Assembly: GCF_000195295.1 (NCBI RefSeq)
Contig: NC_015388.1
Location: 2,604,001-2,668,000, forward strand
Source of the DNA: Desulfobacca acetoxidans DSM 11109
Lineage (GTDB): Bacteria > Desulfobacterota > Desulfobaccia > Desulfobaccales > Desulfobaccaceae
DNA: 64,000 nucleotides
Direction of reading: 5' to 3'
Shown here in pieces: positions 1-64,000 of the stretch. The position numbers were made by a program, and so were the translations under genes. Numbering within the stretch: the first letter of the stretch is position 1; every line of letters starts with the position of its first letter. A model generated the notes under the pieces. It saw only the letters and a list, made by a program, of their open reading frames with translations. It was not told the DNA's origin and made no database searches.

Positions 1-564
1 GGACGACAAAACGCCCGCATTCCTCTCTCCCTGTTGGAATACCGTCAGGGCCATATCCAAATCCCCTTGTTTCAGGACGTCTTCTGGCAGGAGTTGGAGC
101 GTCAGCTGCGTCAGAGCTGTCCCGATTGCAACTATCCGGAAGTTCTGCAACAATTGAAACTGCTCATCCGCGGCATGCGCGCCAACGCCCGGGGAGGCAT
201 CTTCCTGCTGGGCCTGAATGCAGCCCGATTGCAGGAGCCCTATATCCCCATCGAAAATGAAGTTCGACTGGCCCAGCCGACGCCCTTACAGCATCGTTGG
301 AGCGCTATCATCCTCGGCCTGGCCAAATCCGACGGGGCCATCATATTTAACGAACGACTGGAGGTAACCCATTTTCGAGTCCGGCTCAAGGCCACCGGTC
401 TGCAACTGCCCCCCTTGCGGGGTGATGAGTTAGGCAGCGGCACCCGCCATCAAGCCACCCGGGAATTTTCGGCCTTCTGCCCGGAAGTATTGGGTCTGTG
501 CATCTCCATGGACGGCCCGGTTTCTCTTTACCGCATGGGCAAGTTAATCAGTCGCCTTTATTAA
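1..564 (+). CDS. Diadenylate-cyclase-like (DAC/DisA_N) domain protein, 5' partial
   Basis: The reading frame is open from the first base, so the N-terminus lies outside the window. The C-terminal half resembles the DAC fold of DisA/CdaA, which makes c-di-AMP from two ATP. A DGA motif sits at bases 331-339, and a G-T-R-H-Q motif about 36 residues later (from base 439) occupies the place of the RHR signature. The frame then runs through a hydrophobic strand and ends in a conserved-looking MGKLISRLY tail. The third signature residue is Gln instead of Arg, so this is more likely a DAC-derived sensor domain (such as the DACNV type known from comparative genomics) or a weak enzyme than a standard cyclase. 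The upstream part (roughly codons 1-85) has no fold I recognise. Family assignment is by motif only. Confidence 0.6.
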   Translation, partial: GRQNARIPLSLLEYRQGHIQIPLFQDVFWQELERQLRQSCPDCNYPEVLQQLKLLIRGMRANARGGIFLLGLNAARLQEPYIPIENEVRLAQPTPLQHRWSAIILGLAKSDGAIIFNERLEVTHFRVRLKATGLQLPPLRGDELGSGTRHQATREFSAFCPEVLGLCISMDGPVSLYRMGKLISRLY

Positions 565-879
565 GGATGGCCAGCAGGAAGCATATGCGTAGGGCATGAA
601 AGCAAAGCCCAACCCACCCGGAGGTTGAGATCCGGGTCCGAATAATTCAACCGAACCTGCCTTAAATGTTCCCCACACCTTTACATCTGCCCTGCGAACA
701 CTTATTATATAAAATGATAAGGGTTGAAAATGGTTTACTATTTAGGAAACTCTGACTGCGGGGCTTTTGGGCTACGATCTTCCCGCCCGGGATAATAAAA
801 AAGCAGTATGGCAAAATTGTAAAAGACCTTTTCCATTCTCGTAATGACCGGGAATGTTGTCAGAAGCTCTTAAAAATAT

Positions 880-926
880 GGGTGGCAGTATGCCGCCACC
901 CGCAAGCTCTGCGTAAGGAATGCGGT
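880..926 (+). promoter_or_regulatory. Structured hsp20 leader, possible RNA thermometer
   Basis: The gap at 565-927 has no gene. Its last 50 bases fold. GGGTGGC (880-886) pairs with GCCACCC (895-901) around an 8-nt loop. CCGCA (900-904) can pair with TGCGG (921-925), which would enclose the ribosome binding site TAAGGAA (914-920) of the small heat-shock gene. Small heat-shock genes are often controlled by ROSE or fourU thermometers, so masking of the site at low temperature is plausible, but I recognise no named thermometer motif. The two stems share bases 900-901 and would compete. I saw no CIRCE element and no clear sigma-32 promoter in the rest of the gap. Confidence 0.3.
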
Positions 927-927
927 A

Positions 928-1377
928 ATGTCGCCAATAAAAATTAAATTAGCTAAGGATATTGAGATGTTGGAAATAAAAATGCGGCGTCTCATGGAAA
1001 ATATGTTCGGTCCCTGGAGTGCTTCGACGCCAGCCGCGGCCCATAGTTACCATCCGGCTGCGGATATTTATGAGACCCCTGAATCTCTAGTGATCCGTAT
1101 GGAGTTAGCCGGCCTGAACAAGGCGGATATCTCCCTCACCTTGCACCGGCAGGAATTGGCGGTGTGCGGCCGGCGTCGTTTTCCGAGTTCTGAACCGGTG
1201 CAGCGATTTTATCATCTGGAGATCGAATACGGCAATTTTGAACGCCGGTTTCAGCTCCCTAAGGCGGTGGAGGAAGCTCGGGTGGAAGCTGAATACAACA
1301 ATGGTCTTTTAATCATACGGCTGCCTTGGCGTCAGGCTGGACCTTCACAACGCATTTCCGTAAAAGAAGAGGAGTAA
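928..1377 (+). CDS. Small heat-shock protein, Hsp20/alpha-crystallin family
   Basis: This is an ATP-independent cytoplasmic holdase of 149 residues, normal for the family. The alpha-crystallin domain spans about residues 45-148. It begins with the typical ADIYETPESLVIRMELAG strand pair and ends with the G-L-L-I-I-R-L motif and a short basic/acidic tail (KEEE). The start is supported by TAAGGAA 7 bases upstream. Internal methionines at codons 14 and 20 are possible but have no such site. The gene lies 63 bases before lon, a pairing that suggests a shared stress-response role, since holdase clients can be refolded or degraded. Confidence 0.93.
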   Translation: MSPIKIKLAKDIEMLEIKMRRLMENMFGPWSASTPAAAHSYHPAADIYETPESLVIRMELAGLNKADISLTLHRQELAVCGRRRFPSSEPVQRFYHLEIEYGNFERRFQLPKAVEEARVEAEYNNGLLIIRLPWRQAGPSQRISVKEEE

Positions 1378-1393
1378 TCAATCTACCCGAATA

Positions 1394-1410
1394 TTAACCC
1401 GAGGGGTTAA
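1394..1410 (+). other. Hairpin between hsp20 and lon
   Basis: TTAACCC and GGGTTAA form a perfect 7-bp stem around a GAG loop. There is no T-run on either side, so it is not a standard intrinsic terminator. It could be an attenuator or an mRNA-stabilising stem between the heat-shock gene and lon. No clear Shine-Dalgarno lies between it and the lon start codon. Confidence 0.3.
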
Positions 1411-1440
1411 AACCCTCCCTCAGTATATACGGATTTCAAA

Positions 1441-3852
1441 ATGGAAGAAAAAATTACCAATACAAAAGTGACGCCGACGGAGAGCGGCAATCCTGCAGCC
1501 GAAGCAGGCGAAGCACGTCTGCTGCCCATTATCCCGATGAGTGAACTGGTGCTGTTCCCGCGGCTGATCATCCCTCTGGCCCTGTGGGAAGAGTCGATAC
1601 AGCGATTGATCGATGATACACTGTTAAAAGATAAAATCATCGGCATTTTGACCAGCCGGCAACCGGCTACCGAAGTCTATACGACAGAAAACCTCTATCC
1701 CATCGGTACTGCGGCGGTGATCCTCAAAATGGGCAAGACTCAGGAGGGCGCGGTCCGCTTACTGATCCAAGGCCTTTACCGGTTCAAGGTGGAAGAACTC
1801 GTTGACACCGAACCGTATATCCAGGCTCGGGTAAGCCCCATTACCGAGACCTACGAAGCTGATCTGGAGATCGACGCAATGGTCTCCAGTCTCAAGGGCA
1901 TGTTTAAGAAGATGTCCGAACTGTCGCCCTACCTTCCTACCGAATTAGGGGCTATGGTTCAGGAGCTGGATGATCCCCGAGTACTGGCCGATGTCACCGG
2001 GGGCAGTTTAAATATTGCCAAGACCGAGAAACAGGATCTGCTGGAAACCATAGAGGTCAAAGAACGTCTCCAGAAGGTCTTGCGGCTGATCAGCCGGGAA
2101 ATCGAAATCCTGGAGTTGGGCAAACAGATCCAGGCCAATGTCAAGACCGAGATGGACAAGGCCCAAAAAGATTATTATCTCAGGGAGCAGATCAAGGCCT
2201 TGCAAAAGGAGCTCGGAGAGGGCGATGAGCGTTCTCGCGAGGTCGATGAATTGCGGGAGCGCCTCCTAGAAGCCGGGCTTCCGGAGGCGGCTCTCAAAGA
2301 GGCGGAGCGGGAGCTTACCCGGTTGAGCCGCATTCCGTCTACTTCGCCGGACCATCAGGTTGTTCGCACCTATCTGGAATGGATGATCGAGCTGCCCTGG
2401 AATGTCACTACCGAAGATCGGTTGGATCTGGCCGAGGCCAAGAGAATTCTGGATGAAGACCATTATAATCTGGAAAAGGTGAAAAAGCGCATCCTCGAAT
2501 TTCTTGCCGTACGCCAACTGAAACCGGATATGAAAGGCTCCATCTTATGTTTTGTAGGTCCGCCGGGTACCGGCAAAACTTCTTTAGGCAAGTCCATCGC
2601 CCGCGCCCTGGAGCGTAAGTTTGTCCGTCTGTCTCTGGGCGGCGTGCGGGACGAAGCCGAAATTCGCGGCCACCGGCGGACCTATGTCGGGGCCCTGCCT
2701 GGTCGGATTATCCAGAGCATTCGCCGGGCCGGCAGCAACAATCCGGTCTTCATCTTAGATGAGATCGATAAAATCGGCGCCGACTTCCGGGGCGATCCGG
2801 CCTCAGCGCTACTGGAAGTGCTTGATCCGGAACAGAATTCTTCTTTCTCTGACCACTATCTGGAGGTGGGATTCGACCTCTCCAAGGTGATGTTCATTAC
2901 CACCGCTAATATGCTCGACACCATTCCCCCGGCCCTTCGGGACCGGATGGAAGTCCTGCAACTTCCGGGCTATACTGAAGAAGAGAAAATCCAGATCGCC
3001 TTCTCGTACCTCCTGCCGCGGCAGTTGGAGGCCCACGGTCTCAAGCCGGAGCAATTGACTATAACGCCTGAGGCTATGCGACGGGTAACCGCTGACTATA
3101 CGCGTGAGGCGGGTCTGCGCAACCTCGAACGGGAGGTGGCCGCCCTCTGCCGTAGCGTAGCCCGTGAAGTCGCTGAAGGTTTGACCACCGCCAGGACCAT
3201 CCAGGAAGAGGATGTACCCACATATTTGGGTCAGGCCAAATTCTTCCGGGAAACCGCTCTAGACCATCCGGAGCCGGGCATCGCTACCGGTCTGGCCTGG
3301 ACGCCGGTGGGAGGAGAGATCCTCTTCATTGAGACTCTGCGGATGCCTGGCAGCAGCAAGCTAAAGCTGACCGGACAGATCGGTGAGGTCATGCGGGAAT
3401 CGGTAGAGGCGGCCCTGAGTTTTATCCGGGCCCGGGCGCCGTATATCGGCGTCGAGGAAGATTTCTTCAAAGACATTGATATCCATGTCCATGTCCCCTC
3501 CGGGGCTATCCCGAAAGACGGACCCTCGGCCGGCGTCGCCATGCTCACCGCTCTCGTATCACTGTTCTCGGATCGGCCGGTGAAAAAAGGCCTGGCTATG
3601 ACCGGAGAGATTACCCTGCGGGGTCACATCATGCCGGTGGGCGGCATCAAAGACAAGGTCCTGGCAGCACACCGGGCAGGCATCAAAGAGGTCATCCTCC
3701 CAGCGCAGAACGCCAAAGATCTGGAGGATATCCCGCCCAACGTCAAAGATGAATTGCTGATCCACCTGGTAGAGCGCATGGACCAGGTATTGGAAATTGC
3801 CTTCGACCAGGCCAGTGAGGCCTCTCAGCCCCGGCAGGCCGCGGCCGCCTGA
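1441..3852 (+). CDS. lon: ATP-dependent protease Lon (La)
   Basis: This is the cytoplasmic AAA+ serine protease that degrades misfolded and regulatory proteins. Its 803 residues are full length. The N-terminal LON substrate-binding domain covers about 27-220 (starting LLPIIPMSELVLFPR). A coiled helical segment follows, then the AAA+ module with Walker A GPPGTGKTS near residue 370 and Walker B VFILDEID. The C-terminal protease domain has the catalytic serine in PKDGPSAGV and the dyad lysine in the GGIKDKVLAA segment. The extra N-terminal 25 residues (Thr/Glu/Ala-rich) and the lack of a visible ribosome binding site leave some doubt about the exact start. Stop and acpS start are 16 bases apart, so the two are probably co-transcribed. 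Confidence 0.97.
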   Translation: MEEKITNTKVTPTESGNPAAEAGEARLLPIIPMSELVLFPRLIIPLALWEESIQRLIDDTLLKDKIIGILTSRQPATEVYTTENLYPIGTAAVILKMGKTQEGAVRLLIQGLYRFKVEELVDTEPYIQARVSPITETYEADLEIDAMVSSLKGMFKKMSELSPYLPTELGAMVQELDDPRVLADVTGGSLNIAKTEKQDLLETIEVKERLQKVLRLISREIEILELGKQIQANVKTEMDKAQKDYYLREQIKALQKELGEGDERSREVDELRERLLEAGLPEAALKEAERELTRLSRIPSTSPDHQVVRTYLEWMIELPWNVTTEDRLDLAEAKRILDEDHYNLEKVKKRILEFLAVRQLKPDMKGSILCFVGPPGTGKTSLGKSIARALERKFVRLSLGGVRDEAEIRGHRRTYVGALPGRIIQSIRRAGSNNPVFILDEIDKIGADFRGDPASALLEVLDPEQNSSFSDHYLEVGFDLSKVMFITTANMLDTIPPALRDRMEVLQLPGYTEEEKIQIAFSYLLPRQLEAHGLKPEQLTITPEAMRRVTADYTREAGLRNLEREVAALCRSVAREVAEGLTTARTIQEEDVPTYLGQAKFFRETALDHPEPGIATGLAWTPVGGEILFIETLRMPGSSKLKLTGQIGEVMRESVEAALSFIRARAPYIGVEEDFFKDIDIHVHVPSGAIPKDGPSAGVAMLTALVSLFSDRPVKKGLAMTGEITLRGHIMPVGGIKDKVLAAHRAGIKEVILPAQNAKDLEDIPPNVKDELLIHLVERMDQVLEIAFDQASEASQPRQAAAA

Positions 3853-3868
3853 GCCCTGATTGACGACA

Positions 3869-4249
3869 ATGATTTTCGGCATCGGCGTTGACCTGGTGAA
3901 AATTCCCCGTATCGCCGCCGCACTGGGGCGATTCGGGGAACGTTTCAAAAATAAAGTGTTCACCCCGCAAGAAATCGCTTATTGCGACGGCAACAGCCAG
4001 TCGGCCAATAACTACGCCCTGCGGTTTGCCGCCAAAGAGGCCTTTTCCAAGGCCCTGGGAGTTGGGCTGCGCCGTCATGGCATCCGGTGGCGAGACGTAG
4101 AGGTTGTACCCACCTCCCTGGGCCGGCCGGAAGTCAGGGTCAGCGGCCGGGCGGCTGAACTCTGTGAAACGGCTGAAATTAAGGGGATGTTCGTCTCTCT
4201 GACCGATGAAGGCGATTTCGGCATCGCCGTCGTAGTGCTGGAAAGATAA
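3869..4249 (+). CDS. acpS: Holo-[acyl-carrier-protein] synthase
   Basis: AcpS transfers 4'-phosphopantetheine from CoA to the serine of acyl carrier protein and so activates fatty-acid synthesis. The 126-residue product has both family hallmarks: the N-terminal FGIGVDLVKIPRI with the Mg-binding Asp, and FAAKEAFSKALG with the conserved Glu and Lys. The ATG at 3869 is preferred over an in-frame TTG three codons upstream because the family starts right at this strand. There is no strong ribosome binding site, so coupling to lon, which ends 16 bases upstream, is likely. Confidence 0.93.
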   Translation: MIFGIGVDLVKIPRIAAALGRFGERFKNKVFTPQEIAYCDGNSQSANNYALRFAAKEAFSKALGVGLRRHGIRWRDVEVVPTSLGRPEVRVSGRAAELCETAEIKGMFVSLTDEGDFGIAVVVLER

Positions 4250-4408
4250 GGTAGGTTTCCGGTCTAAACGAAGCTCCGGCCTGTACCCCGGTTATACTTG
4301 GGAACGCAACCATCTTCAAATCTTCCCCTCGATGCGAAAGGGCCAGGATAGGATAAATCGAACGTTCCTTCTGACACTGATGAAGATACTCGACTAACGG
4401 AGGCTATC

Positions 4409-5299
4409 ATGCGGGTTCTGGTTACCGGTGGGACCGGTTTTGTCGGCAAAGAAGTGGTGCGGCAGTTGTTGGCCCACAACCATCAGGTGCGTTGCCTGGT
4501 ACGGCCCGGTTCTGAGAAGAAGCTCGGGGCGGCTCCGGGAGTGGAATTCGCTCCCGGGGACGTTACCCGCCCCGAAAGCCTGCCGTCGGCGGTGCAGGGC
4601 TGCGATGCCGTCGTACATCTGGTCGGCATTATTCGGGAATTCCCCTCCCGCGGCATCACCTTCCAAAAAATGCATTTCGAGGCCACTCAAAATATCGTTG
4701 AAGCAACGAAAAAGGCCAACATCCGGCGCTATCTGCACATGAGCGCCCTCGAGGCCAAACCGGCCCCCGTAGCGGGATATCATCAGACCAAACAGCAGGC
4801 CGAAGAATACGTCATGGCCTCGGGTCTCACCTTTACCATCTTCCGCCCCTCCATCATTTATGGACCGGGAGATGCCTTCATCAACCTGTTCAAAGATCAG
4901 ATCAAACGCCTGTCCCTGGTCCCGGTCATCGGCGACGGCCGATATCAGATTCAACCCGTGCCGGTCTGGGTGGTGGCCCAGGGTTTCGCCCTGGCTTTGG
5001 AAACGCCGATCTCAGAGAATCGTAGTTATGACGTGGGCGGCCCCGAGCCTCTCCGCTTTGACGAACTCATTGACACCGTAGCCCAAGTCCTCGGGAAAAA
5101 AGTCGGAAAGATCCATCTGCCGGTCTGGCCGCTCCGCCTTTCCGCCGCTCTGTTGCAGGGCTTTGCCTGGTTCCCGGTGACCACCGATCAGATCACCATG
5201 TTGCTGGCCGGCAATACCTGCGATCCCTCAGCTTTCTACCGGGATTTTGGCATCCAACCGGTGCCCCTCGCGGCCGGACTGGCCTCATATCTGGTCTAA
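4409..5299 (+). CDS. NAD(P)-dependent epimerase/reductase, NDUFA9-like (SDR family)
   Basis: This is an atypical short-chain dehydrogenase of 296 residues. The Rossmann motif GGTGFVGKEVV lies at residues 7-17. The catalytic Y-x-x-x-K appears as YHQTK near residue 127. The closest known group is the complex I NDUFA9-like subfamily, whose bacterial members are often of unknown substrate and may act on quinones, lipids or nucleotide sugars. The start has a good GGAGG 6 bases upstream. A 160-base gap separates it from acpS, so it may have its own promoter. Substrate cannot be read from the sequence. Confidence 0.85.
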   Translation: MRVLVTGGTGFVGKEVVRQLLAHNHQVRCLVRPGSEKKLGAAPGVEFAPGDVTRPESLPSAVQGCDAVVHLVGIIREFPSRGITFQKMHFEATQNIVEATKKANIRRYLHMSALEAKPAPVAGYHQTKQQAEEYVMASGLTFTIFRPSIIYGPGDAFINLFKDQIKRLSLVPVIGDGRYQIQPVPVWVVAQGFALALETPISENRSYDVGGPEPLRFDELIDTVAQVLGKKVGKIHLPVWPLRLSAALLQGFAWFPVTTDQITMLLAGNTCDPSAFYRDFGIQPVPLAAGLASYLV

Positions 5300-5473
5300 G
5301 AAGGACAAAGTTTGATCTTTAGATTCTGAGAGCAAAAACTACCTCTGACGGGCATGCTGCCATCGCCGTTCAAAGAGGGTCGGCTTCACCGATTTTTCCG
5401 GAAGCTGTGCATCCGTAATTCTAACTTGGCTGACCTTCTCTTTTGACCCTGGTCATCCGAGTCTGAGATAATC

Positions 5474-6472
5474 TCACCCTCTGGCAAAGACATCCGCCCT
5501 CAGATCCAATGTCTCCCCCGCCTGCAGAAGATGATAACCCATGGCCGCAACCATGGCGGCGTTATCGGTACACAGTTTGAGTGACGGCAGAAACAATTTC
5601 ACCCCAGCGGCCGCGGTCTGGGCCTGTAATTCCTGGCGCAGGCGCTGGTTGGCGGCTACGCCGCCGGCCACTACCAGACAGGGGTAGTCATGCCGACGGA
5701 CAGCCAACAGGGCCCGGCTGACCAATGAATCCACCACTGCCTGCTGAAAGCTGGCCGCCAGGTCGGCCACGCCTTGAGGCGTTCGGATGATATCCTGGTT
5801 CCTCTTGAGGACATTGGCCACTGCCGTTTTGAGACCGCTGAAGCTGAAGGTCAGGGGTTCATGGTGGATGCGGGGCCGGGGCAATGCAAAAGTCTGCGCG
5901 TCTCCCTGGCCAGAGAGTTTTTCGATGGCCACGCCGCCCGGGTAGCCCAACTGCAACAACTTGGCCACCTTGTCAAAGGCCTCGCCGGCGGCGTCGTCCC
6001 GGCTGCGGCCCAGCAGTATTATCTGTCTGAAACTCTCCACCCGGTACAGGTTGGTATGCCCGCCGGAGACCACCAAAGCAATGAAGGGAAAATCCGGAGG
6101 CGCATCGCCCAAGAAGGCGGCAGCAATATGAGCCTGCAGGTGATGCACCCCCAGCAGAGGAACTTTCAAGGCATAAGCCATGGATTTAGCTACGGCAAAG
6201 CCGACGACCAAAGCACCGATTAGCCCCGGCCCCTGAGTGACGGCAATAGCCTGTACCTCTCGGAGCGTAACGTTCGCCTGCTTCAGGGCCGCCCGGATGA
6301 CCGGCAGAATATTTTCCTGGTGCCGCCGGGCGGCAAGTTCCGGAACTACCCCGCCATAATCGGCATGGAGATCGAACTGGGTAGCCACAACATCCGCCAG
6401 AACTTTGCGTCCGGACGCCACCACTGCGGCTGCGGTTTCATCGCAGGAGGTTTCAATTCCGAGTATGAGCAT
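5474..6472 (-). CDS. tsaD: tRNA N6-adenosine threonylcarbamoyltransferase
   Basis: TsaD (Kae1/YgjD family, ASKHA fold) transfers threonylcarbamoyl to A37 of ANN-decoding tRNAs, acting with TsaB and TsaE, which are not in this window. At 332 residues it is full length. It starts with ILGIETSCDETAAAVV, has the metal-binding H-x-x-x-H in HHLQAH near residue 110, and the GGHTNL and VAGGVAANQRLR motifs. Its start codon overlaps the end of recO by 20 bases, so the two form a translationally coupled pair. It converges with the NDUFA9-like gene across a 174-base gap. Confidence 0.97.
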   Translation of the reverse strand: MLILGIETSCDETAAAVVASGRKVLADVVATQFDLHADYGGVVPELAARRHQENILPVIRAALKQANVTLREVQAIAVTQGPGLIGALVVGFAVAKSMAYALKVPLLGVHHLQAHIAAAFLGDAPPDFPFIALVVSGGHTNLYRVESFRQIILLGRSRDDAAGEAFDKVAKLLQLGYPGGVAIEKLSGQGDAQTFALPRPRIHHEPLTFSFSGLKTAVANVLKRNQDIIRTPQGVADLAASFQQAVVDSLVSRALLAVRRHDYPCLVVAGGVAANQRLRQELQAQTAAAGVKLFLPSLKLCTDNAAMVAAMGYHLLQAGETLDLRADVFARG

Positions 6473-7250
6473 GAGGGTCAGTCGACCGTTTTTGGAAGTT
6501 GCGTAATGTATCGATAAAATTAAATGATTTTAGTTCCTTGCCCAATATCTGGCGAATAAAGCCATTCAGTAGGGCCAATGTCTCTTTCTGCGCCAACTCC
6601 GGAAACCGCAGGCGGGGGAGATTTTCCAGGGGCAGTCGCTGGGCCGCCAGGATGAGCTTGCGGGCACCGGGATGCAGGGGGTAGAGTCGCTCCCCCTGAC
6701 TCTGGCCAAGACACGAACTACAGACAATACCGCCTTTATTGAGACTGAACCAAACCAACCCATCGGTATTCCGTCGGCAAACCTGGCAGGTCTGCCAACT
6801 CGGGCCGTATCCCGCCAGGGCTAAGAGCCGGATGAGGTAGCTGCAAAGCAGAGACCAGGAAGGCAGTCCCGTTGCCAGATGTGTCAGCGAACTCTGCAGC
6901 GCCGCAAATAACTCTGCCAGATTATCAATAGCGCCAACGATTTCCATGGCAGTTTCGGTCAAACAGGCCGCTGCCGCCAAAGTGTCCAGGCTGCGACGCA
7001 GTTCGGGAAATGCCTCCACCAGTTCGCCGCGGTCCAACCGGGCCAGTTCCAGGTTGGGTTTGGCAGTGTAAATCGCCTGTACCAGGGAAAACGGTTCCAG
7101 GCAGTTGGCAAACCGGCGTTTGCTCTTGCGGGCGTGTTTGGCCAGGGCAGTGACCCGCCCTTCATCGGGAGTAAGAAAGACCACCAGACGGTCAGCCTCC
7201 CCATAATCCTGGGTTTTGAGAATGAGGGCCAAGGTTTGGCGCGGCGGCAT
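6453..7250 (-). CDS. recO: DNA repair protein RecO
   Basis: RecO is a recombination mediator that works with RecR and RecF to load RecA on SSB-coated DNA. The 265-residue protein has the N-terminal OB fold (residues 1-80, with LKTQDYGEADRLVVFLTP) and the helical C-terminal domain with a probable four-cysteine zinc site (CQVC and CSSC, about 150-180). It is first in a recO-tsaD pair that overlaps by 20 bases. The gap upstream (7251-7451) should hold the promoter, though I see no strong sigma-70 box. Confidence 0.93.
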   Translation of the reverse strand: MPPRQTLALILKTQDYGEADRLVVFLTPDEGRVTALAKHARKSKRRFANCLEPFSLVQAIYTAKPNLELARLDRGELVEAFPELRRSLDTLAAAACLTETAMEIVGAIDNLAELFAALQSSLTHLATGLPSWSLLCSYLIRLLALAGYGPSWQTCQVCRRNTDGLVWFSLNKGGIVCSSCLGQSQGERLYPLHPGARKLILAAQRLPLENLPRLRFPELAQKETLALLNGFIRQILGKELKSFNFIDTLRNFQKRSTDPHAHTRN

Positions 7251-7451
7251 CGTGCTAACCTGTTAGCGGGGCAGGCAAACGCACCGGGAGACGGACCACC
7301 GGAAACCGCTTTACTGGCGCTGTTGTGGAAAATAACCCTTTCTTCGACCATCGGTCCAACCTCTTTCCTTTGAGGAAAGTGATTAAAAAATCCCCGGAGG
7401 ATCGATGGGAATTAACCGCCATGATTGGCTGGGTCATAAGCAATAGGGAAG

Positions 7452-8996
7452 CTAACGAGCGGATGGGCCTAAACCTAACGCCTGTACCTGGCGTCCGAGG
7501 TTGCTATCTCGGCGCAGATAGATGTCATAATAATCGATAGTGCTGATTTTCTTATAATACCGCCGCACTTGAGACCAGGGATAAATCTGGCGGAACACAC
7601 TTTTGCCAAAACTGCCCAAAATCAGCAGGTCGGCTTTTACCTTCGCAAAATCATACCTCCCCGTCTCCGGACTATGCAGGACAATCTTATCAGGAGTGGA
7701 TTCCACAAAATAAAAAGCTGGCATCAGGTGATAACGGTGCTCATCGTCTAAAAAAACCAGTTCATATTCCGGGGTTTCAATCAGGACGTCATTAGGTATG
7801 GAGCGCTGGAGGTAATCTACCAGTTTATGGGGACTATCGTCGGCACTGTTCATAATGCGCGGCAGGTAGGAAAAAATCGACAGTGGAAAAACCAGGGCAA
7901 TCATCATGCTCAAAACACTGATCTTGGCCCACATCGGAAAACGGCGGAGGGCGGCGGCCTCAGAAAGGGCATTGAAGGTGGCTATGAGCAGATATCCGGC
8001 GAAAGGACTCGAGAGAATTAGGACGGGCAAAGCAAAGCGTTGCCAATAGACCGCCAGGAGGTAAAAGACACCCCAGAGAGAGAGATTGCCGAGCCAATAC
8101 CGCAAAGAGGGAGACCAGCCGTTCCGACGCTGGTAGAGCCAGAAACCGATCAGGCCAGTGATAAAGAGCGGATGGGTCAGGAGATAGGCAAAACTTTCCG
8201 GATAGAAACGGCCGATCGTCATGGGTGTAAAAAATTCATGGCAGAGCAACTTCTTCTGAACATAAAAGTGGTTCAAGGCCGGCAGTAAGCCACCCAGGAT
8301 AAAGGCTTTGACGATCAGGTAGACGGCCAGAGGTAGGAAGAAGCCCAGAAGCAGTACTCCAGCAGTCTTCGTCAGTTCTAAAAGACGACGGCGGTAGGTC
8401 CAGAAAAGAATCGCCAGAACCGGGAACAAAGCCAGGCCGTAGAATTCCTTGGCAGCCACCGCCAGACCCAGGCAACAGCCGGCGGCCCACATGCAGGACC
8501 GCCGCTCCTCTTGCAAACCCTTAAGAACAAAAAAAATCCCTCCTAAAAAACAGGTTATGGCCGGGATATCTCCCATGACACTGCGTCCCCAATAGAGGAT
8601 GTCCGTAGTGCCGAGAGTGAGGAGAACTGACAAGAGGGAGGGACCGCGGGGCAGCAGACACCGGGCGCTCAGATACAGTAACACAAATGCCAGGCACAGG
8701 AAGACTCCGGCCACAAGCCGACCATAAAAGATATCTACCTCAAAAAGATAATAGGCCAAAGCTACCGGTGCGATGATGACCGGTCCGGCACTGATGCGAT
8801 AATCAAAATCGCTGAGTTTGTCAGGACTCTCTATGGTAAAGGCATAACGCCCCTTCTGGGCCAGATTGGCGGCGGTTTCTGAAAAGATGGCTTCATCCCA
8901 CCAGATTGTCGGGAAATTTCGCAAGTTATGGAAACTGCAGAAGATTACTATTGTCCAGACCAGAATTGGCACCAAACGTGTGGCATAACGCGGCAT
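7452..8996 (-). CDS. Glycosyltransferase family 39 (ArnT/PMT-like) membrane protein
   Basis: This is a polytopic inner-membrane enzyme of 514 residues with about ten hydrophobic segments and the N-terminal periplasmic WWDEAIFSE motif. The acidic pair there is the expected catalytic site of GT39/GT83 enzymes, which use polyprenyl-phosphate sugars. The acceptor (lipid A, glycan or protein) cannot be told. I start it at the ATG at 8996, five bases past the Smr stop. The longer frame reading back to 9140 overlaps the Smr gene in another phase and lacks a membrane-protein N-terminus. A soluble C-terminal region (about 400-514) is typical of this group. Confidence 0.85.
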   Translation of the reverse strand: MPRYATRLVPILVWTIVIFCSFHNLRNFPTIWWDEAIFSETAANLAQKGRYAFTIESPDKLSDFDYRISAGPVIIAPVALAYYLFEVDIFYGRLVAGVFLCLAFVLLYLSARCLLPRGPSLLSVLLTLGTTDILYWGRSVMGDIPAITCFLGGIFFVLKGLQEERRSCMWAAGCCLGLAVAAKEFYGLALFPVLAILFWTYRRRLLELTKTAGVLLLGFFLPLAVYLIVKAFILGGLLPALNHFYVQKKLLCHEFFTPMTIGRFYPESFAYLLTHPLFITGLIGFWLYQRRNGWSPSLRYWLGNLSLWGVFYLLAVYWQRFALPVLILSSPFAGYLLIATFNALSEAAALRRFPMWAKISVLSMMIALVFPLSIFSYLPRIMNSADDSPHKLVDYLQRSIPNDVLIETPEYELVFLDDEHRYHLMPAFYFVESTPDKIVLHSPETGRYDFAKVKADLLILGSFGKSVFRQIYPWSQVRRYYKKISTIDYYDIYLRRDSNLGRQVQALGLGPSAR

Positions 8997-9001
8997 GAAG
9001 G

Positions 9002-9709
9002 TTAGATCCGCCTTTTTTCTCTCTTTTGGCAAGGCTGCAGACGCCTGAGAAGTAGATAAAGAGCCCCCACACCACCATCCCACGGTTGCGCCGAGGCAAA
9101 GGCCAGCACCTGGCGGCGGAATCGCTTCATAGTCAGCCATTGTTGCAGATGGCTCTTCAGGACCGGCAGGTGATCAGGCGAATTGCGCCCCCGTCCATGC
9201 ACTACCAGGACGGTACGATAGTCACGGGCGGCGGCCAGAGCCAAGAATTGCCGCAGACAGTCCTGAGCGCCTGCAACCGTCAGACCGTGCAAGTCACGGT
9301 AGTCCTGAATCGGCAAGACCCCGGCTTTGAGAGCGGCGGCGACTCTCGGATCAAGATAAGGAACCTGCCCTTCAACATACTCATCACTCAGGGAAAGATC
9401 GAAATGACCTTTGCCGTCAACGAGTTCGGTTAACCGACACAACGTTTCGACATCTTCGCTCACGGAGACCACCGGTGCGCACTGTCGGGCGTAATAGGGC
9501 ACGCTGTGCGCTCCTTGCCGATCCAGAGGAATTACTTCCTGCATGGCAACGGCAAAAAGACTGGATTCATCGTCCGTCGCCCGGAAACGGGGGGGGCAGG
9601 GTTTGACCGGCAGGTTTGAACACGATTGGAGCAGATTTTCTCTTAATCTCAGGAAGGGTTGATAGAATCCTGATGGGGAGGCTCGGTCTTTGGTTTTGTG
9701 TTCGTGCAT
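9002..9709 (-). CDS. Smr-domain protein
   Basis: The 235-residue protein has a C-terminal Smr domain (about residues 135-215) with both signature motifs: DLHGLTV and V-V-H-G-R-G. Smr domains are nucleases or nucleic-acid binders, and stand-alone Smr proteins have been tied to ribosome rescue and RNA cleavage. The N-terminal 130 residues match the long variant common in Desulfobacterota. The start at 9709 is preferred: the upstream extension would run through the terminator hairpin of the U32 gene. It lies five bases before the GT39 gene, so the two are co-transcribed despite unrelated roles. Confidence 0.85.
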   Translation of the reverse strand: MHEHKTKDRASPSGFYQPFLRLRENLLQSCSNLPVKPCPPRFRATDDESSLFAVAMQEVIPLDRQGAHSVPYYARQCAPVVSVSEDVETLCRLTELVDGKGHFDLSLSDEYVEGQVPYLDPRVAAALKAGVLPIQDYRDLHGLTVAGAQDCLRQFLALAAARDYRTVLVVHGRGRNSPDHLPVLKSHLQQWLTMKRFRRQVLAFASAQPWDGGVGALYLLLRRLQPCQKREKRRI

Positions 9710-9724
9710 CAGGCCGCTTCCCCG

Positions 9725-9757
9725 AAAAGGAAGCCTGTCTCTGGGGGACAGGCTTCC
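9725..9757 (-). terminator. Rho-independent terminator of the U32 gene
   Basis: GGAAGCCTGTC (9729-9739) and GACAGGCTTCC (9747-9757) form a perfect 11-bp stem with a 7-nt loop. Read leftward, the stem is followed by TTTTC, so it would stop transcription coming from the U32-family gene, 23 bases after its stop codon and just before the Smr start. Confidence 0.8.
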
Positions 9758-9779
9758 GTTCCTGTTAGGGAGATAAGGC

Positions 9780-10811
9780 TCAGTAAAGGCCGATAATATT
9801 GCGATGCAGTTCGTGGGTCTTTTCCCAACGTGCCCGATCACGCTCGGCGACAATATCCCTCAATGTATCCTGCAGACGCAGAAACATAGGAGCGTTGATA
9901 TCCTCACCTTGGGCGTGGGCATCAATAAGCTTGCGGTAGCAGTTAATCATGCGACCTATCATACTAACAGCGTATTCTCGGCCCTGCACCTTGACGGTAG
10001 CCAGACCCAAATCCAGATATTGCTTGAGTTCGTCCCCCAGGATCGCAAAGGCCACATTCGGGTTGCGCCGGACACGCTCGTTAATATCATCGATGTCGCG
10101 TTGCGGGCACCCCCGTTTTGCCAGCACCTTCTGCCGTTGCGCATCAGTCAGCAGGCAGAGACGGAAACAACTGCCACTCCGATCAGGCCAGCCTTCGTAT
10201 TCGACAATCTCGTTGCCGTCTTCGTCATGATAAACTTTACGGATATACGAATCGGCTATGAGTTCATGAAAGATACAATTGCCTACCCCGCCGATACAGC
10301 GATTGCCGTGGATAAGAACTTCAGTCTTGACCCCCAGGCTATCAGCGTCAGCTTTGAAGCGGCGGAGTTTGTCGACCGTATCGATCTCGGTGGAGGCGAC
10401 GATCTGGGTAACCCCTAACGGCAGATAACGGGCCATTTCCTCTTTTGTCTGGATGTTGCAACCGACACTGGCATGGATGACCAAATGCGGCAATCTCTGA
10501 TGAATCAACTGCATGAGGGCCGGAGTCTTGACGATCACCCCCTCAATACCATAACCGGCGTATTTTTCCACCTTCTTCAGGACTAAGGCAAACTTATCTT
10601 CGGGAACTTCGGCATTTAAAGCCACCCTGATTTTCCCATCCAGATTTTCGGCAATCCTAACCGCCTCACCGATCTGGCTGTCTTCCATTTCCCAGACGCA
10701 TTTACGCCGGCTGAAACCCTTGGAACCGACATAAACGGCGTTGGCGCCATTTTTGAGCACCGCCTCGACCATTTCCAGGCTACCACCTGGAGCTAATAGT
10801 TCATTGATCAT
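9780..10811 (-). CDS. Peptidase U32-family protein
   Basis: This 343-residue protein of the U32 (YhbU/UbiU/RlhA-like) family begins [20 protein letters not shown] and has the TIM-barrel-like core with a cysteine set ([27 protein letters not shown]). Family members with this pattern carry Fe-S clusters and act in O2-independent hydroxylation of ubiquinone or 23S rRNA; true peptidase activity is doubtful. The exact substrate is not readable here. GGGAGG lies 8-13 bases upstream of the start. It stands alone: promoter at 10930-10959, terminator at 9725-9757. Confidence 0.85.
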
Positions 10812-10929
10812 GATTGCAAGGCCTCCCTAAGGTTCCACTTCATCAGTTCCCGAATCGACGACAATCGATCCGGCAGCCAATAAACCTAGGGCCTTGTGAC
10901 AGAAAACAAGTGTCCTGGTTCTCTTTATT

Positions 10930-10959
10930 ATTATGTTACGCACTATTTAACGGCGTCAA
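10930..10959 (-). promoter_or_regulatory. Predicted sigma-70 promoter of the U32 gene
   Basis: Read leftward, TTGACG (10954-10959) and CATAAT (10930-10935) are 18 bases apart. The leader to the U32 start codon would be about 110 bases. No known riboswitch was recognised in it. Confidence 0.4.
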
Positions 10960-11065
10960 GATGGGGATGAATCGCGTGGGTTGCAAGGTCGACCCGGATG
11001 TGGGTGATAAGCCCGGATACCGCCTAGGTCGCCACGAACACCGCCGATACTCATGCCCCGGCTGG

Positions 11066-11230
11066 CTAACGCCGCAACAGATCCAAGGCAATGACAAACA
11101 ACAGGCCTATTTCTACAACCCAGGTCAGCAGGTAGATGAGGAGCGTCAACCAGGAACCGTAGTCTTCTTCCAACAAAATCCGGTTAGGGTCTCGCAAAAT
11201 ATCCCAAGAGGTGAGCTCTTTTGATGCCAT
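11066..11230 (-). CDS. Small single-pass membrane protein
   Basis: The 54-residue product has an acidic soluble N-terminus (MASKELTSWDILRDPNRIL) followed by one long hydrophobic segment (LTLLIYLLTWVVEIGLLFVIALDLL) and two terminal arginines. The start at 11230 has GAGG five bases upstream and an extended -10 promoter about 75 bases upstream. I do not recognise a family. It sits alone between the dnaJ operon and the U32 gene. Confidence 0.6.
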   Translation of the reverse strand: MASKELTSWDILRDPNRILLEEDYGSWLTLLIYLLTWVVEIGLLFVIALDLLRR

Positions 11231-11302
11231 AGGATCCTCTTTATCTGTCTGGTGCAATTGCACCCGTCATTTTCCGGTCAGCTTTCCGCAACCTTCTTGT
11301 GA

Positions 11303-11311
11303 ATTATATCA
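11303..11311 (-). promoter_or_regulatory. Extended -10 promoter for the small membrane protein
   Basis: Read leftward, the sequence is TGATATAAT, a consensus extended -10 element. No good -35 box lies upstream, as expected for this promoter class. It lies in the 170-base gap after dnaJ and about 75 bases before the start at 11230. Confidence 0.5.
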
Positions 11312-11397
11312 TAAAGATTCAACATTCGAAAAGGATTTTTTTCACCTCTGAGCCTTATTGAATCTATGTTTTTTAGCTGCAATCCTTAGGTTTGCAA

Positions 11398-12537
11398 TTA
11401 CGGTATGAGAGAACCGACGAAATCTTGGATTTTCTCCAGCCAACCCTTGGCCGGAGGCGGTTGTTTCAATTTTTTGTGGGGAGTTTCTTCGGCGGCAAAT
11501 TTCTTTAACAGATCCTTTTGACGCTCATTGAGCCGACGCGGCACTGTAACTTTGATCTCCGCCCGTAGATCACCTCTGCCAAAACCTTTGAGATGTGGTA
11601 CGCCCTCCCCTTTGAGACGGATAACCTCACCCGGCTGGGTTCCAGGAGGAATAGTCAGGTCTTTATTGCCATTTAGGGTAGGTATGGAAACAACGTCGCC
11701 CAAAGCGGCCTGGGAGAAAGAAATGGGCAGTGAAAACACCAGGTCGTCACCGTCTCGGCGAAATAATTTGTGGGGACGAACATGAATCACGATGTAGAGA
11801 TCGCCGGGAGGGCCCCCCAAAATACCTTCATCACCCTCTCCGGTCATGACCAAATGAATGCCATTGTCTACTCCGGGAGGAATTTTGACGGACAATTTCT
11901 TTTTTCCGACAACCCGACCCCGCCCCTGACACGTAGGACAGGGTTCGGCGATGACCTCCCCCTGGCCCTGACAACGGGAACACGTAGTGCTGATCCGCAG
12001 GAAACCGTGCGTCTGAGTGATCTGACCGCGTCCGCCACAGACGGGACAGATAATTTTCCGGCTTCCCGGTCGAACCCCGCTGCCTTGACAGGTTGTGCAA
12101 TTGATATTGCGGGGGATTTCCACCGTGACTTCGGTTCCCAGGGCGGCTTCGACAAAGTCGACCTCCAGATCATACCGGCGATCACTGCCCGGCTGAACCT
12201 GACTACGACCCCGTCGCGGACCGCCAAAGCCGAACAGGTCTTCAAAAATATCCCCAAAAGCGCCGAAAATATCGCCGAAATCCCGAAAACCGGTAAAGCC
12301 CGAATCCCTCAACCCTTCATGGCCATATTGGTCATAAAGACGTCGTTTGGCCGGATCATGCAGCACTTCATAGGCTTCGGAAGCCTCTTTAAACTTCTCT
12401 TCCGCCGCCTTATCGCCGGGATTGCGGTCAGGATGATATTTTAATGCCAACTGCCGATAGCTCTTTTTAATCTCTGCTTCAGTGGCGTCGCGGCTTACTC
12501 CAAGTATCTGATAATAATCTTTATTGTACGAAGGCAT
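11398..12537 (-). CDS. dnaJ: Chaperone protein DnaJ
   Basis: DnaJ stimulates the DnaK ATPase and delivers unfolded clients. The 379-residue protein has all parts: J domain (1-70) with HPD, a G/F-rich linker ([19 protein letters not shown]), four zinc-finger repeats ([32 protein letters not shown], about 145-215), and the C-terminal peptide-binding domains. It follows the thiamine-binding-protein gene by 10 bases in a three-gene leftward operon and is not next to dnaK, which is less usual. Confidence 0.96.
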
Positions 12538-12547
12538 AGCAGGCGTA

Positions 12548-12853
12548 TTAACTCTGAGTCAATCGTTGGGTAACAGCTTTAATTTTATCTTCCAGATGTA
12601 CTTCTCTGTCCCGACGGTCATCTATGGCAATGTGCGTCACTACCCGTTTGACCTGGCGGTGAAAAGGTAACTCATGCAAATTACGGGCTACCGATAAAAG
12701 TTGATCGACCTCCCCTTCCAGAATTGTGCCCATATCGGTCAACTTATAGGGAATACTATTATTCTGCAGATAACGGATAAGGTCAGCGACGTATTCTCCG
12801 ACCCCAACGCCTCCCATCCCCAGGGGAACGACGCTAATTTCCATTATAGCCAT
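12548..12853 (-). CDS. MTH1187-type thiamine-binding protein
   Basis: The 101-residue protein matches the MTH1187/YkoF-like family (TIGR00106): it starts with MEISVVPLG and carries [12 protein letters not shown] and the TDMGTILEG motif. Family structures show a small ferredoxin-like fold that binds thiamine or a related ligand. The start at 12853 has AAGGAG eight bases upstream and overlaps the end of the receiver gene by 20 bases, so the pair is translationally coupled. Its link to dnaJ is positional only. Confidence 0.85.
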
Positions 12854-13274
12854 GACAGGCTCCTTGACTGCATAAAGAGGCTTTGGCGCCTTGCCGGCCC
12901 TGCCAATCATACTTGGACGACTGATGGCTCGGCAAAAAACGTCGTACGGTTTTCTTTAAAATTTCCATATCATGTGTCTTCAAGATTGCGCCATCTATCT
13001 GGTGAACACCGCAAGTTTCGGGCGGTTCATACGTCGAGTGGAAGATCACCGGCGTCTGGCGGCAGGTTCCTTTAATAATCCGCAATGCCTCCAAACCGGA
13101 CATGTCAGGCAACATGATTTCGAGCACTACCAGATCAGGACAGTCTTCATCAATCAGCAAGAGGGCCTCTCGGCCGTTGGAGGCAACACAAACCTCATAG
13201 CCCTCATCCCGCAGCTCATCCTGACAGAGAAGCAGGATATGAGGATCGCTGTCGGCAATCAGTATGCGCCGCAT
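12834..13274 (-). CDS. Atypical receiver-domain protein with Glu at the phosphosite
   Basis: This is a single receiver domain of 146 residues with no output domain. The fold is clear: ILIADSDPH with the acidic pocket, a VVLEIMLPDMSG loop, and a late Lys in AILKTHD. The phospho-acceptor Asp is replaced by Glu52 (codon GAA), which often mimics the phosphorylated state. The usual Thr/Ser switch region reads VIFHSTY. The C-terminal 30 residues are a Gln/Ser/Lys-rich tail. GGAGGG precedes the start. It is first in the operon with the thiamine-binding protein and dnaJ. A similar small receiver is encoded at 46188-46565. Confidence 0.85.
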   Translation of the reverse strand: MRRILIADSDPHILLLCQDELRDEGYEVCVASNGREALLLIDEDCPDLVVLEIMLPDMSGLEALRIIKGTCRQTPVIFHSTYEPPETCGVHQIDGAILKTHDMEILKKTVRRFLPSHQSSKYDWQGRQGAKASLCSQGACHGYNGN

Positions 13275-13493
13275 AGGACCCTCCTTTCAGCGCCTTATCT
13301 AAAACGCATTTTCGATTAAAATAATCATTCATTTAACTATTGTCCAGATTGAGAAAGGAGACATAGGCGGAGGCAGGAAACCTTTATACCAAATAATATA
13401 TAGATATTTTTAGAAGTATCAAGCAAAAGAAAAAGTTTAGGTTTTTCATGATGCACGTATCGTAAAAATATAGTCCGGATTTTTACTCTCGGC

Positions 13494-13523
13494 TTGACAG
13501 GACGGAACCGGGTTCAATACAAT
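13494..13523 (+). promoter_or_regulatory. Sigma-70 promoter
   Basis: TTGACA (13494-13499) and TACAAT (13518-13523) are 18 bases apart. This is the best promoter match in the window. It would drive the small membrane protein at 13572 and the TauE/SafE exporter behind it. The rest of the 13275-13571 gap is AT-rich with no gene. Confidence 0.7.
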
Positions 13524-13571
13524 ATTTAGTGAATTATATTACAATATCGAGGCCGGAAGGGAAAGCATATT

Positions 13572-13760
13572 ATGCATTTAGGACAATGGTTGGCCGAGAT
13601 TTCCCAAAGTGCTGCAGGCCCAGCTCAGCCATTCATTCCACAGTGGCAGTACGTGGCGTCGGCGTTGGGTATCCCGGTGGTACTAGGGATAGCCTTATAT
13701 GGAGTGATCGTTTTGATCGAGAAAATCTGTCACATCCGGCTCGGTGGTGGCGGCATTTAA
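13572..13760 (+). CDS. Small membrane protein preceding TauE/SafE exporter
   Basis: The 62-residue product has a soluble N-terminus rich in Gln/Ala/Pro and one hydrophobic segment (YVASALGIPVVLGIALYGVIVLI), ending in a Gly run (RLGGGGI). GGAAGGGAAAG lies shortly upstream of the ATG and a strong promoter about 50 bases before that. It comes 132 bases before the TauE/SafE exporter. No family recognised; a small partner of the exporter is possible. Confidence 0.6.
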   Translation: MHLGQWLAEISQSAAGPAQPFIPQWQYVASALGIPVVLGIALYGVIVLIEKICHIRLGGGGI

Positions 13761-13892
13761 AGAGAGCGGCCAACGTTTACCTGCCATCGGTCAAGGATCA
13801 ATGGTTAGAAATAGTTTTAGGCTATTATAGGATATGCTTGGATCGGACCGACGCCTGTTTATTTCCAGGCCCGGTTCTGTTAGGAGACGCTG

Positions 13893-14900
13893 ATGAATCT
13901 GATGCTTCCGATAGCAGGCTATTGGCAGAAAGTCCTCCATCCAGAGTTAGCCAGGCTAACCGAACCACTGCACGGCTGGTTTTACACCATTACGACCGAC
14001 GGCGATCTTCTGGTCAACCTCGCGGCGCTGGTGGTAATAGGGCTCCTACTCGGACTGCTTAACGGATTTTACGGTGTTGGCGGCGGATTTTTAATGGCAC
14101 CTTGGCTAAACCTGATGTTCAATATTCCCTATAACGTGGCAGTGGGAACTGATCTCACCCAGATGGTGGGAACGGCCACCATGGCCAAGATCCGCCTGGG
14201 ACGCTCAGGATATGTTGATTTTAAACTGGGAACCCTGATGTTTAGCGGTAGTATCTTTGGAGTGGAGATCGGTGCCCGTTTAGTCGAACTACTCAAAAGA
14301 GGCGGCGACGTTATGGTAGGAAACTGGAAGATCAGTCTCTTACAGTTGTTTATGACCGTTGTCTATGGATTACTACTTGGATGGATCGCTTCTCTAGTTT
14401 ACCGTGAAGCCAAGGCCGCGCTCAAAACCAAGATGTTGGAGGAACCCCCGGGGGCCATGGCACCCCCGGTGGCCAATCGCTTGCGTATGATCAGTCTGCG
14501 GCCGATGATCGCCCTGCCGGTTTCCGGCGTAGACGCCATTTCCTTGTGGATCGTCCTGGGAGTGGGATTTTTGAGTGGTCTGCTGACCGGACTTTTGGGA
14601 GTCAGTGGTAGTTTCATCCGGATGCCGGCCTTGATTTATGTCTTAGGAGTACCTACTGTTGTCTCTATCGGCACTAACCTTTTTGAACTTTTACTTACCT
14701 CTTTCTATGGCGCTTTGACCCATAGCCTGAAGGGCAATGTGGAACTGATCCTGGTAATTATTCTGCTGGTTTCAGGCACCGTAGGCAGTCAGTTGGGCGC
14801 CGCCTGGCAGCGCCAGTGGGCTACCCCCAAGTGGCAGTTGGCCTTTGCTGTGGTCATCTTCCTGACCATTGGCTGCATGGCGCTGAAACTAATAACCTGA
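13893..14900 (+). CDS. TauE/SafE-family sulfite/anion exporter
   Basis: This is an inner-membrane anion exporter of 335 residues with eight or so hydrophobic segments in two repeats. Each repeat starts with a Gly-rich motif (FYGVGGGFLMAPWL; LLGVSGSFIRMPALI), as in the TauE/SafE (DUF81) family. A cytoplasmic loop at about 175-210 (KTKMLEEPPGAMAPP) separates them. Known members export sulfite, sulfonates or sulfoacetate, fitting a sulfur-metabolising organism, but the substrate is not shown. AGGAG precedes the ATG. The N-terminal 45 residues extend beyond the usual start. Confidence 0.88.
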   Translation: MNLMLPIAGYWQKVLHPELARLTEPLHGWFYTITTDGDLLVNLAALVVIGLLLGLLNGFYGVGGGFLMAPWLNLMFNIPYNVAVGTDLTQMVGTATMAKIRLGRSGYVDFKLGTLMFSGSIFGVEIGARLVELLKRGGDVMVGNWKISLLQLFMTVVYGLLLGWIASLVYREAKAALKTKMLEEPPGAMAPPVANRLRMISLRPMIALPVSGVDAISLWIVLGVGFLSGLLTGLLGVSGSFIRMPALIYVLGVPTVVSIGTNLFELLLTSFYGALTHSLKGNVELILVIILLVSGTVGSQLGAAWQRQWATPKWQLAFAVVIFLTIGCMALKLIT

Positions 14901-15067
14901 TGGTATGGGGTGGCCCCGTCAATGGGAATTATCTGCCACTGGTAGCCGGAATCCGAATTGAAAAATCATTTTACCCGCCTGCCCTACCCTGCCCGGCTCA
15001 TCGATGCGAGTCAGTCCTAAAAAACTGATCTCTCCAAAATTTTTGTGGCAAAGGAAATAAAAACGAA

Positions 15068-15640
15068 ATGGGTAATCCTAATAAGCCGTTCGTAGTGGGA
15101 ATCTCAGGAGCCAGCGGGGTGATATACGGGCTGGAAATGCTGCGCATCTTGAAGAAGCTCAAGATCGAGAGTCATCTGGTGATCACCCGCGCCGGGCGCC
15201 TTAATTTTCAGATGGAAACGGAATATTCCGCCCTGGAAGCCGAGGCACTGGCAAACCGAGCCTATGAGGATGAAGACCTCACTGCCCCGATCGCCAGCGG
15301 CTCTTTCCTGACCCGCGGGATGGTGGTCATACCATGCAGTATCAAGACCCTTTCTGCCATTGCCAACTCCTATAGCGCCAGTCTGTTGGTGCGGGCGGCC
15401 GATGTCACCCTCAAGGAACGTCGGCCTCTGGTTTTAGTGGTACGGGAAACACCTCTGCACCTGGGACATCTGGAGCTCATGCAAAGAGCGGCTGCTATGG
15501 GGGCCACTATCCTGCCACCAATGCCAGCTTTTTATCATCGACCGCAGACGATTCGAGACCTGATCCATCAGACCCTGGGCAAGGTTTTAGACTGTTTCGG
15601 CATTCCGCACCAATTGTTCCACCGTTGGGGAGAACCCTGA
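15068..15640 (+). CDS. ubiX: Flavin prenyltransferase UbiX
   Basis: UbiX joins dimethylallyl phosphate to FMN to make prenylated FMN, the cofactor of UbiD-type decarboxylases. The 190-residue protein starts with the FMN-binding VGISGASGVIYGLEML, has VVIPCSIKTLSAIANSY in the middle and LVLVVRETPLHLGHLELM near the end, all family hallmarks. No ubiD partner lies in this window. It stands 167 bases after the exporter gene; a spaced AAGGAAA is upstream of the start. Confidence 0.93.
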   Translation: MGNPNKPFVVGISGASGVIYGLEMLRILKKLKIESHLVITRAGRLNFQMETEYSALEAEALANRAYEDEDLTAPIASGSFLTRGMVVIPCSIKTLSAIANSYSASLLVRAADVTLKERRPLVLVVRETPLHLGHLELMQRAAAMGATILPPMPAFYHRPQTIRDLIHQTLGKVLDCFGIPHQLFHRWGEP

Positions 15641-15819
15641 TTCTTCCCAGGCAGGATTATACTGATACCAAACGGTGCCTGTTCCATAGCCGTCGTTCAT
15701 TCAAGACCCATCTGCCGTAACGCCTGTCTTCCATGTTTTCCTTTTTTATCAATTTTTTCTTATTTTTCTCAATCCATCTTGCCAACCTGGCCGCCTCTAA
15801 GATACATTCATAAGTGTCT

Positions 15820-16335
15820 ATGAAGTCCATGCGTTTACGCCGAAAAATACGCCATTGTTATTGGCGACTGCGACGGCTTAAGGGTGATCCCGGCAAGATC
15901 GCCTGGGGTATGGCCCTGGGGGTTTTTATCGGCGTTACGCCTACCATCCCTTTTCACATGATCAGCGCCTTGGCCCTGGCCAGTATCTTGCGGGTGTCCC
16001 GGGCGGCTGCGGTTATGGGATGTTGGATCAGTAATCCGATCACAATCCCGGCATTGTATTACTTCAGCTTCAAGTTAGGCAAATTGCTGCTCTATCCTCA
16101 TCAGCACTTAACGTTTCCCCATACCATCAACCTGTCGGAGCTTTTGCAGTTGGGCTGGCGGGTGAATCTGGCCTTACAAACGGGCGGCCTTCTACTCGCC
16201 CTACCGTCGGGCATGGTTGCTTATTTCCTCATGCTGTGGGCCGTGCGCCGGTTACGTGCTCAAAAACCAGCACCCCTGAAAAGTGCCATTCATCTCCCCC
16301 AAAGTACTCTGCCGCCGTCACAGGCTGACGCCTAA
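15820..16335 (+). CDS. DUF2062 membrane protein
   Basis: The 171-residue protein has a basic N-terminus (LRRKIRHCYWRLRRLKGDP), then the DUF2062 signature: IAWGMALGVFIGVTPTIPFH followed by two further hydrophobic segments and a WISNPITIPALYYFSFKLG motif. Function is unknown; family members are often beside glycosyltransferases or phosphatases, not seen here. GTG at 15814 is an alternative start; neither has a clear ribosome binding site. Its 3' end overlaps rsmA by 53 bases. Confidence 0.8.
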   Translation: MKSMRLRRKIRHCYWRLRRLKGDPGKIAWGMALGVFIGVTPTIPFHMISALALASILRVSRAAAVMGCWISNPITIPALYYFSFKLGKLLLYPHQHLTFPHTINLSELLQLGWRVNLALQTGGLLLALPSGMVAYFLMLWAVRRLRAQKPAPLKSAIHLPQSTLPPSQADA

Positions 16336-17146
16336 CCGGTCCCTGGGGCAACATTTTCTGTTGCATCCCGATCAGGCGCGGCGTTTAGTAGCCGCCCTGG
16401 AGCTGAGAGGCCAGGAGGTTGTAGTAGAAATCGGCGCCGGATTGGGTGCCTTGACATATTTTCTGGCTGAGTCAGGCGGCCGCGTTATCGCCTTGGAATT
16501 AGACCGCCGCCTCATCCCCATCCTGACCACGGAAGTCCTGCCTGGTTTTTCAAATGTGATGGTCGTCTCCCAAGACGCCCTGAAGTTTGATTATCTGGCC
16601 CTGAGCCGTGAGGAGGGGCAGTCTCTGACAGTGGCCGGTAACCTCCCCTATCAGATCACTTCGCCACTGCTTTTTAAACTGATGGGGGTAAAGACCGCCA
16701 TCAGAATAATGCTCTTCATGGTGCAGCAGGAGGTAGGGCTGCGTCTGATGGCTCAACCGGGCGGCAAGGACTACGGCATCTTGTCGGTCCTGATTCAGTA
16801 CCACTTTCATCTCCGGCGGCTGTTCTTGTTAAAACCGAGCAATTTTTATCCTGCCCCCAAGGTGGATTCAGTGGTCCTGGGTTTCCGGCCGCGCCTTCCA
16901 GAACCATCGGCAATAAATGAGGATTTTTTAGCACAGGTTGTTAAGGCTGCTTTTTCGACCCGACGCAAAACCTTAAGAAACACCCTGACGGCCCAATCTT
17001 CTCTGCTGCGTGCTTCCCCGGCAGTCATCCTGGCCATCTTGCACGATCTCCGGATCGACCCCGGCCGCCGGGCGGAAACCCTCTCGGTCGATGATTTTGT
17101 CAGACTGAGCAACCGATTGGCAGAAAAAACAGGTAAGCCCTATTGA
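16283..17146 (+). CDS. rsmA: 16S rRNA dimethyladenosine transferase RsmA (KsgA)
   Basis: RsmA dimethylates two adenines near the 3' end of 16S rRNA late in 30S assembly. The 287-residue protein has SLGQHFLLHPDQARRL at the N-terminus, the SAM motif VVEIGAGLGALTYFLA (about 49-64), and the catalytic NLPYQITSPLL. The start is taken at a GTG inside the DUF2062 gene in another frame because no ATG lies between there and the conserved SLGQHF block. The overlap implies translational coupling. Confidence 0.93.
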   Translation: MPFISPKVLCRRHRLTPNRSLGQHFLLHPDQARRLVAALELRGQEVVVEIGAGLGALTYFLAESGGRVIALELDRRLIPILTTEVLPGFSNVMVVSQDALKFDYLALSREEGQSLTVAGNLPYQITSPLLFKLMGVKTAIRIMLFMVQQEVGLRLMAQPGGKDYGILSVLIQYHFHLRRLFLLKPSNFYPAPKVDSVVLGFRPRLPEPSAINEDFLAQVVKAAFSTRRKTLRNTLTAQSSLLRASPAVILAILHDLRIDPGRRAETLSVDDFVRLSNRLAEKTGKPY

Positions 17147-17169
17147 CTATTTCTGACTTGGTGAGCGAG

Positions 17170-18039
17170 ATGCCCGACAAGAGCGAAATCCGTCAACGTC
17201 TTTTTGAACATGTGCGCTATCTGAGCGAAACTCTGGGAGACCGCAGTATTTATCGACCCGAGGTCTTGAAGGCGGCAGAAACTTATGTTCACCAGACCTT
17301 TCTCTCTCTGGGTTACCCTACCAACCGTCAGGGTTTCCTTTATCTGAGACAGGGGGTTGCCAATATCATTGCTGGACATCCCAACAATACCGGCTATTAT
17401 ATCTTAGGGGCCCATTTTGACACCGTAGCCGGCACTCCCGGGGCCGATGACAATGCCAGCGGCATTGCCGTGCTGTTGGAGACGGCCAGACTGGCCCGAT
17501 CTTTGCGGCCCCCATCGCCCTGGGTATTCATCGGCTTCACCACCGAAGAGCCCCCGGCTTTTCTCACGCCCTACATGGGCAGTCGGGTATACGCCCGCCG
17601 GGCCAAAGAGCGCGGCGATCGGATTAAGGGTATGCTCTGTCTGGAAATGGTCGGCTATTACCGCCATGAACCAGACAGCCAACCCCTACCTTTCCCCCTA
17701 AAATATCTTGGTTATCCGACAACGGGCAATTTTATCGCACTGGTGTCTGACCGTCGCTCCCGCCCCTTGTTAACTGCTCTAGAACATGCCCTGAAAAACG
17801 GCTGCCATCTGCCGGTCTCCTCCATCGCCGTTCCTATGGGCGGCTACCTGTTACCTGAAAGCCGCCTGAGCGATCACGCCAGTTTTTGGGATCAGGGATA
17901 TCCGGCGCTCATGATTACTGACACCGCCTTTTTGCGCAATCCCCACTATCACAGTCCGCGGGACCTGCTGGCCACCCTTGATTTTGATGCCATGGTTGAA
18001 CTTACGGTGGGGCTGCATTATTTTATACAACAGGCTTAA
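17170..18039 (+). CDS. M28-family zinc aminopeptidase-like protein
   Basis: The 289-residue protein has the M28 di-zinc pattern: GAHFDTV (His, Asp), ADDNASGIAVLLE (bridging Asp), TTEEPP (catalytic Glu and metal Glu), LEMVGYY and a late HYHSPRD His. I see no signal peptide, so it is probably cytoplasmic. A TTG at 17143 overlaps the rsmA stop and would add nine residues; the ATG at 17170 has a GGTGAG nearby and is preferred. Substrate unknown: M28 enzymes include aminopeptidases and glutaminyl cyclases. Confidence 0.85.
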   Translation: MPDKSEIRQRLFEHVRYLSETLGDRSIYRPEVLKAAETYVHQTFLSLGYPTNRQGFLYLRQGVANIIAGHPNNTGYYILGAHFDTVAGTPGADDNASGIAVLLETARLARSLRPPSPWVFIGFTTEEPPAFLTPYMGSRVYARRAKERGDRIKGMLCLEMVGYYRHEPDSQPLPFPLKYLGYPTTGNFIALVSDRRSRPLLTALEHALKNGCHLPVSSIAVPMGGYLLPESRLSDHASFWDQGYPALMITDTAFLRNPHYHSPRDLLATLDFDAMVELTVGLHYFIQQA

Positions 18040-18116
18040 GTCGCCATAAGACAATTTTCATACTCAAATCGAAGATAACGGGTACTTCACGTTGCTTATA
18101 ACCTGCAACATCATGA

Positions 18117-18212
18117 TAATAAATGCCATTGCCTACCGGTTACCCACCAACCCTAAGAATGTGTGTCGGAGCATTCGGAAGGCGGCATGTGCTTCGCTTT
18201 TCCAACCTACGG
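18117..18212. repeat. Diverged third copy of an intergenic repeat
   Basis: The segment starts GATAATAAATGCCATTGCC and ends GCTTCGCTTTTCC. Both ends resemble those of the ~130 bp repeat at 52021-52150 and 59193-59322 (GATAATTGCCATTACC... GCTCCGCTTTCC). The middle is shorter and poorly conserved. It lies in the gap between the M28 and cysteine-cluster genes. Confidence 0.4.
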
Positions 18213-18217
18213 CGCTC

Positions 18218-18241
18218 AAAACTTGAAACTTCAAGTTTTTT
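18218..18241 (+). terminator. Possible weak intrinsic terminator
   Basis: AAAACTTGA and TCAAGTTTT pair around AACT and are followed by more T. The stem is AT-rich, so termination would be weak. It would close the ubiX-rsmA-M28 run before the next gene at 18292. Confidence 0.4.
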
Positions 18242-18291
18242 CTATGCAACAACCGGGAACCGGAAGCTTTTTTTGGTAATACGAGAGCGAA

Positions 18292-19224
18292 ATGACCACT
18301 AAACCCAAGTTTACCGGTAAGATTCGTGCCAACCCGCTCATCGCCCTGGAGCGGGGCGGTCGTGAAGTGATGCTCAGCCTTTGGAAAGAATACCTGTCCG
18401 AACTTTTAAATCTAAACCCAAAATCCGGCCGTCGCCGCCTCCTAACAGAACGGATCGAACAGGCAGGGGACTTTGACCGCTTATATCAGGATTGGAACGA
18501 CCTGACCACCCCGGAACGCGCCGACCGCTGGCTTCTTCTGGTCCAGGCTGCCAAAGCGGTGGTGCAGCAGACACAGGGAACCTGTCTGCGCTGCGGTGAA
18601 TGCTGCACCCAAGGCGCCCCAGTCCTGATGATGGCCGACCTTTCCCTGTTTCAGGACGATCTACTCCACTGGACCGAGGTCTATACCCTCCGTCGGGGTG
18701 AGAAAAGCATCTCCCCCAAAACCGGCGAAGAAGTAGTCCTTGCTGAGGAACGGTTGAAAGTCAAAGAAAGCTCTAAAGGTGGCCATTGCCTTTTCTTTGC
18801 CCCAAATCCCAACCGCTGCCTCATCTATGATCAGAGGCCGCAGGAATGCCGCAAACTCCCGTGTTACCGGGCCGAACTGGAAAAGGCGCCGGACGTCTCC
18901 GGTTTTTTAAACCGGCAGGCCCTGTTCGGGGAAGTTGCGGAGTTGTGGGAATTCATTGCTACTCACGAGGAGCGCTGCGCCATTAACCGACTGGCTACCG
19001 CCCTCCAAGATCTGCTGGGGGAGAAAGCCGCGGCAACCGAAGTTGTCTTTGATATCCTCCATTTTGATCATTACTTGCGGCAGATGCTTCTGCAGGAATG
19101 GCAAGTTCCTGCCGCCAGCCTGGATCTCCTTCTGGGCCGGCCAGTCAATCAAATTATCCAACAATTCGACCTGCAGGCCGAAATGACGCCAGAAGGAGTC
19201 TTCCAGCTGGAGAGACTGCGTTAG
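18292..19224 (+). CDS. YkgJ-family cysteine-cluster protein
   Basis: The 310-residue protein has the YkgJ/CxxCxxCC signature CLRCGECCTQG near residue 98, followed by GHCLFF, RCLIYDQRPQECRKLPC. These cysteines are predicted to bind zinc or an Fe-S cluster. Family function is unknown, though some members are flagged as Fe-S oxidoreductases. The C-terminal 100 residues (helical, with VVFDILHFDHYLRQML) extend beyond the domain, as in Desulfobacterota homologues. A GAGAGCGAA stretch is upstream of the ATG. Confidence 0.85.
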   Translation: MTTKPKFTGKIRANPLIALERGGREVMLSLWKEYLSELLNLNPKSGRRRLLTERIEQAGDFDRLYQDWNDLTTPERADRWLLLVQAAKAVVQQTQGTCLRCGECCTQGAPVLMMADLSLFQDDLLHWTEVYTLRRGEKSISPKTGEEVVLAEERLKVKESSKGGHCLFFAPNPNRCLIYDQRPQECRKLPCYRAELEKAPDVSGFLNRQALFGEVAELWEFIATHEERCAINRLATALQDLLGEKAAATEVVFDILHFDHYLRQMLLQEWQVPAASLDLLLGRPVNQIIQQFDLQAEMTPEGVFQLERLR

Positions 19225-19355
19225 AACGTTATTCGGACAATTCTCAGAATATGCCGGTCACGGCTTAAAAACAATGGAGGCTTAAATAAGAGAGGGAAGT
19301 CGCATCCCGATATGAGAGACCGGCCGGGATTGAGGCCTGAATTCCGAAGTGGTGC

Positions 19356-19383
19356 TTGACAGGGATTTTATATCTGTTACCAT
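19356..19383 (+). promoter_or_regulatory. Promoter of the tRNA-Arg gene
   Basis: TTGACA (19356-19361) and TACCAT (19378-19383) are 16 bases apart, ending 16 bases before the mature tRNA. Confidence 0.6.
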
Positions 19384-19399
19384 TGTATAGAAAAGACGC

Positions 19400-19476
19400 G
19401 GGCGATTAGCTCAGGTGGATAGAGCGTTGGTCTCCGGAACCAAAGGCCGGGTGTTCGAGTCACCCATCGCCCGCCA
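19400..19476 (+). tRNA. tRNA-Arg (anticodon CCG)
   Basis: A cloverleaf can be folded by eye. The acceptor stem is GGGCGAT/ATCGCCC, the D arm contains AGCTCAGGTGGATAGAGC, the anticodon stem TTGGT/ACCAA encloses the loop CTCCGGA with anticodon CCG, and the T arm is GGGTGTTCGAGTCACCC. Discriminator G and an encoded CCA follow. It reads CGG codons. Confidence 0.95.
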
Positions 19477-19486
19477 ATGAAAATCA

Positions 19487-19520
19487 AGGGGGTAGATGAA
19501 AGTCTGACCCCTCTTTTTAT
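19487..19520 (+). terminator. Terminator of the tRNA-Arg gene
   Basis: GGGGGT-AGA pairs with TCT-(G)-ACCCC around TGAAAG, followed by TCTTTTTATT. It starts 11 bases after the tRNA CCA. Confidence 0.65.
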
Positions 19521-19693
19521 TCCCTTGAAAATCATTTCCAACCCTATTCCCAACCTATCGCAAACATACCAGTAAATGTCCGGGTGGGCGGATTGTCTTT
19601 CCTTGGCGCGCTGCCTCCGACTGCTGCTAACGTCCGGGAACCGGGTAGAGAGAGGCGTCATTTGGGAAACCTTCCCGGACCGCAATTTATCCA

Positions 19694-21328
19694 TCAGGTC
19701 TTAAGGCCGACCAGGCGCAAGCCATCTAGGAGACCCTCAACCAGGTAGGGGAATTTGGCATAGCAACTGATGAGAAAGCGGGCTCCAGTAGGGAAATCCG
19801 GCTTGAGGTGGAGCAGCTCCGCCAACGCCTGGGCCCCTTCTCCCTCCCTTCCCAACCGGCCTAACACCGCGGCCCGCAAAAGTGGATCCCAGAAGAGTTG
19901 AGGCATCCGAAAAGCCAGGGCTTCCTGATAGGCTTCCTCACAACTATCCTGAAGATAGTAATAAAAAAATGGGGCCATCCGAAACCACCCGGGGAAGTGG
20001 GGATTTAATGCCATGCCTTTTTCCAGGATGGTCAGCCCTCGCTCCCAGTCCCCCAAAAGGGCCAGGAGCCAGCCGAGAAAACCGATGGGGGTAGGCGCAT
20101 TGGGGTTGAGGGCCAGGGCAGTTTCGGCTTCCGATAGGAACAACTCCCGATCATTTCGGAAGAAATACACATTGGCAAGGGCGACCCGAGCCAACTGGTT
20201 CTCCGGCTCCAGAGCCGCCCCCTTTTGGGCCGCGACCAGGGATTGTTCCAAGGGTGATTCCAAGGGTGCTAATTGCAAAGAGTAACTTTGGCTATAGACA
20301 AAAGCCAACAAACTCCAAGCAAGACCAGAGTCTGGATCCCGGGTTACGGCCCGCTCCAACACCTTTAGGGTCTCGGCAAAAGTCTGGGGGCTCAAGATGG
20401 TGACATGGTGGTAGAAGTGCAGAAAGGCCTCATAGGTTTTGAGAGAATCAGGGGGCTTCTTGCGAGACTCCCGTGACAGGGTTTGGGGGATGATGCCATA
20501 TAAACTGCCGATCCTGGCCGCCACTTGAAGGGCGATCTCCTCCTGTAAGGCGATGAGACTGTCTGCCCTGAGCTCCCGGTGATATTGCTCCCCCCAGAGC
20601 CGCAGGCCGTTCAGCGTATCTATGACGTTGATGGCGATCTTTACGGTCCTGGCGGCCTTGCGGATGCTTCCTTCTACGAGAAAGCGCACGTTCAGGTCCC
20701 GACCTACTTCCCGAACGTCATGTTCCTTCCCTTTCCAGTAGAGGGTGGATTGAAAGGCGATCACCCGCAAATCCTGGTAACGGGCCAGTTCGTTGGTGAT
20801 TTCTTCGGCTAAGCCGTCGGCAAAAAACTCTTGTTTACGGTCACCCGTCAGGTTGCGCAAGGGCATCACCGCCACGGATGGTCCTGGCGGGAGCGCCCAA
20901 ATCTGTTCTTTGAGAATTTTAAGAGTTACCTCACCTGCGTCCTCCTGCCGGGAAGATGAGCAGAACACGGGCACATAGGCGCCCCGCGGCACATCGATGA
21001 TTACCGCATCGCTTTGCCCTTGCACCTGGTAGTACTGCTCCAAGGCCCGGCGCAGCCTGCCTGCCATAATCCGGACGATAGGGTCCAAGTTCGGGTCAAA
21101 GTCCGCTTTCCTCCCCAGCACCTGGGTGGCAACGGTGTAACCCTTGATTTCAGCGCCCCCGCCGGCCAGGGTTTTTTCCACGATAAATCTAAGAAAGTTC
21201 TGTAGATTTAGGGAGCCAACAAACTGTGGACTGATCAGGATTTTTCCAAGTTGCTGCCGGATGGCCTCCTCCGGGGGAGGACTGGCCCCAGATCTTGGAG
21301 GAAGTTGATTACTATCTTTGGCAGCCAT
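19694..21328 (-). CDS. FlgO-like/TPR protein of the adenylate-cyclase-associated type
   Basis: The 544-residue protein has three parts. Residues 20-130 form a conserved N-terminal module (LQNFLRFIVEKTLAGGGAEI ... DPIVRIMAGRLRRALE ... DVPRGAYVPVF) often found in signalling proteins of environmental bacteria. Residues 150-270 are FlgO-like (SVAVMPLRNLTGD, FADGLAEEITNEL, VRFLVEGSIRKAA). Residues 300-530 are TPR repeats. No cyclase or kinase domain is present and no signal peptide is seen, so role and partners are unknown. It faces the tRNA-Arg gene, leaving the possibility that it came in with a past tRNA-site insertion. Confidence 0.8.
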   Translation of the reverse strand: MAAKDSNQLPPRSGASPPPEEAIRQQLGKILISPQFVGSLNLQNFLRFIVEKTLAGGGAEIKGYTVATQVLGRKADFDPNLDPIVRIMAGRLRRALEQYYQVQGQSDAVIIDVPRGAYVPVFCSSSRQEDAGEVTLKILKEQIWALPPGPSVAVMPLRNLTGDRKQEFFADGLAEEITNELARYQDLRVIAFQSTLYWKGKEHDVREVGRDLNVRFLVEGSIRKAARTVKIAINVIDTLNGLRLWGEQYHRELRADSLIALQEEIALQVAARIGSLYGIIPQTLSRESRKKPPDSLKTYEAFLHFYHHVTILSPQTFAETLKVLERAVTRDPDSGLAWSLLAFVYSQSYSLQLAPLESPLEQSLVAAQKGAALEPENQLARVALANVYFFRNDRELFLSEAETALALNPNAPTPIGFLGWLLALLGDWERGLTILEKGMALNPHFPGWFRMAPFFYYYLQDSCEEAYQEALAFRMPQLFWDPLLRAAVLGRLGREGEGAQALAELLHLKPDFPTGARFLISCYAKFPYLVEGLLDGLRLVGLKT

Positions 21329-21491
21329 GGGTACCCCTAACGAGCTATGAATGTCTCTATGATATCAGAAATTACCCGAGAGTGTAAAGAACCTCGATGT
21401 TACTGTAATGTTACCGTATTATTACTTTTAAAGGTCAAGCAAATGGGTTAATCAGGGCCTATTGAAATTTGATTTTTCCAGGGTGGACGGT

Positions 21492-21767
21492 ATGACCCCG
21501 ACAGGCCGCAAAGATGCTCCCCAAAGTGCCGCGCTGGCATCAGTGTTAGAGAATTTCCCGCAGGAGGGGGACAAAATCCGGCAACTCTTTCAGCAAAGTT
21601 CTTCCTTCCAGTCCCTTTGCGAGGATTACCGGGATTGCCTGGCCGCCAGGCAGTATTGGCGGCAGGCCTCTTCCGAGGAAGCCACAAATTTGAGTAGATC
21701 CTATGCCAAACTCCTCCTGGAACTAGAGCAGGAAGTCCGACAATATCTGGAACAAGGAGAAGTTTAA
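21492..21767 (+). CDS. Conserved hypothetical protein, helical
   Basis: The 91-residue protein is highly charged and helical: KIRQLFQQSSSFQSLCEDYR, then DCLAARQYWRQA and LELEQEVRQYLEQGEV. This pattern (a serine-cysteine helix followed by an acidic coiled tail) is familiar from short conserved proteins of unknown function in Desulfobacterota. TTG at 21462 could be a start, but ATG at 21492 with a nearby GGTGG is preferred. No membrane segment or metal site. It lies 118 bases before the truncated channel-like gene. Confidence 0.65.
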   Translation: MTPTGRKDAPQSAALASVLENFPQEGDKIRQLFQQSSSFQSLCEDYRDCLAARQYWRQASSEEATNLSRSYAKLLLELEQEVRQYLEQGEV

Positions 21768-21885
21768 AGTTTTTCGCTGGGAGAGATGTTGATGAACATT
21801 AAACCATACGGCAGAAAGTATCCAGGGATAGGTGGGGAGGGCTTGATTGCCTCAAGTTCGGTTGATTTACCCAGGGAGAGGCAGC

Positions 21886-22326
21886 ATGGGTAGTCATTTT
21901 GATCTGGCTCGTTTGGACAAAATCGTGTCCCAGGCCCGGGAATATTTCTTTCAGCACATGCTTTCCGGATCCATGGCGGCTCAACTTGCCGTGGCAGCTT
22001 GCGCCCTCCTGGCGGCGTACAAAGTAGTCGCGGTTATCCGCGCCTGGATTACCCGCCAACAGTCAAAATGTTCTTCAGTCCAGGACCTCTGTTACGATCT
22101 GAAGAGATTAACGCATTTCTCATACGTGATAGGTCCGGCGTTGGGTTTGATCCTTTTATGGATTCCCTATTGTATTGCCGAACACCTCGACCTACCTCGG
22201 GATGGCCTCTACGCTATCGTTATTTGCTTGGTGGCCCTGACTCTGGTGCGGCTCCTTACCGGCCAGATGCAAAACCGCTTCTGGGCCACCATTATAGGGA
22301 GATACCATGGAGAAAAAAGCATATGA
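21886..22326 (+). CDS. Truncated MscS-like membrane protein
   Basis: The 146-residue product has three hydrophobic segments and reads like the N-terminal membrane part of a large MscS-type mechanosensitive channel, ending at RLLTGQMQNRFWATIIGRY, about where full-length members go on to the next helix. The pore helix and beta domain are absent. GGGAGAGG precedes the ATG at 21886. Its stop overlaps the permease start (ATGA at 22323-22326). It may be a remnant kept for coupling or a small membrane subunit of the transport operon. The MscS likeness is from general pattern and is not certain. Confidence 0.55.
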   Translation: MGSHFDLARLDKIVSQAREYFFQHMLSGSMAAQLAVAACALLAAYKVVAVIRAWITRQQSKCSSVQDLCYDLKRLTHFSYVIGPALGLILLWIPYCIAEHLDLPRDGLYAIVICLVALTLVRLLTGQMQNRFWATIIGRYHGEKSI

Positions 22327-23456
22327 CGACCCGGGGTGAAATGATCATGGAGCAATCTTCGGCTGACACGCTGAAGGTAATGATTTCCGGGGATTGGCTG
22401 CTTGGCGGTGAACTGCCAGCCGCCGATAGGGTTCAGCAGAGGCTGGAAGGTAGCCTAGGGGTTCGTAACCTAGTCTTCGACACCCGGGAGCTGGCTCATT
22501 GGGACACCGGGCTGCTGACTTTCCTGATGAGCCTGGCTACATTTTGCTCTCAGCAAAACATCTACCTGGACCGTGACGGACTGCCGCCTGGGGCCAAGAG
22601 ACTGCTGGAATTGGCCTCGGCGGTGCCGGAAAAGAAAGACGCCCATAAGGTGGAGGAGCGGCTGTCGTTTCTCGCCTTTTTGGGCAATGAAACCGTCAAT
22701 TTTTTCCAGTCTGCTGGCGAACTGCTGGAATTCATCGGCGATGCGGTTATTGCGGTTCTGAGGCTCATACGCGGCCAGGCCCAGTACCGGCGCGCCGATT
22801 TAGGTTTGATCATGCAGGCCGTGGGCGTCCAGGCCTTGCCCATCGTCTCTCTCATCTGTTTTTTGGTGGGGCTGATCCTGGCGTTTATCGGCGCCATCCA
22901 ACTGAAGCTATTCGGGGCCCAAATTTATGTGGCCGACCTGGTGGGCATTGCCATGGTGCGCTTGATGGCGGCGATTATGACCGGCATTGTCATGGCCGGC
23001 CGCACCGGCGGGGCCTTCGCCGCCCAACTGGGAACCATGCAGGTGAACCAGGAGATCGATGCCTTGAAAACTTTAGGTATATCACCCATGGAGTTTCTGG
23101 TGCTGCCGCGTATGCTGGCACTGGCCCTGATGATGCCCCTGCTCTGCCTGTACGCTAATGTCATGGGCATCCTGGGGGGTATGGCGGTGGGGGTCGGGAT
23201 GCTCGGTATCGGCTTTATTCAATACTATAACCAGACCGCAGCGGCGGTGGGTCTGTGGAATCTGGGCATCGGCCTGTTTTCCGGCACGGTGTTCGGGGTG
23301 ATCGTGGCCCTGGCCGGGTGCATGCGGGGCATGCAGTGCGGCCGCAGCGCCTCGGCGGTGGGCGACGCGGCCACCTCCGCAGTGGTCACCGCCATTGTCG
23401 GCATCATCGTCTCCACCGCGGCGATCACCATTTTGTGCAACTTTCTGGGAATATGA
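22323..23456 (+). CDS. MlaE-type lipid ABC transporter permease with STAS domain
   Basis: This is the inner-membrane permease of an MCE phospholipid transporter, 377 residues. Residues 1-100 form a STAS-like domain (VMISGDWLLGG, LVFDTRELAHWDTGLLTFL), which in plain MlaE systems is a separate protein (MlaB). Residues 150-377 are the MlaE permease with AGRTGGAFAAQLGTMQVNQE, the EIDALKTLGISP coupling helix and several membrane spans. ATG at 22323 overlaps the stop of the gene before it; ATG at 22347 with GGGGTGA upstream is an alternative. The ATPase follows 49 bases later. Confidence 0.92.
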   Translation: MTTRGEMIMEQSSADTLKVMISGDWLLGGELPAADRVQQRLEGSLGVRNLVFDTRELAHWDTGLLTFLMSLATFCSQQNIYLDRDGLPPGAKRLLELASAVPEKKDAHKVEERLSFLAFLGNETVNFFQSAGELLEFIGDAVIAVLRLIRGQAQYRRADLGLIMQAVGVQALPIVSLICFLVGLILAFIGAIQLKLFGAQIYVADLVGIAMVRLMAAIMTGIVMAGRTGGAFAAQLGTMQVNQEIDALKTLGISPMEFLVLPRMLALALMMPLLCLYANVMGILGGMAVGVGMLGIGFIQYYNQTAAAVGLWNLGIGLFSGTVFGVIVALAGCMRGMQCGRSASAVGDAATSAVVTAIVGIIVSTAAITILCNFLGI

Positions 23457-23505
23457 GACGGCTAGCCCTTAAGTGGAAAAGCCACCATTATCGGATAAAG
23501 GGAAC

Positions 23506-24264
23506 ATGACGGAAAAAGCAGCCCACATAACGGTGCGCGATCTTACTATGGCTTATGGCAACTTTGTCCTGATGCGGGACCTGACCTTTACCATCAACCG
23601 GGGTGATATCTTCATCGTCATGGGTGGCAGCGGCTGCGGCAAGAGCACCTTGATGACCATTTTGATCGGTTTGAAAGCCCCGGCCAAGGGTAAGGTCTTT
23701 TATGGAGAGGTGGATTTCTGGGGGTCCTCCCCCCAGACCCGCAACCGGATCATGCGCCGTTCCGGAGTGATGTACCAGAGCGGGGCGCTCTGGAGTTCTA
23801 TGACCCTGGCCGAGAATATCGGCCTGCCGCTGGAAACCTATACCAATCTAAGCCCAGCCCAAATTCGCGAGGTGGTCAAACTGAAACTGGCGCTGGTGGG
23901 AATGGCCGGGTTCGAAGAGTTTTATCCCGCGGAAATCAGCGGCGGCATGCAGAAACGGGCCGGCATCGCCCGGGCCATGGCCCTGGATCCGGAGATCCTG
24001 TTTTTCGATGAGCCTTCCGCCGGGTTAGATCCGGTGAGCGCCCGCCGTCTGGATGACCTGATTCTGGAACTGCGGGAGAGCCTGGGCACCACCATGGTGG
24101 TGGTGACCCATGAGTTGGCCAGCATCTTTGCGATTGGCAACAATTCCGTATTTCTGGATGTCTCCAAACGGACCATGACGGCTTCGGGCAACCCGAACCA
24201 GCTTTTGGCCAAAACCCGAGACCCCAATCTGCGCCTGTTTTTAACCCGGGGCGAGCAATCTTAA
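23506..24264 (+). CDS. MlaF-type ABC transporter ATPase
   Basis: This is the cytoplasmic ATPase of the MCE system, 252 residues. It has Walker A GGSGCGKST, Q-loop region MYQSGALWSSMT, signature ISGGMQKRAGIARA, Walker B LFFDEPSAGLDP and the switch His in VVTHEL. The C-terminal 30 residues, ending LRLFLTRGEQS, match the MlaF tail that contacts MlaB-type STAS domains. The ATG has AAAGGGA right upstream; an in-frame GTG at 23473 would add 11 residues with no such site. Confidence 0.94.
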   Translation: MTEKAAHITVRDLTMAYGNFVLMRDLTFTINRGDIFIVMGGSGCGKSTLMTILIGLKAPAKGKVFYGEVDFWGSSPQTRNRIMRRSGVMYQSGALWSSMTLAENIGLPLETYTNLSPAQIREVVKLKLALVGMAGFEEFYPAEISGGMQKRAGIARAMALDPEILFFDEPSAGLDPVSARRLDDLILELRESLGTTMVVVTHELASIFAIGNNSVFLDVSKRTMTASGNPNQLLAKTRDPNLRLFLTRGEQS

Positions 24265-24284
24265 CCGATAGGATATGGGCACAC

Positions 24285-25232
24285 ATGGCTAAGCAAGCAA
24301 ACCGAATGATGATCGGCGTTTTCGTGGTTCTTGCCGTGATTTTGATGGCCGCCAGCCTGGTGGTCTTCGGGTCAGGCAAGTTCTTCAAGAAAACCGTGAA
24401 ATGCGTGTTGTACTTCGATGAATCCGTCAAGGGGTTGAATGTAGGCGCGCCGGTGCTGTTCCAGGGCGTTCAAATCGGGTCGGTGACCAGCATTGTTCTC
24501 CAAGTCGACCCTGCTAAATTGCAGCCACAAATTCCTGTAACCATCGAATTCGAGCCGGATAGATTCAAGGTGCATGCAGAAGGCGGCAAAATACCCAGAG
24601 AGCCCCGAAAAAATATAGCCAAGCTCATCGACAAGGGCCTCCGAGCCGTACTGACGATGCAGAGTTTTATTACCGGGCAACTAATGATCGAGATTGATTT
24701 CCATCCCGGCACGCCGGTGGTGCTGAAGAACATCGGCAAAGACTTTATCGAGATTCCAACGATCCCGTCCACCAGCGAACGGCTGGCCCAGACCCTGGAT
24801 AAGCTGGATCTCGAGGGACTGAAAAAACACTTGGAATCGACCCTGGCCGGTATCGATCGGTTCGTTAACGGCCCGGACCTGATCGCCGGTATCCGGGCTC
24901 TGAAAGATACTCTCCAGGATGTCCGCAAAATCGTTGTCAAAATGGAAGGTCAGATTAATCCACTGGCGGACGACGTGAAAAAATCCGTCAAAGATATCGG
25001 TAAGCTGGCCCGTAATGCCGAAGCCAAATTAGACCCGCTGGGGACCGGTTTGGATAAGACCATGTCCTCTGTCAGGGGGATCATTTCCGAAGACTCACCG
25101 CTGATAGTTGAACTGCAGAACACGATGAAAGAGATTTCCGCCATGAGCCGGTCATTTCGGCAGTTGGCCAATTATCTGGAACAGCACCCCGAAACCGTGA
25201 TTCGCGGCAAGAAGAGTCCTGGAGGGAAATAA
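24285..25232 (+). CDS. MlaD-like MCE-domain protein
   Basis: This is the periplasmic lipid-binding subunit, anchored by one N-terminal membrane segment (MMIGVFVVLAVILMAASLVV). The MCE domain spans about 38-120 (YFDESVKGLNVGAPVLFQGV, IGSVTSI). A helical C-terminal tail (150-315, DTLQDVRKIVVKMEG and so on) is longer than that of E. coli MlaD and resembles the needle-type tails of PqiB/LetB or Mce proteins. Start is 20 bases after the ATPase stop, and the stop is one base before the lipoprotein start region. Confidence 0.93.
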   Translation: MAKQANRMMIGVFVVLAVILMAASLVVFGSGKFFKKTVKCVLYFDESVKGLNVGAPVLFQGVQIGSVTSIVLQVDPAKLQPQIPVTIEFEPDRFKVHAEGGKIPREPRKNIAKLIDKGLRAVLTMQSFITGQLMIEIDFHPGTPVVLKNIGKDFIEIPTIPSTSERLAQTLDKLDLEGLKKHLESTLAGIDRFVNGPDLIAGIRALKDTLQDVRKIVVKMEGQINPLADDVKKSVKDIGKLARNAEAKLDPLGTGLDKTMSSVRGIISEDSPLIVELQNTMKEISAMSRSFRQLANYLEQHPETVIRGKKSPGGK

Positions 25233-25233
25233 C

Positions 25234-25854
25234 ATGAGAGAGACGCCACTTTCTTGCGGCCTACCAATAATCCTGGTCATCGTGGCCATTTTTTGCAGCG
25301 GCTGCCTGAGCAGGAGTCAAACACCGCGTTTTTACAACTTGAGTGCAATGCAAAAAGATCAGGTGCTGGTAAAAAGTGAAAGCCCAGCTCAAAACGCGGT
25401 TATTGGCATCGGTCCCGTCAATCTGGCCGATTACCTCGAGACGTCGCAGATTGTCACCCGCACCAGCGACAATCAGGTGGGCAAAGCCGAGTACGATCGC
25501 TGGGTCGGCTCCTTCAAGGATAACTTCGTGAATGTCCTGGCGGACAATATCGGTTTTCTTCTCCCCACCGAACGGATTAATCTCTACCCCTGGCGTGGGA
25601 ACGTGTTCATCGACTACCAGGTTACCGTGGACGTGGTGCGTTGCGACGGCCGGTTGGGCGAGGCCGCCTGGCTGGAAAGCCGTTGGAGCATCTTCACGGG
25701 TCCGGGAAAAAAGCTGGTACAAACAATGCGGTCCAGTATCAGCGAGCCGGTGACAGGTGCGGATTACTCGGACTTGGTGGCAGCCCAAAGCCGGGCCCTG
25801 GCCAGGCTCAGCCAGGAGATTGCCGCGGCGATCAAAAGAGCTGGGAAGAACTGA
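25234..25854 (+). CDS. PqiC-like ABC-transport auxiliary lipoprotein
   Basis: The 206-residue protein has a signal peptide and lipobox ending at Cys24 (AIFCSGC) and the PqiC/ABC_trans_aux fold: FYNLSA, IGIGPVNLADYLETSQIVTR, EYDRWVGSF, VQTMRSSISEPVTGADYSDLVAAQSRALARL is split by short gaps in homologues. PqiC is the outer-membrane partner in Pqi-type MCE bridges. Its pairing here with an MlaE/F/D-like core makes a mixed Mla-Pqi layout. The ATG follows the mlaD stop by one base, so translation is coupled. AGGGAAATAAC lies just upstream. Confidence 0.88.
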   Translation: MRETPLSCGLPIILVIVAIFCSGCLSRSQTPRFYNLSAMQKDQVLVKSESPAQNAVIGIGPVNLADYLETSQIVTRTSDNQVGKAEYDRWVGSFKDNFVNVLADNIGFLLPTERINLYPWRGNVFIDYQVTVDVVRCDGRLGEAAWLESRWSIFTGPGKKLVQTMRSSISEPVTGADYSDLVAAQSRALARLSQEIAAAIKRAGKN

Positions 25855-25947
25855 AGGGGGTCTGCGCGCCGGAAGAGTTCACAGCCGATTCGGCAAGCTT
25901 GCCCTTCGAACCGTATGCTAACTCTTCGCCCAAAAGGAGAAGTGAGT

Positions 25948-26472
25948 ATGTTCAGAGAAGAACGGGACGAGAGTCAATTCACCTGGAGCATGCTGGGTGA
26001 TATCGAAGCAGGCCGTCCGAATCTCGGTCCCATGGTGCACGTGGCGGTGTATCGTCTAATGCAATACACGCTGCGCGACATCCTCATCCGGGATTTTGGG
26101 GTCGAAAAAGCTGACCGGATCTTTTCCGAGGCTGGCAAGAAAGCCGGTGCAGAATACTGCGACAATGTGGTCACCGATAAGAGTGACCTGTCCAGCTTCT
26201 TTGCCGATATTCAGCGCACCATGAAGGAGCTGGGCATCGGGATCTTCAGGGTTGAATCGGCCGATTCCGAGAAGGGGTCTTTCGTGGTAACTGTGGCCGA
26301 GGATCTTGATTGTTCAGGCATTCCCGCTTGCTCGGAGGAGGTTTGCATTTATGATGAGGGATTTATTGCTGGCCTGCTGCTTGCTTACACCGGAAAGGAC
26401 TTTCACGTCAAGGAAGTGGACTGCTGGGGTTCCGGAGGGCGAGTCTGCCGTTTCACCGTAATTCCCAAATGA
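25948..26472 (+). CDS. V4R-domain protein
   Basis: The 174-residue protein reads as a V4R (4-vinyl-reductase-like, XylR/BchJ-type) small-ligand domain. It has YRLMQYTLRDILIRDFG, an AGKKAGAEYCDN motif and a C-terminal Cys-rich strand set: LDCSGIPACSEEVCIYDEGF, VKEVDCWGSGGRVCRF. V4R domains bind hydrophobic or aromatic ligands and some bind metal or a cluster through the cysteines. The ATG at 25948 has AAAGGAGA eight bases upstream. It lies 93 bases after the lipoprotein gene and 6 bases before the cyclase, so it probably senses a ligand for the cyclase. Confidence 0.8.
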   Translation: MFREERDESQFTWSMLGDIEAGRPNLGPMVHVAVYRLMQYTLRDILIRDFGVEKADRIFSEAGKKAGAEYCDNVVTDKSDLSSFFADIQRTMKELGIGIFRVESADSEKGSFVVTVAEDLDCSGIPACSEEVCIYDEGFIAGLLLAYTGKDFHVKEVDCWGSGGRVCRFTVIPK

Positions 26473-26478
26473 GGCGAC

Positions 26479-27963
26479 ATGATGCTCTCTGTTGAAGAGG
26501 AACTCATTGACCGCATAACGGCAACGTTTCATTACCTGCGCACCGGGAAAGTTCCGCCACCGATTCCTATACCGGATGACCTTCCGGACAATGAAATCCG
26601 GCAACTCATCACCTACGTGAACCGCTTTCTCGTTGAGTTCGCTATTTTCAACGAAGCTATGGAGCAGATCGCCCGGGGAGAACTGAACACTCGTCCAATG
26701 GCCAGCAAGATGGTGGGGGTCCATTCCTTCAAGGCACTTCAGTCCAACCTCAAGCACCTCACCTGGAAAACGCAACAGATCGCGGCGGGGGACCTCGATC
26801 AGAGGGTGGATTTCATGGGAGATTTCTCTACAGCCTTTAACAGCATGACCCAGCAACTAAAGGACTCCCATGAGCAACTCGTTGATTTGAACAAGCAATT
26901 AGAGCGCCGCAATAAGTTCATTCGCGAGACCTTCGGGCGTTATACCAGTGACGACATCGTGGGGGTCCTCCTGGATATGCCTGAAGGGCTGAAACTGGGC
27001 GGCGAAAAGCGCGAGGTGACGCTGTTGATGTCCGATCTGCGTGGTTTCACGGCCATGGCCGAACGGCTGGAGGCCACCGAGGTGGTGGCCTTGCTGAACC
27101 ATTACCTCTCGGCCATGGTCGAGTTAATCCACCACCACGGCGGCACCATTGATGAGATCATCGGGGACGCCATCTTCGTCCTTTTTGGTGCCCCCATGGT
27201 GATGCCTGACGCGGCTCGGCGCGCCGTCCGTTGTGCCATTAACATGCAGAAGGCAATGCGCGGGGTGAATGAATACAACTTCCAAATGGATTGGCCCGAA
27301 ATCGAGATGGGGATAGGCATACATACCGGAGAGGTAGTGGTGGGTAACATCGGCTCGACCAAGCGCTCGAAGTATGGAGTAGTGGGGCGCACGGTCAATC
27401 TGACGGCGCGCATCGAGAGCTTCACCGTAGGTGGACAGGTGCTTGTCTCACCAACATTAATAAACGCCGTTGGAAGGGGCCTCATCCTCGGTGACGAAGT
27501 CAAAGTCCACGCTAAGGGCATGCGGGAACCCCTCAAGTGTCGCGAGTTGCTGGGCCACGGAGACTACCCGGAACTCATGCTCGAAGCGGAAGAGACGATC
27601 TTCGCGATGCTTAGTAAACCCTTACCGTTTCACTACATAGTATTGACTGACAAGCATCTTGATGAACAGATGCATCCTGCCACGCTAACCGGAATTTCTC
27701 AACGGCGGGCAGTAGTCGAAGCAGCCAGAAATTTGCCGCGTCATTCTAACATAATGCTTCGACTGGAGGTTAAATCCGATGAGGTAAAGTCGGAAGAGTT
27801 ATATGCCAAAGTGGTTCAGATTCTTGATGAGTCATCAAGTCGCTATGTTATCCACTTCACTTCGATTCCACTCAGGATGCGGGCATGGCTACAACGGCTG
27901 GCGAGCACGGTTAACAACCCCCGAGCCAAAGAATATCAGGCGAATAAGGATAAAGCAACGTAA
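26479..27963 (+). CDS. Class III adenylate/guanylate cyclase with HAMP-like and C-terminal extension
   Basis: The 494-residue protein has a soluble N-terminal region with two HAMP-like stretches (about 60-135), then a class III cyclase domain (about 165-350) with both metal-binding Asp motifs (LLMSDLRGFTAM; EIIGDAIFVLFGAP) and KYGVVGRTVNLTARIES. A 110-residue C-terminal part (from about residue 375) is a beta-rich unit with conserved HFTSIPLRMRAWL, which recurs in related cyclases and looks PilZ-like. No membrane segment is seen. Substrate (ATP or GTP) is not decided. It is the last gene of the MCE-V4R run. Confidence 0.88.
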   Translation: MMLSVEEELIDRITATFHYLRTGKVPPPIPIPDDLPDNEIRQLITYVNRFLVEFAIFNEAMEQIARGELNTRPMASKMVGVHSFKALQSNLKHLTWKTQQIAAGDLDQRVDFMGDFSTAFNSMTQQLKDSHEQLVDLNKQLERRNKFIRETFGRYTSDDIVGVLLDMPEGLKLGGEKREVTLLMSDLRGFTAMAERLEATEVVALLNHYLSAMVELIHHHGGTIDEIIGDAIFVLFGAPMVMPDAARRAVRCAINMQKAMRGVNEYNFQMDWPEIEMGIGIHTGEVVVGNIGSTKRSKYGVVGRTVNLTARIESFTVGGQVLVSPTLINAVGRGLILGDEVKVHAKGMREPLKCRELLGHGDYPELMLEAEETIFAMLSKPLPFHYIVLTDKHLDEQMHPATLTGISQRRAVVEAARNLPRHSNIMLRLEVKSDEVKSEELYAKVVQILDESSSRYVIHFTSIPLRMRAWLQRLASTVNNPRAKEYQANKDKAT

Positions 27964-28165
27964 AGCCAAATCCGCAGAGCGAAAACTCAATGAAATAATA
28001 CATAATAAGGTCTATGGATACATTCCTAAAGATCATCTTGAAGGATTTCACTACGCGGCTCATACCTTCAACAATTTAATATTTCAAAGGAATTGCTGTC
28101 CTGGCAAGCAACCCGCTATAATCCAAAAACTAAAAAGGCCGTTTTTCTCTCTCCACTATGGTTAA

Positions 28166-28185
28166 GGTATACAACTGAGTATACC
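28166..28185. promoter_or_regulatory. Palindrome upstream of the GH63 remnant
   Basis: GGTATAC and GTATACC form perfect 7-bp arms around AACTGA, 27 bases before the start codon of the truncated glucosidase. It is a possible operator of the former glucosidase locus. Nothing else is seen in the 27964-28212 gap. Confidence 0.4.
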
Positions 28186-28212
28186 AAGAAACTCTTAATT
28201 TAAGGAGTGAAT

Positions 28213-28650
28213 ATGTCTGCCAAAAATACAGAGACCATTCGCCTGCAAGAAGCCAGGGACGGCAAAGCGCCCTGGAAGAAGTGGGGTCCTTATCTCAGCG
28301 AACGTCAATGGGGCACCGTACGGGAGGATTATAGCGACAACGGCGACGCCTGGAGCTATTTCACCCACGACCAGGCCCGCTCTCGAGCCTACCGCTGGGG
28401 GGAAGATGGACTGGCCGGCATATCCGACGATAAGCAGCACCTATGTTTCGCCCTGGCCTTATGGAACGGTCGGGACCCCATCATCAAAGAGCGCCTCTTC
28501 GGACTTACCAACGCCGAAGGCAACCACGGCGAGGACGTCAAGGAATATTACTTTTATCTGGACAGCACCCCCACCCACTCCTACATGAAATATCTTTACA
28601 AGTATCCCCAGGCAGCCTATCCATATGCCAACCTGGTGGAAACCAGCGCA
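28213..28650 (+). pseudogene. Truncated GH63-type glucosidase (MGH1-like), N-terminal 146 residues
   Basis: The frame starts well (TAAGGAG five bases upstream) and reads like the N-terminus of the ~880-residue bacterial GH63/MGH1-like glucosidase: [48 protein letters not shown] and [19 protein letters not shown]. About 146 codons in, homology stops and 12 unrelated codons lead to a stop at 28684-28686. Over 80% of the enzyme, including the catalytic region, is missing. The break lies at about 28640-28655, where the next fragment begins in another frame. Confidence 0.8.
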
Positions 28651-29057
28651 GCATTCTGGGAAGTGGAGTCCAATTTCGGGTGCTGATGCACCCGCTGCTT
28701 AAACTCAAGTATTTTTTTGCTTATGGCGACTATAACCGCCGCGCCGAGGAAGTGGCTCCCCCCGCTACCGGGCCTTCCTATACCGATTTCCAGTCGATAA
28801 CGTTTCATTCCTGGGGCATGGTCCTGGAAAAGAACTGGGGAAAGCGAGCCAAACTGGCGTTGGAGAGCAATATCAATTATAGCTGGCAGGGGAACAATAT
28901 CGGGGTAAAGACCGTCAACGCACTGGCGGAAATGAACTACCTGTTGACCTACCACCTGTCTCTGCGCGCCGTGGGGTTTTATTCTCACAACGTGGGGCCA
29001 GGGGCTACTTCTTATCAGATGCGCAGTGTCTCCGGCGGGCTCTCATATCGATTTTAA
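28640..29057 (+). pseudogene. 3' fragment of an outer-membrane beta-barrel gene
   Basis: In the frame one base behind the glucosidase remnant, about 135 codons form clear beta-barrel strands with alternating residues and a C-terminal aromatic: LKLKYFFAYGDYNRRAEEVA, FHSWGMVLEKNW, LALESNINYSWQGNN, YHLSLRAVGFYSHNVG, SGGLSYRF. The terminal Phe is typical of outer-membrane proteins. No start or signal peptide is present, so it is the tail of a gene whose front was lost in the same event that cut the glucosidase. The parent family is not identified. Confidence 0.7.
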
Positions 29058-29099
29058 TGGTAAGGAAGAAAGCCCCCCCGCCACTGGGAGGATTTGAAC

Positions 29100-30605
29100 A
29101 TGGTTCGTTACCCTTCGCTTTACCAGATCAACACCCGGGTGTGGCTCCGGGAGCTTGGAGCCGCCCTGGGGCGTCCTGCCATGTTGGCCGACATTCCCGA
29201 GGAGTTTCTCGACCAAGCGGCAGCCAGGGGCTTTGACTATGTCTGGTTCCTGGGCTTGTGGCAGACCGGCCCCGCCGGACGAGCAATCTCCCTGAGCCAT
29301 CCCGAATGGCTGCGGGAATTCCAGGCGACACTTCCAGGTTTTGCCGAGGCCGACGTTAGCGGTTCGCCCTTTGCAGTGACGGGTTACACCCTGCATCGGG
29401 ATTTCGGCCAGGAAGAGGATCTATTCGGGTTGAGAGAGCGCCTGCGGGAAAGAGGACTAAAACTTATTGTGGATTTTGTCCCTAATCACACGGCCCCGGA
29501 TCACCCCTGGGTACAGACCCACCCGGAGTTCTACATCCAGGGGAGTAAAACCGACCTGGAGCGGGAGCCTCACAATTACCGGCAGGTAGAGACCGGTCGC
29601 GGCTCTCTCATCCTGGCCCACGGCCGTGATCCTTTCTCTTCCGGTTGGCCTGATACGTTTCAGCTCAATTACCGCCACCCGGCCCTCAGGGAGGCGATGA
29701 CGCAGGTGCTCCTCAAACTCGCCAAGGTCGCTGATGGCGTGCGCTGTGACATGGCCATGCTGGTTCTCCCTGAGGTCTTCCAGCGTACCTGGGGCGAGCG
29801 GTCCCTTCCGGCTGATGGTTCGGATCCCATGGACGAGCCCTTCTGGCCAACAGTCACCGGGCCGGTAAAGGCCAAAACCCCAGGGTTTATCTTTATGGCT
29901 GAGGTCTACTGGGACCTGGAGTGGGAACTCATGCAGCAGGGTTTTGATTATTGCTATGATAAAAAGCTGTATGACCGGCTTTTATCGCACGACGCCGCCG
30001 CCGCGCGCAGCCATCTCTGGGCTGATATGGTTTATCAGGATCGGTTAGTCAGATTTATGGAAAACCATGACGAGCCTCGCGCTGCCCAAGATTTTTCTCC
30101 GCCAGTGCACCAGGCCGCGGCAGTCATTACCTACTGTATACCCGGTCTGCGGTTCTTTCACGAAGGTCAACTTGAGGGCCGCCGGATCAAAGTCTCTATG
30201 CATCTGGGCCGTCGCCCGGAAGAACCGGTTGACCCCAACCTTCAGAAATTCTATCGGAAACTGCTGGCTTGCCTGGAGCGACCGGAAGTGCGGGACGGTC
30301 GCTGGAAACTCCTGGAGGTGCGTCCAGCCTGGGAGTGTAACCCCACCTGGGACCGCCTCCTGGCCTTCGCCTGGGAAAGAGTACCGGGGCAACGGTTGCT
30401 GATTGCGGTGAATTACGGTCACACCCAGGGACAGTGCTACGTCAATTTCCCCTTTGTTGATTTCAGCGGGAGAAAGGTAATCCTTCAAGACCTGATGAGC
30501 GAAACAGTTTATGAGCGGGGAGGTGATGACTTACTGATTAATGGTCTTTACCTGGACCTGCCCGCTTGGGGATATCATATCCTTGCGTGTGACTGGTCTG
30601 ATTAG
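29100..30605 (+). CDS. GH13 alpha-amylase-family glycoside hydrolase
   Basis: The 501-residue cytoplasmic protein has the TIM-barrel with all GH13 motifs: region I DFVPNHT, region II GVRCDMAML with the nucleophile Asp, region III FIFMAEVYWD with the acid/base Glu, and region IV FMENHDEPRA. Substrate is not shown; the family includes amylases and glucan-modifying enzymes acting on glycogen-like stores. GGGAGG lies nine bases before the ATG at 29100. The neighbouring GH63 remnant suggests a former glycogen/trehalose-type locus of which this enzyme is the survivor. Confidence 0.9.
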   Translation: MVRYPSLYQINTRVWLRELGAALGRPAMLADIPEEFLDQAAARGFDYVWFLGLWQTGPAGRAISLSHPEWLREFQATLPGFAEADVSGSPFAVTGYTLHRDFGQEEDLFGLRERLRERGLKLIVDFVPNHTAPDHPWVQTHPEFYIQGSKTDLEREPHNYRQVETGRGSLILAHGRDPFSSGWPDTFQLNYRHPALREAMTQVLLKLAKVADGVRCDMAMLVLPEVFQRTWGERSLPADGSDPMDEPFWPTVTGPVKAKTPGFIFMAEVYWDLEWELMQQGFDYCYDKKLYDRLLSHDAAAARSHLWADMVYQDRLVRFMENHDEPRAAQDFSPPVHQAAAVITYCIPGLRFFHEGQLEGRRIKVSMHLGRRPEEPVDPNLQKFYRKLLACLERPEVRDGRWKLLEVRPAWECNPTWDRLLAFAWERVPGQRLLIAVNYGHTQGQCYVNFPFVDFSGRKVILQDLMSETVYERGGDDLLINGLYLDLPAWGYHILACDWSD

Positions 30606-30637
30606 TTGGGACGATATGACTCTATGGTTGCCTGGGC

Positions 30638-31068
30638 CTGGCCCTTCATCAGAACTCCGAACACCTGAGGGAGAAGGAATTTAAACCTCGGTCCATGCGC
30701 CTGTTCATCGTGCGTAACAGCAAGGTCCAACCCAAGTGGGTCAAGACCGAAGCTAGTCTCAAAGGCATCACGCAACGGGGCCTGAACACCATCATCAAAT
30801 ATTAGGGGATTGGCGATCTCTACCGGATTTGCGCCATGAGTTAGGTGAACGGGGTGGATTTCAACCTGGCGATGATTCCGGGGGGGGTGACGTGGAACGG
30901 CAGGAGTAGTTTGACAGAAATTACATGAATCAGTTGTTCGACCTGTGCAATGACCCGGGCTCCCGAGGATATCCCCGGATGAAGCATCCGCCGAGATTGA
31001 AGCAGGCCATCGAGGCTAAGAGAAGGCCGAGGCCACCGGGAGGACCTCTGTTAGAAAATAAAGAGTAA
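30638..31068 (+). pseudogene. Degenerate 3' end of a patatin-like phospholipase gene
   Basis: The 500-base gap between GH13 and the next gene holds a decayed reading frame. From about 30638 it reads LALHQNSEHLREKEF ... MRLFIVRNSKVQPKW, with stops at the codon after NTIIKY and after ICAMS. It continues VNGVDFNLAMIP, then needs a frameshift near 30914 to give NYMNQLFDLCN, RGYPRMKHPPRLKQAIEAK, ending at TAA 31068. The order matches the C-terminus of patatin-like phospholipases (GIGDLYRI, DFNLAMIP, YMNQLFDLG, GYPWxKxPPG). Two stops and a frameshift show it is dead. The catalytic Ser/Asp front half is gone. Confidence 0.7.
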
Positions 31069-31105
31069 GAAGAAAAAAATATTACTGAATCAAAGGGGAA
31101 AGCCC

Positions 31106-32389
31106 ATGATGAACCATGGTGGAAAAAAAGCCAAAACCGGATATAGTCTTTTACCCGGTTTGTTGTCCGGCATACTGTGCACAGTAATCCTCTCCAGTGG
31201 AGTGGCCCTTAGCGCCGCCAATTACGAGGTGCCCAGCAATAAACAGGCCTCCGAGGTGTTGCCACCGAAACTGAGGTCCGGACCGCACTTTAACGTTCAG
31301 GACCAGGTGGCGGCGGATGGATATATGCTCCGTTATACGGTTAATTCGGATTACGGGACTTTTCAGGTCACCGGCACGTATGGCCTGCGAAAGCTCATTA
31401 AAGAAATTCAAGCCATTGCCGCGATGAAAGAAATGAGTCGAGGCGAAGCCTTCGTGGAAGGGGTGAAAGGCAAGGCGCAAGAGACCTTGGAATTTGGGAC
31501 CAATCTTGTTGCTGATCCCGCCAACACCCTGGCCAGCGTTCCCAAAGGGGTGGCCAAGCTTTTTGACAACATTGCTACGGGTCTTCAACAACCCCGGGAG
31601 CCCCGGCGGGATCCCGTGCGCCAACAGCTTTTAAATGTCTCCGACGCCAAACGGAAAATTGCTTATGACCTGGGGGTGGATGTCTACTCCAGCAACCGGG
31701 TGCTGCAAAATGAATTGGATAGCCTGAGTAAGGCCCAAGCTCTGGGTTCCTTAGGAGTTTCGGCAGCTATTCCTTATGGTGGCGGCGCTGTGGCGGGTAT
31801 CAGCAGAATGTCGGCCACTGCCAGCCAAGTGAACCGTCTGCTCCGGGATGAATCGCCGAGTGGACTTCGGAATATCAACGAACAAAAACTTCAGGCCATG
31901 GGGGTGGACCAGAGCCTGACGGAGAGATTACTCAATCATACTCAGCTCAGTCCGCGCCAGAAGACTGTTATCGTGGCAAGCCTGGAAAAGCTTCACGGAG
32001 CTCAGGGCCGGGGGGCGTTCATCAACTTTGCCTTGCGGGCCACTGACGAGGATTCGGCTAATTTTATGCAAAACATAGCCGAAATTCTGGCGGCTTATCA
32101 GCAGTCAGTTGCACCCCTCCAGGAGATCACGGCACCTGGGGTCGTCATGGCCCGGGCGGCCAACGGCACGGTGCTTATTCCCTTTCCTCTGGATTATGGG
32201 GTCTGGACGGTACGGGCCGAGCGGGCGGTGAAGAACACCCTGGCCGGCTACAAGATGTCCAGCCGCAATCCTGCTAACTTTGAACTCTGGGTGACCGGCG
32301 CGGTGTCTCCCCTCGCTCGTCGTCAGCTTGAGGCCCAAGGCATTAAGGTGGTGGAAAATGTCGAGCAGCGCATCGGTATGATGGATTGA
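31106..32389 (+). CDS. Secreted protein of unknown function
   Basis: The 427-residue product begins with a signal-like segment (LLPGLLSGILCTVILSSGVALS, cut probably after about residue 37). The mature part has a conserved-looking first half (YMLRYTVNSDYGTFQVTGTY, LRKLIKEIQAIAAM) and a central Gly-rich stretch (AAIPYGGGAVAGISRMSATA). I do not recognise a domain. AAAGGGGAAAG is upstream of the start. It is followed 52 bases later by the larger secreted protein, and the two are probably co-transcribed. Confidence 0.7.
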   Translation: MMNHGGKKAKTGYSLLPGLLSGILCTVILSSGVALSAANYEVPSNKQASEVLPPKLRSGPHFNVQDQVAADGYMLRYTVNSDYGTFQVTGTYGLRKLIKEIQAIAAMKEMSRGEAFVEGVKGKAQETLEFGTNLVADPANTLASVPKGVAKLFDNIATGLQQPREPRRDPVRQQLLNVSDAKRKIAYDLGVDVYSSNRVLQNELDSLSKAQALGSLGVSAAIPYGGGAVAGISRMSATASQVNRLLRDESPSGLRNINEQKLQAMGVDQSLTERLLNHTQLSPRQKTVIVASLEKLHGAQGRGAFINFALRATDEDSANFMQNIAEILAAYQQSVAPLQEITAPGVVMARAANGTVLIPFPLDYGVWTVRAERAVKNTLAGYKMSSRNPANFELWVTGAVSPLARRQLEAQGIKVVENVEQRIGMMD

Positions 32390-32441
32390 TGGCCCTAAGT
32401 TTTGTTACAAATGGCTATGAACCGAAAAGGAGAGGTTTGTC

Positions 32442-34997
32442 ATGAACAGAAAGCGTCATGCGAGTAAGTTTAGAAAAATGGCTATCTTGACTATTCTGAC
32501 TTCGGTTCTGATTCTCAGCCGGGCAGCCATGGCTGCTCAGGAGTCATGGCCCAAGGTCTTTGAGCACCCCAACGGCAAAGTCACCATGTATCAGCCGCAG
32601 TTAGAAAGCTTTGAGGCCGACAAGCTCACGGCCCGGGCGGCGGTCTCAGCAAAGCGCAAGGACATGAAGGAGCCGATATTCGGGGTGGTGTGGCTTTCGG
32701 CCCGGGTGGCCACCGACCGGGACACCCGTATGGTCACCATTGATGAACCGAAAATCACCGACATCAAAGCAGCCGGGGTGGAACCGGAGAAGTTGGAGAA
32801 ATTCAAGGAGTTTATCAACTCCGAGGTGCAGGATTTGAGCGCTGACATCTCCATGGACCGGGTTCTGGTCATGGTGGAAGACCTCAAGAAACATCAGGCC
32901 GAAGATCAAGGCCTGAGAACCAATCCTCCCAAAATCATCTATGAAAACCAGCCGGCGGTGCTGGTGCCGCTGGACGGCGCCCCGAAACTGCGCCCCCTGG
33001 AAAAGACCAAACTCATGCGGGTGGTGAACACCCCCTTCATCATGATCTATGATCCGGCGACCAAGGCCTATTTTCTCAAGGGCGGCGATGTCTGGCTCAC
33101 CGCCGCCGAGGTGCAGGGTCCCTGGAAAGACGCCAAGAGCCTCCCGGAGGAGATGAAGGCCCTGGAGGAGCGCACCCAGAAAGAAAGCAAAGCGCCCCAG
33201 GGGAAAAAGGTGAAGGCCTCCCTTGACCTGATGCCGAAGGTCATCGTCAGCACGGAGCCCACCGAACTCATCGTCTCGGAAGGCGAGGCGGATTGGACAC
33301 CCATCTCTGGCACCGGGCTGCTCTATCTGAGCAACACCGACAGCAACGTCTTTACGGATACCGCCAGCCAGCAGTATTTTGTGCTCATTTCAGGCCGCTG
33401 GTTCACCGGCAAGTCTCTGCAGGAAGGCCCCTGGGCCTATGTGGCCCCGGATAAGCTGCCGGGGGATTTTGCCAAGATTCCAGAAAAGTCTCCCAAGGGT
33501 TTTGTCCTGGCCAATGTGGCCGGCACCCAGGAGGCCAAAGAGGCAGCGGCGGAGGCGGCCATTCCTCAGACCGCGGCCATTGACCGGAAAAAGGCCACTA
33601 CCCAGGTCAAGTACGACGGTCAGCCGCAATTTGAGAAGGTGGCCGGAACTGATTTGGAGTATGCCAAGAACACCGGCCAGGCCGTGTTTAAGGAAGGGGC
33701 GAAGTTTTATGCCTGCGATCAGGGGGTGTGGTATGAGGCGGACTCCCCCAACGGCCCCTGGCGGGTGTCAGTCCAGCCTCCCAAAGACAAGGGGAAAATC
33801 CCTCCCAGCAACCCCCACTACAACGTGAAGTACGCGGACGTCTATGATTCCACCGACGATGTAGCCTATGTAGGGTATACCCCAGGCTATACTGGGACCT
33901 ACATGCAGGGCGGCACGCCGGTATATGGCACTGGCTATACCTATCCGGCTTATGCCAGTGACACGGCTTACATCCCTTATCAAGACACCTATGGGTATGG
34001 CGCAGCCTACGACCCATATGCCGGATCCTATGCTTCTACCCCCTCGTATTACGATCCCGTCTCCTGGCTAGGTGCTGCCGCAGTAGCTGCGGGCACTGTG
34101 GCCCTTACTGCTGCGGTGGCAGACAACTGGTGGGACAATTACAGCCCCGGTTATTACGGTCCGAGTTATTGGGGTGGGGCTAGCGGCTACTGGGGCGCCG
34201 GGGGCTACCACTATACCAACATCAATAACATTCATTATAGGGTGGTAGGTATTCCTCCCGCGCCTCCCGGTCAGCGGCCGCCGCGGCCTTGGATGGATGG
34301 GCCAAGACCAGGCGACCGGCCGGGTATTGGCGAGCGGCCTGGCCTTGGGGAAGGGCCGAGGGTGGACCACCGTGCAGCCCTGGCCGGGGGTTTGGCTGGA
34401 GGTTTGGCGGGTGGGACAGCCGCAGGCTTGGTGGGAAATCTTTACAATCGGCCCGGCAATAAGAATAATCTGGCGGAGCGGCGGCCCGGTAAACCCGGTG
34501 AGCGCCCCGGGGGTCCTGGCCAAGTGGGGCGGCCCAAACCCGCAACCCGCCCCGCCCAGGCCAAACCTCGCCCCGCCGGTCCCAACAACGTCTTTGCTGA
34601 TAAGAATGGCAATGTCATGAAACGGGACAACAAGGGCAACTGGCAGCAGCGCCAGGGGAGCCAATGGAAACCGGCGGCATCTCCGGCAACCCGGCCGGCG
34701 GCGGCAACTCGGCCAGCCTCCCGGCCTGAGCGCCCGGCGGCATCGACTCGCCCAACTCCCGCAGCCCGTCCAACCGCGGCTCCGCGGCCCAGCTTCGACA
34801 ACGGTCGATTGAACCAGGACTTTGCGGCTCGGCAGCGGGGCGAGAGGCGCACCCAGAACTTCCAGCGAGCCAGTTCGGCCTCTCGGCCCAGCCCCAGTTT
34901 CTCCCGACCCGGCGGCGGCGGCTTCCGAGGCGGTGGCGGCGGCGGTGGATTCCGCGGGGGCGGCGGTCGCGGCGGCGGCCGGGGCGGCCGGCGTTAG
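32442..34997 (+). CDS. Large secreted protein with GPW modules and Tyr-, Pro/Arg- and Gly/Arg-rich tail
   Basis: The 851-residue product has a signal peptide (about 1-32) and a globular N-terminus (35-160). Three similar modules follow, at about 200-237, 294-350 and 404-455. Each has aromatic strands, a W(F/Y/L) pair and a GPW motif followed by a Lys/Pro stretch (VWLTAAEVQGPW; RWFTGKSLQEGPW; VWYEADSPNGPW). Residues 470-590 are Tyr/Gly-rich, 600-830 are Pro/Arg/Ala-rich, and the end is a Gly/Arg run (GGGFRGGGGGGG and RGGRR). Homologues are often named carbohydrate-binding family V/XII, but no function is known. The tail suggests binding to a polyanion or the cell surface. Strand and frame are supported by the signal peptide. 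Confidence 0.75.
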   Translation: MNRKRHASKFRKMAILTILTSVLILSRAAMAAQESWPKVFEHPNGKVTMYQPQLESFEADKLTARAAVSAKRKDMKEPIFGVVWLSARVATDRDTRMVTIDEPKITDIKAAGVEPEKLEKFKEFINSEVQDLSADISMDRVLVMVEDLKKHQAEDQGLRTNPPKIIYENQPAVLVPLDGAPKLRPLEKTKLMRVVNTPFIMIYDPATKAYFLKGGDVWLTAAEVQGPWKDAKSLPEEMKALEERTQKESKAPQGKKVKASLDLMPKVIVSTEPTELIVSEGEADWTPISGTGLLYLSNTDSNVFTDTASQQYFVLISGRWFTGKSLQEGPWAYVAPDKLPGDFAKIPEKSPKGFVLANVAGTQEAKEAAAEAAIPQTAAIDRKKATTQVKYDGQPQFEKVAGTDLEYAKNTGQAVFKEGAKFYACDQGVWYEADSPNGPWRVSVQPPKDKGKIPPSNPHYNVKYADVYDSTDDVAYVGYTPGYTGTYMQGGTPVYGTGYTYPAYASDTAYIPYQDTYGYGAAYDPYAGSYASTPSYYDPVSWLGAAAVAAGTVALTAAVADNWWDNYSPGYYGPSYWGGASGYWGAGGYHYTNINNIHYRVVGIPPAPPGQRPPRPWMDGPRPGDRPGIGERPGLGEGPRVDHRAALAGGLAGGLAGGTAAGLVGNLYNRPGNKNNLAERRPGKPGERPGGPGQVGRPKPATRPAQAKPRPAGPNNVFADKNGNVMKRDNKGNWQQRQGSQWKPAASPATRPAAATRPASRPERPAASTRPTPAARPTAAPRPSFDNGRLNQDFAARQRGERRTQNFQRASSASRPSPSFSRPGGGGFRGGGGGGGFRGGGGRGGGRGGRR

Positions 34998-35021
34998 GTT
35001 TTCGGTACGAAGGAAAATTCT

Positions 35022-36104
35022 TTGAAAATACTCCAAAAAATTTTTTATGGTTTGACCCTGTTCTTCATCCCCTTGACCATAATCCTGGATAGGATCGGGG
35101 GTGTACCCCAACCGCTATTGTTTTTTCTGGCCGCCGTAGCCATTTTTCCGTTGGCGGCTTTGTTGGTGCATGCCACCGAGCAACTGGCCTCCTACACAGG
35201 CGACACCATCGGTGGTTTGTTAAATGCCACCTTCGGCAACGCCCCAGAGTTGATCATTGCGCTGGTGGCCCTGAAGGCCGGGCTATATGACATGGTCAAG
35301 GCGTCCATTATTGGCGCCATTCTGGCCAACATGCTCCTGGGCCTCGGGCTGGCTTTTCTGTTAGGTGGATATCGCCGCCACACTCAGAATTTCAATCCGG
35401 TCGCCGCCCGTAATTTCATGACCATGATGCTCCTGGCAGTCATCAGCCTGGCCGTTCCCAGCACCTTTCACAACTTTGTCACCGCTGACGCCATTCAGCA
35501 CGAACAATATGTTAATCTGGCCGTGGCCGTGGTGCTTTTAGCCACTTATGGCTTGAGCTTGTTCTTTATGTTGCAGACCCATCCCGATTTCTTTAAGAGT
35601 TCAGCGGAGGATGTGGAACCTCCGGATGAAGTGAGGTGGAGTTTACCCCGAGCCGTAGCCATCCTGCTGCTGACTTCGGTTTTCGTGGCCTTTATGAGCG
35701 AAATCCTGGTGGGCGCGGTGGAGGAAACAGGCAGGACTTTAGGCATGTCTCAGGCTTTTATTGGCTTAGTCATCCTGGCCGTGGTCGGCGGTGCCGCGGA
35801 GAGTAGCTCGGCGGTGGCCATGGGGATGAAAAACCGCATGGATCTGAGCCTTTCTATTGCCATCGGCAGCTCCATACAAATTGCCCTGTTTGTGGCGCCG
35901 GTCCTCGTACTTATGAGCTACTTCATAGCTCCCCAACCCCTCAATCTGGTATTTAATCGGGTCCTGTTGGGGATCATATTCCTGACCGTGCTGATCGGCG
36001 CCATGGTGGCAGGAGACGGCAAAGCCAACTGGTTTAAGGGAGTCCAGTTAATCACGGTTTATATCATATTGGCCATCATGTTTTATTTTTTGCCAGGCTC
36101 ATAA
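35022..36104 (+). CDS. cax: Calcium/proton antiporter (CaCA family)
   Basis: The 360-residue inner-membrane antiporter has the two alpha repeats of the CAX branch: GNAPELIIALVALKAGL in the first half and GGAAESSSAVAMGMKNRMDL in the second, each with the ion-binding Glu. About ten hydrophobic segments and an acidic loop (SAEDVEPPDEV) separate them. It exports Ca2+ (or Mn2+) in exchange for H+. The start is TTG with AAGGA seven bases upstream. Confidence 0.92.
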   Translation: MKILQKIFYGLTLFFIPLTIILDRIGGVPQPLLFFLAAVAIFPLAALLVHATEQLASYTGDTIGGLLNATFGNAPELIIALVALKAGLYDMVKASIIGAILANMLLGLGLAFLLGGYRRHTQNFNPVAARNFMTMMLLAVISLAVPSTFHNFVTADAIQHEQYVNLAVAVVLLATYGLSLFFMLQTHPDFFKSSAEDVEPPDEVRWSLPRAVAILLLTSVFVAFMSEILVGAVEETGRTLGMSQAFIGLVILAVVGGAAESSSAVAMGMKNRMDLSLSIAIGSSIQIALFVAPVLVLMSYFIAPQPLNLVFNRVLLGIIFLTVLIGAMVAGDGKANWFKGVQLITVYIILAIMFYFLPGS

Positions 36105-36176
36105 TCAAGGAAAAGAATTTCAGGGAGTAGCCCGGGGCATCGGTTTTCACCGGCGTTCCCAGAGATGGGAAGCACT

Positions 36177-36887
36177 ATGCTAAAAAAACAGCGCATGAGT
36201 CTCTCAAAACTCCATCCACACCATTTTTGGTCCGATGAAAGCAGCCTCACGAGCCTGCTTATCTTTACTCTGGGATATTTGATTGTCCTTAATTCACTGA
36301 GTGAGTTCAGTTTCGGCAGGTTGGCGGCCCGCCTGTTTTTTTCTCTCATTATTGTAGCCGGCGTTTTCACTACGTTTAAACACCGATGGTTACGGGGGTT
36401 CGCCTTGGTCCTGGCGGTGGCCAGTCTGGCCCTTAACTGGGCGGAGGAAATTCGGCCAGGAGGGGGACTAACGACCCTGAACGTTAGCGTTAGCCTCATC
36501 TATATGGCGTTCTTGTTGGCCATAGTGATAAACCAGGTCTTTCGGGAAGGACCGGTAACCGGCCACCGGATTCGCGGCGCCATTCTGATTTACCTGCTTC
36601 TGGGGGGATTATGGGCCATGCTTTACCAAGTGGTGGCTTTGACCATGCCCCATGCTTTTCGCTTACCGGAAGGAATGGGCGTTGGGGATCCTGACGTATT
36701 GCAACGCACGTTGACCTATTTCAGTTTTATCACTATCACTACCACCGGGTACGGCGATATTACCCCGATACATCCCTTGGCGCGCACATTGTGCATGCTC
36801 GAGGCCCTGGTGGGGCAGCTTTACCCGGCCATCACCTTGGCCCGGCTGGTATCTTTGGCAGTTATGCACCAAAAAGAAAACCCGTGA
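36177..36887 (+). CDS. Two-pore-helix-type ion channel (potassium-channel-like)
   Basis: The 236-residue protein has four to five N-terminal membrane segments followed by an inner pore module whose selectivity filter reads TTTGYGDITP, as in K+ channels. The last helix (MLEALVGQLYPAITLARLVSLAV) is the pore-lining helix. There is no RCK/TrkA domain. ATG at 36177 has GGGAAG five bases upstream; ATG at 36165 is an alternative. It is 60-90 bases from both neighbours. Ion specificity is likely K+ from the filter. Confidence 0.85.
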   Translation: MLKKQRMSLSKLHPHHFWSDESSLTSLLIFTLGYLIVLNSLSEFSFGRLAARLFFSLIIVAGVFTTFKHRWLRGFALVLAVASLALNWAEEIRPGGGLTTLNVSVSLIYMAFLLAIVINQVFREGPVTGHRIRGAILIYLLLGGLWAMLYQVVALTMPHAFRLPEGMGVGDPDVLQRTLTYFSFITITTTGYGDITPIHPLARTLCMLEALVGQLYPAITLARLVSLAVMHQKENP

Positions 36888-36923
36888 AATTTTTAAGATC
36901 TGAAAGATATGAGGTAATCTTCA

Positions 36924-38114
36924 ATGGATCGATATCATATTGTCCTAAGCCCCGGCGTTGCAGTTCATTTTCTGGCAGCCATCAGCCTATCGGCTTGCAT
37001 GTTAAGTGGCTGCGGCGAGAAAAAGGCGGCCGGCCCGGCAGTTCCCACGGTGGAAGTGGTGAATGTGGCCCAGAAGGACGTGCCCATTTTCCGAGAGTGG
37101 GTGGGCACTACGGACGGCCTGGTAAACGCCAAAATCAATGCCCAAGTGCAGGGTTACCTCATCAAGCAAAACTATCAGGAAGGCTCGGTGGTGAAGAACG
37201 GTCAGGTTCTCTTTGAGATCGACCCCCGGCCTTTCCAGGCCGCCCTGGAGCAGGCCAAAGGGCAACTGGCCATCAACGAAGGCCAGCTCTACACCGCCAA
37301 GGCCAACCTGGACAAGATCAGGCCCCTGGCCGCGGTGAGCGCGGTGAGCAAGAAAGATCTGGATGACGCCATCGGCCGGGAGGCTTCGGCCCGGGCCGCG
37401 GTCCAGGCCGCCAAGGCGGCGGTGCGGAAAGCGGAAATCGATCTCAGTTTTACCAAGATAACCTCCCCCATCGATGGCATTGCTGGCATCGCCAAAGCCC
37501 AGTTGGGGGAACTGGTGGGGAATCCCGGCGGTCCGGAACTGACCACGGTATCCACGGTTGATCCCATTAAAGTGTATATTCCTCTCAGCGAACAGGAATA
37601 TTTGCATTATATCAAGGAGGGAGAAGCTAAGGAAATATCCGACCGAGAAACTCCTAAACTTGAACTGGTCCTGGCCGACGGCAAGGTCTTTCCCCACAAA
37701 GGCAAGGTCTTCTTTGCCGACCGCCAGGTGGACGAGCGCACCGGCACCATCAAAGTGGCCACCCTCTTTCCCAATCCCGGGAATATCCTACGGCCCGGGC
37801 AATTCGCCAAAATCAAAGCATTAATCGATACGCAAGAAGGGGCGTTACTGGTTCCGCAGCGCGCGGTCATCGAACTCCAAGGAAAATTCCAGGTGGCCGT
37901 GGTGGGTCCAGACAATAAGGTGGACCTGCGTTGGGTCAAGGTGGGTGAACGCGCCGGCCCTCTCTGGGTGATTGATGAGGGCCTCAAGCCAGGGGAGAAC
38001 GTGATTGTGGAGGGGATCCAAAAGGTGAAAGCCGGTATGCCAGTCTCCCCCAAGCCGCATCAGGAGGCTTCGGCTGGCGCCCAAGACTTACCCGCCGGGA
38101 AGCAGGAGAGGTAG
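36924..38114 (+). CDS. RND efflux periplasmic adaptor (AcrA/MexA family) lipoprotein
   Basis: The 396-residue adaptor joins the inner-membrane pump to the outer-membrane channel. It has a lipobox (LSGC, Cys30), the lipoyl/hairpin part ([22 protein letters not shown]; coiled helices at about 105-165) and the C-terminal barrel and MP domains ([20 protein letters not shown]). GAGGT precedes the start. It is the first gene of an adaptor-pump-channel operon (next gene 5 bases away). Confidence 0.95.
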
Positions 38115-38119
38115 GGGCC

Positions 38120-41100
38120 ATGGCGCGCTTTTTCATTAATCGGCCCATTGTGGCCATCGTCATCTCCATCGTCATGGTGATCGTGGGAGTGGTGGCGCTC
38201 TTGGGTCTGCCCATTTCCCAATACCCCAACATTGTCCCGCCGGAAATATTCATCAACACCACCTACGTGGGCGCCGATGCCCAAACGGTGGAACAGTCCG
38301 TGGCCACGCCCATCGAACAGGAGATGAGCGGCGTGGACAATATGAATTACATGTACTCGTTGAACGCCAACAACGGTGAGTTAAAGCTGTACGTAAACTT
38401 CGATGTCCAAACCGACCCTAATATCGACCAGGTGCTAGCCCAGATGCGCCAGGCCCAGGCCGAGGCCAAACTCCCCGCCGACGTGCGCAACTACGGCATT
38501 ACCGTTAAGAAATCAACCGCGGCGCCCCTCATGGTGGTGGACCTCATTTCTCCCCAAGGCACCTACGACGCCACCTTCCTGGCCAATTACGCCTACATCA
38601 ACTTGAACGACCAGATCACCCGGGTAGCCGGCATTGCCAGCGTCACCGTTTTCGGGGCTGGCCAATATGCCATGCGTTTCTGGGTCAAACCCGACCAACT
38701 AGCCAAGCTCAACATCACCATTCCCGAGATCGTCGATGCCATCCAGAAACAGAACACGGTGAATCCCTCGGGACAAGTGGGGGCGGAGCCAGCCCCTAAA
38801 GGCCAGGAATACACCTACGCCATACGCTCCCAGGGCCGACTGGAAAACCCGGAGGAGTTTGAACAGATCGTGCTCCGGGCCAACCCGGACGGATCGTTGG
38901 TCCGGCTGAAAGACGTGGCCCGCATCGAACTGGGGTCCCAGACTTATGCCCTCGAAGGACGTTTGAATGGCAAGGCCTGCGCCGTCTTGGCCATCTACCA
39001 GCTCCCCGGCACCAATGCCATCCAGGCGGTGGATGGCGTGAAAAAGCTCATGGAGCAGGCCAAAAAGTCTTTTCCCCCCGATATGGACTATGCCATCGCC
39101 CTGGACACCACCCAGGCAGTGCGGGAGGGTCTTAAGGAAATCGTTCACACCCTTTTTGAAGCCCTCGTTCTCGTCATCATCGTCGTCTTCATCTTCCTCC
39201 AGGGCTGGCGGGCCACCCTCATCCCGGCCCTAGCAGTGCCCGTCTCGCTGGTAGGCACCTTTGCTCTTTTCCCCCTCCTGGGCTTCTCCATCAATACCAT
39301 TGCCCTCATGGGGTTGGTCCTGGCCATCGGCATCGTGGTGGACGACGCCATTGTGGTGGTGGAGGCCGTCGAGCACCACATCGAGCATGGCTTGTCGCCC
39401 AAAGACGCCACCATCAAGGCCATGGAGGAGGTCACCGGGCCGGTGGTGGCCACGACCTTTTCTTTGGCCGCGGTCTTCATTCCCACCATCTTCATTCCCG
39501 GCATCACCGGACGGCTCTACCAGCAATTCGCCATCACCATCGCCGTCTCGGTTATCATTTCCTCCTTCAACGCTCTCACTCTGACCCCAGCTCTGTCGGC
39601 CCTGCTTCTCAAGCCGAAAAAGGCATCGCAGGGGCCGCTCAGCCGCTTCTACCGCTGGTTCAATGAAGCCTTCGGCCGCACCACCAACGGCTATGTCAGT
39701 TGGTGCGGAACTCTTATCCGGAAGGCGGGGATGAGCCTCCTCTTTTTGGCCCTGGTGGCGGGACTCGCCGGACTTTTGGGAGGTAGACTGCCCGGCGGTT
39801 TCCTCCCGGAAGAAGACCAGGGATATCTGTATGCCGGGGTGCAGTTGCCCGACGCCTCCTCCCTGCAACGCACCAGCGAAGTCTGTCGCCAGATCGAGGA
39901 GATTATGGGGAGCACCCCGGGGGTGGAATACGTCACCTCGGTGATTGGCTACAGCATGTTGAGCGGCGTCACCAACACGTATAGCGGCTTTTTCTTCGTC
40001 ACTCTGAAGCCCTGGCACGAGCGAAAAAAACCAGAAGAGAAATACGAAGCCATCATGGCCATCCTCAATGGGAAATTGAGCAAGCTCCCCCAGGGTATTG
40101 CCTTTGCCTTCTCGCCTCCGGCCATTCCCGGCATCGGCACCGCCGGCGGGGTCACCTTCATCTTGGAAGACCGGGCCGGCAAAGACATCCCCTTCCTCTG
40201 GGGAAACACGCAGAAATTCCTGACCGCAGCCCAGAAACGTCCGGAACTTTCCCGCGTTACCACCACCTTCGTCCCCACCGTGCCTCAGATCTTCGTCAAG
40301 GTGGACCGGGACAAGGTGCTCAAGCAGGGGGTGGACATCGGCGAGGTCTACCGGGTGCTGCAGGCCTTCATGGGCGGCTACTTCGTCAATTACTTCAACC
40401 GCTTCGGCCGCCAGTGGCAGGTGTATGTGCAGGCCGAAGGGGAATACCGGGTCCAGGCCGAACAGTTGGGCCAATTCTATGTGCGCAATAAGAACGGCGA
40501 CGCCGTACCTCTAAGCGCCCTCACCAGTTTGGAGCAGCGCTCCGGCCCGGAGTTCACCATGCGCTACAACCTCTACCGGGCCGTCCAGATCAATGCCGTC
40601 ACCGCCCCAGGCTACAGTTCCGCCCAGGGGATGAAGGCTTTGGAAGAAGTCTTCCGACAGACCATGCCGGCTGAAATGGGCTACGATTATCTGGGGATGT
40701 CCTATCAAGAGAAGAAGGCCCAGGAAGGCGTACCTGCCTGGGTTGTCTTCGCCCTGTCGCTGTTGTTCGTTTTCTTGATCCTGGCGGCCCAATACGAAAG
40801 TTGGTCCCTTCCCTTCAGCGTGCTGTTGGGCACACCCGTTGCGATCTTTGGGGCCTTTTTAGGCATATCCCTGCGGGGCATGGAGCTTAACATCTATGCT
40901 CAGATCGGCCTGATCCTGCTCATCGGCCTGGCCGCCAAGAATGCCATCCTCATTGTCGAGTTCGCCAAGGTGGAATACGAAAAAGGCAAGGATTTCGCCG
41001 ATGCGGCCCTGGAGGGGGCGCGTTTGCGGCTCCGCCCCATTCTCATGACGAGCTTCGCCTTTATCCTGGGGTGCATTCCCCTGGCCCTGGCTTCCGGTTC

Positions 41101-41293
41101 GGGGGCCATCGCCCGGAAGGTCATGGGCACCGCCGTGATCGGGGGGATGACGGCCGCAACAATTATCGCCATTTTCCTCATCCCGGTGACCTTTTACGTG
41201 GTGGAAAAATTTTCTCACCGCAAAGGCAAGGAAAACCCGAGGCCCAGTGTGGCCGCGGCTGATCCCCCGGGTCATCAAGGAGAAAAATCATGA
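38120..41293 (+). CDS. RND multidrug efflux pump (AcrB/HAE1 family)
   Basis: This is the full-length 1057-residue inner-membrane proton-driven exporter. It starts with the typical [19 protein letters not shown], has the TM4 Asp pair ([12 protein letters not shown]), the TM10 Lys ([15 protein letters not shown]), and two large periplasmic loops. The PYPNI-type segment near residue 35 is [10 protein letters not shown]. The C-terminus ([11 protein letters not shown]) is slightly extended. It overlaps the outer-membrane factor by four bases. Substrates, likely hydrophobic drugs or solvents, cannot be told. Confidence 0.97.
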
Positions 41294-42723
41294 GGATCTG
41301 TCTGATCATGCTTCTGTTCATGTTGGTGTGCGGCTGCACCCTCGGCCCTGACTACCAGCGGCCCGGCTATCCGGTCCCCCCTACTTTTCGGGGTGCAGGA
41401 CCGGATCTCTCCAAGCAGCCAGCCGAGGTCTCCTTCGGGGACCTGAAGTGGTTCGAGGTGTTTAAGGACCAGAAACTCCAGGAGCTGATCCACATCGCCC
41501 TCCAGGAAAACTACGACGTCCAGATCGCCGCCCAGCGGGTGATGGCCGCCCGGGAACAGGTGACCATCCAAAGATCCTATCTCTTCCCCACCCTCAATAC
41601 CAACGGCCAACTGGAGAGCCTGCGCACCTCGGAACGTGGCTTTTCCGTTCTCGCCCCCCAGCAGGAGCGTATGGCCGGCCTAATCTTCGGCGACCTTTCC
41701 TGGGAATTGGACTTCTTCGGCCGCATCCGCCGAGCCACGGAAGCTGCCCGGGCGGAGTTTTACGCCTCCGAAGAGAACCGCAAATTCGTCATCCAGACCC
41801 TGGTAACCGATCTGGCCCGGGCCTACATAGAGCTCAGGGCCCTGGACCAGCAGCTCGACATCAGCAACCGCACCGTCAAAGTCAGGGAAGAGTCACTCAA
41901 ACTGGTCAAGGCGCGCTTTGATTACGGCTGGGATTCCCAGACACCCGTGCTCATGACCGAAAATCTGGTTTACGGCGCCCGGGCCGTGGTTCCCGACCTG
42001 CAAAGAGCCATCGAACAGCAGGAGAACCGCATCACCACCCTGCTGGGGCGCAACCCAGGGCCAGTTAGCCGGGGCAAACCTCTCCTGAAGCAGAAGTTAT
42101 CCGTCACTATCCCGCCGGGAATGACTTCCGCTCTCCTGGAGCGGCGCCCCGACGTCCGCTTTGCCGAGGAGTCCTTGGTGGCGGCCAACGCCCGCATCGG
42201 GGAGGCCAAGGCCCTGCTCTTTCCCAACATCAGGATTACCGGCGTCGCCGGCTGGGAATCCGCGGCCCTGAAAAGTCTGTTCTCCGCCCATGCCAGTTTC
42301 TGGGATGTTATTTCCCCCGGCATCACCCAGCCCATCTTCAACGCCGGGCGGCTCCGGGCCAATGTCCGGGCCACCGAGGCCCTGCAGCAGGAGGCCCTCC
42401 TGAATTACAAAAAGTCCATTCAACAGGCCTTCCGGGAGGTCTCCGACGCCTTGGTGGGCGTCCGCCGCTTACGGGAAGTCCGTCTCGAGGCCGAAAAGCA
42501 GGTCCAGGCCCTGACCAAGCAGACTGACCTGGCCAACCAACGCTATTTTGGCGGTGTGACTCCCTACCTGGAGGTCCTGGACTCCGACCGCCAGCTTTTC
42601 GAAGCCGAACTGCGGCTGACCCAGGTCCAGGCCAACGAACTCCTGGCCGTCATTGCCCTGTACCGGGCCCTGGGGGGTGGCTGGCAAACTGCCAGTGAAC
42701 CTGCCGACTCTCAAAATCAATAG
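41290..42723 (+). CDS. Outer-membrane factor lipoprotein (NodT/OprM family)
   Basis: The 477-residue trimeric channel completes the efflux system. It has a lipobox with Cys16 (LVCGC), TLGPDYQRP at the mature start, and two TolC-type repeats (ending in [20 protein letters not shown] and [15 protein letters not shown]). AAGGAG is just before the ATG, which overlaps the pump stop (ATGA), so translation is coupled. The adaptor, pump and channel are in the usual order. Confidence 0.95.
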
Positions 42724-42991
42724 CCGAGATCTTCCAGAGTGAACCATGAGCCTTTGTAACTCTTCAGTCATCTGAGAAAATAAAAAATCGTCAAATATCA
42801 CAAGCGAACATGATCTTTTGTGAAAAGTATGTATAATAGATCCTGGGGCAACGATGCGGGAACAAAAATTCAACTTATCCAAATATCTGTCTTTTTTTCC
42901 TCGTCCCTTGAGGGGAGAGGGTTAGGGTAAGCGGTGAATAAGATAAAACTTTTTGCTACCCTTAGAGCTATTATTCAGTGATAGATTGCAT

Positions 42992-44482
42992 ATGTGGAAA
43001 CGTCTCAGCCTGCAGGCTCGTCTACTGATCGTTCTGGCAGCCTTAATTTTAACCGCCCTGGCTGGCGGACTGGTGACGGTCTGGTATAGTGAAGCCATCG
43101 ACTCCCTGCTAACAGACCTCATCGATAAAAATGTTGCTTCCTTTCAGGCCGCGGCGGAGCTAGAATCGGCCCTCCTGCGTCAGAAAGGAAGCGTCACGTA
43201 TTATTTCCTGGACCGAAACCCCTCCTGGCTATCGGAACTGGCGGAACAGCAGCGGAATTTTGAGGAGTGGCTCGCCAAAGCCAAGAAATCTGCTCATACC
43301 GCTGATATGGAGAAACTGCTGCAACAGATTGCCCGATCTTACGAGAACTACGTTGCTGATCGGCGCCAGGTCATCGATCTTTATAAATATAATCGCCAGG
43401 AAGAGGGAAAGCGGTTGCATTGGGAGACGCGCCAACAGTTTTACCGCCTCTATAGCCTCTGCGACCGTTATAAGTTCATTCATGAGCAGAGAATCGCTGA
43501 GGCCAAACTGGAGAGCGGTTTTAAGGCCAAACTCATCACCAACACCGCCTTGGTGATCATTCCCGGGGTGGGAATTCTAGGGCTGCTGCTGGCTTACATC
43601 CTCGTCAAGCAGATATTGGCCCCGATCAGGCAGTTGTTGCAGGAACCTGATTCGACGGCGCCGGCCAATGAAGCTATAAACGAGGTGCAGGCCCTCAGCC
43701 GCAAAGTCTCTCATCTTCAAGAGGACGTCGATCAGGCCCAGACGCAGCTCAAACAGAGTCAGGTACACCTGGTCCAATCAGAAAAACTGGCCATGGTGGG
43801 TAAGCTTGCCGCCGGCGTGGCGCACAGTATCCGAAATCCTCTCACCTCTGTAAAAATGCGCCTCTACTCCATGCGTCGCCATCTCAATCTGCCCGTCGGG
43901 CAACTGGAGGATCTGGATGTTATCTCCCAGGAGATCGGCCATATTGACACCATCGTCAGAAACTTCCTCGAATACGCCCGTCCTCCCAAACTTACCATAC
44001 AGCAATGCAGTCCCTCTGCCGTTATCGATATGGCCCTGACTCTGCTCCGTCCCCGACTGGAATCTTTTAAGGTCCTGGTTCACCTGAACCGCCAACAACC
44101 CCTACCGGAAATCTGGGCCGACCCCGATCAGTTAAAAGAAGTATTTGTGAACCTTATCGTCAACGCCTGTGAAGCCATGGAAAAAGGCGGCCTTATCACT
44201 ATTACTGAAACAGAGGATTTTATTGCTGGCATCGGTCGGGTTGTCCAGATAGTTATCCAGGACACCGGCCCCGGTATCCCTGAAGGCATGCAAGAAAACA
44301 TCTTCCAACCTTTTTTCACCAGCCGGGAGGAGGGAACCGGATTAGGGTTAAGTATCGCCCTGCGGATTATCCAGGAACATGGCGGCTGGATCGAAGTCAA
44401 GTCGCCTCCCGGACAGGGCGCTATCTTTAGCCTCACTCTACCTCTTAGAAGGATCAGGCATGGGAACTATACTCATAGTTGA
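42992..44482 (+). CDS. Sensor histidine kinase
   Basis: The 496-residue membrane kinase has TM1 at about 10-30, a periplasmic helical sensor (about 35-180), TM2 at about 183-205, a short linker and coiled coil, HisKA with VAHSIRNPLTSV (phospho-His), and HATPase with N box NLIVNACEAME, G1 DTGPGIP and G2 EGTGLGLSIA. The start at 42992 is preferred over an in-frame TTG 13 codons upstream; no strong ribosome binding site is visible. It overlaps the regulator by 23 bases, so they form a two-component pair. The signal is unknown. The 269-base gap upstream has an AT-rich TATAAT at 42832-42837 with no clear -35. Confidence 0.93.
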   Translation: MWKRLSLQARLLIVLAALILTALAGGLVTVWYSEAIDSLLTDLIDKNVASFQAAAELESALLRQKGSVTYYFLDRNPSWLSELAEQQRNFEEWLAKAKKSAHTADMEKLLQQIARSYENYVADRRQVIDLYKYNRQEEGKRLHWETRQQFYRLYSLCDRYKFIHEQRIAEAKLESGFKAKLITNTALVIIPGVGILGLLLAYILVKQILAPIRQLLQEPDSTAPANEAINEVQALSRKVSHLQEDVDQAQTQLKQSQVHLVQSEKLAMVGKLAAGVAHSIRNPLTSVKMRLYSMRRHLNLPVGQLEDLDVISQEIGHIDTIVRNFLEYARPPKLTIQQCSPSAVIDMALTLLRPRLESFKVLVHLNRQQPLPEIWADPDQLKEVFVNLIVNACEAMEKGGLITITETEDFIAGIGRVVQIVIQDTGPGIPEGMQENIFQPFFTSREEGTGLGLSIALRIIQEHGGWIEVKSPPGQGAIFSLTLPLRRIRHGNYTHS

Positions 44483-45893
44483 CGACGACCCCCAGCTGCG
44501 GCAAAGCTTTGAAAAACTGCTGCTCGATGAAGGTCACGCAGTATTAACCGCCCCCGACGGGGAAGCGGCCTTGACCCTCATCCGTCAGGCTCCCCCTGAT
44601 CTAGTCATCATGGATGTCCGCATGCCCGGAATGAGCGGTTTGGAAGCTTTTAAGACTATGCATGACCTCGAACCTAAACTGCCGGTTGTCATCATGACCG
44701 CCTTTGGTACGACTGAAACGGCCATCGAAGCCACCAAACTCGGGGCCTACGATTATATTTTAAAACCCTTTGAGATTCCCGATATCCTGGTCATCATCGG
44801 CCAGGCGCTGGAAGCGGGCAGATTTATGCGCTCCAAAGTGGAGATGAACCGGCCCCCACAAACCGCCAGCGGTGAGGCAATTATCGGACATAGCCGCCCC
44901 ATGCAGGAAGTTTATAAAGCCATCGGCCGGGTGGCTCCCACTGATGCTACGGTGCTTCTGCGAGGCGAATCCGGCACCGGCAAGGAACTGGTGGCCCGGG
45001 CCATCTATCAACACAGCCTGAGGGCCGATAAACCCTTTCTGGTGATCAACTGCGTCGCTATCCCTGAAACCCTCCTGGAAAGCGAGCTCTTCGGTTTTGA
45101 AAAGGGAGCTTTCACCGGCGCGGTCAGCCGTCGGGTGGGGAAGATCGAACAGGCCCATGGCGGCACTGTCTTTTTGGATGAAATCGGTGACATGCCTTTC
45201 AGCATTCAGGCCAAGATCCTGCGTCTGCTGCAGGAAAGGAGCATCGAGAGATTGGGCGGCCGCGACACAATTCCGGTGGATGTCCGGATCATTGCGGCCA
45301 CCAACCGTGATCTGGAAGTAGCCTTGAAAGAAGGCCGTTTTCGGGAAGACCTCTATTATCGTCTCAAAGTTGTCACACTCTGGCTGCCCCCGCTGCGTGA
45401 ACGTACCGGCGACATCCCGGCCTTGGCCGATTATTTTCTGGCACGATTTGCCCGGGAAATGGGCCTCGCCAATCCAGGCATGACTCCTGCCGCAAAAAAT
45501 ATCCTTTGCAACTACCATTGGCCGGGCAACGTCCGGGAATTGGCCAATACCATCCAAAAAGCCCTGATCTTCAGCCGGGGCTATCTCATCCGCCCGGAGG
45601 AGGTCTCCCAGGTCATTGGCGACAGTATGGCCAAGACGGCGAGCGTCAAAGAGACCTTCGAATGCCTCCGGCAATGGGTCCGCCAAGGACTGTTGAGTGC
45701 TTCGGATGACAATGCCTTTGACTCATGTATGGACCGCTTTGCCAGCCTTCTTATCAGCGAAGCTCTGGATCTTACCGGTGGCAACCGCACCCGGGCCGCC
45801 AAACTTCTGGGCCTTTCCCGCCCTACCCTGCAGGCCAAAATCGATAAGTATCGCCTGCGGTTGGAGACCTCGGTCCGAACCGACGATATCTGA
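44460..45893 (+). CDS. NtrC-family sigma-54-dependent response regulator
   Basis: The 477-residue regulator has a receiver (1-120, phospho-Asp in [12 protein letters not shown]), an AAA+ domain (140-380) with Walker A GESGTGKE, the sigma-54 contact GAFTGA, Walker B-type VFLDEIGDM, and a Fis-type HTH at the C-terminus ([20 protein letters not shown]). It activates sigma-54 promoters when phosphorylated by the overlapping kinase. I found no convincing -24/-12 promoter in the nearby gaps, so its targets are probably elsewhere. AAGGA precedes the start. Confidence 0.95.
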
Positions 45894-46187
45894 CCTATTG
45901 TCTGCACTTACCTTGGTCTGTTTTTACAAGGTGTAAAAAAAACGGGCAGGCCGGAAACCGCTTATTGTCGGACCTTCGATCCGGGCAATACCCTATTCTG
46001 CCTGAAGTTCAATCCGGAAAATCCAAAAATATTTGATATTACAGAAGCTATTGATAGAAAAAGAGAATCCTGAAACTGGAACCAAGGTGATTTTCAGGTC
46101 CTCTGACATGAGGTCAGGTCTTCCCGAAAGAATTTGACGCTGGTATTATTATTGCAGAAAGTCTCAGTAATCCATGCTGAGACCATT

Positions 46188-46565
46188 ATGAGTGAAACGG
46201 CGACACACATATTGATCGCCGACCGCAATCGGCATGTCCGGGATCTGCTGCGGCGGGAGTTGGCGATGGAGGGACACCGGGTGAGCGTGGCCCGAGACGC
46301 GAGGGAAATTCTGGCGTTATTGGCCACGGGAGAGACCCCGGATATTCTCATCCTGGATCCCGAGACTCCTTATGTGGCGGAGTTTAAGCTGATTGAAGAG
46401 ATACACCGGCTTTACCCTGCCGTACTGATCCTCATTCATGCGTTCCAACCGGAAAACTTCCATGACCTGGACATTTCCAACGCTGCGGCCTATGTCGAAA
46501 AAGCCGAAGACCTCAAACGGCTTAAAACCACGATTGTCGCACTGCGGCAACAGTCTCCCCCATGA
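46188..46565 (+). CDS. Single-domain receiver protein (atypical)
   Basis: The 125-residue protein is a receiver with no output domain, of the same small type as that at 12834-13274 (both begin ILIAD-x-x-x-H). The phospho-Asp57 is present (DILILDPETPY), but the usual acidic pair has Asp12 followed by Arg13, and the switch Thr/Ser position reads ILIHAF. The Lys (YVEKAED) is kept. Phosphorylation may be weak. ATG at 46188 is preferred over an upstream TTG. The 295-base gap before it holds no gene. Confidence 0.8.
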   Translation: MSETATHILIADRNRHVRDLLRRELAMEGHRVSVARDAREILALLATGETPDILILDPETPYVAEFKLIEEIHRLYPAVLILIHAFQPENFHDLDISNAAAYVEKAEDLKRLKTTIVALRQQSPP

Positions 46566-46619
46566 TCCGATCAAGCAGCGTTCTTATAATACTTTGAGAT
46601 TATTAGGTTTCCGAGTGTT

Positions 46620-46705
46620 GAGTTCCGAGTTTTCAGTTTCCGGCAGATGCAAGGAGCTATTTCGCCAGAAACTCTAATATCATCATTTTTTTAAACTCGG
46701 AACTC
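46620..46705. repeat. 13-bp inverted repeat between convergent genes
   Basis: GAGTTCCGAGTTT (46620-46632) and AAACTCGGAACTC (46693-46705) are perfect inverted copies 60 bases apart, in the 185-base gap where the receiver and MBL genes converge. A T-run (46686-46692) is next to the right arm. It could be a bidirectional terminator or a REP-type repeat. Confidence 0.5.
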
Positions 46706-46750
46706 TGGTGTGATAAGAAAAATATCGGTACCGCCTGTCCGTCCGCATCT

Positions 46751-48133
46751 CTAAGTAACTAGCGGTAGGCCGGCGTTCCGCCAGGAAACCATGCCTCCGG
46801 CGACGGCCATCACCCTTTTGGCTCCATGCCGCATCAGCAGGCTGCCGGCTATATTGGCGCGGTAGCCATTGCCGCACATGATAACCACCCGTTTGCCGAC
46901 AAAAGGGCTAAGATCAGTCTGGCCCAGTTGAGATAAAGGTGCGTGTTCGGCCTCGGCGATATGTCCCTGCCGCCATTCCGTCGGCGTCCTGACATCCAGC
47001 AAGAGGTCGGGCTTGCCCGACTTTAACATATCGGCTAATTCCCGGGGAGTCAGTTGGGGCAGAAAAGCGGTCGGCTGCGCAGCCATCTCCCAGGCCTTGA
47101 TGCCCCCGGATAAATAGCCGTCGATGGCATCATAGCCGACCCGGTAGAGTTGCCGGACTACTTCTCTGAGCTTTTCCTGGTTATCCACCAACAATACCAA
47201 CGGCGTGCCAGGTTCGAGTACCATGCCGGCCCAGTTGCCGATCGGCGGTGACATCCCGATGTTGATGCTGCCAGGAATATGAGCCCCTCCAAAGGCAGCC
47301 TCCTCCCGGGTGTCCAGCAGCACATGACCGCTTTCCAGCTTGGCTTTTACCTCTGGCACATTCAGGGGACGAAATGGCCGCTGTTGATCTACCAACGGCG
47401 GTCCGGCCAGGTTTGTAGCGATGATGTGAGTAAAGTTTTTCGGGCGGGCCGGAAATTCCTGCATCATGACCGTCTTAAATTCGGTCAGTGAACCCTTTTG
47501 CAAAACGGGGTTATTGTGCCGTTCGAATCCCAAGGTAGAACTCAGTTTGCTGCTCAAAGCCCGACCGCAGAGGGAACCGTGGCCATGAGCCGGATAGATT
47601 TCCAGGCGGCCAGGAAATCTCCCCAATTTATCGTACAGACTGTGATACAGATTTTCTACCTGTTCTTCCAATTTTTCCGCCCCGGCCAGGTCCGGTCGAC
47701 CGACATCGCCGACAAACAGCAGGTCACCGGTAAGCATCAACCAGGGTTCACGGCCCCGGCTGGCGTCAGTTACCAACACTGAGACACTGTGGGGCGTGTG
47801 ACCGGGAGTATCCAAGATCTGCAGACGAGCGGTGCCCAATATGATCTCTTCACCTTCTTGCAGTCCCTGATGCCCATACTTCACTGGCGCCTGGGCATGA
47901 ATATATATCGGCGCTTCGGTCACTCGCTGGAGTTCCTGACTACCGGTAATATGATCGGCGTGGACATGAGTATCAATGATATGGGTGATCCTTAAACCTT
48001 CCTGATGGGCCAAAGTCAGGTAATCCCCGATATCACGGCGCGGATCGACGACCGCTGCCACTCCGGCTTGGGCACAGCCGACCATATACGAGCAACACCC
48101 CAACCCTTCATTAAAAAATTGTTTAAAGAACAT
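46751..48133 (-). CDS. MBL-fold hydrolase with two rhodanese domains
   Basis: The 460-residue protein has a metallo-beta-lactamase domain (1-245) of the persulfide dioxygenase/glyoxalase II type: THVHADHITGS, DTPGHTPHSV, GDLLFVGDVGRPDL, YPAHGHGSLC. Two rhodanese domains follow (about 265-360 and 370-460). The first lacks the active Cys (LVLLVDNQEK), while the second has CGNGYR. Such fusions handle persulfides and sulfane sulfur, fitting a sulfur-cycling organism. It stands alone, leftward. I did not verify which residues set oxygenase versus hydrolase activity. Confidence 0.88.
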   Translation of the reverse strand: MFFKQFFNEGLGCCSYMVGCAQAGVAAVVDPRRDIGDYLTLAHQEGLRITHIIDTHVHADHITGSQELQRVTEAPIYIHAQAPVKYGHQGLQEGEEIILGTARLQILDTPGHTPHSVSVLVTDASRGREPWLMLTGDLLFVGDVGRPDLAGAEKLEEQVENLYHSLYDKLGRFPGRLEIYPAHGHGSLCGRALSSKLSSTLGFERHNNPVLQKGSLTEFKTVMMQEFPARPKNFTHIIATNLAGPPLVDQQRPFRPLNVPEVKAKLESGHVLLDTREEAAFGGAHIPGSINIGMSPPIGNWAGMVLEPGTPLVLLVDNQEKLREVVRQLYRVGYDAIDGYLSGGIKAWEMAAQPTAFLPQLTPRELADMLKSGKPDLLLDVRTPTEWRQGHIAEAEHAPLSQLGQTDLSPFVGKRVVIMCGNGYRANIAGSLLMRHGAKRVMAVAGGMVSWRNAGLPLVT

Positions 48134-48474
48134 CTCTATCCCTCCGATTTTTAATGATCTGATGGTGCATGGCCTTTACCGGCTTTGTCGCCGAAATCGG
48201 TGCAGCCTGCCAGTAGCTGGTAAAAATCGGCCAACATAGAATTATGGTACTCATTCAACCGGCCACTGGCAAGAATCTTTACGAGATAATTGTCGTTATT
48301 CCTACCTCACCCCCAAAGCCATGAGAATCTTATACGCAAACAGCTTTTAAAGACGCCGGGCGCGGCCCTCCCTATGAGTAAATTGCCAAATAAATTATCG
48401 ATAATGGGATAGGGTGGCCCATGATCGCCGCTTCTGTTTAACATGGTCGATGAGAAAAAATTTGTATAAAAACA

Positions 48475-48501
48475 GTGAGCCGTGAGCCGTGAGCCGTGAG
48501 C
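48475..48501. repeat. Tandem 7-bp repeat
   Basis: GTGAGCC occurs almost four times in a row (48475-48501). It lies in the 665-base gap between the MBL and EF-G genes, next to the larger direct repeat at 48536-48692. Confidence 0.8.
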
Positions 48502-48535
48502 AGCAAAAACATTATTGTGAGCAGCCGCCACGGTT

Positions 48536-48692
48536 CTGTTTTTATGCTTCGTTGTGTTCGGCAGAACATGTGGACTTATATAAAAAAAGGTTATAGGTAA
48601 GGGGTAAGAGGTAATAACTCCTGGCAATCCGTTGGAAGTCGACTGTTTTCATGCATCGTTGTGTTCTTGAGAACATGTGAACTTATATGAAT
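48536..48692. repeat. Duplicated ~50-bp element with TGTTC/GAACA palindromes
   Basis: Bases 48536-48585 and 48643-48692 are direct copies (about 43 of 50 identical) set 107 bases apart. Each holds a palindrome: TGTTCGGCAGAACA (48555-48568) and TGTTCTTGAGAACA (48662-48675), followed by ATGTG(G/A)ACTTATAT. The second has 6-bp perfect arms. They end about 105 bases before the EF-G start. This looks like a doubled operator or a repeat-element end. The remaining gap sequence from 48134 has no gene. Confidence 0.6.
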
Positions 48693-48797
48693 ATATTCAC
48701 GATAATCCATTCCCCTCTTGTGTTTTTCCTTATAGTTTGGTAGAAATAAAAATTCCGACAGTAGAAGTTATCAGGAATTGTACAAAGGGGGACCTGC

Positions 48798-50876
48798 ATG
48801 GCTGGAAAACTTGATCATCTCCGCAACGTGGCCTTGATCGGACACAGCGGCGCCGGCAAAACCTCGGTGGCCGAGGCAATGCTCTTTACAGCCAAGGCGT
48901 CGAATCGGCTGGGCAAAGTGGATGACGGCAGTTCAGTATTAGATTTTGAGGCGGAAGAGGTGAAGCGCCGCATCTCCATTTCAGCGGCCTGCCACCATTT
49001 CGATTGGAAGAAACACGCCATTCACTTCGTTGATACGCCAGGTGATGACAACTTTCTGGCTGAGACACGGGCCGCCCTCCAGGTTGTCGACGGCGCTCTA
49101 GTGATCGTTGATGCGGTGGATGGGGTGAAGGTTGGAACGGAGAAGGTCTGGAGTTACGCCGATCATTCCAAGCTGCCGCGGTTGGTTTTCATTAATAAAA
49201 TGGAGCGGGAGCGGGCCGATTTTAACAAAGCCGTCCAGGAAATCAGTAATACTCTACAGGCCAAACCGGTACTGCTGCAGATTCCCATCGGGCAGGAGGC
49301 CAGCTTTAAGGGTGTGGTGGATTTGGTAGCCATGAAGGCCTACTCCTTTGATAGCACCGGCAAGTTCGTAGAAGGTCCGATACCGGCGGAATTGGCCGAC
49401 GAAGTTGAGTCTCGGCGCGGTGATCTGTTGAATTTTGCCGCCGAATCCGACGACGTTCTGATTGAAAAATTCCTGGAAGAAGGTCAGCTCAGCACGGAAG
49501 AAATATTACAGGGACTGCGGCTCGGAACCCTGGGAGGCAATTTTGTCCCGGTATTGTGTGGTGGGGCGACGCAAAATCTGGGTGTCAACCTGCTTATGGA
49601 CGCCATTAACGCCTATCTTCCTTCACCCACGGATCGTGGAGCAATCAGCGGCATCAATCCCAAAACTAAAGAGGAAATCAGTCTGGAAGCCGATCCGGAC
49701 GGTCCTTTCTGTGCCTATGTATTCAAGACGGTGGCCGACCCCTATGCCGGTCGCCTGAGCATCTTTCGCATCTATTCCGGCACCCTGAAGGCCGATTCCA
49801 CCGTTTGGAACGCCGGTAAAGAAGCGGCTGAGCGGTTTGGCCAGCTCTTCCTGCCGGAGGGAAAAAACCAGAAGTCGGTTGAGAGTTCCGGTCCTGGAAC
49901 CTTCGCGGCGGTAGCGAAGCTCAAAGAGACAGTTACCGGGGATACCTTATGCGAAGAAGCCAAACCCATCATCCTGCCCACCCCGGAGCCCTACAAAACG
50001 GTGGTCACCTTTGCCGTAGAGCCCAAGAGCCGGGGCGATGAAGACAAGGTATTTTCTTCCATCTCTCGGCTGATTGAAGAAGACCCCTCCCTGAGTCTGA
50101 CCCGCACCGCCGAGACCAAGGAGATTCTGCTCTCCGGGATGGGTCAGGTTCATATAGAGGCCACCGTCGAAAAGCTTAAGCGTAAATTCGGGGTGGAGGT
50201 CAACCTGAAAACCCCCAAAGTACCCTATCGGGAGACTATCAAAAATTCCACCAAAGTTCAGGGTAAATACAAACGCCAATCTGGCGGCCGGGGCCAATAC
50301 GGCGACACCTGGCTGGACATTTCACCCCTCCCTCGCGGCGGCGGTTTTGAATTTGTCGATAAAATAGTCGGTGGCGTCATCCCCAAGCAATACATTCCGG
50401 CAGTAGAAAAGGGAATCGTCGAGGCCATGCTGGAAGGCGAGCTATCCGGCAACCCGGTAGTGGACGTCAAGGTGATGCTCTATGACGGCTCCTTTCACGA
50501 AGTGGACTCTTCGGAAATGGCCTTCAAGATTGCCGGCTCCATGGGTTTTAAAAAAGGCTTCATGGCCTGCCAGCCTACCCTGCTGGAGCCGGTAATGCAG
50601 ATGAAAGTCACGGTACCGGAAGATTTTATGGGTGATATAATCGGTGATCTCAACGGCCGTCGAGGTCGGGTGCTCGGAGTGGATTCGAAAGGCAGTCTAC
50701 AGATCATTACGGCCAACGTACCTCTCTCAGAAGTGCAGCACTATCAACCCGATCTGACCTCCAAGACCGGTGGCCGCGGAACCTTTGAGATGGAATTCTC
50801 CCACTACGAAGAAGTGCCGCCGCCGCTGGCCGAAAAGATTATCGCCCAAGCCAAGGCCGCCAAAGAAAAGGAATAA
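48798..50876 (+). CDS. EF-G paralogue with DTPGD G3 motif
   Basis: The 692-residue translation-factor GTPase has all EF-G domains: G1 GHSGAGKT, G4 NKMERERADF, domains II-III, domain IV (GGRGQYGDTWLDISPL), and V (LEPVMQMKVTVPEDFMGDIIGDLNGRRG). The G3 motif is DTPGD (79-83) where EF-G has DTPGH; the His is the catalytic residue in GTP hydrolysis. This places it in a second EF-G group common in Desulfobacterota rather than the canonical FusA, which normally sits with rpsL/rpsG/tuf, absent here. Its role could be in ribosome recycling or a special translation state; that is inference. GGGGG lies before the start. Confidence 0.88.
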   Translation: MAGKLDHLRNVALIGHSGAGKTSVAEAMLFTAKASNRLGKVDDGSSVLDFEAEEVKRRISISAACHHFDWKKHAIHFVDTPGDDNFLAETRAALQVVDGALVIVDAVDGVKVGTEKVWSYADHSKLPRLVFINKMERERADFNKAVQEISNTLQAKPVLLQIPIGQEASFKGVVDLVAMKAYSFDSTGKFVEGPIPAELADEVESRRGDLLNFAAESDDVLIEKFLEEGQLSTEEILQGLRLGTLGGNFVPVLCGGATQNLGVNLLMDAINAYLPSPTDRGAISGINPKTKEEISLEADPDGPFCAYVFKTVADPYAGRLSIFRIYSGTLKADSTVWNAGKEAAERFGQLFLPEGKNQKSVESSGPGTFAAVAKLKETVTGDTLCEEAKPIILPTPEPYKTVVTFAVEPKSRGDEDKVFSSISRLIEEDPSLSLTRTAETKEILLSGMGQVHIEATVEKLKRKFGVEVNLKTPKVPYRETIKNSTKVQGKYKRQSGGRGQYGDTWLDISPLPRGGGFEFVDKIVGGVIPKQYIPAVEKGIVEAMLEGELSGNPVVDVKVMLYDGSFHEVDSSEMAFKIAGSMGFKKGFMACQPTLLEPVMQMKVTVPEDFMGDIIGDLNGRRGRVLGVDSKGSLQIITANVPLSEVQHYQPDLTSKTGGRGTFEMEFSHYEEVPPPLAEKIIAQAKAAKEKE

Positions 50877-50965
50877 CCGGATGAGAGGTGGTTTACCCCC
50901 CCCTCTGCCACCCAGATTTGTTTCTATGGCCGTCGTAGAGAAGATATTGCGAGGAAAAAATCACC

Positions 50966-51436
50966 ATGACCCTTAATTCAACCCCTGCTGACCGATACCC
51001 CTCCCGGATCGTCGCTGTATCCGTCAGCAGAACCAAGGGCGTTAAAAAAGACAATGTGGCTGAAGCCAAAGCGCTGGTGGGCTTCGGCCTGGAAGGTGAC
51101 GCCCATGGCGGCGCCTGGCATCGGCAGGTAAGCCTGCTGGCCCTGGAGAGCATCGAGAAGATGCGGGGCAAAGGAATGGAACTGCAACCGGGTGATTTTG
51201 CCGAGAATCTGACAACCGAGGGTATTGACCTCCCCAATCTGCCGGTGGGGACCAGGTTAAAGATCGGTCCGGAAGTAGAGATGGAAGTGACTCAGATCGG
51301 TAAAACCTGCCACGACGGCTGTGCTATCAAGAAACGGTTAGGCGAGTGCGTCATGCCCACCGAGGGCATCTTTGCCAAGGTCCTGCACGGCGGTGTGGTG
51401 CGCCCGGGTGATGCTATTGAGCTAGTACATGGTTAG
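50966..51436 (+). CDS. MOSC-domain protein
   Basis: The 156-residue protein has the MOSC beta fold with GLEGDAHGGAWHRQVSLLA, EPGDFAEN-like PGDFAENLTTEGIDL, and the Cys of KTCHDGCAI. MOSC domains carry Mo or sulfur and act with molybdenum cofactor sulfuration. The start (AGGA 12 bases upstream) follows the EF-G gene by 89 bases. It overlaps mogA by eight bases (ATGGTTAG), so the two make a molybdopterin pair. Confidence 0.88.
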   Translation: MTLNSTPADRYPSRIVAVSVSRTKGVKKDNVAEAKALVGFGLEGDAHGGAWHRQVSLLALESIEKMRGKGMELQPGDFAENLTTEGIDLPNLPVGTRLKIGPEVEMEVTQIGKTCHDGCAIKKRLGECVMPTEGIFAKVLHGGVVRPGDAIELVHG

Positions 51437-51920
51437 AGTAGGGATTTTGACCTGCAGTGATAAAGGCGCCAGGGGTGAACGAGAGGATTTAAGCGCCCAA
51501 GAGGCCAGAAAACTGCTGCCGGTCAATGTCTTCCGAGTGGAAAACTATGCCATTGTCCCGGATACCCGAGAAGCAATTACGGACCTGCTCGTGGCCTGGT
51601 GTGACCAGGACCGCCTCGATCTGATCCTGACAACCGGTGGTACCGGTCTTTCGCCCCGGGATGTTACCCCGGAGGCCACGCGAGGCGTTATTGAACGGGA
51701 AGTTCCCGGTATGGCCGAGGCCATGCGGGCCGCCAGCCTGCTCAAAACCCCACATGCCATGCTCTCTCGAGGAGTGGCGGGTATTCGGGGACAGACCCTG
51801 ATCGTTAACTTGCCCGGCAGTCCCAAGGGAGTGCGGGAAAACCTGGAGGTAGTGCTGCCCGCCCTGCCCCATGCCCTGGAGAAAATTAAAGGCAGTCCGG
51901 CGGAATGCGGTTCGGCGTAA
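51429..51920 (+). CDS. mogA: Molybdopterin adenylyltransferase MogA/MoaB
   Basis: The 163-residue enzyme adenylates molybdopterin before Mo insertion. It has VGILTCSDKGARGEREDLS, the nucleotide motif TTGGTGLSPRDVTPEATRGV, and TLIVNLPGSPKGVRENL. Overlap with the MOSC gene indicates coupled translation. A strong terminator follows (51948-51971), so the unit ends here. Confidence 0.92.
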   Translation: MVRVGILTCSDKGARGEREDLSAQEARKLLPVNVFRVENYAIVPDTREAITDLLVAWCDQDRLDLILTTGGTGLSPRDVTPEATRGVIEREVPGMAEAMRAASLLKTPHAMLSRGVAGIRGQTLIVNLPGSPKGVRENLEVVLPALPHALEKIKGSPAECGSA

Positions 51921-51947
51921 AGCCAACCGGAAATATTTAATCTCGAC

Positions 51948-51971
51948 AAAAGGGGCGATCAGCCCCTTTTT
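51948..51971 (+). terminator. Rho-independent terminator after mogA
   Basis: AAAAGGGGC pairs with GCCCCTTTT around GATCA, followed by T. It lies 28 bases after the mogA stop. Confidence 0.88.
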
Positions 51972-52020
51972 GCCGTTCCGGCGGGAGGAGGTTCTCTGGT
52001 AACCCTCGGTCATCTAGAAA

Positions 52021-52150
52021 AAGCGGAGCGCCTCCCGCCTACTGTAATTCTCCCTAAATACTTTTTGCACAGACTAGCAAGCCTGCGCTACCGGGAAATG
52101 ATTTTCATAGTTCGCGGGTAACCCACAGGTAATGGCAATTATCGAGAAAT
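52021..52150 (-). repeat. ~130-bp intergenic repeat, copy 1 (inverted relative to copy 2)
   Basis: The reverse complement of this stretch aligns base for base, without gaps and with about 80% identity, to 59193-59322. The left end (on the complement) is TCTCGATAATTGCCATTACC and the right end AGTAGGCGGGAGGCGCTCCG. It lies in the 598-base gap between mogA and ppsA. From 52151 to 52420 I see nothing further that I can name. Confidence 0.75.
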
Positions 52151-52421
52151 CAAGGTTTTTAAATGGAAGGTGGGTACCGCCCTCTATTCCTTGATCTATT
52201 TCGCAGATAGCTGAAGTATTACCAAATTTTTCTGGACCTCTCACCTTAAGCCGCCAGATATTACCCTCAACGATACCTCCAACGGAAGCTCACAATTTTG
52301 CCAGAGCACTCCCGAATACTCTATCTTGATTAGTGATATCCGTAAGTTGATGGCTGCACGCTTATATATTCTGCCAGCCCTTTATCGTTCGCCCGGAAGT
52401 CGTAAATACTGCTACTTTACA

Positions 52422-52472
52422 TTGACATCAAAGCTAAAGGTATGCTAACCTAAAAATTTACGGTTTGGTTAG
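52422..52472 (+). promoter_or_regulatory. ppsA promoter with overlapping inverted repeat
   Basis: TTGACA (52422-52427) and TAACCT (52446-52451) are 18 bases apart. CTAACCTAAA (52445-52454) and GTTTGGTTAG (52463-52472) form an imperfect palindrome (8 of 10 paired) that covers the -10 and start region. This fits a repressor or activator site for ppsA, 45 bases before its start codon. Confidence 0.45.
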
Positions 52473-52517
52473 TCATTCATATCATTAACGGGGTTAAATT
52501 TGAGGAGGGCACAATCA

Positions 52518-54974
52518 ATGGGGGCCAAAGAAGAAAAGTTTATCCTTTGGTTTGATGAAATCAGCATGGCTGACACTCAACTGGTGGGGGCCAAGATAGC
52601 CTCGTTGGGGGAGATGATCCGCAATTTGGCCGCCAAAAGCATCCTGGTTCCCAACGGTTTTGCCATTACGGCCCGAGCCTATCGATATTTTTTAAAGACC
52701 GCCGGTATCGAAAAGAGTATCCGGCAGATATTGGACGGCCTGGACACCAGTGATATGAACGACCTCCTGCGGCGGGGCAAGAGGGTGCGTGACATTATCC
52801 TCGATGCCCCCCTGCCCTCCGCCTTAGTGGCCGAAATCGGCAAATCCTATGAAGAACTGGAAGACCTGTATGGACTGTCCGGTACTGACCTGGATGTGGC
52901 GGTGCGTTCCTCCGCCGTGGCCCAGGATCTCCCCGACGCCTCTTTTGCCGGTCAGCAAGAGACCTTCCTTAATGTCCGTGGCAGGATCTCTCTGATTCGG
53001 GCGGTAAAGCGCTGTTTTGCCTCCCTGTTCACCAATCGCGCCATCAGCTATCGGCACGACAAGGGCTTTGATCAGTTCAACCTGGCCTTATCCGTAGGCG
53101 TGCAAAAGATGGTACGTTCCGATTCCGCCTGTTCCGGGGTTTTATCTTCCGTCGACACCGATTCCGGTTTTCAGGACATCGTCGATATCACCGGCACCTA
53201 TGGATTAGGCGAAACTATTATTCAAGGACAGGTAACGCCGGATGAGTATCAGGTCTTTAAACCTACCCTGAAGATGGAGAAATATCCCATCGTCAGCAAA
53301 AAGATGGGCGATCACAAGATCAAAATGGTGTATACCGAAGACGAGACCAGGCCGGTACGCACAATCGCTACCTCAGAAGAAGAGCAGCGCCGCTACGTCC
53401 TCACTGACGCAGAAATCATCACCCTGGCCCGTTGGGCCTGCATTATAGAAGACCATTACACTGAAACCACCGGTTATTTCCGGCCCATGGCCATTGAATG
53501 GGCCAAAGACGGAGATGGCAGGGCAGTAGGCACCGGCCATCTCTATATTGTTCAGGCTCAGCCGGAGACCGTCCATTCGCAGCGTGATTTCACTGTCATT
53601 GAAAATTATTATCTTCCGGCGCGCAGCCAGGTCATTGTTCAGGGACAGGCAGTAGGCGCCAAAATTGGCCAGGGACCGGCCCGCATCATTGAGAGCTCGG
53701 CTTCGCTGGCCCAATTTCAGCCGGGCGAAGTCCTGGTGACAGACATGACTGACCCGGATTGGGAGCCGATCATGCGAGGAGCAGCGGCTATTGTCACCAA
53801 TCGGGGCGGCCGCACCTGCCACGCCGCCATCGTCTCCCGGGAACTTGGCATCCCGTGCGTTATCGGTACCGAAAAAGGCACCAATCTCATCCACGATGGT
53901 CAGCCAATCACCGTCTGTTGTGCTGAAGGCGAGGAGGGGAAAATCTATGAGGGCCTGCTCGAATTTCAGGTAGAGCGTATTGACCTTAAATCCCTGCCCC
54001 CCACCCGCACCAGGATCATGATGAATATCGGCATTCCTGAAAAAGCCTTCCTGGATTGCCAGATACCTAATGCTGGCGTCGGCCTGGCCAGACAGGAATT
54101 TATTATTAACTCTCATATCGGGATTCATCCTCTGGCCTTGGTGTACTATGAACAATTGCAGGAAAGAGCTGCCTCCGATCCTCTGGTAGCTAGCGAGCTT
54201 GAGAAGATCGAGGCACGCACTTTACTGTATGAAGACAAAAAAGAATTTTTCATCGAACGCCTGGCTCAAGGGGTTGGTCGCATCGCCGCCGCCTTCTTTC
54301 CGAAAGATGTCATTGTCCGGCTGTCCGACTTCAAATCCAACGAATATGCGAATCTCATCGGCGGCGGGCTCTTCGAACCGGCGGAGTCAAATCCGATGTT
54401 GGGTTGGCGGGGTGCCTCCCGTTACTACGATCCTGTCTTTAAACCCGCTTTTGCCCTGGAATGTTTGGCGCTCAGTCGGGTTCGCAATGACATGGGGCTC
54501 AATAATGTCAAGATCATGGTGCCATTCTGTCGAACTCCAGCGGAGGGCCGCCAGGTCATCGAGGTCATGCGGGAATACGGCCTGGTCCGGGGCGAAAATA
54601 ACCTGGAAGTGTACGTGATGTGTGAAATTCCCGGCAATGTTATCCTGGGGGATGAATTTGCTCAGGTTTTTGATGGGTTTTCCATCGGCTCTAATGACCT
54701 GACGCAACTGACCCTGGGTATTGATCGGGATTCGGAGCTGGTCGCTCATCTGTTCGATGAACGAAATCCCGCAGTCAAACGTATGATTCAGAATATCATC
54801 GCCACCGCCAAGCAATATAATCGCAAGATCGGCATCTGTGGCCAGGCTCCGAGCGATTTTCCTGATTTTGCCACTTATCTGGTGGAATGTGGCATTGACT
54901 CCATCAGCCTGACTCCCGATTCGGTTATCAAGACCATGCTGGAAATTGCCAGGAAGGAAGCAGAATTGGGTTAA
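52518..54974 (+). CDS. ppsA: Phosphoenolpyruvate synthase
   Basis: The 818-residue enzyme makes PEP from pyruvate, ATP and water (gluconeogenic). It has the N-terminal ATP-grasp domain (LDVAVRSSAVAQDLPDASFA), the phospho-His swivel domain with GGRTCHAAIVSRELGIPCVIG split around the His, and the C-terminal PEP/pyruvate barrel ending in the CGQAPSD motif with the active Cys. GAGGAGG lies nine bases before ATG 52518; a TTG six codons upstream is possible but not needed. It is monocistronic and has its own promoter. Confidence 0.95.
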   Translation: MGAKEEKFILWFDEISMADTQLVGAKIASLGEMIRNLAAKSILVPNGFAITARAYRYFLKTAGIEKSIRQILDGLDTSDMNDLLRRGKRVRDIILDAPLPSALVAEIGKSYEELEDLYGLSGTDLDVAVRSSAVAQDLPDASFAGQQETFLNVRGRISLIRAVKRCFASLFTNRAISYRHDKGFDQFNLALSVGVQKMVRSDSACSGVLSSVDTDSGFQDIVDITGTYGLGETIIQGQVTPDEYQVFKPTLKMEKYPIVSKKMGDHKIKMVYTEDETRPVRTIATSEEEQRRYVLTDAEIITLARWACIIEDHYTETTGYFRPMAIEWAKDGDGRAVGTGHLYIVQAQPETVHSQRDFTVIENYYLPARSQVIVQGQAVGAKIGQGPARIIESSASLAQFQPGEVLVTDMTDPDWEPIMRGAAAIVTNRGGRTCHAAIVSRELGIPCVIGTEKGTNLIHDGQPITVCCAEGEEGKIYEGLLEFQVERIDLKSLPPTRTRIMMNIGIPEKAFLDCQIPNAGVGLARQEFIINSHIGIHPLALVYYEQLQERAASDPLVASELEKIEARTLLYEDKKEFFIERLAQGVGRIAAAFFPKDVIVRLSDFKSNEYANLIGGGLFEPAESNPMLGWRGASRYYDPVFKPAFALECLALSRVRNDMGLNNVKIMVPFCRTPAEGRQVIEVMREYGLVRGENNLEVYVMCEIPGNVILGDEFAQVFDGFSIGSNDLTQLTLGIDRDSELVAHLFDERNPAVKRMIQNIIATAKQYNRKIGICGQAPSDFPDFATYLVECGIDSISLTPDSVIKTMLEIARKEAELG

Positions 54975-55179
54975 AAGCAGAGGTTATTCCAATTCGCGGT
55001 CAAAGGTAGATTCCTATTGTTGGGGCAAATTTTGTCTTCGCCTTCGGCTGTGGCTGAAAACAAGGTTTCCCCCGGCATTTTGATACCTTTTGCAGTGCGG
55101 ATCGGTATCCGTAGTCGGCGACCAATGGTCGGATGAGCAATCAGTTTTATATTGACCGTTAACTCTTGATCCTGTTTTT

Positions 55180-57333
55180 TTAGCCCATCATGCGGGTAAC
55201 ACTGATGACGCTTTTGATCCGCTTAATGGCACTCAGGACCTTGGCCAGATGGGTGGTATCAGTCACCTCGAGGGTAAACAGGGAGATGCCTTTCTGGTCT
55301 ACCGTGGTCTCAATGTTGGCTTTCAGAACATTGGCCTCGGCCTGTTTCAGGGCGCTGCTGATGTCGGCCAACAGGCCGGGTTTATCTACGGTAACAATCT
55401 GGATACGCACCGGATGCCGACCGGCGGCCACACCGTCCCACGAAGCCGGCAGGTGGCGGAGGCTTTCCGTCCGGGCCAGTACCGGACAGTCGGACCGGTG
55501 AATGGTAACGCCCTTGCCGCGGGTGATATATCCCCTGATATCATCACCAGGGATAGGATTGCAGCAGCGGGCCAGATTGATCAGGATATCGTCCAGACCC
55601 TTGACGCTGATTCCGCCCTTATCGGCGGCGGGCACCTTGGCCGCGGTCTTTGAAAGCCAGACGTCTTCTTCCGGCGCCTGCTCCTCCTTGGGCAAAATCC
55701 GGCCAATTACCTGGGCGGCGGACACTTTCCCGAAACCGATCCCAGCCAGCAAATCCTCGACCCGCACATAGGACATCTCCTGGGCCGCTTTCTGCAGTTC
55801 ATCGCCCGATTTAAGCATTTTTCCCAGATTCAGACCCGCCTTACGAAACTCCCGCTCTAAGATTTCTTTGCCGAAGGCAACGCTCCGCTCCCGCTCTGCT
55901 GTCTTGAGCCACTGTCTGATCTTACTCCGGGCCCTGGTGGTGCGCACGAACTGAAGCCAATCCCGACTCGGAACATGAGTGGGAGAGGTAATGATCTCCA
56001 CACTGTCGCCATGCTGCAGCTCATATTTCAGAGGCACCATACGCCCGTTGACCCGAGCGCCGGTGCAGTGATGGCCGACCTCCGTATGGATGGCGTAGGC
56101 AAAATCCACCGGGGTGGAGCCTCGGGGGAGTTCCTTGATTTGACCTTTGGGGGTAAAGACAAAAACTTCTTCGGGGTAAAGCTCCATCCGGACGGTATTG
56201 AGGAAATCCTGGGGATTGGTCAGATCTTTCTGCCATTCGATTATCTGTCGCAGCCAGGAAAAACGGAGATTGTCGTCCTGCTGCACCTGGCGACGTTCCT
56301 TATAAGCCCAATGGGCGGCGATCCCCTCTTCAGCGATCCGGTTCATCCCTTCGGTACGGATCTGAATTTCCATCCGCTCCCCGTATGGCCCGATGACGGT
56401 AGTATGAAGGGACTGATACTTATTGGCCTTGGGCATGGCGATGTAATCTTTAAAGCGGTTGGGCACCGGCCGCCAGAGGGAGTGGATCAGGCCTAGGGTT
56501 TCATAACATTCCGATAAGGTCTTCAAGACAATGCGAAAGGCAATGAGGTCGTAGACCTGGTCCAGGCTGATCTGCTGGGCGATCATTTTGCGATAGATGC
56601 CGTACAAATGTTTGGGACGGCCTTTGACCTCGCCCACAAGATGATGTTCGCCGAGTTTCTGGTTAATAATTTCACTGATTTCTTTAATATATTGCTCCCG
56701 CTCCCCCCGTTTGCGGGCCAGGCCATCTTGGATCTGCTGATAGATTTCGGGTTCTAAATAATAAAAGGCCAAATCTTCCAATTCTGCTTTTATCCGCCCC
56801 ATACCCAACCGCCCTGCCAGGGGAGCAAAGATGTCCAGGGTCTCCTGAGAGATGCGCTTTTGACTTTCCGGTTTCATATAGCCCAGGGTGCGCATATTAT
56901 GCACCCGGTCGGCTAATTTGACCAAGATGACCCGGATGTCATGGGCCATGGCCAGGATCATCTTCCGGATGTACTCCGCCTGCTGGTCGATTTTTTTATC
57001 AAAAGAGATTTGGCTGATCTTAGTAACGCCGTTGATAATGTCGGTGACTTCCTCGCCAAAGATCTCATCCAAGTCATCGAGGGACGTGTTGGTATCCTCG
57101 ACGGTATCGTGGAGCAGACCACAGGCTACTGAGACCGGATCAAGACCCATCTGGGCCAGGAGATAAGCAACTTCCAGGGGGTGGCTGAGGTAGGGTTGCC
57201 CGCTCAGGCGAGTCTGACCTTCATGGGAGCGGGCTGAGAAGATATAGGCTTTTTGGATGAGCGAAACATCCGCTTCGGGATGGTGGCTGAGCACTTCGTC
57301 AATTATATCATTGATACGGATAATTCTGACCAT
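55180..57333 (-). CDS. spoT: Bifunctional (p)ppGpp synthetase/hydrolase (Rel/SpoT)
   Basis: The 717-residue protein controls the stringent response. The N-terminal HD hydrolase domain has SHPLEVAYLL and LLHDTVEDT with the intact HD metal residues. The synthetase domain follows with VYDLIAFRI, and the RFKDYIAMPKANKYQSLHTT stretch shows RFKD, the RxKD form of bifunctional Rel enzymes. TGS (VFTPKGQIKELPRGSTPVDFA), zinc-finger/helical and ACT domains complete it. It follows proS by six bases and is probably in one transcript with it. Confidence 0.95.
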   Translation of the reverse strand: MVRIIRINDIIDEVLSHHPEADVSLIQKAYIFSARSHEGQTRLSGQPYLSHPLEVAYLLAQMGLDPVSVACGLLHDTVEDTNTSLDDLDEIFGEEVTDIINGVTKISQISFDKKIDQQAEYIRKMILAMAHDIRVILVKLADRVHNMRTLGYMKPESQKRISQETLDIFAPLAGRLGMGRIKAELEDLAFYYLEPEIYQQIQDGLARKRGEREQYIKEISEIINQKLGEHHLVGEVKGRPKHLYGIYRKMIAQQISLDQVYDLIAFRIVLKTLSECYETLGLIHSLWRPVPNRFKDYIAMPKANKYQSLHTTVIGPYGERMEIQIRTEGMNRIAEEGIAAHWAYKERRQVQQDDNLRFSWLRQIIEWQKDLTNPQDFLNTVRMELYPEEVFVFTPKGQIKELPRGSTPVDFAYAIHTEVGHHCTGARVNGRMVPLKYELQHGDSVEIITSPTHVPSRDWLQFVRTTRARSKIRQWLKTAERERSVAFGKEILEREFRKAGLNLGKMLKSGDELQKAAQEMSYVRVEDLLAGIGFGKVSAAQVIGRILPKEEQAPEEDVWLSKTAAKVPAADKGGISVKGLDDILINLARCCNPIPGDDIRGYITRGKGVTIHRSDCPVLARTESLRHLPASWDGVAAGRHPVRIQIVTVDKPGLLADISSALKQAEANVLKANIETTVDQKGISLFTLEVTDTTHLAKVLSAIKRIKSVISVTRMMG

Positions 57334-57339
57334 GGTGGC

Positions 57340-59061
57340 CTAAGTGGGGCGGATCATCTCTGCCTGAATATGATCTTGGAGATACGCAACGAGGCTGGCA
57401 AGGGGGATTAACTGGACTGCGCGGGACCGCCGTTGGCGGACTTCCGCAGCACCCTGGGCCAGCGTTTTGGGACCGAGAACTACCCGCACGGGGATACCCA
57501 ACAGATCGCCATCCTTAAATTTAATGCCGGGACGTTCGTTCCGATCATCAAACAACACTTCGATGCCGGCTGCACGTATCTCCTGATAGAGGCGGCTGGC
57601 GACGGCCATAGTGTCGACATCGTTTGCGGCGATAGGGACTAAAAGAACCTGAAAAGGAGCCAAGGGCATCGGAAAGATGATGCCGTCCAAATCGTGGTTC
57701 TGTTCAATGGCCGCCGCCACAATGCGACTGACACCGATACCGTAGCAACCCATAAACATATACTGCTCACGCCCCTGGTCGTCGAGGAAGGTGGCTTTCA
57801 GAGCCTTGGAATATTTATAGCCCAACTTGAAGACATGGCCGACCTCGATACCCCGAAGGAATTCGAGGGCAGCACCACACCGGGGGCAGGGGTCCGAATT
57901 CGAAGCCTGCCGCAGATCGGCAAATCCTTTTACTACTAAATCCCGATCAAAGTTTACGTTGATTATATGATAATCATTCTCATTCGCCCCCGCTACTAGA
58001 TTTACCGCTGACCCGAGGCCGTAATCTGCATAAATGGGAAGGTTGAGCCCCACCGGACCGGCAAAACCTACGGCGGCGTTGGTTTCCTGTCGAATAACCT
58101 CCTCTGGGGCCAAAAAGAGTTCGCTCACCTGGAGAAAATTCTTCAGCTTGACCTCATTGACCTCGTGGTCGCCCCGCAGGAGGACTGCCACGGCACCCTC
58201 ATCGGTCTGATAAATCATGGTTTTTAGAACTCTATCAGGCGTTGTCTGCAGAAAATCGGCTACCTCGCTAACGGAGCGGACTCCAGGGGTATGCACCTTT
58301 TCCAGTGGCAGCAGCGGTTCAACCGGAAGGCTGGATTCTGTCGGCAGGATTTCAGCTTTCTCCAGATTGGCCGCATAGGCACAGGCGGTGCACGACACCA
58401 CAACGTCTTCCCCGGTCTCAGCCAATACCATGAATTCATGGGAAAAACTGCCGCCGATAGGACCGGAGTCGGCTTCGACGGTTTTAAAACGCAGCCCGCA
58501 CCGGGAAAAAATGCGGGTATAGGCGTCGTACATGGCCCGATACGTCTGATCGGCGCCGGCTTCGTCGATATCGAAACTGTAACCGTCCTTCATGATAAAC
58601 TCCCGGCCACGGATCAGACCGAAGCGGGGGCGGATTTCATCCCGGAATTTGGTCTGAATCTGATAGAGATTCAGCGGCAGTTGGCGATAGGAATGCACCT
58701 CCCGGCGTACCAGGTCGGTGATTACTTCCTCATGGGTGGGACCGAAACAGTAATCACGGTCATGCCGATCCTGGAAGCGCAGCAGCTCTTTGCCATAAAT
58801 CTGCCAGCGCCCTGATTCCTGCCAGAGTTCAGCCGGCTGCACGGCCGGCAAGAGCAGCTCCTGCGCCCCGGCGCAATTCATTTCCTCCCGGACAATAGCC
58901 TCAACCTTGCGCAAAACCATCAGACCCAAGGGGAGGTAGTCGTAAATGCCAGAAGTCAACTTGCGGATCATCCCGGCCCGCAACAATAGTTGATGAGAGA
59001 CGGTTTCAGCCTCAGCCGGAGTTTCTTTCAGAGTGGGGAGCAACATCTTCGAATAATACAT
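57340..59061 (-). CDS. proS: Prolyl-tRNA synthetase (bacterial type, with editing domain)
   Basis: The 573-residue class II synthetase has [19 protein letters not shown] at its start, motif 2 and 3 signatures ([35 protein letters not shown]), the YbaK-like editing insertion (about 235-385) and the anticodon domain at the C-terminus. The internal ATG at 59061 is preferred to the frame start at 59091: AAGGAG is six bases upstream and the family begins there. It pairs with the rel gene downstream (six-base gap). Confidence 0.95.
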
Positions 59062-59158
59062 CAACATCTCCTTGCCGATCCATGGGAACATCCCGCAGTA
59101 GAAAACTATTTTGGATTATAACTTATTTGCCAGCGTTTAGCTATAGTTCTAGCAGCTT

Positions 59159-59181
59159 AGGGCGAATCCCGGATTCGCCCT
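59159..59181. repeat. 10-bp perfect palindrome AGGGCGAATC...
   Basis: AGGGCGAATC and GATTCGCCCT pair around CCG. It sits in the gap upstream of proS. A diverged GCGAATCTTGTATTCGC palindrome is at 59365-59381. Such GCGAAT palindromes are common intergenic repeats. Confidence 0.7.
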
Positions 59182-59192
59182 TACAATAAGAA

Positions 59193-59322
59193 TCTCTCGA
59201 TAATTGCCATTACCTGTTGATCCCCCGCGAACACAGAAAATCATTTACCGGTAGCACAGGCTTTCTAACCTGAGCAAAACTTATTTTCAAAGAATGCCAG
59301 TAGGCGGGATGCGCTCCGCTTT
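59193..59322 (+). repeat. ~130-bp intergenic repeat, copy 2
   Basis: Inverted partner of 52021-52150; ends TCTCGATAATTGCCATTACC and TAGGCGGGATGCGCTCCGC. The two copies bracket ppsA, rel and proS. A short similar stretch (GATAATGGTCATTACTTACC) is at 60222-60241. There is no gene in 59062-59427. Confidence 0.75.
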
Positions 59323-59427
59323 CCCGCCCTACTACACTGCAGCACCGGCAGGACCATCCCTAGGAGCGAATCTTGTATTCGCCCCCGGCAACCGAAGTAT
59401 CACGTTTGGTTAATAGCCATAACTGCT

Positions 59428-60180
59428 TCATTGTGCCAGGGGAGCCAGAACCCTTTGGCAGGATAGTTCGTAGGCTCTTTCCATAAGACGCTCAAGATTT
59501 ATTACATCTTCCCGATTATAGCGCCGCAGAGTTTCCAGAGCACTCTGATCACCTCGTTGATAACGTTGCCACAGGAGCACGGCATCATATCCGTCAAGCC
59601 CGGCCACATCTAAAGGACGCTCCAGGCCAAACTGCCGTTCAATTCTTTTCAGGCCGCCCTTAATACCCAAACGGGCTAATACAAAACGCAGATCAATCTG
59701 AGTCTGCTGAAAGCGCCACCCGTTAAAAAATGTTGCCAAGACCGGAAGGTCAAACTGCGAACCATTGAAGGTAACTAGTATCTGATAATTGCGGATGACC
59801 TCCGGGAAATCCGCAAGGTTCTCTCCTAAAATAAATTGGCGGAAACCCCGGCCATCATACAAGCCGATAACAGTCACTGACAGATGCGGCCAGGTCGAGC
59901 CGATAGTCTCTATATCCAGATAGGCAGTCTGCGGTCGGTATTGCTCGAACAACCGCCAATGCTCGGCAAAGGGCAGGCGGCGGCCAAAATAGTCCGGGTT
60001 CTCAAGATGCTTCAGGGAACTTGCCAGTTCTTTTTGCAGCATCTCTAACCGCAGTGGGCTTAGACCCCGGACTTTTCCCGCCTTCAGGAAATCTTCCCAT
60101 GTGTGCAACCCTTGACGCCAGAATTGTAGTTCTGTAGCTGGACCGACTTTTGGAAGATGGATAAATGTCTTCTTAAGCAT
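59428..60180 (-). CDS. RNase-H-like (YprB-type) exonuclease-fold protein
   Basis: The 250-residue protein has an N-terminal helical stretch (FIHLPKVGPATELQFWRQG, as in YprB/TM0106 types) and a DEDD-type RNase H fold: YLDIETIG (first Asp/Glu), LVTFNGSQFDLPVL (second Asp), and YNREDVINLERLM (last Asp). It is probably a 3'-5' exonuclease or structural relative. It is alone, 108 bases from the next gene. No nucleic acid target can be read. Confidence 0.8.
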   Translation of the reverse strand: MLKKTFIHLPKVGPATELQFWRQGLHTWEDFLKAGKVRGLSPLRLEMLQKELASSLKHLENPDYFGRRLPFAEHWRLFEQYRPQTAYLDIETIGSTWPHLSVTVIGLYDGRGFRQFILGENLADFPEVIRNYQILVTFNGSQFDLPVLATFFNGWRFQQTQIDLRFVLARLGIKGGLKRIERQFGLERPLDVAGLDGYDAVLLWQRYQRGDQSALETLRRYNREDVINLERLMERAYELSCQRVLAPLAQ

Positions 60181-60288
60181 CCCGATGGTAGAGAATGGTA
60201 AACCGGACTAAGATTTTTTTAGATAATGGTCATTACTTACCAACAGCTAAAAACCGGAAACCGGAAACTTTATTTTCTAACTAAACGT

Positions 60289-61917
60289 TCATTGGAGGGA
60301 TATCCCGGTCTGGAGGACAGGTTTTTCCCGGAAGGGATTATATAAAGGGTCCCCGATAAGGACCTGGCGCCAGGAGAGGTAAGGAATAGTGCGGAAATAC
60401 ACTTCCAGGAGAGGCAACTTACCGGTAAGCAGGAGAGGAAAAAAATCATCCGGGAGAGGAAAGGAATTGAGGTAAGGTTCGGCTACCGGACCCAAAGTGG
60501 CCGCCACACCTTTTTCCAGCAGCCGCTTACACCAGACGTTGCTGCCGTGCCGCCGCAGGGTGGTACATTCGGAGCTGGCCACATGGAAGGCAACGGCTCC
60601 CTGTTTCCAGGTGAAGGCGTCCACATATTCTCTCAGGGAATACCAGCCGCAGTATAAGGCCGCCTGAGGACAGGAACCCTGAGGAAAAAGCGTTGGCTTA
60701 TTATCCAGGACCACCGGCAGAGAGGTCTGTTCTTTCAGGATATCATACAGGTTGCGAAGGTGGCCGTCGAAGCGGCCGTAGCCACCCGAATCAGGTTTAT
60801 CGGGCAGTCCTCGGGCATCGATATAAAAAGTACCGGAAAGTCCGGTCTGTTCTACGGCCAGGGCGTCATCCACCAGACGTTTGGCGATCTCGGGGCTAGG
60901 GCCATCCAATCGACCCACCATGAGGGTGGCATCCCGAATACCCCGAATGAAAGGCAACCGGTCATAACGGGCCTGTAAAGGATTCGGCAACCATTGGGCT
61001 ATTTGATACGGTCCGGCCAGAACCAGAGCTAATTCGCTGTCCACCGCCGCCTTGGTCTGAGGATTTTGGTAAATGTGGATTACCTGTTCCCAAAACTGCA
61101 GCTCTCCCAGGAGACCATTGGTGTGGCGGATGGAGGGGGCCAGTTCCAGCGCGGTCTCGGGCAAGACCCCCCGAAAACCGGCTTCTTCCTGCCCCGTCTT
61201 CAGGAGAACATAGTGATGGAACTGGGGCGGTAGCGAAACATGCGCCCCCTTCCCCTGCCTGAGAGCCTTCTGGCGGAAGGCTTCGAACTCCGGCTCGGAG
61301 CCGGTCAGTTTGATCATCTGGGCGGCGATGTTGGTCCGTTTGAGGTCGAAGCCCCGACGGACTGGTTTTTTCTGGAGGAACTGCCCCGCCCGCTCCACAG
61401 TCTCCCGGGTATGACGGACAACCTCCGAAGGCGGCGGGGTCTCTCCGGCCGGAAGTTTTGCCTCGCCCAGCAGGACATCCAGCTGGTTGGTAAGGCGCCA
61501 ACAGAGGTTGACTAATTCCTGAGCCTTGGTCTGGGCCAGAGTGAGAAATTCCTGATCCAAATTAAACCAATGGGAGAATAACAGATCATCCACTCGCAGG
61601 GGAATGCCATAGACCAGAAGTATGGCCGGATGCCTTCCTCCGGTTTGAAACTGTTGCACCTTCCGGCGCACCGGTTCAGCCAGTTGCCTCTCATAGTCAT
61701 CCCGTATAAAATTTTCACCCGGGGGAACGTCTACAGCCAGGAGATTCTCCGCCGGCACCCGGCGTTTATCGGCATAATAGGAGGCAACAGCCTTACTCTC
61801 CGGCAGATTGCGGTTATAGACGATAATGAGATCCTCGGGAGCAAGGGCTGGAACGGGGGTGGGCGAAAAGAGCAACCCGGCCCAGATGAACAGGGCAAGA
61901 ATAGCGATAGTTTGCAT
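60289..61917 (-). CDS. Secreted TIGR03790-like protein
   Basis: The 542-residue product has a signal peptide (MQTIAILALFIWAGLLF, about 1-25) and a body that reads like the TIGR03790 family: LIIVYNRNLPESKAVASYY, DVPPGENFIRDDYERQL, ILLVYGIPLRVDD, and ends with IGDPLYNPFR. Function is unknown. The ATG at 61917 gives the signal peptide; the frame reaches a GTG at 61953. The gap 61954-62216 has no gene except a 16-codon open stretch on the other strand. Confidence 0.75.
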   Translation of the reverse strand: MQTIAILALFIWAGLLFSPTPVPALAPEDLIIVYNRNLPESKAVASYYADKRRVPAENLLAVDVPPGENFIRDDYERQLAEPVRRKVQQFQTGGRHPAILLVYGIPLRVDDLLFSHWFNLDQEFLTLAQTKAQELVNLCWRLTNQLDVLLGEAKLPAGETPPPSEVVRHTRETVERAGQFLQKKPVRRGFDLKRTNIAAQMIKLTGSEPEFEAFRQKALRQGKGAHVSLPPQFHHYVLLKTGQEEAGFRGVLPETALELAPSIRHTNGLLGELQFWEQVIHIYQNPQTKAAVDSELALVLAGPYQIAQWLPNPLQARYDRLPFIRGIRDATLMVGRLDGPSPEIAKRLVDDALAVEQTGLSGTFYIDARGLPDKPDSGGYGRFDGHLRNLYDILKEQTSLPVVLDNKPTLFPQGSCPQAALYCGWYSLREYVDAFTWKQGAVAFHVASSECTTLRRHGSNVWCKRLLEKGVAATLGPVAEPYLNSFPLPDDFFPLLLTGKLPLLEVYFRTIPYLSWRQVLIGDPLYNPFREKPVLQTGISLQ

Positions 61918-62177
61918 GAGGAAAGTATAATAAATTAGAGGAGCAATGCCCACTAAATATTATGCATCTCTATCCCGCCAGATGGGAATTCCGTGACAAC
62001 CTCACAGCCGTTGGGTTTGCCGGAGGAAGGTCTCGAATAGTCTATCGCTTAATAATATCCGGATGTTATCAAAATTCTTGCTGACACTCCGGCTAAATAT
62101 CGAACGGGTTAAGTATACACAGCTCACCACGCCCGTAATGATAGCGGAGGAAAAGATGATTTTTGCAGGAACCTCTA

Positions 62178-62186
62178 TGATATAAT
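62178..62186 (+). promoter_or_regulatory. Extended -10 promoter of the DUF2905 gene
   Basis: TGATATAAT matches the extended -10 consensus, 30 bases before the ATG, with AAGGA between. No -35 box is obvious. The same TGATATAAT form occurs at 11303-11311. Confidence 0.6.
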
Positions 62187-62216
62187 TTAATGCACACTGG
62201 TTAAAAGGACATTACC

Positions 62217-62429
62217 ATGAGCGGCTTAGGAAAGACTTTAATACTTTTCGGACTCATTCTGGCCGGTATCGGCCTGATCCTGATAATCGCCCCCAAAATT
62301 CCCTGGCTGGGGAAACTGCCGGGAGATATCACGATTGAACGCGAAAAATTCACTCTGTATTTTCCGCTCGGCACCTGTATTGTTGTCAGCATCATCCTGA
62401 CCCTCCTGTTTTCCCTATTCCGCCGCTAG
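62217..62429 (+). CDS. DUF2905 small membrane protein
   Basis: The 70-residue protein has two hydrophobic segments (TLILFGLILAGIGLILIIA and CIVVSIILTLLFSLF) with PWLGKLPGDITIEREKFTLY between, the DUF2905 signature. Function is unknown. It converges with scpB. Confidence 0.85.
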   Translation: MSGLGKTLILFGLILAGIGLILIIAPKIPWLGKLPGDITIEREKFTLYFPLGTCIVVSIILTLLFSLFRR

Positions 62430-62488
62430 CGGGCAGTGACATCCGATCCAGGTCAGGTTTATCTTACCTGCCATTCCAAGTGGGCAAT

Positions 62489-62525
62489 GGCGCCGAAATA
62501 TCTTTCCCTGCGAGGCGCCTTTTTT
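62489..62525 (+). terminator. Possible terminator between DUF2905 and scpB
   Basis: GGCGCC (62489-62494) and GGCGCC (62514-62519) pair across a 19-nt loop, followed by six T. The long loop makes it uncertain. Confidence 0.4.
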
Positions 62526-62547
62526 AATTCCGCCTGGCCTGATCGTC

Positions 62548-63327
62548 TCACTCTCCCTTAAATATCGGCGCCCGCTTTTCCAGAAAGGCCTTTTTCCCCT
62601 CGATGTAGTCTTCGCTATCCCAGACCAGACGGCGCAGGCCCTGGATACGTTCGAAGGTCTCCGGATTGAGGGCCAGGGCATTGCTGAAAATCCGGAGCTG
62701 CTCTTTGATGACGGAGACGCTCAGGGGCGAATTGCGGGCGATGGCTCCGGCCAGGTCATAGGTAAAGTCTTCCAATTCTGTTGCCGCTACCAGGTGATTT
62801 AAGATTCCTAGCCGCAAGGCCCGTTCGGCATTCACCGACTGGGCGGTAAAGAACATTTCCTTGGCCGCGCCCAAGCCGCACCGGTTGATCAGATGCAGAA
62901 TACCGGAGGGATTGTAGGGAATGCCGAAACGGGATGGCGTAATCGTAAAAGAAGCATTGGGACCGCCGATCAGAATATCACAGATACAGGCCAGTTCGCA
63001 GGCTCCGCCCCAGACCCCCCCCTCGATCAGGGCGATGACCGGCGTCGGACAGTTCTGAATCGCCCGGATGATCTTTTCCAAAGGATCATAGTAACCCAAA
63101 GGGTCCCGCCCCGGCCGCTCGAGTTCCATGATATCATGCCCGGCGGACCAGACCTTGGCGCCAGGGTGGGCCCGGAAAATAATTACCCGGACTTCTTCAT
63201 AGAGCAGGCTGTTCATAGCAGTCATAATATCTGCAATAAAGGCCTTACTGAGAGCGTTGCGCCGGTCATAGTTATCAAAAGTAATAATGCCGATAGCGTT
63301 GCGCACTTCCTGAATGACCAGAGACAT
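62548..63327 (-). CDS. scpB: Methylmalonyl-CoA decarboxylase-like enoyl-CoA hydratase family protein
   Basis: The 259-residue crotonase-fold enzyme closely follows the E. coli ScpB (YgfG) pattern: NALSKAFIADIM, KVWSAGHDIMELERPGRDPL, EGGVWGGACELACICD, FGIPYNPSGILHLI, GILNHLV, ERIQGLRRLVWDSEDYIEG. The family decarboxylates methylmalonyl-CoA to propionyl-CoA; crotonase names are easily mixed, but the SAGHDI and VWGGA(C) motifs favour this one. ATG 63327 has GAGGAGG nearby. No mutase gene is beside it in this window. Confidence 0.85.
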   Translation of the reverse strand: MSLVIQEVRNAIGIITFDNYDRRNALSKAFIADIMTAMNSLLYEEVRVIIFRAHPGAKVWSAGHDIMELERPGRDPLGYYDPLEKIIRAIQNCPTPVIALIEGGVWGGACELACICDILIGGPNASFTITPSRFGIPYNPSGILHLINRCGLGAAKEMFFTAQSVNAERALRLGILNHLVAATELEDFTYDLAGAIARNSPLSVSVIKEQLRIFSNALALNPETFERIQGLRRLVWDSEDYIEGKKAFLEKRAPIFKGE

Positions 63328-63455
63328 AGAACTCCTCCTCAATCTTTCTCTTTAAATCTCTATCACCATTATGTCATCATATCTAAAACTTGACGTTCGG
63401 CAAGAGAACATTTACTATGAAATTATTTCTTATGGATGAAAGGATAGACTATCTT

Positions 63456-64000
63456 TGACCAGTCATCGGATCATCGTCGGCGACTGCCGCCGGATGCCGG
63501 AATTGGCGGATGCCACAGTGCACCTGGTGGTAACCTCGCCACCTTACTGGCAGTTGAAGGACTATGGGCCGAAACAGCAGATCGGCTACGATGACTCCTA
63601 TGAGGACTACATCAACCATCTCAACCTGGTCTGGCAGGAGTGTTGGCGGGTGCTGCACCCCGGCTGCCGGTTGTGTGTCAATATCGGCGACCAGTTCGCC
63701 CGGGCGGCCTACTATGGCCGGTATAAGATCATGCCCATCCGCACCGAGATCATCAAGTTCTGCGAAACCATGGGCTTCGATTACATGGGGGCGATCATCT
63801 GGCAGAAGGTCACCACCTGCAACACCAGCGGCGGGGCCACCATCATGGGATCGTTTCCCTTCCCCCGCAACGGTATGCTGAAGCTGGACTATGAGTTTAT
63901 TTTGATCTTCAAAAAGCCCGGAGCGACACCGCCGGCCTCGGCTGAAGTAAAAGAGCGGTCCCGAATGAGCCAGGAGGAATGGAAAACCTATTTCCAGGGC
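63456..64000 (+). CDS. DNA methyltransferase (N4-cytosine/N6-adenine, beta class), 3' partial
   Basis: The open frame from TTG 63456 runs off the window. It has IIVGDCRRMPEL, the catalytic VTSPPYWQLKDYG motif IV, GCRLCVNIGDQFAR, and LDYEFILIFKKPG. The SAM-binding FxGxG should lie downstream, as in the beta class. TSPPYW is typical of N4-cytosine enzymes but also of some N6-adenine ones. AAAGGA precedes the TTG. The gene may belong to a restriction-modification unit outside the window or be solitary. Codon choice looks like the rest. Confidence 0.85.

Follow-up and report, generated by a model that had tools for sequence, protein, structure and literature searches.

A predicted TULIP-like exported protein with three GPW modules in Desulfobacca acetoxidans, a candidate envelope lipid carrier or sensor

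Phospholipid transport across the periplasm of diderm bacteria is incompletely understood, and few partners have been assigned to bacterial TULIP (tubular lipid-binding) proteins. Described bacterial TULIP families include DUF4403, DUF2140 and DUF2993, and hand-off of lipid from a TULIP protein to a partner has been proposed for diderms (Levine 2019, PMC6791001). The part of that survey considered here describes GPW repeats or a Gly/Arg tail for no TULIP protein, and its abstract lists no family resembling the protein reported below. The large protein of our locus resembles YceB (DUF1439), a putative lipid-binding lipoprotein of E. coli, in the predicted fold of its N-terminal domain and in envelope export in diderms. 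Unlike YceB, it is not a lipoprotein, carries about 700 extra residues of modules and tail, and has no detectable sequence homology to it. DUF4403 was found in 2 of the 118 genomes of the phylum that were searched, and not in the window's own genome. MCE/Mla systems neighbour the large gene in some loci, in two of them within a predicted operon; the protein differs from MCE proteins in giving no PF02470 match. We know of no Mla component with its architecture.

The window, a 64,000-nucleotide stretch of the D. acetoxidans genome, contains a small and a large ORF separated by 52 bp on the same strand (Table 1). Both lie where a sequence-only reading had placed them, and its claim that both products are secreted agrees with their signal-like N-termini. 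In a heuristic scan of the large-protein family, a signal-like hydrophobic stretch was present in 81 of 83 members and a lipobox in one of 83, indicating export without lipidation. The folded N-terminal domain of the large protein had been missed by that reading.

Table 1. Features of the analysed window (position 1 is its first letter)
Feature	Position	Strand	Basis
MlaE-type permease of MCE lipid transporter, upstream neighbour	21999..23456	+	PF02405, E 4.4e-65
MlaF-type ABC ATPase	23473..24264	+	P-loop GGSGCGKST and place between mlaE and mlaD, from sequence alone
MlaD (MCE-domain) protein	24285..25232	+	PF02470, E 3.6e-12
PF03886 auxiliary lipoprotein of MCE operon	25234..25854	+	E 6e-39
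Alpha-amylase gene	29094-30605		
Small partner protein, 427 aa, secreted, without known domain	31106..32389	+	ORF calling, profile searches
Large protein, 851 aa: TULIP-like domain (predicted), three GPW modules, Tyr/Gly and Pro/Arg zones, Gly/Arg tail	32442..34997	+	
Signal peptide of large protein, aa 1-30	32442..32531	+	Sequence; cleavage at about AMA/AQ judged by eye
TULIP/YceB-like domain (predicted), aa 31-143, residues 1-113 of the model	32532..32870	+	AF2 model, VIA-align Z 10.0 to YceB 3l6i_A
GPW module 1	32913..33149	+	Module profile comparison
GPW module 2	33231..33485	+	Module profile comparison
GPW module 3	33594..33803	+	Module profile comparison
Conserved strand region (VGYTPGY) and zone rich in Tyr, Gly and Trp, aa 455-620	33804..34301	+	Alignment, composition
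Pro/Arg/Gly-rich low-complexity zone with D-x-x-G-N-V motif	34302..34913	+	Alignment, composition
Gly/Arg C-terminal tail of large protein	34914..34994	+	Composition, relatives' tails
Sodium/calcium-exchanger-type protein, 24 bp after large gene	35022..36104	+	PF01699
Ion channel, adjoining RND efflux genes (36924-42723)	36165..36887	+	PF07885

Searches of Pfam, NCBIfam, PHROGs and PDB sequences returned nothing for either protein or its family, nor for the core of the large one; the small protein had NCBIfam rows too weak to stand above chance. The absence of a recognised domain, as first described, was upheld. Scans of 77 relatives gave one stray match each in Pfam (DUF7110; no CBM family, no PF02470) and NCBIfam (UBP). 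These and the isolated weak matches of either protein or family to RhrA, PhrK, eL31 and ClpS were taken as chance. Catalytic-domain profiles matched no known enzyme family in the large protein or its core, and on this point, which includes the modules, the earlier idea survived. A literature search in a limited library found no paper on the family. Relatives are spread over many bacterial phyla (318 in one scan), with a conserved core about 40-65% identical among those from diderm phyla; none of the 76 relatives in the tree belongs to Bacillota or Actinomycetota. Alignment A4 covers 76 of 80 loci, omitting L050, L066, L108 and L109, and L041 and L043, where no large-protein ORF was called, were dropped before counting. 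The locus and genome sets overlap (L045 and L050 = G214, L053 = G139, L084 = G287, L110 = G063).

The AF2 model of the conserved core was of good quality (pLDDT 85.7, pTM 0.82). Its N-terminal domain is predicted to have a helix wrapped by a curved antiparallel sheet, the arrangement that defines a TULIP fold, and VIA-align superposed the domain on YceB (PDB 3l6i) with Z 10.0 and an rmsd of 3.7 over 108 residues. YceB also provided both best Foldseek matches of the core model (probability 1.00). The fold further resembles other TULIP proteins in the PDB list, with Z values of 8.3 for LBP, 7.7 for Der p 7, 7.3 for OrfX2 (OrfX2/P47), 7.2 for BPI, 6.3 for the SMP domain of TMEM24, 5.9 for BPIFA1 and 5.8 for Takeout. 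Going by their names, we take 15 of the 16 first rows to be TULIP-type proteins and the remaining one to be Aha1. Aha1, polo-box and BamC domains appeared among the rows at Z 4.5-6.0, and Z stayed below 8 in all rows except two. Compared with other TULIP domains, the predicted one is short, and it opens with strands instead of the usual helix. A viral fold search gave no meaningful match.

Sequence comparison did not extend this likeness to homology. PF07273 (YceB/DUF1439) matched none of the 77 relatives and none of 59 Desulfobacterota genomes, the window's own included. Profile alignment by hhalign gave a probability of 0.67%, using a YceB profile of six sequences only, and 11 of 150 column-shuffled controls scored equally high; sequence homology to YceB is not supported. 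The TULIP assignment is for this reason a fold prediction: the N-terminal domain is predicted to adopt a TULIP/YceB-like fold.

In a minority of loci, the neighbourhood of the large gene points to envelope lipids as well. Across 297 Desulfobacterota genomes, 17 had a large-protein match, a patchy, accessory distribution; 13 with E below 1e-50 were counted as carriers, the other four matching a single-module stretch only. Four of the 13 carriers, from three lineages, have an MCE gene no more than 10 kb away from the large gene (7.7 kb in G000, 2.7 kb in G139, 7.4 kb in G142 and 8.8 kb in G281). About 0.27 such neighbours were expected from copy number, MCE genes per genome being counted by eye (Poisson P = 0.0027, two same-order genomes counted once). 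The remaining nine carriers have none within 10 kb; among them, G141 and G259 are represented by contigs of 5-8 kb, and both sites of G214 are on or near contig ends. Among the relatives at large, MCE neighbours are the exception: outside the window, a blast search with MlaE/MlaD of the window and of L156 detected them at 4 of 87 large-gene loci. In the Planctomycetota locus L064, a predicted operon on the + strand, with gaps of at most 60 bp, starts with the large gene and continues with DUF4136, a glycine-zipper-like protein, mlaE, mlaF, mlaD and a lipoprotein-like ORF. In locus L053 the predicted operon runs mlaF-mlaD-PF03886 lipoprotein-small-large.

Other lipid-related genes occur upstream of the large gene. 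A lipid A acyltransferase (PF03279) lies 37 bp upstream in L110, and the same ORF cluster is found ahead of the large gene in L069, L084 and L111. A PF01553 acyltransferase (L081) and, in Pseudoalteromonas (L040), a patatin are immediately upstream. Immediate neighbours are diverse; DUF4136 was the commonest, in 7 of 97 proteins scanned out of 132, a set that omits the window, L041, L043, L108, L109, L120 and ORFs outside 120-1199 aa. Downstream of the large gene, L053 shares with the window a gene of the sodium/calcium-exchanger type.

Because a predicted lipid-binding domain coincides with recurrent lipid-transport neighbours, the large protein may help to move or sense envelope lipids. The best overall explanation, to which we assign a probability of roughly 0.4, is that the large protein is TULIP-like and carries or senses lipids in the periplasm for envelope-spanning machines. 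It would be a soluble, Sec-exported envelope protein of diderms whose N-terminal domain (aa 31-143) would bind some hydrophobic molecule, presumably a lipid. We infer the parts of the other elements, the small partner included: the three GPW modules could form a rigid scaffold behind the N-terminal domain, while tethering of the whole protein to an anionic surface in the envelope, for example LPS, the outer membrane or peptidoglycan, could fall to the Tyr/Gly zone together with the cationic Gly/Arg tail. The machines served would most plausibly be MCE (Mla-type) lipid transporters, receiving lipid by hand-off, and RND efflux systems in some lineages. A bolder version is somewhat unlikely: these proteins would be bacterial TULIP carriers of a new class that has spread horizontally, with one TULIP domain on a three-module GPW scaffold and a conserved cationic Gly/Arg tail, and would pass lipid to or from MCE transporters in a hand-off of the sort proposed by Levine (2019). 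A widespread family with no Pfam or NCBIfam entry, in which a predicted TULIP domain goes together with linkage to MCE genes, is a concrete, testable candidate, present in the cultured hosts Geobacter, Algoriphagus and Pseudoalteromonas. If the carrier or sensor reading is true, the annotation of several hundred genes would be corrected.

An alternative is an accessory protein of islands for envelope stress and efflux (RND pump, K+-type channel, cation exchanger), which would serve in the periplasm as scaffold or chaperone and have no lipid ligand. RND genes accompany the large gene in 9 of 87 loci plus the window, predicted RND-channel-large gene operons, with a channel of the window's kind, occur in L078 and L119, and the patchy distribution fits such islands. 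However, RND genes are common, 9 of 87 is a raw count, and the TULIP-like fold and MCE operons would be left unexplained; we consider this alternative unlikely.

The three GPW modules, with GPW at aa 226, 329 and 438, are indeed related, as the sequence-only reading had it. Each module's profile recovered the other two in nearly all of 77 relatives with i-E < 0.01 (76-77 matches per cross-comparison), and module-versus-module hhalign probabilities were 98.65-99.27%. Judged by these profiles, their homology is beyond chance. The modules, modelled within the conserved core, and the tail gave no structural match, and a resemblance to propeller proteins over the modules was discarded (Foldseek probability only about 0.02-0.04). 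The compositional zones were also confirmed: 23% Tyr and 14% Gly at aa 455-520, 20% Arg and 15% Pro at aa 760-825, and 70% Gly and 22% Arg at aa 825-851. Gly and Arg make up 0.70 of the last 40 residues, against a 99th percentile of 0.375 among 829 neighbouring ORFs. Among 73 complete relatives (window included), 62 have a cationic C-terminus (three or more K/R among the final 10 residues). A D-x-x-G-N-V-type motif occurs in the tail of at least 49 of the 73, a lower bound since tails were not located in some rows. The low-complexity zones are a family feature. Comparable Gly/Arg tails also occur in some secreted DUF3300 proteins (L129, L130), a group that we take to be of the E. coli YacH kind; PF11737 (DUF3300) was unmatched in the 77 relatives and not found in G000.

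Aromatic repeats and Tyr/Gly and Gly/Arg low complexity are what a surface or extracellular protein might display if its modules bound polysaccharide and its tail gelled or adhered. The RefSeq label 'carbohydrate-binding family V/XII' of some relatives, including those of Pseudoalteromonas, leans the same way, as do glycogen phosphorylase neighbours (L047, L049, L051, L150, L155) and the window's alpha-amylase. We regard such a glycan-binding or matrix protein as quite unlikely, since none of the 77 relatives matches a CBM family, the N-terminal fold resembles lipid binders, and the lipid-transport and efflux neighbours point to the envelope. The TULIP-like domain and MCE neighbours favour lipids over glycans, and the glycan or matrix role proposed earlier drew no support from our searches; that interpretation as a whole is partly supported. 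That the TULIP likeness reflects a mere common alpha/beta arrangement, with the domain an unrelated fold of other role, is distinctly improbable: the domain is short, lacks supported YceB homology and mostly scores below Z 8, yet the TULIP-type first rows represent a variety of organisms, with YceB well ahead.

The small partner is optional for the large protein. Both genes occur in 5 of the 297 genomes, the large alone in 8 and the small alone in 11 (Fisher P 0.0002); beyond the window's order (12 genomes in the sample, counted by eye) just two genomes share both (P 0.06). The small gene adjoins the large one in three arrangements and is usually absent beside it; in G257 it is followed by an unrelated gene. 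The pair is thus conserved in part only, most large genes occurring without the small one. The AF2 model of the small protein, built from seven sequences, was poor (pLDDT 49.6). Single-module GPW proteins (L014-L017, L019), of about 170-325 aa between stop codons, share one module copy with the large protein; they are short, without the N-terminal domain and the module triplet, and several have, by eye, a signal-like N-terminus.

The genome of D. acetoxidans is a single contig of 3,282,536 bp, from which the window takes positions 2604001-2668000. The genome paper gives the same length for strain ASRB2T (PMC3156406). Both ORFs described by the sequence-only reading were present as claimed, separated by 52 bp (see the table). 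In the large protein, GPW occurs at aa 226, 329 and 438. The protein also has one zone rich in Tyr, another of Pro/Arg, and a terminal segment composed of 70% Gly and 22% Arg. Profile comparisons of the GPW modules with each other gave probabilities of 98.65-99.27%; by this measure, they are true repeats.

Features of the window and their coordinates
Feature	Coordinates	Direction	Basis
TPR protein	19694-21328	-	
mlaE-mlaF-mlaD-PF03886	21999-25854		
Frame-broken remnant	28207-29057		
Glycosidase-like part of remnant	28207-28686		
Small ORF	31106-32389	same as large ORF	ORF reading
Large ORF	32442-34997	same as small ORF	ORF reading
RND pump, outer-membrane factor, K+-type channel, large gene	32442-42723		

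The AlphaFold2 model of aa 31-549 (77 sequences) had a mean pLDDT of 85.7 and a pTM of 0.82. Its top PDB matches in Foldseek were E. coli YceB (E = 3.3e-3 and 9.1e-3, probability 1.00). VIA-align, run on Foldseek's list, superimposed YceB on model residues 1-108 (Z = 10.0, rmsd 3.7, 108 residues), followed by LBP (8.3), Der p 7 (7.7), OrfX2 (7.3), BPI (7.2) and, in lower rows, TMEM24 SMP (6.3), Aha1 (6.0), BPIFA1 (5.9) and Takeout (5.8); Z < 8 may mean a common arrangement, and YceB and LBP lie above this value. From their names, we take 15 of the first 16 rows to be TULIP-type. The matches were confined to model residues 1-122 at most. Sequence profiles gave no link between the domain and YceB (hhalign 0.67%; 11/150 shuffles scored equally high). 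The claim is therefore limited to a predicted TULIP-like fold, with homology not proven.

Searches of Pfam, NCBIfam and PHROGs gave nothing convincing for either protein. With one genome per species scanned, the large core had 318 relatives, from which the best 80 were retained; the alignment comprised the window protein and 76 relatives (about 40-65% identity to it), with one stray match each in Pfam and NCBIfam. The FastTree tree held Bacteroidota (16), Thermodesulfobacteriota (15), Myxococcota (11), Pseudomonadota (6), Planctomycetota (5), Krumholzibacteriota (5), Acidobacteriota (4), Gemmatimonadota (4) and others, phyla that we take to be diderm. Labels came from NCBI titles, where many Myxococcota are just Deltaproteobacteria, and were intermixed (26 changes required versus a minimum of 13). 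The distribution is patchy: 17/297 phylum genomes had matches, which covered the core in 13, and neither gene was present in the sole same-genus genome sampled (G080).

Export is conserved, with a signal-like stretch in 81/83 members and a lipobox in 1/83 (heuristic). The tail is conserved in kind: 62/73 complete members end K/R-rich, at least 49/73 have a D-x-x-G-N-V-type motif, and 54/83 have more C-terminal Gly+Arg than the 99th percentile for neighbouring proteins. DUF3300 proteins of two loci (L129, L130) carry a tail of the same kind (e.g. GGGARRGGGGRRR) on an unrelated domain; it is a secreted-protein tail type common to both families. Extremely Gly/Arg-rich secreted proteins also adjoin the small gene (L145:9393-10346) or lie near the large gene (L094:13126-14835). 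The GPW module also occurs alone, in short proteins of L014, L015, L016, L017 and L019 (best i-E 1.3e-5 to 3.3e-9). An Agrobacterium plasmid relative (L042:7740-10304) owes its RefSeq name to an additional SH3-like segment ahead of the TULIP-like domain.

In the window, MCE lipid-transport genes lie near the pair (see the table). An MCE gene was found within 10 kb of the large gene in 4 of the 13 phylum genomes that carry it (G000, the window's own, G139, G142 and G281) against 0.27 expected from copy number (P = 0.0027, counting G000 and G139, which share the order, once). In the planctomycete locus L064, large-DUF4136-glycine-zipper-like-mlaE-mlaF-mlaD-lipoprotein run on one strand with gaps of at most 60 bp, the last gene being named from position and sequence, with no Pfam match; L053 (= G139) reads mlaF-mlaD-lipoprotein-small-large. 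By blast, 4/87 loci besides the window had MlaE/MlaD relatives (L044, L053, L064, L156), so most large-gene loci lack them.

No single operon is conserved around the large gene, and some partners recur. DUF4136 was the commonest immediate neighbour (7 of 97 scanned), followed by a long tail. Directly upstream were enzymes acting on lipids: a lipid A acyltransferase in L110, whose upstream ORF cluster recurs in L069, L084 and L111, a PF01553 acyltransferase in L081 and patatin in L040. RND efflux genes occurred in 9/87 loci plus the window; in L078 and L119 an ion channel goes with them. In these two loci, from two phyla (L078:3333-12076, L119:2628-12109), RND pump, outer-membrane factor, K+-type channel and large gene are co-directional; the window has this set in a different order. 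Glycogen phosphorylase lay near the large gene in L047, L049, L051, L150 and L155. The window's TPR protein, whose N-terminal region is unassigned, has a blast relative near the large gene of L076; this relative clusters with the gene immediately upstream of the L042 large gene. The TPR protein is possibly a shared regulator.

In the best-supported account, the large protein is soluble, binds lipid in the periplasm and serves transporters of the envelope, MCE or other. The TULIP-like domain would take up a hydrophobic ligand, the GPW triplet would be a scaffold and the cationic tail a tether; we infer lipid binding, hand-off and tethering. The observation of the sequence-only reading was right. 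The interpretation given with it has partial support, and lipids should replace glycans as its lead hypothesis. The passages of Levine 2019 on bacterial TULIPs name YceB, P47/OrfX2, DUF4403, DUF2140 and DUF2993, and suggest that diderm TULIPs may require a hand-off partner (PMC6791001), which MCE linkage would provide. If the fold holds, the large protein adds a bacterial TULIP variant with an unusual modular architecture.

As a partner, the small protein is optional rather than a fixed second half. Its gene occurred in 16/297 phylum genomes, five of them shared with the large gene (P = 0.0002; P = 0.06 outside the window's order). Small precedes large in the window, L045, L050 and L053; large precedes small by 19 bp in L150 (= G181), and in L094 the small gene is nearby on the opposite strand. 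In L047 it has decayed to about 118 residues. Elsewhere it sits with different genes, including patatin and an MGH1-like glycosidase in the small-only loci L145 and L152. The start of the latter glycosidases is resembled by the first part of the window's frame-broken remnant, whose later, different frame has an end resembling that of an outer-membrane barrel (YRF).
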